Part shown: in pieces, positions 1-41,918 of the stretch | How the letters are laid out: every line of letters begins with the position of its first letter | Position numbering within the stretch: the first letter of the stretch is position 1 | Notes under the pieces: model-generated | Told to the model about the DNA's origin: nothing | Databases searched by the model: none | What the model saw: only the letters and a program-made list of their open reading frames with translations | Position numbers and translations under genes: made by a program | NCBI GenBank assembly: GCA_913050005.1 | Contig: CAJXBI010000012.1 | Coordinates: forward strand, 1-41,918 | Source of the DNA: an uncultured Bacteroidota bacterium | GTDB lineage: Bacteria; Bacteroidota; Bacteroidia; NS11-12g; UBA9320 | Reading direction: 5' to 3' | Length of the DNA stretch: 41,918 nt

Positions 1-232
1 CGGCTTTAATTCCTCTATCATTTTCTCCAATTTCTAAAACTTCAGAGGCCAATTCATGCCCTAAAATTCTTGGATATGTAAAAAATGCTTGGTTACCTGT
101 ATAAGCATGTAAATCTGTACCACAAATACCAACCATATTAATTTTTAATAAGGCTTCATTTTCTTTTCTAACTGGCGCTTTTTTCTCTTTCAACAGAAAC
201 TTTCCAGGTTTTTCACAAACTATATATTTCAT
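1..232 (-). CDS. Zinc-dependent medium-chain alcohol/polyol dehydrogenase, N-terminal part (cut by window edge)
   Basis: The reading frame starts at an ATG complementary to 230-232 and runs off the left edge after 77 codons. Visible residues include GICGTD (Cys37, catalytic-zinc ligand) and RILGHE (His59-Glu60), the standard N-terminal signature of zinc-containing medium-chain dehydrogenases. The stretch around GTDLHAYTGNQ and the tyrosine-proline before the GHE motif resemble the YjjN/L-galactonate dehydrogenase-like branch, which oxidises sugar acids or polyols with NAD. No signal peptide is present, so it is cytoplasmic. It lies downstream of a GH29 fucosidase on the same strand with a 94-bp gap, so a role in oxidising a released sugar or sugar acid is a reasonable inference. 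The exact substrate cannot be told from the visible part. Confidence 0.85.
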   Translation of the reverse strand, partial: MKYIVCEKPGKFLLKEKKAPVRKENEALLKINMVGICGTDLHAYTGNQAFFTYPRILGHELASEVLEIGENDRGIKA

Positions 233-326
233 TGCTAAAAATTGGTATTTATTTTTTAAATCGTTTAAAAAGTTTGAAAAAAATTAATAAACCGTAATTG
301 AACTACTATTATGTTGTCTGACATAT

Positions 327-1904
327 TTAATAAACAAGTCTGCCGTTTATTTCAATTCTAAAAGCATTGGCAATATCGTTAATTCCTTGCAAAGGAAATT
401 CAATGGTCAAACCTTTTTTAGTTTGTTTCCAATGAACAACTTCATTTGTGGAAACCAGTGAAATTTTTGAAATACCACCTGTAGCAATTTTTTCTTCTTT
501 ATTTAGACATTTAATGGTATAAGTTCCCGATTCTGGATTTCCTAAAACAATAGCAAACAACTTGGTATTGTTTTTACTTCTTGTAAACCTAACATCAGCT
601 GCTCCTAATTCTCTAAAAGTCCAACGATAGGTTTTTTTACGTTCAACATATTTAAGCATTTCGGCGGTACCTTCTGATGAAACCTTCCATTTTCTAGTTC
701 CATATATAGCTTCTCCATTTGTATTCAACCAAGTACCAATTCCCTTCATTATTTCAATTTCTTGAGGGTCGATAGAACCATCGCCTCTTGGAGTTAAAGA
801 CATCAACATAATTCCACCTCTACTCACCATATCAATTAGACTTCGGATATGATAAGGCGCTTTATCTTTATAATTCTTATTATTCACATAGGACCACGGA
901 TAACTAATTGCCCTGTCAGATAGCCAATATCCTTCTGGTTTCTCTTCCATATCACGACAATTCTCGTAGCAACGCAAGCCAAAACCTAGAGGGAAATTCC
1001 AAACTTTACTGCTTGGTAATTTGTTACAAACCACTACCTCATCACCATCTATTCCTTTTAAATTGTAATAGTCTTGAAATATATTTACTATGGTATCCTG
1101 TGGCACTTCATCCTTTTTTATAGAGCTAGACAAACCATCAAACCAAAGTATATCTGGGCGATATTTGTTAATTACCTCACGAACTTTATTAGCCCATTCA
1201 GCAGCAAAATTTTCTTTTGATTCAGTTTGAGGATTACGATAAATCCAATCATTTTCTTCATCATAAATATCCAAAATTTTACGCTCTTCTGCGGTATGGT
1301 CTTTACTAAACATATAACCATAACTTCTTGCCATATGGAATGTTGCCAATAACTTCATATCCGTTTTTCTAACCTCTGCAGCAATTTCTCCATAAATATC
1401 TCTTTTTGGGCCGGCATCCATTGAATCCCATTCGGTGTATTTAGAGTTCCATAAACAAAAACCATCATGATGCGCTAGACAAATTCCACCAAATTTAGCA
1501 CCTCCATTGTTCATTATTGACACCCATTCTTGTGCATCAAACTTTGGGGCATTAAAAATTGGTAAAAAATCTTTGTATCCAAAATCATCAATTGGACCAT
1601 ACTTTTTTTCATGATACTTTTTTACTCCCTTTCTATCTACACCATTAGGGGAATACAACTCCTTTACATAGTCTGGTCCACCATGTGCTGGTACAGAATA
1701 AATTCCCCAATGCGTGTACATTCCAAATTTGGCATCAATCATCCATTCAGGAATTGACTCTTTAATCAATTCATCCCATAGTGGTGATTTTGGTATATTC
1801 CAGTCTTTGCCATTTGTTTTTTCAATTTCTTGAGCAACTACAGAAGGATCATTGAGCGTTAGGAATGCTAGTAATACAATTGAACTAAGGGGTCTAATGC
1901 TCAT
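327..1904 (-). CDS. GH29 alpha-L-fucosidase, secreted
   Basis: A 525-residue protein with an N-terminal signal peptide ending near residue 24 (VVAQ). GH29 hallmarks appear in order: AKFGMYTHWGIYS (residues 58-70), LAHHDGFCLW (143-152), and DILWFDG (251-257), where Asp256 is the expected catalytic nucleophile of this retaining family. The C-terminal third looks like the usual beta-sandwich and ends with a WKQTKKGL stretch that recurs in the GH29 at 37011-38525. The protein should act in the periplasm on terminal L-fucose of imported oligosaccharides. It is transcribed away from the operon starting at 2074, and the shared intergenic region carries a divergent pair of candidate operator motifs. 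The acid/base residue was not assigned. Family call is firm; linkage specificity is unknown. Confidence 0.93.
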   Translation of the reverse strand: MSIRPLSSIVLLAFLTLNDPSVVAQEIEKTNGKDWNIPKSPLWDELIKESIPEWMIDAKFGMYTHWGIYSVPAHGGPDYVKELYSPNGVDRKGVKKYHEKKYGPIDDFGYKDFLPIFNAPKFDAQEWVSIMNNGGAKFGGICLAHHDGFCLWNSKYTEWDSMDAGPKRDIYGEIAAEVRKTDMKLLATFHMARSYGYMFSKDHTAEERKILDIYDEENDWIYRNPQTESKENFAAEWANKVREVINKYRPDILWFDGLSSSIKKDEVPQDTIVNIFQDYYNLKGIDGDEVVVCNKLPSSKVWNFPLGFGLRCYENCRDMEEKPEGYWLSDRAISYPWSYVNNKNYKDKAPYHIRSLIDMVSRGGIMLMSLTPRGDGSIDPQEIEIMKGIGTWLNTNGEAIYGTRKWKVSSEGTAEMLKYVERKKTYRWTFRELGAADVRFTRSKNNTKLFAIVLGNPESGTYTIKCLNKEEKIATGGISKISLVSTNEVVHWKQTKKGLTIEFPLQGINDIANAFRIEINGRLVY

Positions 1905-1973
1905 TTTATTTAATTTAAGTTCTATATTTAAATATTCAATATTTTTTAAAATTCAATTATCTCAATTGATACA

Positions 1974-1995
1974 ATTACTAACATAAATTCTGCAA
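1974..1995 (-). promoter_or_regulatory. Candidate HTCS operator, site A
   Basis: The plus strand reads TTACTAACATAAA followed by TTCTGCAA. The same pattern occurs upstream of susC, of the T9SS pair and of the SDR gene. The site is 70 bp upstream of the GH29 start at 1904, in the same orientation relative to its gene as the other sites. Found by eye; binding by the HTCS is inference. Confidence 0.4.
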
Positions 1996-2006
1996 TTTTT
2001 TAGAAC

Positions 2007-2030
2007 TTGTAGTATTTGTGTTATTCATTG
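2007..2030 (+). promoter_or_regulatory. Candidate HTCS operator, site A' (inverted relative to site A)
   Basis: TTGTAGTATTTGTGTTA is close to the reverse complement of site A (TTGCAGAATTTATGTTA), so the pair would serve the two divergent GH29 genes. A second TTGTGTTA copy follows at 2043-2050, 27 bp further on. The site ends 44 bp before the ATG at 2074. Confidence 0.38.
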
Positions 2031-2073
2031 TAAATTATAACCTTGTGTTAAGAAATTTTGATATCTAATTTTG

Positions 2074-3687
2074 ATGAAATTTAAAAGAACTTTAAAAATG
2101 TTTATAAATAAATATAATATTTTACTGACAATCGTTTTTACAACATCTATTTTCAGTCAGCAAACTTATCAACCAAATTGGGAATCTATAGATGAAAGAG
2201 AAAATCCGCAATGGTTTAGCAATGCCAAATTTGGAATATTTATTCACTGGGGATTATACTCCGTCCCTGGGTACACCAATAAAGGTACTTATGCCGAGTG
2301 GTATTGGAATGCTTTAAATGAAGACCCTAACACAGCTAAAAAAAGTCGTAGAGAAAGACATTTTGCGATAACAAAATTCCACAATGAAAATTATGGAAGT
2401 GATTATCCTTATTCTAATTTCAGAGATGGGTTTAAAGCAGAATTGTTCAATCCAGACGAATGGGCAAATATATTTAAACGCTCAGGTGCAAAATATGTAG
2501 TATTGACTTCAAAGCATCATGATGGGTATTGTTTATTTCCAAGTACTGAGGCCAGTGAAAGCTATGGAATGGCTTGGAATTCAGTAGAATCTGGACCAAA
2601 AAGAGATTTGGTGGGCGACTTAACATCTGCAGTAAAAAATGTGGGATTAAAAATGGGGCTGTATTACTCTATTTGGGATTGGTACAATCCGTATTGGCCC
2701 AAAGAGCAGCAGGCAATTTTGAGTAAAGGCAGCATGGCTGTTAACTTTAAAGATGGTAGTACAAAAAACAACAAATTTTCTGATGAAGAAATTTTTACTG
2801 CTCAAAAGGGTTTAGATAAATATATCGATAGGGTAATGCTACCCCAGTTAAAACAACTTGTTACCAATTATAAACCAGCATTGTTATTTTCAGATGGAGA
2901 TTGGTGGATGGATTACAAAAAATGGAGAACTCTACAATTTTTATCTTGGGCATTGAATAATGCAGCCAACAAAGATGAGTTGGTTTTTAATGACAGATGG
3001 GGAAAAGTAAGAGGTAAACATGGAGGGTATTACACCACAGAATACGGCTCTGGTTTTGCTGATGGCACTATACCCTGGGAAGAAAACAGAGGAATCGGTA
3101 TGTCTTTTGGCATTAATCGTATTGAAAATATCGATGATTATCGAACAGACAAGGAACTTATATTTATGCTGGTCGACATCGTAAGCAGAGGTGGTAATTT
3201 GTTGTTAAATATTGGTCCAAATGCCGATGGAACTATTCCGGTAATTATGCAACAACGATTAATTGAAATTGGCAACTGGCTTTCTGTCTGTGGCGAAGGA
3301 ATTTATGACACTAAACAATGGATAAAGGACGCTCAATGGAGTTCAGGAATGATCCCATCGTTTACGAAAAATGATTTTCATGCTGGGTTTCCTATTTATG
3401 AAATGACAATTAATCCAAAAATGGGAAATGCTGTTAAAGAATTTTGGTTTACAAAAAAGGAAAACCATTTGTATGTATTTACTCCCCAGTGGCCTAAGAA
3501 AACAAAGCTTTTAATTAAAGATGTTAAAACGACAATTAAGACAGAAGTAAAACTAATGGGTTGTGAAAAATCATTACCATACACTGAAACATCTAAAGGT
3601 ATTATAATAGATATTTCGTCTATTAACATTCATGATTTAAAATCGCATTATGTGTTTGGGTTTAAAATATCAAATATCAAGGAATAA
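2074..3687 (+). CDS. GH29 alpha-L-fucosidase, secreted; first gene of the operon
   Basis: The frame is open from a TTG at 2071, but the ATG at 2074 (537 residues) or the ATG at 2098 is the likelier start; the latter gives a compact signal peptide ending near IFSQ. GH29 motifs in order, in numbering from the 2071 TTG: NAKFGIFIHWGLYSVPGY (51-68), SKHHDGYCLF (147-156), GPKRDLVGDL (175-184) and LLFSDGDWW (271-279). The last has the human FUCA1-like SDG(D/E)W form with Asp275 as expected nucleophile. NIGPNADGTIP near residue 390 is also typical of the family. It heads a four-gene operon with a beta-helix enzyme, another GH29 and a GH117-like protein, and should trim fucose from oligosaccharides in the periplasm. 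The motif type differs from the other three GH29s here, suggesting a different linkage preference. Confidence 0.93.
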   Translation: MKFKRTLKMFINKYNILLTIVFTTSIFSQQTYQPNWESIDERENPQWFSNAKFGIFIHWGLYSVPGYTNKGTYAEWYWNALNEDPNTAKKSRRERHFAITKFHNENYGSDYPYSNFRDGFKAELFNPDEWANIFKRSGAKYVVLTSKHHDGYCLFPSTEASESYGMAWNSVESGPKRDLVGDLTSAVKNVGLKMGLYYSIWDWYNPYWPKEQQAILSKGSMAVNFKDGSTKNNKFSDEEIFTAQKGLDKYIDRVMLPQLKQLVTNYKPALLFSDGDWWMDYKKWRTLQFLSWALNNAANKDELVFNDRWGKVRGKHGGYYTTEYGSGFADGTIPWEENRGIGMSFGINRIENIDDYRTDKELIFMLVDIVSRGGNLLLNIGPNADGTIPVIMQQRLIEIGNWLSVCGEGIYDTKQWIKDAQWSSGMIPSFTKNDFHAGFPIYEMTINPKMGNAVKEFWFTKKENHLYVFTPQWPKKTKLLIKDVKTTIKTEVKLMGCEKSLPYTETSKGIIIDISSINIHDLKSHYVFGFKISNIKE

Positions 3688-3706
3688 TACTTCATCTAAT
3701 TATAGG

Positions 3707-6193
3707 ATGAAAATTAAACCTTTTTTTAAACTATTTATTTTAGTTGGAGTATTATTGATTTCTTCAAAACTCAGTGGTCAAAAAAAATATTATGTTTCTA
3801 ATGGGTCCAATGGTAAGCACCAATATGCCACTATTCATCATGCCCTAAACGCAGTTGATAAACAGATAAAAAGAAGCGGATACCCTAAACAAGGAATTGA
3901 GATTATAATTAAAGATGGATATTATAAAATTGACAAACCCATCAGGATAACAAAAAATTTAAGTGGCACTAAAAAAAATCCTTTGGTTATCAAAGCTGAA
4001 AATCCAAACAATGTTCGATTTTTTGGGGGACATATTTTACATCTAAGTGAATTTAAAAACTTCAATCCCAACAAAGCGACTTTTCAGTTGGTTGATGAAA
4101 AAGCTGCTAGTAAAATCAAAGTATTAGACTTTAAAAAGACTTCAATCAAAAAATCGGATTTAGGAGACTTTGTAAAACACGGTTATGGTTTTGAAAAAAA
4201 TCCATATTACACAACTCCCGCAATGCTTTGGGTAGATCATCAAAGAATGCATTTGTCACGATGGCCAAATATTGATGAATATAATGAGTATTATGATAAC
4301 ACCAATCAATTTAATGGCAGGTTTAAAGATGTATTTATTAAAGGAGCGGTTTCTTTAACAAATGTGATTGACAAAGGGCAAAAAAAACAAAATAAGTGGT
4401 ATTTAAATCAAGAGTTTTTAGAAAATGGTGGCGGAACCTTTGAAGTAGCTTTTGACCGTGGTAGTCAATGGAACTTTCACAAAAAAAACGACGAAAAGAT
4501 TTGGTTAGATGGTGTCTTATCAGCCTCATGGGAATGGGAATACACAAAAATTAAATCTATTGAAAATAGAAGAATCAAATTGGCTTCAGGTTCAAACAGG
4601 GGATTAGGTTTTTTTAGAAAAGTAACTCATTTTCATTTTGAAAACATCCCAGAAGAATTGGATACGGAGGGAGAGTATTTCATGGACAGAGAAAACATGC
4701 TGCTTTACTTCTACCCTCCTTATGATGTGAAAGAAAAAACAATTACTTTATCTACTCTAGAACAAAACATGTTTCATGTTATAGGAGCTTCTAACATTAA
4801 GATTGAAGGTCTTGTGTTAGAGTCTGGCAGAGGAAACGCAATTTTTATTAACAGTCTTAAATTCGGAGGTGAAATAAAATCCAAAAGCAATAACATTCTT
4901 GTAGAAAACTGTATAATTAGAAACTTTAATCAATGGGGAGTTATTATTCAAAATTCGCAAAACTCGACAGTAAACAACTGCGACATTTATAATATGGGGG
5001 CTGGGGGTGTGAGACTTGGAATTGAAAAAAAGAGTTTTAACCTAGTGAAAGAAAACAATTTGGTTACCAACTGTAAAATATACGAGATTGCATTTGATCA
5101 AAAATCACAAGTACCAGCAATTACCCTAGCAGGAAACGGAAACTCAGCAAGAAATAACGAAATCTATAACACACCACATTTTGCTGTTAAAATGAAATAT
5201 GCCAATAATTGTGTAACAGAAAAAAATTATATCCACGATTTACCAAAATACCATCATTTTGATGGTGGTGCTGTTTACTTGGCTACTGGAAATCAGTTTT
5301 TTAATAGAGGAAATAAAATAACGCATAATTACTTCGAAAATATATCCACAAACGGAGCTTATCTAGATAATTATACTATGGGAAATTATGTGCATGGAAA
5401 TGTGTTTTATAATGTTGGGAATAACACAAAAGGATCTAAAAATGCAGCTGTTTACATTCACGGCGGGGGACAAAATGTGGTGAGCAACAACATTGCAATC
5501 AATTGCCCATTTGCGTACAAAACAGGATCGCATATTATCAAAAATTTTAACACTGCAAATTACTTAAACTCTTGGTATAACGATGCTAAAAATCACTTTA
5601 AAAAAAGTGATAAGTTGTATGCAGATTTTACACAACAATATCCAGAAATAAAAGAGTTAATCTATAAATTACATAAATCTCCGAAAGTTATTTTGGATCA
5701 TGTTTCCAATCAATCTCTTAAGAAAATTTCCTCGAATGAAAATAGAAAATCGCAATTGGACATGTATGATTTAAAAGGGGCTAATTCTTTTTTCGTCAAA
5801 GACACAAATAACCTTGAATGGATGAATTGGTTTGAGATCAGATATCAGTCATCAACTTTTAAAAATAATATTTACTCATTTAGTTCTGATGAATTTCTTC
5901 CAGATTTTGAAGGAAATGACAAAGGGGCGAAGGGCGCCTTTAAACTTGGAAAAGAAAGTGGCGTATTTTTAATGGCTCCATATAAGTTAAAAGTAAATTC
6001 CAAAATCAAAAAGATTTCAAATCATCGTGTTGTTAACAACCATTATCTAAAAGATTTTCCATTGAATATTAGAAGAAGCTCTCATTCATATGGATTGGAG
6101 TTAAATTCTATTATTAGCTTCCCTGATATTTCTAATTTCAAAGATATCAACCTAAAAGAAATCGGTATCAATAAATCTATTGGCAAAGATTAA
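3707..6193 (+). CDS. Right-handed beta-helix glycan-active protein, GH141-like
   Basis: About 828 residues from the ATG at 3707, preceded by AGGA. The frame extends upstream into the previous gene, but this start gives a proper signal peptide ending near LSGQ. The N-terminal YYVSNGSNG...YATIHHALNAV pattern, LSRWPN, SWEWEY, a GEYFMDRENMLLYFYPP segment and repeated asparagine-rich coils (NSQNSTVNNCDIYNMG and similar) are those of right-handed parallel beta-helix carbohydrate enzymes. The nearest family I recognise is GH141, which includes fucosidase and xylanase activities. Position between two GH29 genes (19 bp after the first, 1 bp before the next) fits a fucosidase-type or debranching role in the periplasm. 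Catalytic residues were not identified and a lyase is not excluded. Confidence 0.7.
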   Translation: MKIKPFFKLFILVGVLLISSKLSGQKKYYVSNGSNGKHQYATIHHALNAVDKQIKRSGYPKQGIEIIIKDGYYKIDKPIRITKNLSGTKKNPLVIKAENPNNVRFFGGHILHLSEFKNFNPNKATFQLVDEKAASKIKVLDFKKTSIKKSDLGDFVKHGYGFEKNPYYTTPAMLWVDHQRMHLSRWPNIDEYNEYYDNTNQFNGRFKDVFIKGAVSLTNVIDKGQKKQNKWYLNQEFLENGGGTFEVAFDRGSQWNFHKKNDEKIWLDGVLSASWEWEYTKIKSIENRRIKLASGSNRGLGFFRKVTHFHFENIPEELDTEGEYFMDRENMLLYFYPPYDVKEKTITLSTLEQNMFHVIGASNIKIEGLVLESGRGNAIFINSLKFGGEIKSKSNNILVENCIIRNFNQWGVIIQNSQNSTVNNCDIYNMGAGGVRLGIEKKSFNLVKENNLVTNCKIYEIAFDQKSQVPAITLAGNGNSARNNEIYNTPHFAVKMKYANNCVTEKNYIHDLPKYHHFDGGAVYLATGNQFFNRGNKITHNYFENISTNGAYLDNYTMGNYVHGNVFYNVGNNTKGSKNAAVYIHGGGQNVVSNNIAINCPFAYKTGSHIIKNFNTANYLNSWYNDAKNHFKKSDKLYADFTQQYPEIKELIYKLHKSPKVILDHVSNQSLKKISSNENRKSQLDMYDLKGANSFFVKDTNNLEWMNWFEIRYQSSTFKNNIYSFSSDEFLPDFEGNDKGAKGAFKLGKESGVFLMAPYKLKVNSKIKKISNHRVVNNHYLKDFPLNIRRSSHSYGLELNSIISFPDISNFKDINLKEIGINKSIGKD

Positions 6194-6194
6194 T

Positions 6195-7988
6195 ATGGGC
6201 TTAATTACTAAAACCAAGCGGATTAATATTCTCATTCTTTTAATGGGTTTTGTTTTTACTGGTTTTTCTCAAAATTTAGATGTAAGAAAAATTACTTCTG
6301 AAGAAAATAGTTTTAATAAAATAAAGTGGTTTCAGCAAGCAAGATTTGGTATGTTTATTCATTATGGATTGTATTCAGGATTGGAGGGATATTGGAAAAA
6401 TAAACCTGTAAAGGGGATTGGAGAGTGGATTTTAAAACATGCTGAAATCCCTGTTAAAGAGTACCAACGATTGGCACAAAACTTCAATCCAGTGAAATTA
6501 AACCCAGAGGCTTGGGTGAAATTGGCGAAGGAGACAGGAATGAAATATATCGTCTTAACCACCAAACATCATGATGGATTTGCGCTGTTTGACTCAGAGC
6601 ACTATTTTAATGTGGTAGATTTCACTCCTTATGAAAAGGATATAGTTGAGCAATTTGTAAAAGCTTGTAATAAACACGGATTAAAACTAGGATTCTATTA
6701 CTCTCAAAATCAAGATTGGACATATCCCGGAGCACAAGGAAACAACTGGGATTCAGAGTATTCCTACTCCAAAGAAGGGTTTGAGTATTACATGAAATCA
6801 AAAGCAATTCCACAGATTAAAGAGTTGCTAACCAAATATGGTGAAATTGATATGATTTGGTTTGATACGCCTTATAAAATGACCAAACAAGAGAGCCAAG
6901 CTTTTTTGAACGTTTCAAAACAATTACAACCACAAATTATTGTGAGTGGAAGAATTGGAAATGAGTTGGGAGATTATTTTCAAATGGAAGATAATAGCTT
7001 GCCAAAAACCAGACAAGAGTCTGCTTGGGAAGTGCCTGTAACGATGAATCATACTTGGTCGTACAAACGAGATGACAATCATTGGAAAAGTACAAAATAC
7101 TTATTATGGCAACTCACTCATTCAGTTGCCATGAATGGAAATTATCTTCTAAATATTGGCCCAAAAGAGGATGGCTCTATACCGCAAGCCAGTTTGAATA
7201 GATTACAACAAATCGGTAAATGGATGCAAGTGAATAAAAAGGCGATTGAAAAAGCGAGTCCTAGCCCTTTTAAACAAGCCTTTAGATGGGGAAGCATTAC
7301 GCAGCAGCCTGGTAAATTGTATTTAAACATTTCCGATTGGCCAAAAGACAGTACTCTGGCAATTCACGGATTGAATACAAAAATAAAATACGCTCAATTT
7401 TTGAGCGAAGGAAAACAGATAAAAACTTCAAAACAAGGTGACTACACCATTTTTCATTTACCTAAAAACTCAACAGATCCTTTTGTAAGTGTTCTAGAAG
7501 TGGAACTAGACGGAATTTTATCTGTTGAGGATGTTTTGGCTCAAAACTATGATGGAACAATTCAGTTAGAAGCGGAGGCAGCAATAAATACCACAGGAGC
7601 AAAAATTAGATTCGGAGCCTTAACCATGTATCGCAAACCAAAAGGAATATTAACTTGGGATTTTAAAGTTAACAAAACGGGTAGATACAAACTAGAAATC
7701 ATTACTACAGGTAGAAAAAAAATGGCGACTCCAACTGCTCTAGCACTTTTTGATGAAGGACACGAGGTTGAGGTAACTGTAAATCAAAACTCTTATAATC
7801 ATGTAGTAGAAAAACACTATGAAGAAAAGGCACCCAAAGATTTATATAATACTTTTAAAGTAACCTCATTGGGTGAATTCAACCTAACAAAAGGTATGAA
7901 TTCCATTACATTGAAAGCTTTAAAAATTAATTTTAAAAACAAAGCCGGTTTTTCTTTAAGACAAATACGCTTAATTCCCATTCCGTAA
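6195..7988 (+). CDS. GH29 alpha-L-fucosidase with extra C-terminal beta-sandwich module
   Basis: 597 residues from the ATG at 6195, one base after the previous stop; an in-frame TTG at 6180 overlaps the upstream gene and is less likely. A signal peptide ends near FTGFSQ. GH29 motifs in order (numbered from 6195): [24 protein letters not shown] (about 122-132) and DMIWFDTPY, with Asp224 as expected nucleophile. YLLNIGPKEDGSIP follows. Residues about 442-597 form an additional module (LEAEAAINTTG, WDFKVNKTGRYKLEI, SLGEFNLTKGMNSITLKA) that looks like a jelly-roll carbohydrate-binding domain. HYG replaces the HWG of the other GH29s. It sits between the beta-helix gene and the GH117-like gene, with 1- and 3-bp gaps, so translation is probably coupled. 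Confidence 0.92.
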   Translation: MGLITKTKRINILILLMGFVFTGFSQNLDVRKITSEENSFNKIKWFQQARFGMFIHYGLYSGLEGYWKNKPVKGIGEWILKHAEIPVKEYQRLAQNFNPVKLNPEAWVKLAKETGMKYIVLTTKHHDGFALFDSEHYFNVVDFTPYEKDIVEQFVKACNKHGLKLGFYYSQNQDWTYPGAQGNNWDSEYSYSKEGFEYYMKSKAIPQIKELLTKYGEIDMIWFDTPYKMTKQESQAFLNVSKQLQPQIIVSGRIGNELGDYFQMEDNSLPKTRQESAWEVPVTMNHTWSYKRDDNHWKSTKYLLWQLTHSVAMNGNYLLNIGPKEDGSIPQASLNRLQQIGKWMQVNKKAIEKASPSPFKQAFRWGSITQQPGKLYLNISDWPKDSTLAIHGLNTKIKYAQFLSEGKQIKTSKQGDYTIFHLPKNSTDPFVSVLEVELDGILSVEDVLAQNYDGTIQLEAEAAINTTGAKIRFGALTMYRKPKGILTWDFKVNKTGRYKLEIITTGRKKMATPTALALFDEGHEVEVTVNQNSYNHVVEKHYEEKAPKDLYNTFKVTSLGEFNLTKGMNSITLKALKINFKNKAGFSLRQIRLIPIP

Positions 7989-7991
7989 ATT

Positions 7992-9278
7992 ATGAAGCAA
8001 TTAATTATTTTCTCAATTTTGATTTGTTCTTTTTGTTTAAGTTGTAATAAAAATGTGGAAAAAATCTCAACACAGAACACACTTTATAACAACTTAGATG
8101 GATATTATGATGGTAAAAAACTAAGTGCGTCTATGGAACGTTATTTAGAGCAATGGGGACAAACAGAACCATCCCAAAATGAGTTCTATACAAGCTTTAG
8201 CTATTATCCCTTGAAAGGATTGGAATACGAGGAAGGTGTTTCTAGAAGAGACCCAAGTACTATAATAAAGATAAATGATACTTATTATGTATATTATACT
8301 AGGAGTTCAAAAACAGTTGCTCCCGTAGGATATAAAAAAGCAACAAAAACAGTACCGGCAAATACTTGGGATCTTTGTGATATCTATTACGCAACCTCAA
8401 AAGATGGCATCAACTGGGAAGAACAAGGTGTATCTGTGTCTAGGGGTCCTGAAGGTTCGTTTGATGACAGAAGTGTTTTTACACCAGATATATTGTGTTA
8501 TAAAGGCAAATACTACTTGTATTATCAGGCAGTTTCATATCCTTATACAGAACGTTCCAAAAATGTAATAGGGATGAGTTGGTCTGAAAGTCCAGAAGGC
8601 CCTTGGCATCGATTTGATACTCCTGTCTTGAAACCTGGAAAACCAGGAAAATTTATTGAAAGTTCTAACAAAAGAGCTCATATTGAATCTTATGGAGATT
8701 TTGATAGTCATAAAGTTCACGATCCAAATCTAATTGTTAGAAATAGTGAAATTTGGATGTATTATAAAGCGCATCCTATGGGAGTTGGCAGTGAACATCC
8801 CATGCCAAAAGGTGTTGGTTTAAAAAAACCGTATCCTAACTTTTCAATGGGTTTTGCTATTGCTAAAGATCCAAAAGGCCCTTTTGTCAAGCATCCTTTA
8901 AACCCTGTTTCTGCAAGCGGACATGAAGCCTTGGTGTGGCCCTACAATGAAGGGGTTGCTACTATGGTTACTGCTAACGGCCCTGAGAAAAATACCATTC
9001 AATGGGCGGAGGATGGAATAAATTTTGAAGTAAAATCTCATATAGTTCTTCCACCTGATGCTGCAGGTTTATTTTGTGAGGACAAATACACAAATACATC
9101 AAACGGACAAGGTTTTACTTGGGGAATTTCACACATTACACAATCTAAATCAAAACCTTGGGCGTATATGATTCGCTTTAAATGCGACTTAAGTCAAAAA
9201 ATTGACGACCCAAAACACAAACGTGAAAACATTCGTTTTGACGAATACAGTAGAATAAATTCAACTCAAAGGAGGTAA
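7992..9278 (+). CDS. GH117-like exo-glycosidase, lipoprotein
   Basis: 428 residues with an SPII signal; the lipobox FCLSC puts the lipidated Cys at 18. The protein follows the GH117 five-bladed propeller pattern: GVSRRDPSTIIKIND (83-96), YYATSKDGINWEEQG (132-146), DDRSVFTPDIL (158-168), GDFDSHKVHDPNL (235-247), NPVSASGHEALVWPY (304-318) and NTIQWAEDGINFE. Asp87, Asp244 and His311 align in order with residues known to be catalytic in alpha-1,3-(3,6-anhydro)-L-galactosidases. That activity belongs to red-algal agar, so its presence among fucosidases suggests either a hybrid substrate or a GH117 acting on another alpha-linked L-sugar, such as L-galactose or L-fucose. It is the last gene of the operon, 3 bp after the GH29. 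Family is firm; substrate is open. Confidence 0.88.
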   Translation: MKQLIIFSILICSFCLSCNKNVEKISTQNTLYNNLDGYYDGKKLSASMERYLEQWGQTEPSQNEFYTSFSYYPLKGLEYEEGVSRRDPSTIIKINDTYYVYYTRSSKTVAPVGYKKATKTVPANTWDLCDIYYATSKDGINWEEQGVSVSRGPEGSFDDRSVFTPDILCYKGKYYLYYQAVSYPYTERSKNVIGMSWSESPEGPWHRFDTPVLKPGKPGKFIESSNKRAHIESYGDFDSHKVHDPNLIVRNSEIWMYYKAHPMGVGSEHPMPKGVGLKKPYPNFSMGFAIAKDPKGPFVKHPLNPVSASGHEALVWPYNEGVATMVTANGPEKNTIQWAEDGINFEVKSHIVLPPDAAGLFCEDKYTNTSNGQGFTWGISHITQSKSKPWAYMIRFKCDLSQKIDDPKHKRENIRFDEYSRINSTQRR

Positions 9279-9285
9279 CTAAAAC

Positions 9286-9420
9286 TTACTTTTTCATAGT
9301 CTTCATAAGTTGTTTTTTGTTTTTCAATGCAATATGCCTGTTAAGCAAAAACGCGTATTTTGGATAGCCGTTGTACATCATCGCCTCATCTTTCCATGTT
9401 GCTATAAAATCATCATACAA
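9286..9420 (-). pseudogene. Remnant of a C-terminal coding segment
   Basis: Between the convergent GH117-like and sulfatase genes, the minus strand is open for 44 codons ending in TAA at 9286-9288. It begins just after an in-frame TAA and has no clear start codon. The peptide is protein-like and of mixed composition (for example DDFIATWKDEAMMYNGYPKY), with a lysine-rich end, unlike random AT-rich sequence. I read it as the surviving 3' end of a gene lost downstream of the sulfatase. The family was not recognised. Confidence 0.4.
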
Positions 9421-9434
9421 TTAACGCAAATAAT

Positions 9435-11234
9435 TTATTTCTTTAAGATTTTGATATAATAAGCACCCATATTGATTTGTTCTCCTTCAAACCACGATTG
9501 AAAACGTTGCCCTTCTCCGGACTTTAATTTGATTTTAAAACTAACTTTAAAATCATCTTTCCCTATTTTTTTATCCAAAGACTGTTTTCCAAATTTAATC
9601 TTTGCTTTTGTAATTGCTAAAACCTTTCCCCTTTTACTTTCTTCAACGCTAGTACCTGCAATTGCTAGTCTTTCTATTTTTCCTGACGAAATGGGATGCT
9701 GTAAATGCAAAGGCCATCTGCTCAAAGTGATTTCATATTCACCAGGTTCTTCTACGTCTAATACCCAAAATCCGTTTTCTTGAATTCCGGCTCTAACATG
9801 TCTTTGATGCCATGGAACTTGTGATTCTGAATGCCAATCGTGACTTGTAATATGCACTGGGTTTTCAAATCTTGAGCCAATTATAATACCTGCATACTCA
9901 TCGAACCTTTCAGAAACATCTCCCCACCAATCTTCATAAACCTCTTTATATTGTTTTACTATTTCTTGATGTTGTTCTGCAATATCGTTTTGCTGTGAAG
10001 GATCTTCAATAATATTGTATAACTCAATTCCATTTACCAATCGAAATTTATCTGACATGACAGCACTTTTACGCCATTTTATAGGATGCTGTAAGCGCTG
10101 AGAATCTGTAATCAAAATCCTATCGCTCCATTGATGGGATTCATTATTTAATAATGGCACTAAACTTTTACCATCATATAAAGTTTGATCTTTATCTTCA
10201 AGATTACATAAATCAATTAGTGTTGGTAAAACATCAATATGAGAAGAAATTTGTGAAATATCTCTTCCTGCTTCTATATTCCCATTTTTCCACCGAATAA
10301 AGAAAGGAACACGGTGTCCGCCATCATACTCGCTGTTTTTCTTACCCCGCATTCCAGCATTATAAGGGTTTATTTTTTTAGATTTATGTTCACCCATGGC
10401 AGAACCGTTATCAGTAATAAAAATGAGTATGGTATTGTCTGTAATCTTTAAGTCTTCCAGTTTATTCATTAGCAATCCAATATTATCATCGAAATTGGTA
10501 ATCATTCCATAAAATTCTTTGCTGGGTACATTGGGAAAACCTCTGTAAAGATCACTATAAGTATCATCTACATAAAAAGGACTATGAGGTGCGTTTGTGG
10601 AGATATAACAAAAAAATGGTTGATTTTTTTGATTTTCAATGTAATTCATGGCTTCTTCAAACCAAACATCGGTACAATAGCCTTTGTATTTCTTGGGCTT
10701 TCCACTGTATAGATATGTATCGTCATAGTAATCGTTATCAAAAAAATCTGGAACTTGTCCAATTCCGCCAGCACCATGAACTAAAGTTTCTTGAAAGCCT
10801 CTATCTTCAGGTCTGTATGGATAATTATCTCCTAAATGCCATTTCCCAAAAATAGCAGTGCTATAGTTGTTTTCAGCAAAAATATTTGCAATGGTTTTTT
10901 CATCCTTTCTTAATAAAGAACGACCACCAATGGTATGCCAAACCCCGGTTCTGTTTGCATAACGGCCTGTCATTAAAGCTGCCCTAGTAGGAGCACAGGT
11001 TGGACTTACATGAAAATTTGTAAAACGGGTACTCTCAGTATATAACTTATCTAAATTAGGAGTTTTTATAATTGGATTTCCGTGGCAAGCCATATCTCCG
11101 TAGCCTTGGTCATCTGTTAAAATTATGATGACATTTGGACGTGAATTTTGAGCAAATGTACTTACAGAAAAAATACATAAAATTGGCCATAAAAGAACGC
11201 CAACACGAAAACTTCTCTTACAATGGATTTGCAT
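9435..11234 (-). CDS. S1 family sulfatase with C-terminal beta-rich extension
   Basis: 599 residues with a signal peptide ending near STFAQ. Sulfatase motifs: NVIIILTDDQGYGD (metal-binding Asp41-Asp42), CAPTRAALMTG with Cys80 as the residue oxidised to formylglycine, GKWHLGD, and FITDNGSAMGEH (second Asp-Asn metal pair). The last roughly 130 residues lie beyond the usual S1 end and resemble a beta-sandwich (HVRAGIQENGFWVLDVEEPG). It should remove sulfate esters in the periplasm. It is the last of three sulfatase genes downstream of susCD, with 108 bp before it, and may have its own promoter there. A formylglycine-generating enzyme must be encoded elsewhere. Sulfate position and S1 subfamily cannot be given from motifs alone. 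Confidence 0.92.
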   Translation of the reverse strand: MQIHCKRSFRVGVLLWPILCIFSVSTFAQNSRPNVIIILTDDQGYGDMACHGNPIIKTPNLDKLYTESTRFTNFHVSPTCAPTRAALMTGRYANRTGVWHTIGGRSLLRKDEKTIANIFAENNYSTAIFGKWHLGDNYPYRPEDRGFQETLVHGAGGIGQVPDFFDNDYYDDTYLYSGKPKKYKGYCTDVWFEEAMNYIENQKNQPFFCYISTNAPHSPFYVDDTYSDLYRGFPNVPSKEFYGMITNFDDNIGLLMNKLEDLKITDNTILIFITDNGSAMGEHKSKKINPYNAGMRGKKNSEYDGGHRVPFFIRWKNGNIEAGRDISQISSHIDVLPTLIDLCNLEDKDQTLYDGKSLVPLLNNESHQWSDRILITDSQRLQHPIKWRKSAVMSDKFRLVNGIELYNIIEDPSQQNDIAEQHQEIVKQYKEVYEDWWGDVSERFDEYAGIIIGSRFENPVHITSHDWHSESQVPWHQRHVRAGIQENGFWVLDVEEPGEYEITLSRWPLHLQHPISSGKIERLAIAGTSVEESKRGKVLAITKAKIKFGKQSLDKKIGKDDFKVSFKIKLKSGEGQRFQSWFEGEQINMGAYYIKILKK

Positions 11235-11260
11235 ACTTAATTCATTTTTAAAAAGGTACT

Positions 11261-11272
11261 ACAAAAATTGCA
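11261..11272 (-). promoter_or_regulatory. Partial match to the candidate operator
   Basis: ACAAAAATTGCA is identical to 12 bases of operator site C (27381-27401), but the TTA(C/T)TAAC half is missing. It lies 27 bp upstream of the sulfatase start at 11234. Chance is possible in such AT-rich DNA. Confidence 0.15.
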
Positions 11273-11342
11273 CGCGTTGTGAAGTTTCATACTAAGAAAT
11301 AAAAAAAGGACTTTGAAGCCACCAATTAGCGAAATATATAAT

Positions 11343-12833
11343 TTATAAGTCTTTGCCGGTATAATCTAATGACAGTCCTTTTTCTTTTCTTTTTGTTGCC
11401 CATGATTTAATTACTTTCACTCCCCAATCTGGCTGGTCTAATTGTACTTTGTCCCCACTTTCATAAATACATTCTTGCAACAAAGCTGTCATTTGTTCAA
11501 GTTCATCTGTGTATTTGGGATCATGTACCAAATTATTCATTTCTAGTGGATCTTTATTGATATCAAATAATTGTGTGGTTTGCCACCCATCTACTAAATA
11601 TTTAATAAGTTTCCAATCTTTAGTACGAACACCTCTCTGAAAGTTCTTGTATAAAAAGAAAACGGTTTCTCTAATCGTTTCGTTAGGATTATCAAGAATA
11701 GGTTTTAAACTTTTAGCATCAATAATTTTGGATTTTTTAATTCCTACTAAATCAGCAATGGTTGGAAACAAATCATGTAGATAAACTAAACTTTCTGTTC
11801 GTACTCCTTTTTTTATTCCAGGTCCTGAAAATATTAAGGGCACTCTAATGCTATGGTCATACAAACTTTGCTTTCCGATAAGACCATGTTGTCCAACTGC
11901 TAATCCGTTATCGCTCGCAAAAATGATAATAGTGTTTTCGTATTTTCCGCTTTTTTCCAATGCATCTAATATTTTACCAATATTATCATCAACTTCAGAT
12001 ATCATTGCGTAGTATGATGCCAACTCGCCTAATACGGCTTCTTCTGTTCTAGGGAACGGCAGAAGGTTTTCGTCCCTAATAATCAACTCTCCATTATCAA
12101 ATGGGTGGATTGGCTCAAAGTTTTCAGGTAACGAAATTTTTTCTGTTTTGAACATCTCCTCATACTCTTTTGGAGCCATTCTTGGATCGTGAGGCGATGT
12201 AAAAGACACAAAAGCAAAGAATGGTTTTTCTTCATTGTAATTTTCAAGAAAATCTACCGTCGCCTCTCTAAACAATACACTTGAAAATTTATCTTCAAAT
12301 CTTCTATTTTTTTTTGGGTATTCGCCAGATGGGTCAAAATCATGTAAAGGAACTTTTAGGTGATTGCTCATACCCCCTAAAAATATATTAGATCCATGCG
12401 TGAATGACTTAGCATATGAATCTCTATTATTATGCCATTTCCCAGTTCCGAAAGTTACATATCCAGCCTCTTTTAATAACTGAGGCATAGTTTCGTCTTC
12501 AGAAGTTATCGCTCCTTGAATATTAAACTTAAGAACATTCTTTCCTGTCATGATCATTGCTCTACTGGGCATACATATAGCACCAGTTTTACCACCCATG
12601 ATGTGCGCATGGGTAAAAGTAGTGCCTTCGCTAACTAATCTATCAATATTAGGTGTTGATACTTCTTTATTTCCTAAACCATTGATAGTATTAAAGCTCT
12701 GATCATCTGATAATAATAATAAGATGTTTGGCTGCTTTATTTTTGCTTCTCCTCCTGTTTTAGTGCTTCTACAACTTATCATCATCAATGATAATAATGT
12801 AAAAAGGACGAAATTATTCTTATATTTTTTCAA
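11343..12833 (-). CDS. S1 family sulfatase, lipoprotein
   Basis: 496 residues with an SPII signal (LMMISC, lipidated Cys21), so membrane-anchored. Motifs: NILLLLSDDQSFN (Asp43-Asp44), CMPSRAMIMTG with formylglycine precursor Cys87, GTGKWHNNRDS, FTSPHDPRMAP and IFASDNGLAVGQHG. The SPHDPR and GQHGLIGKQSLYDHS region is reminiscent of the choline-sulfatase/exo-sulfatase branch of S1, suggesting an exo-acting enzyme on a terminal sugar. It begins 16 bp after the preceding sulfatase ends, so it is in the same operon. Like all seven sulfatases here it needs an anaerobic or aerobic formylglycine-forming maturase, and none was recognised in the window. Confidence 0.93.
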   Translation of the reverse strand: MKKYKNNFVLFTLLSLMMISCRSTKTGGEAKIKQPNILLLLSDDQSFNTINGLGNKEVSTPNIDRLVSEGTTFTHAHIMGGKTGAICMPSRAMIMTGKNVLKFNIQGAITSEDETMPQLLKEAGYVTFGTGKWHNNRDSYAKSFTHGSNIFLGGMSNHLKVPLHDFDPSGEYPKKNRRFEDKFSSVLFREATVDFLENYNEEKPFFAFVSFTSPHDPRMAPKEYEEMFKTEKISLPENFEPIHPFDNGELIIRDENLLPFPRTEEAVLGELASYYAMISEVDDNIGKILDALEKSGKYENTIIIFASDNGLAVGQHGLIGKQSLYDHSIRVPLIFSGPGIKKGVRTESLVYLHDLFPTIADLVGIKKSKIIDAKSLKPILDNPNETIRETVFFLYKNFQRGVRTKDWKLIKYLVDGWQTTQLFDINKDPLEMNNLVHDPKYTDELEQMTALLQECIYESGDKVQLDQPDWGVKVIKSWATKRKEKGLSLDYTGKDL

Positions 12834-12849
12834 TTTTTTAATTTAAAAT

Positions 12850-14448
12850 TTAATTCCAAAATTTGTTTCTTAACTCAATTAATTCAGGGTACGATTCGTC
12901 TGTATCTTTAAGCTCTTGCTTTTTGACTAGCAATTCTGCCTTAAGTTCTTTTATAATCTGCTGGTATTTCTCAACAGTATATAAGTTGTTCATTTCTTTA
13001 GGATCGTTCTTTAAATCATAAAACTCCCAATATGGCTCTGTAATCTCGCTTAAAGCTCCATTTTGATTTAATGGAAGTCCGTAAAAAAAGATTAATTTGT
13101 AGTCCTTGGTTCTAATTCCATAATGTCCAGGAATATAGTGATGAGCCATATGCATCCAGTACCTATAATACATAGACGTTCTCCAGTCTGTTGGTGTACT
13201 GCCAAATAAATTTGACTTAAAACTTCTTCCTTGCATTTTTGAAGGGACTTCTGCTTCAGCAAACTCTAAAAGGGTAGGAGCAAAATCAATATTTAAAACC
13301 ATGTCATTATTTACCTGTTTGGGATTGATCTTTGCCGGATATCTAATTACCATAGGCATACTCAAAGATTCCTCATACATCCAACGTTTGTCAAAATAAT
13401 CATGCTCTCCTAAGAGCTGACCCTGGTCTGATGTATAAATTACAATGGTATTTTCAGCTAGATGATTATCATCTAGATAGTCTAAAATGCGACCTACATT
13501 TTCGTCTATAGCAGCTACTGTGCGCAAATAGTCTTTTGAATACTTTTGGTAGGCTAAATGAGTCTTTTCTCTTTTGGTCATCCCTAAGGTATCAATGATT
13601 CCAGTTGGCCATCCTTCACGAGTTACCTGATGAAGCATGTTCCTTTTAGGGTATCTGTCAGAAATTGAAGACCCATACCTTTCACCTTTCAAAGGACCAT
13701 GATTGCCATTTTCATATAAACTATTTGGCTCTGGAATTTCTTTATCAGCAAATAAATGCTCGTGACGCTTTGCAAATTCCCATAAACCGTGTGGTGCCTT
13801 GTGATGCGACATTAAAAAGAAAGGTTTACTCTTATCTCTATTTTCAAGCCATTTGATGGATTCATCAGTAATTACATCAGTTACGTATCCTTTATAAACC
13901 TTTCCACCTTTATTATGATATTTCCATTGCTTACCTATTTCTTTAAGTTTTGGATTGTTATATAAACCTTGTCCAGGTAATACGTTATAATAGTCAAAAC
14001 CAGTGGGCTCAGTGTGTAGATGCCACTTACCAACCACCGCGGTAGAATAACCAGCTTTCTGCATTAACTTACCAAGGTGATTGCTTGAATTATCAAAGTC
14101 ATCTTTAAGGGTGTATACTCCGTTTAGTTGACTGTACTGTCCTGTTAAAATCGCCGCTCTGCTTGGTGTACAAATAGAATTTGTAACAAATACATTATGC
14201 ATTAAGATACCTTCATTGGCAATACGATCTATATTTGGTGTTGGAGCAATTTCAGCAAGCCTTGATCCATAAATACTAATGGCATTTTTAGCATGATCAT
14301 CAGACATAATAAAAATGATGTTAGGTTGTTTTTGGTTTAGCTCCTCTTTGACACCAGAATTTTTGTTTGATGGACTATTGCAACCAAAAATGAATACAGA
14401 TAGAAACACTAATGCAGCAATTCCTTGTTGATATCTTGTCATCTTCAA
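12850..14448 (-). CDS. S1 family sulfatase, lipoprotein
   Basis: 532 residues; SPII signal with lipobox IFGC (Cys23). Motifs: NIIFIMSDDHAKNAIS (Asp50-Asp51), ICTPSRAAILTG with formylglycine precursor Cys93, VVGKWHLHTEPTGFDYY, SHHKAPHGLWEFA, and YTSDQGQLLGEHDYFDKRWMYEESL. The C-terminal PGHYGIRTKDYKLIFFYG segment is the usual small S1 subdomain. Its start codon lies immediately downstream of a hairpin and T-tract that follow susD, so its expression is probably a fraction of that of susCD. It should act on sulfated oligosaccharides imported by the SusCD pair. Subfamily is not assigned. Confidence 0.93.
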   Translation of the reverse strand: MKMTRYQQGIAALVFLSVFIFGCNSPSNKNSGVKEELNQKQPNIIFIMSDDHAKNAISIYGSRLAEIAPTPNIDRIANEGILMHNVFVTNSICTPSRAAILTGQYSQLNGVYTLKDDFDNSSNHLGKLMQKAGYSTAVVGKWHLHTEPTGFDYYNVLPGQGLYNNPKLKEIGKQWKYHNKGGKVYKGYVTDVITDESIKWLENRDKSKPFFLMSHHKAPHGLWEFAKRHEHLFADKEIPEPNSLYENGNHGPLKGERYGSSISDRYPKRNMLHQVTREGWPTGIIDTLGMTKREKTHLAYQKYSKDYLRTVAAIDENVGRILDYLDDNHLAENTIVIYTSDQGQLLGEHDYFDKRWMYEESLSMPMVIRYPAKINPKQVNNDMVLNIDFAPTLLEFAEAEVPSKMQGRSFKSNLFGSTPTDWRTSMYYRYWMHMAHHYIPGHYGIRTKDYKLIFFYGLPLNQNGALSEITEPYWEFYDLKNDPKEMNNLYTVEKYQQIIKELKAELLVKKQELKDTDESYPELIELRNKFWN

Positions 14449-14450
14449 TT

Positions 14451-14500
14451 AAAAAAATTTAATGAGTTCATGACAAAACAAATGCTAGCCATGAACTCAT
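14451..14500 (-). terminator. Hairpin plus T-tract between susD and the first sulfatase
   Basis: A perfect 11-bp inverted repeat, ATGAGTTCATG at 14462-14472 and CATGAACTCAT at 14490-14500, encloses a 17-base loop. On the transcribed minus strand a run of seven Ts (14451-14457) follows within a few bases. It lies between the susD stop and the sulfatase start, so it is likely a partial terminator or RNA-stabilising stem that keeps susCD transcripts more abundant than the sulfatases. Confidence 0.65.
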
Positions 14501-14510
14501 AATAAGATAA

Positions 14511-16082
14511 TTAATTATAACCTTCGTTTTGGGTCATATTAGGGTTTGATTCTATTTCTGCAGCCGGGATTGGAAATAATATGTGGTAGGGTTGCACATT
14601 TTCTGACCAACCAACCACTTTAGTTTTGGACGGATCGCCTTCACCTGTGGTTTCTTCTTGTCCTTTTACCTCGGCCATGAACTTGTCCAAACCTGCTCTT
14701 ACAACATCAAATTTACCATGTCCTTCAAAACATAATTCTCTTGCTCTTTCCCAAAAAATGAATTCCTTCAAATTATCTCCCGTTAAGCTTCTATCGACCA
14801 GAGCAGGATAAGAACCACCATTTTGAGCGCGCGTAAGAATCAAGTCTAATGCATCATGAGCGTCACTATCAAGCCCTAACTCTGCCGCAGCCTCTGCATA
14901 TACTAAAATTACATCAGCAAAACGTAAAATGGGTGCATTCATATCTGTATTAAATCTTGACAAAGGTTGAGAGGGAAATCTATATTTATGACTAAACCAT
15001 ACTTTTGATCGATTATAGTATTTAATAGAATTATCTGCATTAATTCTTCCCTTGGCAATAGCTTGGAGTCTTGGATCTCCATCTTCAAATGAATTAGCAA
15101 ATTTAAATGTAGGCGACATACGTCCATAACCCCAATCACTGGCTTTTCTACCTCCTGCTTTTTCATTTAGTGGGTTTTGAATACCTCCCCAATTACTTGT
15201 TTGCTCTCCAAGAACATCATACTGTATTTGGAAAATCCACTCTTGAGAATCTTTACCCTCCAATGAGTTTAAATTAAAATAATCATTATCCAGAGAATAA
15301 TGAGCATCATTGATCATTTCTTTAGCTTTATCATAAGCAAGTTGATAAGAATCTAAATCTCTTTGTGGGTATGAGGCTCTTGTTAAATATACTTTAGCCA
15401 ACAATCCTTTTGCAGCACCTACGGTAGCTCTACCAAGATTGCTTCCATCATAACTCGGATAATTTTCATCAACAACCCAAGAAGCTAAATTCAAATGTTC
15501 CTCAGCAAACAATAGATCATCGATAATTGCATCGTATACTAAATTTGAGCTTACTCTTGACTGGTTTGTAACTTCTGTATTATCAAGGTCTAATAATTCA
15601 TCTAAAACCAATGGTACATCGCCATAAAAACGTACCAAGTTAAAATAGACTAACGCTCTTAAAAATCTAGCCTCGGCAATTACTCTGTTTTTACCAGGAT
15701 CATCAGAATCTAATATAGAGGTTCTGTTAATTACTGCATTTGCTCTGTAAATTGCTTCATAAGCTGTTTGCCAAGTTCCTGTAACAAATCTGTTGGAATT
15801 TGTATAGGTGTACCATCCATACATATTTAAGTTAGAATTGTTTAGTACTATGGTACCCACGTGACTTCCATGGTCGCTCATGTAAATAAAGTTTTGTTGA
15901 AAATGTTCAGCCATTTTATCATAAACTCCATTCACTGCTATCTCAGCTTCATCCACATCATTAAAGAAATTTTCTGGAGCCAGCGTAGATAATGGTACAG
16001 TATCCAATTCGTCGTGACAAGAAGTTATTATTATCGAAGATAATACTGTCACAAATAGTATTAATAATTTATTTATTTTCAT
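14511..16082 (-). CDS. susD: SusD-like surface glycan-binding lipoprotein
   Basis: 523 residues from the ATG at 16082 (preceded by GGAAAAT); the ATG at 16091 adds three residues. The SPII signal ends at TSC (Cys22). Typical SusD/RagB features: DELDTVPLSTLAPENFF near the N terminus, TPR-like helices (YEAIYRANAVINR, EARFLRALVYFNLVRFYGDVPLV), RFADVILVYAEAAAELG and a C-terminal ILFPIPAAEIESNPNMTQN. It caps the SusC barrel on the cell surface and captures the oligosaccharide for import. It directly follows susC with about 11 bp between genes. The bound glycan is inferred from the locus to be a sulfated fucose-containing polysaccharide. Confidence 0.97.
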   Translation of the reverse strand: MKINKLLILFVTVLSSIIITSCHDELDTVPLSTLAPENFFNDVDEAEIAVNGVYDKMAEHFQQNFIYMSDHGSHVGTIVLNNSNLNMYGWYTYTNSNRFVTGTWQTAYEAIYRANAVINRTSILDSDDPGKNRVIAEARFLRALVYFNLVRFYGDVPLVLDELLDLDNTEVTNQSRVSSNLVYDAIIDDLLFAEEHLNLASWVVDENYPSYDGSNLGRATVGAAKGLLAKVYLTRASYPQRDLDSYQLAYDKAKEMINDAHYSLDNDYFNLNSLEGKDSQEWIFQIQYDVLGEQTSNWGGIQNPLNEKAGGRKASDWGYGRMSPTFKFANSFEDGDPRLQAIAKGRINADNSIKYYNRSKVWFSHKYRFPSQPLSRFNTDMNAPILRFADVILVYAEAAAELGLDSDAHDALDLILTRAQNGGSYPALVDRSLTGDNLKEFIFWERARELCFEGHGKFDVVRAGLDKFMAEVKGQEETTGEGDPSKTKVVGWSENVQPYHILFPIPAAEIESNPNMTQNEGYN

Positions 16083-16093
16083 ATTTTCCATTT

Positions 16094-19000
16094 TTAAAAT
16101 CCGATTTTAACACCAAACGTTACATTTAGAGTTCTAGGATAAGCCCCATAATCCAAATTTTGGCTAGTGATTGCTCTTTGCCCCCTAGCTACACTCACTT
16201 CAGGGTCAAAGCCAGTATATTTAGTCCATAAAAACACGTTGTCAATGTTTGAGTATATTTGAAAGCTGTTTAAGCCAATAACCTGCATCGCATCGGATGG
16301 AAGGTTGTAGCTTAAATTAATACTTTGAAGTCTGATGAACGATCCATCTTCAACAAAACGTGAAGTTAAATTTCTATCTTCATAATCAGCCCTGGGAATA
16401 TCAGTGTCCGTGTTATATGGAGTCCAATGATCTCTCATTTCTCCCATTTGATTAAAATTAGCATAACCATTAGCATACATTCTGTGTTTGTTACCATTAA
16501 TAACATCGAAGCCATATTTATAGGTAAACAAAACTCCTAAACTGAATCCTTTGTAGCTAAAGTTATTGTAGATACTTCCATAATGTTTTGGCTGTGTTCT
16601 CGCAATAATTGTTATGTCATCATCGTTAATCAATCCGTCACCATTTTGATCTACGTATTTAACATCTCCTAACTTAGGTCTTGAATCTGGATTCACAGAT
16701 GAAGGTGTGCCGTATGCTGAGTTTATATTATTTCCACTTTCATCAAAATCCTCATAAGAAAATACTCCATCAGTTTTGAACCCAATCCAGTTACCTAAAC
16801 TTTCACCAACATTGAGAGATCCAGTATACAATCCATTGGTAAATTGATCTTGAAAAGTTCTTTGTTCAACCCCTCCTAAATTCAAAACTTCATTTCTGTT
16901 AATTGAAAACATAAAGTCTGAAGTCCACCTAAACTCGCCATCCACATTTAATGTGTTTAAAGCAACTTCTAGTCCTTTATTTTCAACATTTCCAACATTT
17001 GTTAATCTACTTCCAAAACCTGTCGACATTGGAATAGGCACTTGGAGTAATAAATCCTCTGTTCGTTTGTAGTAAATATCAGCGGATAAGTTCACTTTAC
17101 GGTCGAATAAAGATAAGTCTAAACCTATATCATATTGATCAGTAAACTCCCATTTTAAGTCAGGATTTGGCAATGACGTTACAGCAAGTCCAGCATTTAC
17201 ATTGCCACTAAATATAGTATTTGAAACACCAAGTACAGAAAATGATCCGTAAGCTGGAATCCCTTGATTACCTGTTTGCCCATAACTTAATCTAAGTTTT
17301 AGATTATTTATGACTTCTGTATTATCTAGAAACTTTTCATTATGTAAATTCCAAGAGAAACCCACCGCTGGGAAGTAACCCCATTTATTTTTAGATCCAA
17401 ATCTAGAAGAACCATCTGCTCTCATTGACAAGGTTAGATTATAAATACCATTTAACCCGTAATTAATTCTTGTCAAATACGATTTGAGCATTGTTTCAGT
17501 AGTGAAAGTATCAGGAGTTGCAGGAACTAATCCATTTTGTAGTGCGTTAAAACCTAAAGTCTCTATTGGGAAATCAGTAACACTAAGATACTCCGTTTCT
17601 CTTGAAACATATGTTTGCTCAAAAAGAGCTAATGCATTTATCCTATGCTTATTTTTTGATCCAAATGATAGACGGTAACGCAATATGTTTTGATTATTCC
17701 AAGATAAATTTTGGTAGTGAAATCTCGTACCGAGTCCCCTATTTATATATCCTCTACCAAATTCTTTGGTGTAATAATTCTTTGTTTTACCCTCATCAAC
17801 TCTTGCTCCAATTCTTATTGAGCCAGTTAAACCCTTTGAAATCTCGTAACTTATATTTGTATTCCCATTAAATCCAAAAGTATTTGTAAAATTTGAAGCT
17901 CTTTTGGCCTCTGTCACTGGATCTACCCAAACACCAATACCTTCATCAATATCATCTTCAACAATACCAATACCTCTATCTGTTCGTCTAGTTAAGGCTC
18001 TAATGACAATACCCATATTTCTTTGATTGAAGTCTCCTCCAGAAGCAGGACCTTGCTTGATAGAATAACTGGGAAATAAAACTGTCTTGACCTTTAGTTT
18101 ATCAGTAATTTTATTTTCTAGGTTCAGATTAAAATTATAACGCTTAAAAAACGAGTTTATAACAGCACCTTCATTTTTAAAATAGGTGGCACCAACAGCA
18201 TACTTTGTTATGTCGTTCCCCCCTATTGCCTGTAATGCATGCTTTGTCAAGTAACCTGTTCTAAACAATTCTTCCTGCCAGTTTGTTTGAGGCAATGAAT
18301 CATACCTAGCTTGTTCTTGAACAGGTGTTAAATTTTCCCCAAATGTAACGCTTTGATCTTCAATTCCATCAGCGTAAAGGTCTCTATGAATTTTTAATTC
18401 TCCATATTCTGAAGTACTTAAAACATCTACATATCTATCACCTGGAACACTACTTGTGGTAATCGAAGTGTCATAAGTAATTTCAGCATTTTGCTCTCTA
18501 CCAGATTTAGTTGTAATAATCACCACACCATTTGCTCCTCTTGCTCCATAAATAGCAGCTGCAGAAGCATCTTTTAATATATCTATTGATTGTATATTAC
18601 TTGGGTCTAAATTAGCTAATGGCGAACTTGATGGAGCTGAAAATTCAGTTGGTCCGTCAGAAACAGAATAATCTACCTCTATGGGAAAACCATCAATAAC
18701 ATACAAAGGCTCGTTGTTAGCATTAATGGATGTCCCGCCTCGAATCCTAATTCGAATACCAGCCCCTGGCGTTCCATCAGTAATAATAGTATTTACACCC
18801 GATATTTTACCATTTAAGGCTTGCTCTACGGTAGGGTTGAATGTTCTTTCAATGGTTTCAGAACCAATTTTAGCGATGGCGCCAGTAACGTCTCTTCTGT
18901 CCTGTGTGCCATAACCAAATACAACTACCTCGTCCAACTCACTAACGTCAGTAAGTAGTGTAACATTAATTACACTTTGTGAATTAACAGGTATACTTTG

Positions 19001-19291
19001 TTTTACATAACCTAAGTAAGAGAATACTAAGTTGATATCACTCCCACCTACTAAAATGGAATAGTTCCCATCAAAGTCAGTTGTTGTTCCTTGTGTGCTA
19101 ATGACTGCTTGTAGTTCTGATGAACTTTCCACCAAAATTGTTACTCCAGGAATTGGCATGCCTTTAGTGTCAGTTACATTACCAGTAACCACAAATTCTT
19201 GTGCACACAAACTAGTATTAAAGAAAAGTAATAGACTTAGTAAAAGACTATCTAGTTTTAGAACGCTATTCATTTTTTTTATATTTTTCAT
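16094..19291 (-). CDS. susC: SusC-like TonB-dependent oligosaccharide transporter
   Basis: 1065 residues from the ATG at 19291; the ATGs at 19333 and 19273 are alternatives, and both 19291 and 19273 leave a good signal peptide ending LCAQ. After the signal comes a carboxypeptidase-like regulatory domain (VTGNVTDTKGMPIPGVTI...DFDGNYSI), then the TonB box region and plug (LDEVVVFGYGTQDRRDVTGAI, RIRGGTSINANNEPLYVIDGFP, SIDILKDASAAAIYGARGANGVVIITTKSG), then the 22-strand barrel ending in VTFGVKIGF with the usual terminal Phe. It imports oligosaccharides bound by SusD across the outer membrane. No N-terminal STN signalling domain is seen, which fits control by the HTCS rather than by an anti-sigma factor. 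Confidence 0.97.
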   Translation of the reverse strand: MKNIKKMNSVLKLDSLLLSLLLFFNTSLCAQEFVVTGNVTDTKGMPIPGVTILVESSSELQAVISTQGTTTDFDGNYSILVGGSDINLVFSYLGYVKQSIPVNSQSVINVTLLTDVSELDEVVVFGYGTQDRRDVTGAIAKIGSETIERTFNPTVEQALNGKISGVNTIITDGTPGAGIRIRIRGGTSINANNEPLYVIDGFPIEVDYSVSDGPTEFSAPSSSPLANLDPSNIQSIDILKDASAAAIYGARGANGVVIITTKSGREQNAEITYDTSITTSSVPGDRYVDVLSTSEYGELKIHRDLYADGIEDQSVTFGENLTPVQEQARYDSLPQTNWQEELFRTGYLTKHALQAIGGNDITKYAVGATYFKNEGAVINSFFKRYNFNLNLENKITDKLKVKTVLFPSYSIKQGPASGGDFNQRNMGIVIRALTRRTDRGIGIVEDDIDEGIGVWVDPVTEAKRASNFTNTFGFNGNTNISYEISKGLTGSIRIGARVDEGKTKNYYTKEFGRGYINRGLGTRFHYQNLSWNNQNILRYRLSFGSKNKHRINALALFEQTYVSRETEYLSVTDFPIETLGFNALQNGLVPATPDTFTTETMLKSYLTRINYGLNGIYNLTLSMRADGSSRFGSKNKWGYFPAVGFSWNLHNEKFLDNTEVINNLKLRLSYGQTGNQGIPAYGSFSVLGVSNTIFSGNVNAGLAVTSLPNPDLKWEFTDQYDIGLDLSLFDRKVNLSADIYYKRTEDLLLQVPIPMSTGFGSRLTNVGNVENKGLEVALNTLNVDGEFRWTSDFMFSINRNEVLNLGGVEQRTFQDQFTNGLYTGSLNVGESLGNWIGFKTDGVFSYEDFDESGNNINSAYGTPSSVNPDSRPKLGDVKYVDQNGDGLINDDDITIIARTQPKHYGSIYNNFSYKGFSLGVLFTYKYGFDVINGNKHRMYANGYANFNQMGEMRDHWTPYNTDTDIPRADYEDRNLTSRFVEDGSFIRLQSINLSYNLPSDAMQVIGLNSFQIYSNIDNVFLWTKYTGFDPEVSVARGQRAITSQNLDYGAYPRTLNVTFGVKIGF

Positions 19292-19691
19292 ATAATTTGA
19301 GTTATGATTGGTTAATTGTAAACTATTCAACAATATTTATTGAATTTTTCAAAATTCTATTGATTTTACAATACTTAATAACATAAAAGACACATTTACT
19401 AACATAATTTTTTCAATCTCTTAATTTATGAGCTGTTTTGTAACTAAATTCCAATATATTCTATAATAATCTTATTTTTTGATTTTTTTCGGACATGATA
19501 TAATTTAGAGTATAAATATCTAATTATAATTTCTGCAATTTACACACCAATCTTACAAATACTAATAAAAATCTTTCATTGAAAATTAAAATGATTATGA
19601 TTTCTACTACAGATATATTAAAATAAATTACAATGTGGAATGAATTTGTCTTTGAATTAATAGATCAAAAAAAAAATAACAGTATTTAATT
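19292..19691. other. Intergenic region upstream of susC
   Basis: About 400 bp, very AT-rich, between the susC start and the stop of the HTCS gene on the same strand. It holds two TAACATAA repeats (separate entry) and presumably the susC promoter. I could not place a convincing TAnnTTTG element. No gene or strong hairpin was seen. Confidence 0.5.
19375..19418 (-). promoter_or_regulatory. Candidate HTCS operator, site B (tandem)
   Basis: TTAATAACATAAAAG at 19375-19389 and TTTACTAACATAATT at 19395-19409 are direct repeats. Their TAACATAA cores (19379 and 19400) are 21 bp apart, two helical turns, as expected for an AraC-type dimer. They lie about 85-120 bp upstream of the susC start at 19291. 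Confidence 0.45.
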
Positions 19692-22600
19692 TCAGCTTTG
19701 GAATTTAAGATTTACTTTATATTTTTTTGCATATTCTTTGGGAGACATATCAAAGCTCTGTTTAAAACATTTTGAAAAATATGAGCGATTAGTAAATCCA
19801 ACATCATAGAGAATTTCTGAAACATTTAAATCAGTTTCTATTAGAAGATGTGCTGCTTTTTTTATTCTATAGTTTCTAATAAACTCGTTAGCAGATGAAC
19901 CAAGTATTGATTTAAACTTTCTATACAATTGCATTCTACTAAATGATAGTGCTAAAGCCAAATCTTCAACTCCAAACTCGTTGTTCATTAGGTTTTCCTC
20001 AATTACTTTTTCGGCTTTTTCCAAGAACGTTTTGTGTGTGTTATTGATACCTATTTTCTTTGAATCCTGAGTAATCCCCTTTAATCTAAATTTCTCTCTT
20101 AAAATGTCGCGATCCTCTAAAAGCTTCTTAACCTTCATTTCCAATATTCGCATATCAAAAGGTTTTGGAATATACGAGTCTGCACCAACTTCAAGCCCTT
20201 TTAGTTTACTCTCAACAGAACCTTTTGCCGTTAACATAATAATGGGGACATGATTTGTAATATCATTGTTTTTTATCTTATTACAAAATTCTATTCCATC
20301 CATCTCAGGCATCATAACATCACTTATTATAATATTTGGAATATTATCTAATGCTTTTTCTAACCCTTGCTTTCCATTAAAAGCCTGTATTATTCTATAT
20401 TGGTTTTCAAATGAAGCTTTAAGAAATCGTTGCATGTCAGAATTATCTTCAACAATAAGCATTAGTGGTAAATTATCTTCGATCTCAAATTCTGAATCTT
20501 TGCTTACAGAGTTAGCGTCTGAACCATTATGTTTAAATTCACTTATACCCTCTTCTAACAGAATATTTTCTATTTTTCCATCAATCGATGGTGAATCAAC
20601 AATTAGAGGAAAACTCATTACAAACCTGCTCCCTTTATTTTCTCCACTTGTAACATCTATGCTGCCATCAAGCAAAACGACTAGTTTTTTTGTTAATGCA
20701 AGCCCAACTCCAGAACCTGTATAACCAACATTATTTGCATCATCAACTTGATAAAATCTTCCAAATATTTTAGAGGTTTTACTTTTTGGAATTCCTATTC
20801 CTGAATCCTCAACTAGAATTTGAAATTCTGGGTTCTGTTGTCCTGGTCTATCACTCATCTGTCTTCTAGGTTTTACCACTGATAAAGAAACCCTTATTCT
20901 GCCATTATCAGGTGTAAATTTTACAGCATTAGATAAAATATTGTTCATTATTTTTTCCATGAGGTCGTGGTCAAAATAAGCTATGAGTTCTGACACTTGC
21001 GACTTAAAGCTAATATCTAAGTGCTTTTTATTTGCTAAAACATGAAATGAAGACACTATATTTTCACAAAAATCAACAATATCACCAAATACAGCATTTA
21101 CTTTTAATTTTTTTGACTCTGCTTTTCTAAAGTCCATTAATTGATTGACGAGTCTGTATAAGTGCTTTGCATTTCTATCCATAATCAACAACGATTCTTT
21201 AGTTTTTAAATCTGTTGTTTTAATTTCAAGCAAATTTTGAAGTGGTCCTAAAATTAAGGTTAATGGCGTTTTAAATTCATGGGAAATATTGGTGAAGAAT
21301 TCCAATTTCATTTTGTTTATTTCTCTTAACTTTCTTTTTTCAAATTTTTCGATTTTAAGTTTGTTATTATAGTCAACGCTTATTAAAATGTAGCGTCTAA
21401 ATAGCCACATCAAAAAGACAAAGAATATAACATACATCAAATATGCCCACCAAGCTTTCCAAAAAGGTGGTAAAATTTTTATACGCAATTCTTTTGGAGT
21501 TTCGTTCCAGAAACCATAATTATTTGAAGCCATCACCTTAAATACATAATCTCCAGGGTCAAGATTTGAAAAGTTCGCAAATCGCCTGTCATAGTCCTTC
21601 TCAATCCAATCTTCATTAAAACCTTCCAACATATACTTGTATTGGTTTTGTTGTGGAGATGAAAAATGCATAGCAGAAAACTCGAACGAAAAGGAATTAT
21701 GTGAATTTTTTAAAACTATAAAATCGGTTTCAGAGATTTCCTTTTCTAAAATTGCCTTTCCAAGTATTTCTTCATTAATTTCAACATCTTTGTTAAATAC
21801 TTTAAAGCCAACTATTTCTATTTTTGGAGGTGTGGTATTTTTTTGAAAACCATCTGGATTAAATTTGTTAAAACCATTTATACCTCCAAAATACATTGTG
21901 CCATCTTGTGCTTTAAAAAAAGCATTCTTTCTAAAATTAAGAGCCTGTAAACCATCACTTGTCCCTAAATTTGAAAACTTGTTTTCTGTAATGTCATAAT
22001 TTGAAATTCCATTATTGGTACTAATCCATAGGTCATTATTATTACCTTCCAAAATTCCGTATATTTCATTACTAGGTAAACCTTGTTCTTTTTTGAACTT
22101 AATTATATCAGGAAACCTCTTATTTTTTTGTTCTTTAGGAATTTTGTTTAATCCACCACCAAAGGTTGCTATCCAAAGGTTACTATCGGAATCCTCATGA
22201 ATGGCAAAGATCTGATTATTGTTTAAGCCTGATGGATTGTTTTCTCTTCCTCTAATTCTTACATAATCAATTGGATTGTTATTCACGTCCCGTAATATTT
22301 TAACCAAACCGTTGTTTCTAGTGCCAACCCACAGAATGCCCTGAGAGTCTTCATATATGGCTGAAACGTGATTTTCTGTTAAGCTATTGGTATTTCCTTG
22401 GATTCTTTTGTATTGACTAATTAGGGGTAGCTCTCCGAACTCTTTGTTAGGTTTGAGCCTTAGTAAACCAAGATTTGAGTCTCCACCAATCCATATGTCC
22501 CCTCTTACATCTTTATACATAAGATGCAGCTTGTTTGATTCTAAAATACTATTTGTATTTTCTTTTGTAAATCGAGCGGCTTTTACAATTTTTCCATTAA

Positions 22601-23963
22601 AAAACTTAATTTGGGTAATCCCGTTTGACATAGTTCCCAACCAAATATTGCCATAATTATCTTCACAAATTGCATGAACATTATCGCTGCCAACAAGCCT
22701 GCTGTCAATACGAGTAACCCTGTTGTCTTTTTGTTGATCAGCAAAAACATTTAAACCATTACCAAAAGTACCAATCCATATATTTTTTTGAGAGTCTTCA
22801 TAAATGCTATTAACTACGTTACCGCTAAGGCTCAAAGGGTCAATAACGTGGTTTTTAATATGTTCAATTCTATTCCTTTGCATATCCAGTTTACTAACTC
22901 CACCCCTCGCTGTTCCAATCCATATTAGGCCTGAATTATCTTTCGAAATGACATTTATTTCGTTACTCTTTAGGCTTTGTGCATCTAATACATCATGTTG
23001 AAAAAATCTAGCTTTATTATTTACAAGATTTAAATTTATTAGGCCTAATTTTTTTGTTCCTACCCAAATGTTAGATTTATCATATCTTAAAAGAGAATTG
23101 ATACTCACACTAGACAATCTATTATCAATTGTTTCGAGAACATTTTTAGAAACTTCAAAATTATTTCCACTTGAGTATACTATTTTATGAAGCCCCGTAT
23201 TAGTCCCTATCCATACAGTTGAATTAAAATCGATAATCATACTTGATACAAATAAGTCTACAAGATCATTATGAAGTATTTTTTTTATTTCCAACTCAGA
23301 GCCGTCCTTAAAAGGTATTCTGTTTAATCCTTTTCTTGTGCCAATCAATAATCCTAAATCATCTTGAAGAATCTGAGTTACATAATTGTTGCTAAGACCA
23401 ACTCCATTGCTATCTGCACGGTATACGCTTAATGTAAATCCGTTTGAGCTCCTATCTAATCGATGCAAACCATCCGAAGTTCCAACCCAAAGTGTTTTTG
23501 AGTCGTCTTCAAATATAGCGTTCACATTGTGTTTGAAGATAAAGCTTGAATTGCTTTGGGCATTAGTTAGCTCCCTACTGAAAGTATCAGTATCTCTATT
23601 ATACCTACAAAGGCCACTTGAAGTACCAATCCACAACACTCCCTCACTATCTTCTATTATTGCAGTTATTCTGTTCCCAATTATCGAGTATTGATTTCCA
23701 AGTTCATTATTGTAAATTTTATATTTAGAGCCACCGTACTTATAAAGTCCATTGACAGTTCCCAACCACATATATCCACGGGAGTCTTGATAAATTGGAT
23801 TAATGGAGTTGTGCATTAATCCTTCGCTATTTGTTACATGGTCAAAATTTATGGGGTTGATCTGTATTTGTTGTTGTGCAAACAACCCATTACCCATGGT
23901 AAATAAACTTAAACCAATTATAACATTTAAGAATATTATTTTTTTATAAATCTGTAAACCCAT
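19692..23963 (-). CDS. Hybrid two-component system sensor-regulator (HTCS)
   Basis: 1423 residues; one protein carrying the whole signalling chain. Signal peptide or N-terminal anchor (residues 1-29), then about 14 periplasmic propeller repeats with WIGT/WVGT motifs (to about 760), a Y_Y_Y-type domain (LEGFNEDWI, FSNLDPGDYVFKVMASN), a membrane helix at about 838-856, histidine kinase with FFTNISHEFKTPLTLI (phospho-acceptor His895) and ATP-binding NAVKFTPDNG and GSGVGLALTK, a receiver domain with ISDVMMPEMDG (Asp1215), and a C-terminal AraC helix-turn-helix (about 1310-1423, YDVGFTNRSYFSKCFKQ). It senses an oligosaccharide in the periplasm and activates PUL genes. It is upstream of susC on the same strand. 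The recurring TAACATAA motif is its most likely DNA target. Confidence 0.97.
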   Translation of the reverse strand: MGLQIYKKIIFLNVIIGLSLFTMGNGLFAQQQIQINPINFDHVTNSEGLMHNSINPIYQDSRGYMWLGTVNGLYKYGGSKYKIYNNELGNQYSIIGNRITAIIEDSEGVLWIGTSSGLCRYNRDTDTFSRELTNAQSNSSFIFKHNVNAIFEDDSKTLWVGTSDGLHRLDRSSNGFTLSVYRADSNGVGLSNNYVTQILQDDLGLLIGTRKGLNRIPFKDGSELEIKKILHNDLVDLFVSSMIIDFNSTVWIGTNTGLHKIVYSSGNNFEVSKNVLETIDNRLSSVSINSLLRYDKSNIWVGTKKLGLINLNLVNNKARFFQHDVLDAQSLKSNEINVISKDNSGLIWIGTARGGVSKLDMQRNRIEHIKNHVIDPLSLSGNVVNSIYEDSQKNIWIGTFGNGLNVFADQQKDNRVTRIDSRLVGSDNVHAICEDNYGNIWLGTMSNGITQIKFFNGKIVKAARFTKENTNSILESNKLHLMYKDVRGDIWIGGDSNLGLLRLKPNKEFGELPLISQYKRIQGNTNSLTENHVSAIYEDSQGILWVGTRNNGLVKILRDVNNNPIDYVRIRGRENNPSGLNNNQIFAIHEDSDSNLWIATFGGGLNKIPKEQKNKRFPDIIKFKKEQGLPSNEIYGILEGNNNDLWISTNNGISNYDITENKFSNLGTSDGLQALNFRKNAFFKAQDGTMYFGGINGFNKFNPDGFQKNTTPPKIEIVGFKVFNKDVEINEEILGKAILEKEISETDFIVLKNSHNSFSFEFSAMHFSSPQQNQYKYMLEGFNEDWIEKDYDRRFANFSNLDPGDYVFKVMASNNYGFWNETPKELRIKILPPFWKAWWAYLMYVIFFVFLMWLFRRYILISVDYNNKLKIEKFEKRKLREINKMKLEFFTNISHEFKTPLTLILGPLQNLLEIKTTDLKTKESLLIMDRNAKHLYRLVNQLMDFRKAESKKLKVNAVFGDIVDFCENIVSSFHVLANKKHLDISFKSQVSELIAYFDHDLMEKIMNNILSNAVKFTPDNGRIRVSLSVVKPRRQMSDRPGQQNPEFQILVEDSGIGIPKSKTSKIFGRFYQVDDANNVGYTGSGVGLALTKKLVVLLDGSIDVTSGENKGSRFVMSFPLIVDSPSIDGKIENILLEEGISEFKHNGSDANSVSKDSEFEIEDNLPLMLIVEDNSDMQRFLKASFENQYRIIQAFNGKQGLEKALDNIPNIIISDVMMPEMDGIEFCNKIKNNDITNHVPIIMLTAKGSVESKLKGLEVGADSYIPKPFDMRILEMKVKKLLEDRDILREKFRLKGITQDSKKIGINNTHKTFLEKAEKVIEENLMNNEFGVEDLALALSFSRMQLYRKFKSILGSSANEFIRNYRIKKAAHLLIETDLNVSEILYDVGFTNRSYFSKCFKQSFDMSPKEYAKKYKVNLKFQS

Positions 23964-24322
23964 AGTTCATTTTTTAAACTATACTAGAAATAATATAATT
24001 CCTAGACAATTTAAAGATACTATATTCATTGCAGGAATTCTATTTTCTATTAGTAAGCCTGATGCTTTTAACCTCAATATTTAATCCTCTGTACCTTATG
24101 TCTTTGCTACGAAACTCTTTCAAAGTAATTACAAAAATATACTATCTAGCATACTTTAAAGTCACAACTTGGGGACCTTTTACTAAATGAATAGCTCCTA
24201 AAGCTGAGGTATTCCACTTCCTTTTTGTCTGACTTTTGGTTTGAAATGAGACTAAAAAAGCTGCGACAATAAGAGCTAGCTGGTTGGTCAATTATTATAG
24301 AATTTTGAATCAAAATTCTATT
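23964..24322. other. Intergenic region between the T9SS beta-helix gene and the HTCS gene
   Basis: 359 bp. It contains a decayed coding remnant at 24142-24291 (separate entry) and upstream sequence of the HTCS gene. A TATTTTTG on the minus strand (24132-24139) matches the Bacteroidota -7 consensus, but no well-spaced -33 TTTG was found. Confidence 0.4.
24142..24291 (-). pseudogene. Remnant of a carbohydrate-binding-type C-terminal module
   Basis: The minus strand is open from a TTG at 24289-24291, just after two stop codons, to a TAG at 24142-24144 (49 codons). The end, TSALGAIHLVKGPQVVTLKYA, parallels the last strands of the module in the GH29 at 6195-7988 (TSLGEFNLTKGMNSITLKA). That pattern, Leu-Gly, three to four residues, Leu, Lys-Gly, then Thr-Leu-Lys, is common at the C terminus of jelly-roll sugar-binding domains. 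The rest of the gene is missing, so this looks like the tail of a deleted enzyme. Confidence 0.45.
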
Positions 24323-26458
24323 TTAATTAACGATTATTTTTTTTGAAATATTCACCCCTTCTTTGTTTGAAAAGAAAAAAAAATATAAGCCTTCATTCAA
24401 TGAGGAAACATTTAACAAGTTTGGTATATGTATAAATTCCAATACTTTCTGTCCTCTAATATTAAAAGCTGTGAGCGAAGAGTCACGTAGTTCATTAGGA
24501 ATCGAAATATTAAGCACCTGATTATCTACAGGATTTGGAAATACTTTTATTTCTATTTCCTGATTATTTTCCATAGTCCCTAAAGATAAAAATGACCACG
24601 GGTAAAAATCCGGTGTCCAAGTAGCTCCTGCAGTCCATGTATCTCCGATTTCATAGGCTCCAATATCTGGTGCACTCCCAGAAAATCCATCGTTAATTCC
24701 GGGAATAATTGTTCCACCATCAATTAATTGTGTTGATGTAGATTTCGGTGTGAAATCGTAATTGTCTGGATCGTTTAATAAAGACTTGATTCCATAATCA
24801 GTAGTAGTTGTTGAATAAATATTATAGCTTACAGTACCGGGTACTGTTTGCGGATTTTTACGATGACCTGAAATTTTATCTGCTGCATTATTTTTTGTAA
24901 TTGTCAATCCGTTAGAACTCCCACCTGGAGGATCTGCATAAACCTCATACATTACGCTAATGTCATTAGTACTATTATCAAAACAAGTGTTGTTATAGAT
25001 TTGCTGTTCGTCCCCTTTTATCATTAACGCTTTACTTAAGTTCCACATCACGTTATGGTGAATCAATCCATTTTTTCCTGCCAGTTCTGGATCGCTAACT
25101 GGTGCATCATAACGAGTTCCAGATTTAGGAGAATCGTGAAACCAATTATGGTGTACTTTAGAGCCATCAACTGACTCTCTTGTCATCTGTACAATAGAGC
25201 CATCACTTTGTAAAGACCCAGTATTGTAAATATTATTGTAAGATATTTCCGGTGAACCAACAAAATGTACTGTAGATGAAGCTCCTGTTGTATGTACCGT
25301 ATTTCGTGTGAAAGATCCATTATCACCATTGTTCACCACAGTTGTCATCAAGTTTCTTAAAGAGGAAACTGTATAGTCTATATGATGAAAATAACAGTCT
25401 TCAACTACATTATTTTTTCCATTCATATAAAATGCGTCTCCGTCAGTATGCTCAAACAAGCATTGGTATATTTTGAACCCCGTGATATTGTTTTTATTAT
25501 TCCCTGTTAATTCAGTAGTAAATGGCGTACTTTTTTCGCCTAACATTCTTTTAGAACAACTAGGATAAGAAAACAAACAATTGTTTAATTCAATTTCTGA
25601 AGATCGGGATGCTTTAACTGTGGTTGCGAAAAAATTTAAGTTTTCTATTTTGATATTTGAACAATTATTCATTTCAAAAGCATAGGATTGTACCTTACCT
25701 TGAATCTTTTTCCCAGAAGGATTTCCCCAAACCGACAACTTTTTTGTTAAAGAGTCATATAACCATTCATTTTGCGTATTTAAAAAATCTATCTTCCCTT
25801 CCAAAAAATAATAATGATGTTTGCTCTTGTAGCTTTCTGCAGTTTCATAAGTGAATGTACTATTACCTGGCGTATGTGATAACACTTTAACTGTCCAGGT
25901 TTTCCATGACCCTACATTGGCTATTGCCAAAGCACCTTGAACATTTAAACCACTAGCTGCTAAGTTTCCAGAGTCTACCATTATACCGTTTGAACCTGCA
26001 CTAGCATCACCTGGTGACCAGTATGCTTGGTCAAAAATAGTATCATCATGAAACTGTGCATTTGGCCAACGTGCCATAACTTGCTGCTCATCATCAATAA
26101 ATAATTGCCATATATCCTCTGTCAATGTAGTTTCATAAATATTTGGATTGCCAGCATTTTGAGTCCAAGATGTTTCAATTGACTTGGTGCCGTTGATGAT
26201 CACTTTTTCGTTTGGAAAAGCTTTAATAATGATATTGTCTCTGTTTTCTAAAAGAACTCTTTCATGATAATAACCCTCTCTGATAATACAAGTGCCGCCA
26301 GAGGCTCCCATAGCGTTTATTGCATTGTTTATAGTTAGAAAAGGTAGTGATTCTGTCCCGGGATTTAAATCGTTTCCCTGAAGTGAAACATAGAATGTTT
26401 GAGAATGTATTTTAATTGTTACAAATAACAAGAAAAACAAAAACATAATATTTTTCAC
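24323..26458 (-). CDS. T9SS-secreted right-handed beta-helix protein, possible endo-acting glycan enzyme
   Basis: 711 residues. A signal peptide ends near KIHSQ. TFYVSLQGNDLNPGTESLPFLTINNAINAM opens the right-handed parallel beta-helix, followed by GYYHERVLLENRDNI, MARWPN and many asparagine-rich coils (NNKNNITGFKIYQCLFEH, DGDAFYMNGKNNVVEDCYF, HHNVMWN). The last roughly 80 residues (VFPNPVDNQVLNISIP ... LNEGLYFF) are a type IX sorting domain, so the mature protein is exported to the cell surface or medium. A surface location outside the SusCD gate is where an initial depolymerase would act. The family was not assigned, and no known alginate lyase or endo-fucanase motifs were recognised. It follows a small T9SS protein after a terminator-like hairpin. 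Confidence 0.75.
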   Translation of the reverse strand: MKNIMFLFFLLFVTIKIHSQTFYVSLQGNDLNPGTESLPFLTINNAINAMGASGGTCIIREGYYHERVLLENRDNIIIKAFPNEKVIINGTKSIETSWTQNAGNPNIYETTLTEDIWQLFIDDEQQVMARWPNAQFHDDTIFDQAYWSPGDASAGSNGIMVDSGNLAASGLNVQGALAIANVGSWKTWTVKVLSHTPGNSTFTYETAESYKSKHHYYFLEGKIDFLNTQNEWLYDSLTKKLSVWGNPSGKKIQGKVQSYAFEMNNCSNIKIENLNFFATTVKASRSSEIELNNCLFSYPSCSKRMLGEKSTPFTTELTGNNKNNITGFKIYQCLFEHTDGDAFYMNGKNNVVEDCYFHHIDYTVSSLRNLMTTVVNNGDNGSFTRNTVHTTGASSTVHFVGSPEISYNNIYNTGSLQSDGSIVQMTRESVDGSKVHHNWFHDSPKSGTRYDAPVSDPELAGKNGLIHHNVMWNLSKALMIKGDEQQIYNNTCFDNSTNDISVMYEVYADPPGGSSNGLTITKNNAADKISGHRKNPQTVPGTVSYNIYSTTTTDYGIKSLLNDPDNYDFTPKSTSTQLIDGGTIIPGINDGFSGSAPDIGAYEIGDTWTAGATWTPDFYPWSFLSLGTMENNQEIEIKVFPNPVDNQVLNISIPNELRDSSLTAFNIRGQKVLEFIHIPNLLNVSSLNEGLYFFFFSNKEGVNISKKIIVN

Positions 26459-26477
26459 ACCCTTTTGATTTTAATTT

Positions 26478-26515
26478 AAAAAAAAACTTAGGGAAAAGAC
26501 CAGTTTCCCCCAAGT
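26478..26515 (-). terminator. Intrinsic-terminator-like hairpin between the two T9SS genes
   Basis: On the minus strand ACTTGGGGGAAA pairs with TTTCCCTAAGT around a 7-base loop (stem GGGAAA/TTTCCC plus an outer ACTT/AAGT, with a small internal loop), directly followed by a run of nine Ts (26478-26486). It lies between the stop at 26540 and the start at 26458. It probably ends or attenuates transcription after the small T9SS protein. Confidence 0.7.
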
Positions 26516-26539
26516 CTTAAAATTTAATGTTGATAAACT

Positions 26540-27313
26540 TTATTCTTTTATGATTTTATAAGTTCCTATATTTTGATCAATAGTAACATTCATAATGTAA
26601 ACACCTTTTGAAAGATTTGAAATATCAAGAGTTCCCTTGGTATCACGCATATCTGTACTTAAAAACTTTTGCCCTACTAAATTAAAAACTTCGACATTGC
26701 CAATATTTTTAGCCGCTGATAAATAAATAGAATGTTCTGTTGGATTAGGACCAAAACTAAAATCGTATTTTTTCAACTTATCAATAGAAGCTGTAGATTC
26801 ATTCGGAGAAACAGTCACATTTATTGTTTCACTTACACCACTTACAGGGTCTTGTGTCGTGATATTTAATTCTACATCTGTACCATTAACGTAAGTTCCT
26901 TTGTATTCAAGATTAAAACGAATTTTGTTAACTTGTCCACCAGCAAAATTACAACCAGTTAATGTATTGCCGGTTGCATTGTGAGCGTAAGCCGTGAGCG
27001 TAAAGTCATTTGAAGAAATGGATAACATATCGTCAATACTAGTAGGATCAGGAATATTATTTTCAAATATTATCTCAGCTTGTATCCAATTCTTTGAAAG
27101 TACCTCTAAATTTAAATTTAATTCCCAATTAGAAGTGTTAGATGAACCAGCATACCCACCAGTAGCTCCTGTAAAATTTGTTGGATAGCTTACGGTTGTT
27201 TTACCTCCTGCAGTACAACCAGGCACAGCAAAACCGTTAGCTTTTAACGACTTAATCTGTCCATATGAATTACTGATAACAAATAAAGATATTAAGAGTA
27301 AAATTTTTTTCAT
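26540..27313 (-). CDS. Small T9SS-secreted protein of unknown function
   Basis: 257 residues. A signal peptide ends at SNSYGQ; residues about 20-165 form a beta-rich domain with two cysteines (GCTAGG and GCNFAGG) and many Thr, Asn and Gly residues; residues about 180-257 are a type IX sorting tail (FSFGPNPTEHSIYLSAA, NVEVFNLVGQKFLS, LSKGVYIMNV). I do not recognise the N-terminal domain. Surface export next to a beta-helix enzyme in a PUL suggests a glycan-binding protein, but this is inference from context. It is the first gene of a minus-strand unit, with operator site C 68-88 bp upstream, so it is likely induced together with susC and, because of the hairpin after it, more strongly than its downstream neighbour. 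Confidence 0.75.
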   Translation of the reverse strand: MKKILLLISLFVISNSYGQIKSLKANGFAVPGCTAGGKTTVSYPTNFTGATGGYAGSSNTSNWELNLNLEVLSKNWIQAEIIFENNIPDPTSIDDMLSISSNDFTLTAYAHNATGNTLTGCNFAGGQVNKIRFNLEYKGTYVNGTDVELNITTQDPVSGVSETINVTVSPNESTASIDKLKKYDFSFGPNPTEHSIYLSAAKNIGNVEVFNLVGQKFLSTDMRDTKGTLDISNLSKGVYIMNVTIDQNIGTYKIIKE

Positions 27314-27850
27314 TGACTTTATATTTATTAGTATTAAAATTAAAAAAACTTGAATTAAACTTGTTTACGTAAATTTCAATTATTAACACAAAAATTGCAG
27401 TTCGTGTATTTGATTTACGAAATCTAACAACTTTTATGGGCTCTATTATATTAATAGTTTTTTTAAATAATTCATAAATATCTTCTCATGATTATAATAG
27501 TAAAAGTTTTAGCATAAACATGTCAACATAGATTTTTTATAACTGCATAAAAGCAAGATTATACCATCAAGAATAAAAAATTATTAAAAGCTATTAGGTT
27601 TGGAATAACTAAAGAATATCCAGCAAAGTTTAAAGCTCTAGACAAAACATTGAATTGATTTTTCAATAAAACAGTAATTTATTGTAGTGTTAATGAATGA
27701 TATCAATGGTAATCAATTTATTTTAAATCAATTTTCATCACATTTGCCTTAGTCAACTGTTGTTTTTGTTGTACTTTTTGAAATATTTAGATTAAAACTA
27801 TAACCGTTCAAACATTATTTTTATTAAAATCTAAATGATATACTTCTAAA
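27314..27850. other. Divergent intergenic region, T9SS unit / GH141-like operon
   Basis: 537 bp, strongly AT-rich. It contains operator site C near the left end and a weak related sequence, TTGTAGTGTTAATGAAT, at about 27682-27698, which would serve the plus-strand operon. A 35-codon open stretch around 27553-27660 was judged insignificant. No other gene was seen. Confidence 0.45.
27381..27401 (-). promoter_or_regulatory. Candidate HTCS operator, site C
   Basis: TTATTAACACAAAAATTGCA fits the pattern TTA(C/T)TAACA(T/C)AAA plus a TGCA half. It is 68-88 bp upstream of the T9SS gene start at 27313, in the same relative orientation and a similar distance as sites A and B. Confidence 0.42.
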
Positions 27851-30133
27851 ATGACGAAACTAACAGTCCTTATTCTTTCATTCATTGCTTTTGGTTGTTC
27901 GCAATCAAACAATCCAATAGAATTTTATGTAGACGTTACTGGTAACGACAGCAATCAAGGCACACTTGAAGCCCCTTTTAAAACCATTGAGCAAGCAAAA
28001 AACGCAATTAGAGCACTTTCAGAACAACAAAGGCAAAAGAATATAAATGTTTATTTAAGAGCTGGCACACATACGTTGTCAGAAACTATTGTTTTTGAAC
28101 TCGAAGACTCAGGAGCAGACAAAACCAAAATCACCTATCAAGCATATCAAAATGAAATTCCAATTATTTCTTCCGGGGTTCCATTAAAAAATTGGAAGAA
28201 ACTAGAGTCTTACCCCGCTGATTTACCTGAGGTAGCTAAAGGAAATGTATATGTTACAGACATTCCTGATGGTCTAGGGCGCTTCTATACCATGTTTGAC
28301 GGTGATAAGCGAATTCCAGTTGCCCGCAAAGAAGGGTTTGATTTTAAAAATATTAATTATGTACGTGCGAAAAGTATGAACGTACTACATGAAAAAGATC
28401 GGTATTTACTCAGAAGATTAGAGCTTACTGGGGGAAAAATTTTAAAATCATGGCCAAATCTTGAAGACATTGAAGTAGGTTTCGCTCCTGTACCATGGAC
28501 TATGAATATGATGCAATTAGAGTCTGTTGATGAAAAAAATGGTATTGCTTGGACGACCTTAGAAGCCAATGCGCCACCTGCAGCTAAAAAATCACATACC
28601 AAGCCTTGGGTAGAAAATGTGATAGATTATTTAGAAACGCAAGGACATTGGGTGGTAAATACCCAGGAACGTAAAATTTATTATTGGCCAGAAAACGGAG
28701 AACCTTCAAAAAACCTAGTTATTCCTAAGCTAAAGGAGTATTTTAGAGTTGAGGGGAAAATAGATTATAAGGGGCCTATCGATACTCCAACAAAAAACAT
28801 TGTGTTTAAGGGTTTAACCTTCATGCATGGAGAACGTGATACATGGTGGAAAGGTCACAAAGGTTGGGGAATTCAACATGACTGGGATAAGTTTGATAGA
28901 GGAAATGCGATGCTTCGTTTTAGAGGAGCTCAGGACTGTGAAGTTACTGAATGTAGGTTTACAAACAGTGGTGGTTCAGCAATTCGATTAGATCTACATG
29001 CTCAAAACATCAACATCAATAACAACATGATAGATTTTGTTGGTCATATGGGAATTTTACTATGTGGTTATGGACCTGGAACCAAAGATGTAAACAAAAA
29101 CAACTCTATAACAAATAACTTAATTCATCATGTCGGTCGCATTATGAAAATGGGTGCAGGAATATTTATGTGGCAAAGTGGAAGTAATCACGTTGCCAAT
29201 AATTTAATTCACCATGTGCCTAGAAAAGCAGTTGGTGTTTGTGGAATTAGAGTCCCTATCCTACAAAAAAGAGATATCGATTTTGATGAAGCATCTAAAA
29301 CAATTCGTTGGGATGAAATTGATACATCAATAGCAAGTGAAGGTTCCTTTTGGGAGCGTTACACTCCTTTTTTACATGCAAGTAACAATATTATTGAATA
29401 CAACGAGGTGTATAGGGCATTGGAGGAACTTGCAGATGGTTCTGCATTAAATGTATCTGGGGCTGGGGAAGGAAATATAATGAGAAACAACTACGCGCAC
29501 CACATTACAAGTCATGCTTCTGGAGTGATGCGAACAGACGATTGGCAAAGAGGTACGACATTTGAAAACAACGTTATCTATATGGCAAATATTTCAGGAA
29601 TTGTTCATAAAGGTTTTAATCATATTGTCAATAATATTATCGTAGATTGTAGTTCCAGAGAATCTATTCGTTTTGCCTCGTACCCAGATGAAGAAGCTGA
29701 CTACGGCTCAAAGATTCAGAACAATATTTATTACGAATCTAAAGACGCTATAAAGTACTATAATATTTCTTACAGAGCCTCCGAAGGGATTTCAAAACCA
29801 GAAGATTGCGATACAGACAAGAATATCTTCTTCTGTGCAGGCAATATAAACCAAGCAAAAAAATTTGTGGAAGCTAAAAGAAAAGATGGCATAGAAATCA
29901 ACAGTATTGTTGCTGACCCTTTATTTGAGGATATAGCAAATCAAAACTTTAAATTAAAACCTGAATCTCCTGCTTTCAAGCTTGGTTTTAAAAAGATTGA
30001 CATGAGTCAAATTGGATTGAAAAAAAATCTTTTCCCTAAACGATACATCAAATTTGATGTTGAAGATATTGATGGTAGAAGACCTAATTTCCACAGAAAC
30101 AGAAAAGGAGAAGAAACCTATGATTTTTGGTAG
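27851..30133 (+). CDS. GH141-like right-handed beta-helix lipoprotein
   Basis: 760 residues. SPII signal with lipobox AFGC (Cys16). It opens with the canonical FYVDVTGNDSNQGTLEAPFKTIEQAKNAIR, then VYLRAGTHTLSETIVF, followed by MFDGDKRIPVARKEGF and an insertion before a right-handed parallel beta-helix rich in NNxIxxVG-type turns (INNNMIDFVGHMG, NNLIHHVGRIMKMGAGIFMWQ). This architecture matches GH141, whose characterised members include an alpha-L-fucosidase. It heads a plus-strand operon with four sulfatases and a small secreted protein. It differs strongly from the beta-helix protein at 3707-6193, so the locus holds two separate enzymes of this kind. Lipidation suggests attachment to a membrane facing the periplasm or surface. 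Confidence 0.8.
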   Translation: MTKLTVLILSFIAFGCSQSNNPIEFYVDVTGNDSNQGTLEAPFKTIEQAKNAIRALSEQQRQKNINVYLRAGTHTLSETIVFELEDSGADKTKITYQAYQNEIPIISSGVPLKNWKKLESYPADLPEVAKGNVYVTDIPDGLGRFYTMFDGDKRIPVARKEGFDFKNINYVRAKSMNVLHEKDRYLLRRLELTGGKILKSWPNLEDIEVGFAPVPWTMNMMQLESVDEKNGIAWTTLEANAPPAAKKSHTKPWVENVIDYLETQGHWVVNTQERKIYYWPENGEPSKNLVIPKLKEYFRVEGKIDYKGPIDTPTKNIVFKGLTFMHGERDTWWKGHKGWGIQHDWDKFDRGNAMLRFRGAQDCEVTECRFTNSGGSAIRLDLHAQNININNNMIDFVGHMGILLCGYGPGTKDVNKNNSITNNLIHHVGRIMKMGAGIFMWQSGSNHVANNLIHHVPRKAVGVCGIRVPILQKRDIDFDEASKTIRWDEIDTSIASEGSFWERYTPFLHASNNIIEYNEVYRALEELADGSALNVSGAGEGNIMRNNYAHHITSHASGVMRTDDWQRGTTFENNVIYMANISGIVHKGFNHIVNNIIVDCSSRESIRFASYPDEEADYGSKIQNNIYYESKDAIKYYNISYRASEGISKPEDCDTDKNIFFCAGNINQAKKFVEAKRKDGIEINSIVADPLFEDIANQNFKLKPESPAFKLGFKKIDMSQIGLKKNLFPKRYIKFDVEDIDGRRPNFHRNRKGEETYDFW

Positions 30134-30159
30134 GTGTCAGAAAAAACTAACACTTGGAA

Positions 30160-31626
30160 ATGAGAAATATTATAATATTTACACTATTATTTGGATTGAA
30201 TATTTTTAATATTTATGCTCAAAAATCCGAGCAACCAAACATTCTCTTAATTGTGTTGGATGATGTTAGTCCAGATCTATATGGAGCCTATGGTTTGCCA
30301 CAAGCTGTAAAAACACCCAATGTAGATAAATTGGCTTCTGATGGAGTCATGTTTAAAACTTGTTATGCATCAGCAATGTGTGGTCCATCACGAGTTCAAA
30401 TCATGACTGGGAAATATGGAAGCTCCACAGGGGTTATGCATAACAGCATTTGGATGGGAGATAGTAACCAAAATGTATACAAAGATCATCAGGCTTTTGG
30501 CAAACTTTTAAAGGACGCTGGTTATGCTACGGCTATTGCTGGAAAATGGCATGCCGGAAGATCAATGCCTTATGAAAAAGAAGTTGGTTTTGAGGAATAC
30601 TGTCTTTGGGAGAGTTTAAAAAAAATTGAAAAACTCCCAGGTTCTCCAGAATTTAAAGGACAAATGGAAGATTTTAAAACAACTTCTCGTTATTGGCATC
30701 CTGGAATCGTTCAAAATCATCAAATGTTGGACACAAAACCAACTGATTTTGGTCCAGACATTTTTTCCAACTTTATTATGGACTTTATGGAGCGAAAAAC
30801 CAAAGAAGGTATACCATTCCTTGCTTATTGGCCAAGTGTTGCGCCTCATGGTACCAGAACAGGAATGCCAACAAATCCGTTAAGAGGAGAAGTAGGAGAT
30901 CTAGGAAAGAAAAAAGATGGTAAAGAAAATTACGAACGTTTTAAATCTTTAAATGAGTACATAGACGTTTTGATCGGTAAAGTGGTGAAAAAAATTAAAG
31001 ATTTAGGAATTGAGGATAATACGATTATCATATTCACCTCAGACAATGGGACAGCCATTACTGCAAAAACTAGAGGAGTAGAAAGAGGCCCTCACGTAAT
31101 TAATATTATTGCGGGTGCTGGTGTAAAAAAACGTGGTGCCACATATGAGTTAACCGACTTCTCTGATATTGCTCCAACCCTTGCAGATTACGCAGGAGCC
31201 AAACTCCCCAAAGGAAAAAAATTTGATGGTATCAGTCTGAAACCTTTTTTAACTGGAGAAACAGAAAAAACCAAAGAATTTATCTATGGATTTATTTCCA
31301 CTAGCCAAATTGTGCGTACCAAAAACTATCTACTAGAAGTGTTAAATCCTATGCTAGGAATGCCTGAAGGACGATTTTACTATACTGGAGAACACAGATT
31401 TGGTAAAGGCTATCAACTTTTAATTGATGATCTAAATCACACCAAAGAACGTAAAAGGTTTACAAAGTTTCTAAAGGATTTCCCTCCAATTAAAGAAGAC
31501 CATCCTTTTTGGCAAACCAAACGAGGTAAGCGATTCCTAAAAGAATACACAAGTGAAAAGTCAGTTGAAAAACACTTGTATAATCATAGGGATTATAAGT
31601 TTTATGATGAAAGTAGTGTGTTATAA
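30160..31626 (+). CDS. S1 family sulfatase, secreted
   Basis: 488 residues from the ATG at 30160; the frame also opens at a TTG at 30154, but the ATG gives a clean SPI signal ending NIYAQ. Motifs: NILLIVLDDVSPD (Asp34-Asp35), MCGPSRVQIMTG with formylglycine precursor Cys74, AIAGKWHAGRSMP, and FTSDNGTAITAKTRG. The second residue of the core motif is Gly (CGPSR). It lies 26 bp after the GH141-like gene and 32 bp before the next sulfatase, so it is in one operon. Periplasmic de-sulfation of fucose-containing oligosaccharides is inferred from context. The GPHVINIIAGAGV segment lacks the usual RVP motif seen in several other sulfatases here, which points to a different subfamily. Confidence 0.91.
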   Translation: MRNIIIFTLLFGLNIFNIYAQKSEQPNILLIVLDDVSPDLYGAYGLPQAVKTPNVDKLASDGVMFKTCYASAMCGPSRVQIMTGKYGSSTGVMHNSIWMGDSNQNVYKDHQAFGKLLKDAGYATAIAGKWHAGRSMPYEKEVGFEEYCLWESLKKIEKLPGSPEFKGQMEDFKTTSRYWHPGIVQNHQMLDTKPTDFGPDIFSNFIMDFMERKTKEGIPFLAYWPSVAPHGTRTGMPTNPLRGEVGDLGKKKDGKENYERFKSLNEYIDVLIGKVVKKIKDLGIEDNTIIIFTSDNGTAITAKTRGVERGPHVINIIAGAGVKKRGATYELTDFSDIAPTLADYAGAKLPKGKKFDGISLKPFLTGETEKTKEFIYGFISTSQIVRTKNYLLEVLNPMLGMPEGRFYYTGEHRFGKGYQLLIDDLNHTKERKRFTKFLKDFPPIKEDHPFWQTKRGKRFLKEYTSEKSVEKHLYNHRDYKFYDESSVL

Positions 31627-31658
31627 AAGAATTAGGATTTAATTTAATAGTAGAATAA

Positions 31659-33257
31659 GTGAAGAAATCAAAACCAACAATTTATACGTTTTTTCTTTGT
31701 GTACTTATACTTTTTATGCATTTCATTTCATTAGCTCAAAAAAAACACAATCCTAAATCAGCCTTAAAAAAACAACCAAATATCATCTTCATTGTTACTG
31801 ATGATCAACATCGCGATCAATTTAACTTCTTAAAAGAAGGGCAAGATGAAGATGGAAACCCATCCAACCTCACTCCTAACATGGATAGATTAGTTAGTGA
31901 AGGTGTAATATTTGATAAGAGCTACGTGAGTACTTCTGTTTGTACGCCAAGTAGATACAATATACTCACAGGAAATTATGCCAGTAGAGCCAGTAAAAGA
32001 TCGAATATAAAAAGATATCAGGGACAGACTAATGTAACTTGGAATGTGCGTATCGACTCAAGTACCAACAATATTGCTAAAGAACTCCAAAAGAACGGCT
32101 ATTTTACGGGTGGCGTTGGAAAAAATCATGTCATATATTCAATAAATCCTCATAAAGTCCCCTTAAGTGCTAATCCAAGAGATTCTATTGTTAAATCACA
32201 GTTAATTGAGAATCAATTAGCACAAATTACTTCATATAAAAAAGTTGGTTTTGATTTCGCTGGATCTATCTACAAAGGGAATTTACCAAGTCAATACCCT
32301 AAAGGTGTAGAAGATCATAATATGGAATGGATAGTTGAATCAGCTCTAACCTTTCTAACAGAAGCTGATGAGAAAGAGAATCCTTTTTTCTTATATTTCG
32401 CTACAACCATTACTCATGGTCCTGATAAATTAGGCTCAAAACACAAAGGGGATCCTTTGGCAACGCCAATTGGATTTTTAGAGAAGCCTCTTGAAGTGAT
32501 GCCTCCTCGTGAAACCATTGGTAAACGTATTGAAGAAGCTGGTTTAGAGCAGGAAAAAACAGATGTATTATGGCTGGATGATGCTATTGGTACATTACTC
32601 GACAGGTTAGATGCAATCAACGAATTAGAAAATACCGTTATCTTTTTTATAAATGATCATGGAGTAGAATTTGGAAAAGGTTCACTCTACCAAGGTGGTA
32701 TTGAAACCGTAAGTTTTGCTTGGGGACCATCTTACTTTAAAAATGGTATCAAAACACAACAAATGGTCTCTAATATCGATTTGGTTCCAACTGCATTAGA
32801 GTTGGCAAAAATAAACCCCTCAGAAAACTACAAGATCGATGGTAAAAGTATGGTGCCATTGCTAAAAGGAAAAGATGGGCCCATTCATAGTTCGTTATAT
32901 TTTGAAATTGGTGCTACCAGAGCTATTTTAAAAGATGGAAAAAAATACCTAGCGTTTAAAGCTCCCGAAAATGTAAAAAAACGGTTAGAGAAAAATGGTA
33001 AAAAAACAACTCATTTATGTGATAAACCTGGTGGAAGAGGTTCTGAATCACCTGCCTTGAAATTTTATGCTAAGAACTATTTTGTTCAAGATCAGTTTTA
33101 TGATATTAACAAAGATCCTTTTGAGCAAAACAATGGATATAAAAATACTTTTAACGAATATCTTGTTAGAGAGTTAAAACTTGAGCTCAAAAAGTACATT
33201 GACGATTTGCCGGGAACTTTTCCCTTAAATATTTCAAAACCTATTGTAAAAGATTAG
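31659..33257 (+). CDS. S1 family sulfatase, secreted (GTG start)
   Basis: 532 residues starting at a GTG at 31659; the next in-frame ATG would cut the signal peptide, whereas GTG gives MKKSKPTIYTFFL...ISLAQ, a complete SPI signal. Motifs: NIIFIVTDDQHRDQ (Asp48-Asp49), VCTPSRYNILTG with formylglycine precursor Cys95, and FINDHGVEFGKGSLYQGGIE. The usual GKWH is GKNH here (GGVGKNHVIYS): Lys and His are kept but Trp is replaced. The C-terminal part (GGRGSESPALKFYAKNYFVQDQFYDINKDPFEQ) is typical of S1. It sits between two other sulfatases, with 32 bp before and about 28 bp after, and probably removes sulfate from a different position than its neighbours. Confidence 0.9.
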   Translation: MKKSKPTIYTFFLCVLILFMHFISLAQKKHNPKSALKKQPNIIFIVTDDQHRDQFNFLKEGQDEDGNPSNLTPNMDRLVSEGVIFDKSYVSTSVCTPSRYNILTGNYASRASKRSNIKRYQGQTNVTWNVRIDSSTNNIAKELQKNGYFTGGVGKNHVIYSINPHKVPLSANPRDSIVKSQLIENQLAQITSYKKVGFDFAGSIYKGNLPSQYPKGVEDHNMEWIVESALTFLTEADEKENPFFLYFATTITHGPDKLGSKHKGDPLATPIGFLEKPLEVMPPRETIGKRIEEAGLEQEKTDVLWLDDAIGTLLDRLDAINELENTVIFFINDHGVEFGKGSLYQGGIETVSFAWGPSYFKNGIKTQQMVSNIDLVPTALELAKINPSENYKIDGKSMVPLLKGKDGPIHSSLYFEIGATRAILKDGKKYLAFKAPENVKKRLEKNGKKTTHLCDKPGGRGSESPALKFYAKNYFVQDQFYDINKDPFEQNNGYKNTFNEYLVRELKLELKKYIDDLPGTFPLNISKPIVKD

Positions 33258-33285
33258 CCACTTGACATTCAATTCGACAACATTT

Positions 33286-34779
33286 TTGAAACTTTTTTAC
33301 TTTTCTTTATCTCTTTTATTCTTTTCGCTAATGATAAGCTGCGGAAATTCTAAGAGCGGTTTAAATGAAAGTAAAACCAAAAAACAAAAACCTAATATTA
33401 TATTCATTTTATTAGACGATTTGGGCAAGGAATGGATAAGTAAATACGATGCCGATGATATTGAAACACCGAATATTGATCACTTAGCAAAAGAAGGAAT
33501 GCAGTTCAATAATGCATGGTCAATGCCCCAATGCACACCTTCAAGAGTTACTTTTTTAACCGGCCAATATCCATTTCGCCACGGTTGGGTTAATCATTAC
33601 GACGTACCACGATGGGGGCATGGTGTAAATTTCGATTCGAATAAAAATCCAAGTACACCCAAAATAATGCAGCAAGCAGGTTATAAAACCTGTGCTGCAG
33701 GAAAATGGCAGATTAATGATTTTAGGTTACAGCCAACAGTGATGAACGACCATGGTTTTGATGAATATGCAATGTGGACGGGGGTCGAAGGTGGTAATGA
33801 AACTTTAAGCCAAGAGCGTTATTGGAATCCTTACATTCATATGAAAGAGGGGAGTAAAACCTATGAAGGGCAATTTGGCGAAGATATTTTTACTGATTTC
33901 ATCATTGATTTTATGAATAAAAACAAAGATGATCCAATGTTGATCTACTATCCAATGTGTTTGCCTCATGGACCATTAACAACTACCCCAAGTGAGCCAA
34001 AAGTTTCAGGGAAAATAGAAAAGCACAAAGCCATGGTTCGTTATACAGATGAAATACTTGGAAAGCTGGTCAAAGTAATTGATAATCTGGGTATTAGAGA
34101 TAACACCATTATTTTTTGGACAACAGATAACGGAACTTCTGGAAATATTATAGGGCACCTAAATGGAAAACCAGTAAGAGGTGGTAAAACCTATTTGACC
34201 GAAAATGGCGTCAACCAACCTTTTATTGTCAACTGGCCTGGTAAAGTCCCAGCTGGTGTTGAAACAGATGCGCTAGTTGATTTCAGTGATTTGTTGCCAA
34301 CCTTTGCTGACCTTGGATATGCTTTACTACCAAAAGATTTTCTTTTTGACGGAAAATCTTTCAAAGATGTCATTCTAGGACATAAGACAAAAAGTGATCG
34401 AGAATGGATTTTGACTATGGGGTCACTAACAGGTAGATTAAATAATAAGCGAGCTACTAACCTTCATAAGTTTAGGGATAGAGCTTTAAGAGACGAAAAT
34501 TATAAAGTGTTTGTTGATACTTTAGGGCAAATATCTCATGCTTATAATTTAACAATTGATATAGAAGAAAAAGAGAACTTGGTTCATTCAAATTCTAAAA
34601 AAGTTAAAAATATTCTAAAAAAATTCAAAAAGATAATATCTGGATTTCCTAGTGAGGATGCACAACCCAATTACACCAAATTAAGTAATTCTATTTACGA
34701 TATAAGTCCTGAAACCCTAAATGAAAAAGCAGAAAAATGGAGAAAGAGGTCTAATCATGCTCCATTGTTTGAATATTAG
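33286..34779 (+). CDS. S1 family sulfatase, lipoprotein (non-ATG start; GKWQ variant)
   Basis: No usable ATG exists: the first ATG lies only three codons before the lipidated Cys. A TTG at 33286 gives MKLFYFSLSLLFFSLMISC, an ideal lipoprotein signal (Cys19), and a protein of 497 residues; a TTG at 33262 adds eight. Motifs: NIIFILLDDLGKEW (Asp44-Asp45), QCTPSRVTFLTG with formylglycine precursor Cys83, CLPHGPL and FWTTDNGTSGNIIG. The usual active-site GKWH reads GKWQ (Gln142), so the His that normally contacts the sulfate is replaced; this variant exists in some sulfatases of this branch, but its activity here should not be assumed. It is third in the plus-strand operon. Confidence 0.88.
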   Translation: MKLFYFSLSLLFFSLMISCGNSKSGLNESKTKKQKPNIIFILLDDLGKEWISKYDADDIETPNIDHLAKEGMQFNNAWSMPQCTPSRVTFLTGQYPFRHGWVNHYDVPRWGHGVNFDSNKNPSTPKIMQQAGYKTCAAGKWQINDFRLQPTVMNDHGFDEYAMWTGVEGGNETLSQERYWNPYIHMKEGSKTYEGQFGEDIFTDFIIDFMNKNKDDPMLIYYPMCLPHGPLTTTPSEPKVSGKIEKHKAMVRYTDEILGKLVKVIDNLGIRDNTIIFWTTDNGTSGNIIGHLNGKPVRGGKTYLTENGVNQPFIVNWPGKVPAGVETDALVDFSDLLPTFADLGYALLPKDFLFDGKSFKDVILGHKTKSDREWILTMGSLTGRLNNKRATNLHKFRDRALRDENYKVFVDTLGQISHAYNLTIDIEEKENLVHSNSKKVKNILKKFKKIISGFPSEDAQPNYTKLSNSIYDISPETLNEKAEKWRKRSNHAPLFEY

Positions 34780-34875
34780 CATTTGTAACTTTTGTGGTAA
34801 TTTTTGAAATAAATGATAATAAGCTCATTACGTTTCAAAAATAACTTTGTCGTTTGTAATTATAAACTAAAGATT

Positions 34876-35217
34876 ATGAAACATTTTATCACTTCAATCG
34901 TTTTATTATTCATTACAGTTTCGATCTCTGCCCAGTCCAAAGAAGAGACAAAAGCTCAAAATAGAACTGACGAAATTGTTGAATTATTATCGCTTAATAA
35001 AGATGAAACATTAAAAGTATACGAAGCCCTTTTAGCAAAAGAGAAAAAGATTACAATTTTAAAAGAAGAATACAAAGATAATCAAGAAACTTTCAAAGCT
35101 GAAATCAAGATGTTAAATAGAGCTACAAACCGTGTTATGAAAGATTTCCTAGGAGGTGAAAGTATGCAGAAAATACATGCACACTTTAGAGCAAAAAGGG
35201 AAAATTCTAAAAAATAG
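34876..35217 (+). CDS. Small secreted helical protein, unknown function
   Basis: 113 residues from the ATG at 34876; an upstream in-frame ATG at 34813 would bury the signal peptide. The signal ends at SISAQ. The mature part is short, rich in Lys and Glu, has no cysteine, and should be nearly all helical, with a heptad-like spread (LLAKEKKITILKEEYKDNQ). It sits between two sulfatase genes, 96 bp after one and 42 bp before the next. The partial gene at 41778 begins with a clearly related sequence. Size, location and composition recall periplasmic Spy/CpxP-type helical proteins, but no family motif was recognised. Confidence 0.75.
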   Translation: MKHFITSIVLLFITVSISAQSKEETKAQNRTDEIVELLSLNKDETLKVYEALLAKEKKITILKEEYKDNQETFKAEIKMLNRATNRVMKDFLGGESMQKIHAHFRAKRENSKK

Positions 35218-35259
35218 AGTTATATTTAATAAATAACCTTGTTTTAAAATTCTTTGACT

Positions 35260-36774
35260 ATGCGAGTCATAAAAAACACTTTTTCTAAGATTGTAGCTAT
35301 ATTTGTAATTGCAAGCCTGAATTCTTGTAATTCCAATTCCCAAGATAAAAACGTTGCAGAAGAAACCTCAAGTGGAAAACAACCCAACATACTACTTATA
35401 TATACTGACGACCAAGGAACTTTAGATGCTGGGTGCTATGGCACATCTGATATTCAAACACCAGTTTTAGACAAGTTAGCTTCTCAAGGAATAAAATTTA
35501 CACAAGCCTATGCTCATTCGGTTTGTTGTCCCTCGAGAGCTGCACTTTTAACCGGTCGCGCGCCACAACGTAGTGGTGTTAATCAATGGACCTCTTGTCA
35601 TCCCGACGATCATCAAGGTCGCGTAATGGATCTTAAAGAAATTACAATTGCTGAGCATTTAAAATCCTATGGTTATAAGACTGGACTTATTGGAAAATGG
35701 CATTTGGGAGCGACAATTGATCATGGGCCTTTAGATCAAGGGTTTGATGAATTCTTTGGTTTTAGAGGAGGTTTTATTGATTATTATTCTCATAAATTTT
35801 TACATGCGAATTGGCAAAGACCACAATTCCATGATCTTTATAGAAATAAAGAAGAAATATTTGAAGACGGAAAGTATTTTCCAGATATGCAGGTTTCAGA
35901 GGCTAATAGGTTTTTGGAAGAAAGTAAAAATGAACCTTTCTTCCTTTATATTCCGTTTAGTCTACCGCATTATCCTGAGCAACCGGATTCAACCTTCGTA
36001 AAACAATATAAACATCTTGAATGGCCCAGAAGCTCTTACGCACCAATGATTACCACTCTTGATCATAGAATGGGACAAATTTTAGAAAAACTAGACGAAC
36101 TTAGATTAAGAGATAACACCATAATAATTTATATGAGTGATAATGGACACTCCACTGAAGATTATTATAACTGGAATGAAAGTTATGGAGGAAATGGTGG
36201 AGGCGGCTTTACTGGAAAATGGCGAGGTGCAAAAGGGAGCTTCTTTGAAGGTGGCATTAGAGTACCAGCGGTAATAAGTTATCCTAAATTATTTCCGAAA
36301 GGAGAAATAAGAGATCAAACAATTGTAAATCTTGATATTCTACCTACCATTTGTGAAATACTTGATATTCCACCCCCTAAAAATAAGCTTGACGGCAAAA
36401 GCATTTTAGATGTTATAAAATCTAGTGAAGCTAAATCGCCACACGAAGTTTTGCATTGGATGTGGCAAGGTATGTGGGCAGTTAGAAAAGGAAACTGGAA
36501 ACTTATTTATGATGGTCATGACACCACAGGAAAGTTCTCTATTCATCCTGAAAAAGAATTTGAAATGCCTGAATACTACTTAGCAAACTTAGATGACGAA
36601 AAACCAGAAGAAATAAACCATGCATTGAAAGAACCCAAAATATTAAAAGATCTACTTACACTTCACCAGAGTTGGGCAAAAGATGTCTTTGAGGGTTCAG
36701 GTTACCCTAACCCAAATTCAGCGGAAGGGAAAAAAGAAAAAATTATTAAAACGAAGGGGACTACCAAATTGTAA
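35260..36774 (+). CDS. S1 family sulfatase, lipoprotein
   Basis: 504 residues from the ATG at 35260 (the frame opens two codons earlier at a TTG). SPII signal with lipobox LNSC (Cys23). Motifs: NILLIYTDDQGTLDAG (Asp50-Asp51), VCCPSRAALLTGRAPQRSG with formylglycine precursor Cys89, LIGKWHLGATIDHGPLDQGFDEFFG, and YMSDNGHSTEDYYNWNESYGG. This set, with GGGGFTGKWRGAKGSFFEGGIRVP, resembles the arylsulfatase A-like branch of S1. It is the last gene of the plus-strand operon, 42 bp after the small helical protein, and converges on the minus-strand GH29. No clear terminator was found in the 236 bp that follow. Confidence 0.93.
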   Translation: MRVIKNTFSKIVAIFVIASLNSCNSNSQDKNVAEETSSGKQPNILLIYTDDQGTLDAGCYGTSDIQTPVLDKLASQGIKFTQAYAHSVCCPSRAALLTGRAPQRSGVNQWTSCHPDDHQGRVMDLKEITIAEHLKSYGYKTGLIGKWHLGATIDHGPLDQGFDEFFGFRGGFIDYYSHKFLHANWQRPQFHDLYRNKEEIFEDGKYFPDMQVSEANRFLEESKNEPFFLYIPFSLPHYPEQPDSTFVKQYKHLEWPRSSYAPMITTLDHRMGQILEKLDELRLRDNTIIIYMSDNGHSTEDYYNWNESYGGNGGGGFTGKWRGAKGSFFEGGIRVPAVISYPKLFPKGEIRDQTIVNLDILPTICEILDIPPPKNKLDGKSILDVIKSSEAKSPHEVLHWMWQGMWAVRKGNWKLIYDGHDTTGKFSIHPEKEFEMPEYYLANLDDEKPEEINHALKEPKILKDLLTLHQSWAKDVFEGSGYPNPNSAEGKKEKIIKTKGTTKL

Positions 36775-37010
36775 ATAGCAAGGAAACAAGAGGTTTTTCA
36801 ACTATAGATAAAGACCTTCCCAATACTTCAATTTATTAATTGCATAAACACAATAGAGTTTCTACTTTTCTCAATTTTTATGAAATGAATAATTAAAGAG
36901 ACGGATATTCGTTTCTGCAATGAACCCTATCATCCTCTAATATGTTTTTTGAAAGAATCTTTAATAGTGTTTAGATAACAGCCTAAATATTTTTAGTGTT
37001 TTTTTATTTA

Positions 37011-38525
37011 TTAATCGATATCAATTTTTAATGTGTAACCCAATCCAGAAGTTGTTCTCTGTACACCACTAATTCTTAAACCGGTTTTGGTTTGCTTCCA
37101 TTGTAACGAATTTATAGATCCTAGTTGGTTTACGCTTTTTACTTTATACCCCGATAATTTTGACAAGCTTTCTATAATTATAGATTCGTTTTCTTGAGGA
37201 TAAACCAAAGCTGTTGCAAACAAGTAATTTGTATTGATGGTAAACCAAAAATCTTTGCTAGTAAATTCAAGAGATTTGCCTTTATTCTTTTCTCTATGAT
37301 TTGTGCCCTTCATAAAAATTTGGGTAGGACCCTCATGGGTAATTTTCCAACGTTTAGTATTGTAAATGCCTTCACCATTAATTTTCAACCAGTTTCCAAG
37401 GGTAATTAAATTTTTAACAGATGTTTCTGGTACATCTCCCATACTGTCTGGCCCAATATTTAGCATATAATTTCCTCCTTTACTTACAATTTCAATGAGC
37501 CAAAACAAAAGTTCGTTAGGGCTTTTCCAATCCTTATCATAAGATTTAAATCCCCAAGAATTATTTGTAGTTCCAACTGTTTGCCAAGGTTTTGAGATAT
37601 AAAGTGGGTTTTCAGGAATTTTATTGTCACCTGGAATATCAAAATCACCAAGGGAATTGCCAACTCTAGAATTTATTAATAATTGAGGTTGATAGTTATA
37701 TGCTAGTTTATAAAATTCATAACTCTGTTTTGGGGTTAAATAATGTGGCATATCATACCATAAGGTAGTCATGTCAGTATACCTAGTGAGCAATTCTTTG
37801 ACTTGAGGAAAAGCTTTTTTATTTAGATAATCTGAGAATGTATTTGGGCTAGGATCCCAGGTATTAACTCCAAATTTTCTTTGGGCTTTTTCATTTAAGG
37901 GTAAACCAGATGCCTTGAGTTCACTATAACCACAATCATTAGCATCAGACCAATCAATATTATGTGAGTAGTATAAACCAAAATCAATGCCTTCAGATTT
38001 ACATGCTTTGTATAACGCATCAATAATATCGGTTTTGTAAGGGGTAGCATCTACAATATTATACTTGCTTACCTCAGAATTATAGAGCGCAAAACCGTCG
38101 TGATGTTTTGCAGTAACTACTAAATACTTCATCCCAGCAGATTTGATTAATTTGGCAATAGCAGTTGCATCAAAATTAGTTGGATTAAATTGTTTAGCTA
38201 ATTCCGCATATTCATTTCTTGGAATTTGTGCCGCAAGTTGGATCCACTCTGCCACTTTTGGACCTTTCAAATCCTCCATCCTTTGATTTTTCCATACTCC
38301 CCCGGGTATAGCATATAATCCCCAATGAATAAACATACCATATTTAGAATCATTAAAATGACTAATGGCTTTACGTTTTGAATTTTGCATCTTTTTATAT
38401 GAAGTACTGTCTATAGATGACATGTTCAAAGCATCGGTCTGACTATTAACAACATTGAATATTAGCATAAGGAGCACCAAATGCATAGTTTTCGCTTTTA
38501 AAAAGAGATAGCATAATTTTTTCAT
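37011..38525 (-). CDS. GH29 alpha-L-fucosidase, secreted
   Basis: 504 residues from the ATG at 38525 ([16 protein letters not shown]), which leaves a signal peptide ending VVNSQ; an ATG at 38558 directly abuts the lldD stop and adds 11 residues. GH29 motifs in order: [30 protein letters not shown] and [11 protein letters not shown], with the Asp of WYDMP (258) as expected nucleophile, then [14 protein letters not shown]. The C-terminal beta-sandwich ends with a WKQTKTGL segment like that of the GH29 at 327-1904. It is the last gene of an operon for fucose-derived lactate metabolism (SDR, FAH, LldD), a strong hint that the enzyme releases L-fucose. The linkage is unknown. Confidence 0.92.
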
Positions 38526-38558
38526 ACAATAATTTACAAAATTTTCTCTGAATTGCAT

Positions 38559-39713
38559 TTAAAAAGTTCGAATTAGTTTACTTTGTAAATCATTGATTTG
38601 TGCACAGCTTAGCTGCTCCATGACTTGAGTCAATTGTGTTTTTAACATCGCAATTGTATGATGCCCCCCTTTTTTTCCAAGAGCAGAAACACCATACATA
38701 AAAGTACGGCCTAAAAAACTAAAATCTGCTCCACTAGCCATCACTCGCGCCACATCAGCGCCTCCACGAATACCACTATCCATCATCACAGTTAACTTGT
38801 CTTTGTAAAGTGGTGCAATGTCTTTTAATGAATCTATAGTCGCTTGACCAACGTCAACTTGACGTCCACCATGATTGGAAATAATGACTCCGTCTAAGCC
38901 CAGTCGATACGCTTTTTCTACATCATATGCAGACTCAGCTCCTTTAAGCACTAGTTTGCCTTTCCACAAATCACGAATCTTTTTGATTTTTTCTTCGTTT
39001 AATCGACCCGAGAATGTAGCATCCATAAATTTCGCAAGTTGATTTAGGTTTAGGTTTTTTGACATATATGGTTTGAGTACCTCGAAACTTGGTTGACCAT
39101 GAACTAGGGTTTGCAATGCCCAATGGGGTCTTTTAGCCGCATTGATAATATTGGTCAAAGTCATTTTAGGTGGCATGGACAAACCATTACGAATATCCCT
39201 GGGGCGATAACCAAAAGAAGGGACATCAGCAAGTATGATTAATACCGGGCATCCTGCTACTTCGGCGCGTTTCAAAATATCTTTGGTGACTCGTTCCTCT
39301 GCAGGGTGGTAAAGCTGAAACCAAGAATTACCTTCTGTAATTTCAGCAATTTTTTCAATACTAGCTGTGGTAACAGTACTTAATACAAAAGGGATATTAT
39401 GATCAAATGCTGCTCTGGCAAGTATCTCTGGTGACTTGGGCCACATCAGTCCTTGCAAGCCAACTGGCGAAATACCGAAGGGTGCGTCGTATGTATGTCC
39501 AAAAAGTTCTGTTTTTAGATCAGGTTTTTGGTATTCAACCAAATATTTTGGCTTTAGTTCAATATCACGAATCCGATCTGTATTCTTTTTAAGGTTTACA
39601 TCGTCATTACAACCACCATCTAAATATTCAAAAGCAAATTTTGGAATTTTTCTTTTTGCACGTGCTCTTAAATCTGGTACAGAAGGGTATTTATAATTTA
39701 TCTCTGACTCCAT
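38559..39713 (-). CDS. lldD: FMN-dependent L-lactate dehydrogenase (2-hydroxy acid dehydrogenase family)
   Basis: 384 residues, no signal peptide, so a cytoplasmic or membrane-associated flavoprotein. Family features: PKFAFEYLDGG near residue 24, FGISPVGLQGL (79-89), WFQLYHPAEE (131-140), DVPSFGYRPRDIRNG (163-177), and VIISNHGGRQVD (276-287) with catalytic His281 and Arg284. It oxidises L-lactate, or another L-2-hydroxy acid, to the 2-keto acid. Its placement behind an SDR and an FAH-family hydrolase fits the last step of L-fucose breakdown, which releases L-lactate. Its stop directly abuts the ATG at 38558 upstream of the GH29, so the two are translationally coupled or nearly so. A related glycolate or mandelate-type activity cannot be excluded. 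Confidence 0.9.
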   Translation of the reverse strand: MESEINYKYPSVPDLRARAKRKIPKFAFEYLDGGCNDDVNLKKNTDRIRDIELKPKYLVEYQKPDLKTELFGHTYDAPFGISPVGLQGLMWPKSPEILARAAFDHNIPFVLSTVTTASIEKIAEITEGNSWFQLYHPAEERVTKDILKRAEVAGCPVLIILADVPSFGYRPRDIRNGLSMPPKMTLTNIINAAKRPHWALQTLVHGQPSFEVLKPYMSKNLNLNQLAKFMDATFSGRLNEEKIKKIRDLWKGKLVLKGAESAYDVEKAYRLGLDGVIISNHGGRQVDVGQATIDSLKDIAPLYKDKLTVMMDSGIRGGADVARVMASGADFSFLGRTFMYGVSALGKKGGHHTIAMLKTQLTQVMEQLSCAQINDLQSKLIRTF

Positions 39714-39880
39714 TCATTTTTATTTAAGCAATATATTTTTTCATCAACCCCATTTTCTTGAAGGATAGGCTCCAAATCTTTTGGAAGGAAATCCTTTTTT
39801 TTGGATTACAGACATCTACTCGTCAATCAATACATCCCTAACGAGGTTATATTTCCAAAAATGCTGATGACTATCAATTA

Positions 39881-40735
39881 TCATTTATATGCTTTACATG
39901 ATTGCCTTGCAATACCTAAACCATCTATCCCTAGTTCGACTACATCACCTTCTTTAAGATATCTTGGCGGATTTAAACCTAACCCAACTCCAAAGGGTGT
40001 TCCGGTTGAAATAATATCTCCAGGGAGTAAGGTCATAAATTGACTAATGTAGCTAACGACTTCTTGAACATTGAATATGAAATCTGATGTACTACTAGCT
40101 TGCATTATTTCTCCATTGAGCTTTAACCAAAGATTTAAGTCATTGGGGTTTTTAATTTCATCCGTTGTTGCGATAAATGGACCAATTGGAGCAAAAGTAT
40201 CACAACTTTTTCCCTTAACCCATTGACCTGATTTTTCCAATTGAAATGCACGTTCACTAACATCGTTGTGCAACACATAGCCGGCAACGTGATTTAATGC
40301 ATCTGCTTCTGAAACATATGATGCCTTCTTACCAATCACAACAGCTAATTCCACCTCCCAATCTGTTTTTTCACTTCCCTTAGGAATTACAATCGGGTCA
40401 AAGGGACCAACTATAGATGAAGTAGATTTAAAAAAAAGTACGGGTTCTTTGGGAATATCCATACCACTTTCAGCAGCATGCTTGGCATAATTTAAGCCAA
40501 CGCATACTATTTTTGATGGACGACTCAATGGAGATCCCAATCTGATATCATCATGAATTTCTGGGCAAGAATCTTGATTTTTTGACAACCAATCTATCAA
40601 ATTCTGAATTCCATCATTTCCAAAAAAGTTTTCATCATAATCTATTACAAAATTTGAAACATCTATTTTTTTTCCATTTGATAAAATTACACCTGGTTTT
40701 TCTCCATTAGTTTCCCCAAATCGAATAAGTCTCAT
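39881..40735 (-). CDS. FAH-family hydrolase, probable 2,4-diketo-3-deoxy-L-fuconate hydrolase
   Basis: 284 residues, cytoplasmic. The fumarylacetoacetate-hydrolase fold is evident: CVGLNYAKHAAESG (78-91), PVLFFKSTSSIVGP (98-111), DWEVELAVVIG (125-135) with metal ligands Glu127 and Glu129, HNDVSERAFQ (156-165) with Asp158, KSCDTFAPIGPF (176-187) and LLPGDIISTGTPFGVG. In non-phosphorylating L-fucose and L-rhamnose pathways such enzymes cleave a 2,4-diketo acid into pyruvate and L-lactate. The gene lies 7 bp after an SDR dehydrogenase and is followed by lactate dehydrogenase after 167 bp. The family is firm; the fuconate substrate follows from this context. Confidence 0.88.
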   Translation of the reverse strand: MRLIRFGETNGEKPGVILSNGKKIDVSNFVIDYDENFFGNDGIQNLIDWLSKNQDSCPEIHDDIRLGSPLSRPSKIVCVGLNYAKHAAESGMDIPKEPVLFFKSTSSIVGPFDPIVIPKGSEKTDWEVELAVVIGKKASYVSEADALNHVAGYVLHNDVSERAFQLEKSGQWVKGKSCDTFAPIGPFIATTDEIKNPNDLNLWLKLNGEIMQASSTSDFIFNVQEVVSYISQFMTLLPGDIISTGTPFGVGLGLNPPRYLKEGDVVELGIDGLGIARQSCKAYK

Positions 40736-40742
40736 AATTAAT

Positions 40743-41531
40743 TTATTTAGAGTTAAGTGTTATAAACCCGCCATCAATTCCGTAGTCTGAACCTGTAATA
40801 AAACTCGCTTCATCACTACATAAAAACAATGCCAAATCTGCAATTTCTTGTGGCGTTCCCATACGACCAATAGGTTGTGTTTTTGAAAGTTTATCAAAAA
40901 TTTCATCTTCCTTACCCGGATAATTTTTCTTTATAAATCCATCTACAAAAGGAGTGTGAACTCGAGCTGGAGAAATACAATTACAACGGATATTATGGTC
41001 GATGTAATCTTTAGCGATTGCATAAGTCATTGTTAGAACAGCACCTTTAGACATTGAATATGCAAAACGATCTGATATTCCAACAGAAGATGCGATAGAA
41101 GCTAAATTTAGAACCACACCTCCACCATTGATTTTCATAAGGGGAATACAAGCTTTTAAACAATTAAAAACGCCTTTAATATTTATATTGTAAAGTCTAT
41201 CCAAATCTTCTTCTTCACACACTTCAATATTCCCTACATGAGCAACGCCAGCATTGTTTACTAAAATATCAATCGATACTTTTTTTGAAATTTTTTCTAT
41301 TACAGTTGATACTTCATCTGAATTTGAGACATCACATTTGTATGATTTGGATTTATATCCTTCATTGTTAATTTCAAGAACCACATCCGCAGCGGCTTTT
41401 TCATTGTAATCAAGTATGTGGACATACGAGCCTTGCATTGCAAAGTTTTTTGCGATTGCTCTGCCAATACCACTTCCACCTCCGGTAATCAAGCTTATCT
41501 TGTTATTTAAGGAAAATTTTGGTTCCATCAT
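40743..41531 (-). CDS. Short-chain dehydrogenase, probable 2-keto-3-deoxy-L-fuconate dehydrogenase
   Basis: 262 residues; cytoplasmic NAD-dependent SDR. Features: TGGGSGIG (16-23), Asp41 at the end of the second strand (favours NAD over NADP), NNAG (92-95), catalytic Ser145, and Tyr158-X3-Lys162 (FAYSMSKGA), then the C-terminal GSDYGIDGGF. ATG at 41531 or 41528. In L-fucose and L-rhamnose catabolism an enzyme of this type oxidises 2-keto-3-deoxy-L-fuconate to the 2,4-diketo acid, the substrate for the FAH-family hydrolase encoded 7 bp downstream. Upstream pathway steps (fucose dehydrogenase, lactonase, dehydratase) are not in the window. Operator site E lies 114 bp upstream of its start. Confidence 0.88.
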   Translation of the reverse strand: MMEPKFSLNNKISLITGGGSGIGRAIAKNFAMQGSYVHILDYNEKAAADVVLEINNEGYKSKSYKCDVSNSDEVSTVIEKISKKVSIDILVNNAGVAHVGNIEVCEEEDLDRLYNINIKGVFNCLKACIPLMKINGGGVVLNLASIASSVGISDRFAYSMSKGAVLTMTYAIAKDYIDHNIRCNCISPARVHTPFVDGFIKKNYPGKEDEIFDKLSKTQPIGRMGTPQEIADLALFLCSDEASFITGSDYGIDGGFITLNSK

Positions 41532-41644
41532 TTTAAGTATTTATAGTCATATTACGAGATATATCCATTAGATCCAATCAGGACCGGAGCACTTAAATTA
41601 TGTTTAAATTGAGTAAAATCGTATACTTGAAAAAATAAAATGAA

Positions 41645-41665
41645 TTTACTAAAATAATAGCTGCT
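41645..41665 (-). promoter_or_regulatory. Candidate HTCS operator, site E
   Basis: TTTACTAAAATAATAGCTGC follows the pattern TTACTAACATAA plus a TGC half with a few changes. It lies 114 bp upstream of the SDR start at 41531 and 113 bp upstream of the plus-strand gene at 41778, so either or both could be controlled. Confidence 0.35.
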
Positions 41666-41777
41666 AGCCTTTATTAATGATGAGATATTTGTATTATGAT
41701 ATGATATAATTCGTAACACTTTTTTCTTGTAGCTGAGCTAAATTTAACTTATTTAAATTAAACTAAATTATCGAACT

Positions 41778-41918
41778 ATGAAAAGAGTGTTCTTATTGTT
41801 TCTTGGGCTTATAATTACTAGTCCCATAAATGCCCAATCAAAGGCAGAAATCTTCGCTAAAGAAAATACAGAAAATTTATCAGAAATCTTAGAATTTACA
41901 GAAGCTGAATATACTCAG
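41778..41918 (+). CDS. Small secreted helical protein, N-terminal part (cut by window edge)
   Basis: 47 codons from the ATG at 41778 to the window end. A signal peptide ends at INAQ; the mature start QSKAEIFAKENTENLSEILEFT is similar to the start of the protein at 34876-35217 (QSKEETKAQNRTDEIVELLSL), with matching spacing of Gln-Ser-Lys, Thr and the Glu-Leu/Leu pair. The two are therefore paralogues. The rest, including its length and end, lies outside the window. Its function is unknown, and proximity to the fucose catabolic operon is only suggestive. Confidence 0.7.
   Translation, partial: MKRVFLLFLGLIITSPINAQSKAEIFAKENTENLSEILEFTEAEYTQ

Follow-up and report, generated by a model that had tools for sequence, protein, structure and literature searches.

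A T9SS-exported beta-helix protein, a candidate first-cut enzyme, and its hypervariable partner in a sulfated-fucan PUL of an uncultured Bacteroidota bacterium

Two adjacent genes in a sulfated-fucan PUL are, according to our analysis, best explained as encoding a surface endo-fucanase of the GH141/GH120 superfamily and an allele-switching accessory protein, a reading to which we give a probability of about 45%. They lie on the minus strand of a 41,918-nucleotide stretch (contig CAJXBI010000012.1, positions 1 to 41,918; hereafter the window) of an uncultured Bacteroidota bacterium with an assembly size of 1.37 Mb. The first (24323-26458, 711 aa, GTG start) encodes a T9SS-exported, right-handed beta-helix protein that is GH141/GH120-like in profile searches and Foldseek, and the second (26540-27313, 257 aa, ATG start) a small T9SS-exported protein. 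The small-protein gene precedes the enzyme gene by 81 bp on the same strand and is probably co-transcribed with it, and the two open reading frames are also adjacent in three relatives (L004-L006).

Sulfated fucans are counted among the slowly degraded algal sugars (PMC12786026). The PUL in which the gene pair sits contains four GH29, seven sulfatases, SusC/D, an HTCS and one GH141-like enzyme, which supports the assignment to fucose-containing polysaccharides made in the original prediction. A GH43-like protein is also encoded in the PUL. After the locus come an FMN-dependent L-lactate-dehydrogenase-type enzyme, an FAH-type hydrolase and an SDR, which we take to fit an oxidative L-fucose pathway. 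The GH141-like enzyme (27851-30133, plus strand) belongs to the 9rx2 type (phmmer E 1.5e-156) and has an R-x-D motif. Two enzymes flanking the pair are present in the window as remnants only and intact in relatives. Positions 24043-24321 (minus strand) hold a decayed remnant with stops that comprises both ends of a GH29 gene found whole in L004-L006, and positions 27551-27655 (plus strand) retain the decayed C-terminal end of a 736-aa GH141-type gene found whole in L004 and L005.

Both proteins end in T9SS sorting tails (minus strand; type A at 24329-24544 in the beta-helix protein and 26549-26749 in the small protein), as had been read from the sequence: the two C-termini scored 37.2 and 38.4 bits against PF18962 (curated cut-off 27) and 30.4 and 49.6 bits against TIGR04183 (curated cut-off 23). 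Genome-wide, 36 type A sorting tails were counted, 35 of them above cut-off. The features of a T9SS cargo, i.e., a signal peptide, a type A sorting domain and machinery encoded in the genome, were all found, the signal peptide being a hydrophobic N-terminal stretch of the cargo candidates read by eye from sequence. Export by T9SS is supported by the tails together with a SprA-family protein encoded in the genome (PF14349, E 1e-154).

An operator common to the pair and the rest of the PUL is partly supported. The candidate operator or promoter element, TTTGTGTTAATAATTG, comprises 16 bases at 27377-27392 (minus strand), 63 bp before the start of the small-protein gene; in L004 and L005 the pattern is matched exactly, 64 bp ahead of the start. 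The same element is found without mismatch at 2015-2030 (plus strand), upstream of the GH29 gene at 2071-3687, and with one mismatch at 1972-1987 (minus strand), upstream of the GH29 gene at 327-1904. With up to one mismatch allowed, it occurs in the window only before the pair and these two divergent GH29 genes and is thus missing before HTCS and SusC. A blind k-mer comparison of four intergenic stretches did not rise above shuffles, with 16 to 19 matches in the best 22-mers and shuffle maxima of 18 or 19. The motif was picked out visually after this comparison, in the promoters of L004, L005 and the window, and the chance figures are therefore post hoc. The 16-base motif has three matches in the window versus 0.30 expected (0 of 100 shuffles). 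A longer form has two, a number that 2 of 100 shuffles also reached, and the one match found in L004 was equalled in 16 of 100 shuffles and the one in L005 in 22 of 200.

The N-domain of the small protein (26750-27256, minus strand) is nearly orphan and hypervariable. The original prediction had called it unrecognised, and this is borne out: no CBM family matched above cut-off, and the beta-rich, low-confidence model (pLDDT 54) did not match any fold significantly, those of carbohydrate-binding modules included (best E 0.014, on which a fold assignment was rejected). Among 38 genomes of the family and 108 of the order, only the window's own copy was recovered (E up to 0.001), and profile matches in 4 of 395 genomes besides the window (E 0.002-0.008), three with internal stops, were taken as noise. 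Identity of the N-domain to L004-L006 is 33-42%, versus 87-93% for shared neighbour proteins, and each of the four versions has two Cys in its mature part. At the DNA level, identity is 77-79% in the small-protein gene versus 90-100% downstream, and dS in the closest pair is 0.66 versus 0.06-0.11 in comparison genes. The raised dS and low identity suggest allele exchange at this gene. The argument rests on dS; with four sequences, recombination cannot be proven from an unrooted tree. Neither this strain-level hypervariability nor the decay of the two flanking enzyme genes was part of the original prediction.

The small protein would sit on the same surface as the beta-helix protein, where its likely accessory role may be to hold the polysaccharide or to assist the enzyme. 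A serious competing possibility, though one we hold to be less than even, is that it is an exposed adhesin or decoy diversified by phages or grazers and not a glycan binder. Strong divergence in this gene alone among the shared PUL genes compared would fit such a role, as would the lack of any significant fold match, including to carbohydrate-binding modules, while the position of the gene 81 bp before the enzyme gene on the same strand and behind the PUL element, and its single copy in each of the three relatives having the PUL, argue against it. An adhesin or decoy would be compatible with the endo-fucanase reading of the enzyme.

The beta-helix protein is placed beside GH141 and GH120 and away from PL6. 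The claim that it shows no motif of a known family stands for single-sequence searches: Pfam and NCBIfam returned the sorting tail plus weak matches below cut-off, and phmmer against PDB (E up to 1) returned sorting domains without a solved catalytic relative. It does not stand for profile searches, in which the family profile (A4) matched GH120 (3vst, 3.1e-31), 9rx2 (1.3e-30) and GH141 (5mqp, 3.6e-17) in the PDB. The pectate lyase 1ru4 also matches near the C-terminal end of this profile. The best Foldseek match of the model was 5mqp (E 1.1e-10), with a loose superposition (TM about 0.4, rmsd 10.6 A) and a model of mean pLDDT 55 and pTM 0.61, in which 325 of 641 residues, and residues 131-227 among the regions concerned, are below 50. 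Profile searches and Foldseek thus support the predicted beta-helix fold, and a depolymerase role appears likely. Of the families proposed for comparison, GH141 and GH120 are those beside which the matches place the protein, and PL6 shares a generic N-terminal coil only.

Among the closest known systems, the GH141 enzyme BT1002 (PDB 5MQP) shares the beta-helix and the matches given above. It acts on RG-II with the catalytic Asp pair D523 and D564, and is described (PMC10154630) as a right-handed parallel beta-helix with a beta-sandwich inserted after the first coil; the window protein may carry a comparable insertion. The window protein differs from it in lacking single-sequence similarity and a match to the GH141_M insertion-domain model (PF21231, E up to 1; 13.3 bits in the ortholog L004, cut-off 27), in a weak register of the catalytic coil, and in an Arg-x-Asp where five BT1002-type proteins carry Tyr-x-Asp. 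The GH120 xylosidase XylC (3vst) was the top profile match and the second protein in Foldseek, but the similarity is mostly to the first coil (92.9 of 111.6 bits, strong only over profile positions 22-116). The PDB entry 9rx2, a 'parallel beta-helix repeat protein' for which a literature search for '9RX2' found no function in print, shares an S-G-x-R-x-D motif with the catalytic coil in register, but is far closer to the neighbour at 27851-30133 than to the beta-helix protein.

The GH141*6 endo-1,4-alpha-L-fucanases Wf141_1, Wf141_2 and Wf141_4, of which xRxDx is one mark (PMC12786026), were compared by their published signatures. The window protein shares with them xRxDx and a fucan-type PUL, and differs in its T9SS tail and in the absence of the other two published signatures. 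For xHQxWxxxD, the whole beta-helix protein contains no HQ, HQ.W or QH.W, and the neighbour at 27851-30133 has QHDWDKFD, with the first two letters of this signature in reverse order. For DG-N-N (Asn 26 and 31 after Asp), D419-G420 is present, with Lys at 445 and Tyr at 450. Because the insertion-domain model fails and these two signatures are missing, we do not file the protein as GH141. Published fucanase sites are electropositive (PMC12786026); the beta-helix region here is acidic overall (41 K+R versus 64 D+E in 610 residues).

Asp419 (codon 25202-25204, minus strand) aligns with the first Asp of the 9rx2 D-G ... R-T-D and is, like N438, H441, H468 and N469, conserved in all 17 aligned sequences, the window and the relative L007 (~40% identity) among them. 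For the second catalytic residue, pairwise alignments are divided among D451, E458, another residue or none. We favour Asp451, within the xRxDx motif Arg449-Tyr450-Asp451 (25106-25114, minus strand), over Glu458 (25085-25087, minus strand), which precedes the HHN of the following coil by 9 residues. The register adopted combines the motif with the 9rx2 alignment (22.0 bits, i-E 4e-4), in which both family Asp positions fall on D-G-N-G and I-R-T-D, and with a 5mqp stretch that places Asp419 on the D523-type Asp at just 1.6 bits. In hhalign against BT1002-type proteins, the best alignment puts Asp419 one coil off and the second puts it in register; the 5mqp profile alignment is likewise one coil off. 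Arg449 stands at the fucanase position only if D451 is catalytic; were E458 correct, it would not.

Two residues before the second Asp, Arg is found in all five members of the window clade (four close genomes and L007), which forms a single branch in the tree (100/100), and likewise in both orthologs of each of two neighbouring GH141-type genes (4 of 4 proteins). All 15 of the other full-length relatives that were examined (L011-L020 and three further places, with the partial or weaker matches L021-L039 left out) have Tyr here, as do 5 of 5 BT1002-type proteins. The Tyr-type motif of these relatives, the GH120 XylC best match and the GH43-like protein could point to a surface hydrolase for another polymer or side chain, such as xylose linkages, that is nearer to the GH120 xylosidase or GH141 xylanase than to fucanases. 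We consider this unlikely, as the XylC match is mainly N-terminal, the window clade lacks the Tyr, and GH29 and sulfatases dominate the PUL. Slightly less plausible still is that the protein descends from such an enzyme but serves as a surface binding protein or an inactive scaffold: around the second catalytic residue the motif is changed and carries a longer loop than in relatives, but the conserved residues listed above and a dN/dS of 0.11-0.18 among the four close sequences argue against lost activity. A polysaccharide lyase of PL6 or PL31 type is highly improbable, since beyond the right-handed beta-helix and weak profile matches to PL6, chondroitinase B and other lyases, the PL6-type matches stay within the N-terminal coil (roughly profile positions 37-109) and miss the catalytic coils, and PL6 structures reached only E 0.03 or worse in Foldseek versus 1.1e-10 for 5mqp.

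In the search for relatives of the enzyme among the same 38 and 108 genomes of the family and order, only the window's own genome matched (E up to 1e-20 and 1e-10), and no relative was found in viral contigs. Of 13 neighbourhoods of relatives, one has a PUL-type sulfatase and another a SusC/D pair, and none has a GH29 (tblastn, E up to 1e-8). The wider family is therefore not fucan-specific.

In the surface endo-fucanase reading, T9SS would place the beta-helix glycoside hydrolase on the cell surface, where it probably makes internal cuts in a sulfated fucan, with Asp419 and Asp451 (or Glu458) as putative nucleophile and acid/base and Arg449 possibly holding a sulfate. The fragments would pass through SusC/D and be finished by the GH29 fucosidases and sulfatases. 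The small-protein gene would be replaced by diverged alleles between strains, and such diversity would be expected if variable substrates, or else phages and grazers, exerted pressure on it. A bolder and rather doubtful extension is that the window clade represents a new surface endo-fucanase family or subfamily, which arose via a Tyr-to-Arg change in an old family of beta-helix hydrolases. Its partner would then exchange binding domains from strain to strain, either to follow differing patterns of fucan sulfation or as an escape from phages.

To our knowledge, it has yet to be settled which enzyme a small marine cell uses to make the first extracellular cut in fucan. The pair provides a testable candidate for this cut, with named residues, in a 1.37 Mb assembly. 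Its hypervariable partner suggests a strain-level diversifying pressure on a PUL surface protein, and sugar utilisation would in that case be connected with variation in phages or substrates.

Both proteins of the pair are encoded on the minus strand with a spacing of 81 bp, namely a beta-helix protein of 711 aa (24323-26458) and a small protein of 257 aa (26540-27313). The type IX sorting tails that the original prediction had ascribed to them were confirmed, as each protein ends in a T9SS type A sorting domain above the curated cut-offs. Across the 1.37-Mb assembly, which is 86% complete, 36 such tails were counted, 35 of them above cut-off, and a SprA-family protein is encoded as well. Tails above cut-off together with the SprA-family protein make surface export of both proteins credible. 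The reading frames of the pair are whole in the window and in two of the three close relatives that carry it (L004 and L005); in the third (L006) the contig ends 9 bases away from where the frame of the small gene opens, which makes that gene's start uncertain.

The surrounding PUL comprises GH29 genes (at 327, 2071, 6180 and 37011), sulfatase genes (at 9435, 11343, 12850, 30154, 31659, 33262 and 35254), SusD (14511), SusC (16094), an HTCS regulator (19692), a GH43-like gene (7992) and a GH141-like gene (27851). A second beta-helix gene (3650-6193, 847 aa, motif D-G-G-A-V-Y ... G-A-Y-L-D) encodes a protein for which the PDB offered no match (E up to 0.01) but which matches the family of the 711-aa protein by hhalign (E 1.8e-19). 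According to family assignments, an FMN-dependent L-lactate-dehydrogenase-type enzyme, a FAH-type hydrolase and an SDR are encoded at 38559-41531, a trio that we take to fit the end of the oxidative L-fucose pathway, which yields pyruvate and L-lactate. Judging from the PUL gene content and these fucose-route-type genes, the substrate is most likely a sulfated fucan. Amid the sulfatases lies a 134-aa ORF (34813-35217) to which Pfam assigned no family (E up to 0.01). In all three close relatives the beta-helix gene is separated from HTCS by a whole GH29, of which the window retains a decayed remnant with both gene ends, stops and a large internal loss (24043-24321). A whole 736-aa GH141-type gene past the small gene in L004 and L005 (PF21231 scores 33.6 bits in the L004 protein) corresponds to a decayed C-terminal remnant at 27551-27655. 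Both genes have thus been lost in the window.

The beta-helix protein had been described as lacking any motif assignable to a known family. This held for single-sequence searches, which returned the tail and weak sub-threshold matches (e.g., DUF1565), but not for profiles. Scanning of genome contigs yielded six loci, which are L004-L006 (89-91% identical), the distant relative L007 (39%) and two from Paenibacillus (26-29%). The L007 relative (L007:1-2346, no Pfam family) has an R-F-D motif and lies at a contig end, the contig beginning inside the gene. With a seven-sequence profile, 77 of the 395 genomes searched from the class gave matches (E up to 1e-10), in many cases only in the N-terminal coil; 13 matches outside the window exceeded 215 bits over almost the full length. 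Against the PDB, a 16-sequence profile ranked the GH120 xylosidase 3vst (3.1e-31), the parallel beta-helix repeat protein 9rx2 (1.3e-30) and GH141 5mqp (3.6e-17) first. PL6-type lyases matched the first coil only, which speaks against PL6 as a proposed candidate; the lyase 1ru4 also matched close to the C-terminal end. The AlphaFold model was poor (pLDDT 55), its best structural matches being 5mqp (1.1e-10) and 3vst (2.1e-7) with loose superposition. By the tests applied in this analysis as a whole, the protein is not filed as GH141.

Asp419 is invariant in 17/17 aligned sequences, window included. When aligned with 9rx2 (22.0 bits), the family has its two Asp positions on D-G-N-G and I-R-T-D of that protein. 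Against the BT1002 type (5mqp), Asp419 meets the D-V-A-G-[IV]-Y aspartate in a stretch scoring 1.6 bits and in the second hhalign alignment, and is one coil off in the best hhalign alignment and in the 5mqp profile alignment; this register is weaker than that against 9rx2. The second Asp lies within L-Y-[TS]-D in five BT1002-type proteins, which here represent BT1002 itself, and 41 residues past the first in L045 (manual count). This equals the spacing of the catalytic pair D523 and D564 reported for BT1002 (PMC12786026, PMC10154630). The second motif reads G-[IV]-Y-x-D in other relatives and G-T-R-Y-D or G-F-R-F-D in the window clade (the four close genomes plus L007), where the following loop is about 7 residues longer. 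In pairwise alignments the counterpart of the relatives' Asp varies: some give D451, some E458, and the remainder another residue or none. D451 is tentatively favoured over E458 as second catalytic residue, because 9rx2 has S-G-x-R-x-D and the 27851-30133 and 736-aa proteins (L004, L005) have R-x-D.

If D451 is right, Arg449 would occupy the position of the Arg in the xRxDx signature of the GH141*6 endo-fucanases, whose Asn and Arg residues, taken as a set, have counterparts in BT1002 and Xyn141E that are Ala, Gly, His or Tyr, according to PMC12786026. Unlike in those enzymes, the remaining two signatures published there (xHQxWxxxD and DG-N-N) were sought in the beta-helix protein and were absent. 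Tyr stands at this position in 15/15 other full-length relatives examined, 5/5 BT1002-type proteins and the window's 3650 protein. The Arg clade forms a single branch (support 100/100) on a long stem (1.47). The wider family is not fucan-specific, judging from its neighbourhoods. When 13 stretches of 16-20 kb were queried with the window's 23 proteins (E up to 1e-8), a PUL-type sulfatase turned up in one, a SusC/D pair with a weak match to SDR in a second, and GH29 in none; no other PUL genes were seen within the 12 kb of the L007 contig examined. The substrate claim thus rests on the window PUL and the Arg.

The N-terminal domain of the small protein, noted previously as unrecognised, proved to be so, with no family above cut-off and no fold match for its beta-rich, low-confidence model (pLDDT 54). 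One copy occurs in each of L004-L006 and none in the L007 genome, and a profile of the domain found nothing more in 395 genomes beyond matches judged noise. Identity between the window and L004/L005/L006 is 33%/42%/35% in this domain, 77%/74%/78% in the tail and 87-93% in shared neighbour genes (7, 6 and 2 compared, respectively, some cut by locus ends). L004 and L006 are the closest pair; between them dS reaches 0.66 in the N-domain and 0.32 in the tail, compared with 0.06-0.11 for the genes of the beta-helix protein, GH29 and HTCS, and DNA identity is 77-79% across most of the N-domain and 90-100% from the small gene's end onward (150-base windows). Because dS is raised too, the comparison argues for replacement of the gene by a diverged allele, beyond fast protein change alone, its direction not being readable from four sequences without outgroup. 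Phage pressure or substrate variation may be the cause. We interpret the small protein as a hypervariable surface partner of the enzyme.

An operator common to the pair and the PUL had also been proposed. Allowing one mismatch at most, the window has three copies of TTTGTGTTANNNATTG (0.30 expected; 0/100 shuffles gave three), upstream of the pair and of the GH29 genes at 2071 and 327. An exact match precedes the small gene by 64 bp in L004 and L005 and by 63 bp in the window; single matches arose by chance in 16/100 and 22/200 shuffles of the L004 and L005 loci, respectively. Genome-wide, the two best matches of a longer pattern lie inside the window PUL, and up to 2 mismatches gave 4 matches (backwards control, 1). 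The element is a candidate operator only, because the pattern was picked post hoc, after inspection, and a blind comparison for a shared upstream site gave no stand-out signal.

Among the papers listed by literature searches on PULs for fucan, on hypervariable surface proteins that bind glycans and on T9SS together with fucoidan, no title or abstract opening describes such a pair. In sum, this fucan-type PUL holds an unusual surface enzyme that probably cuts fucan, together with a hypervariable surface partner.
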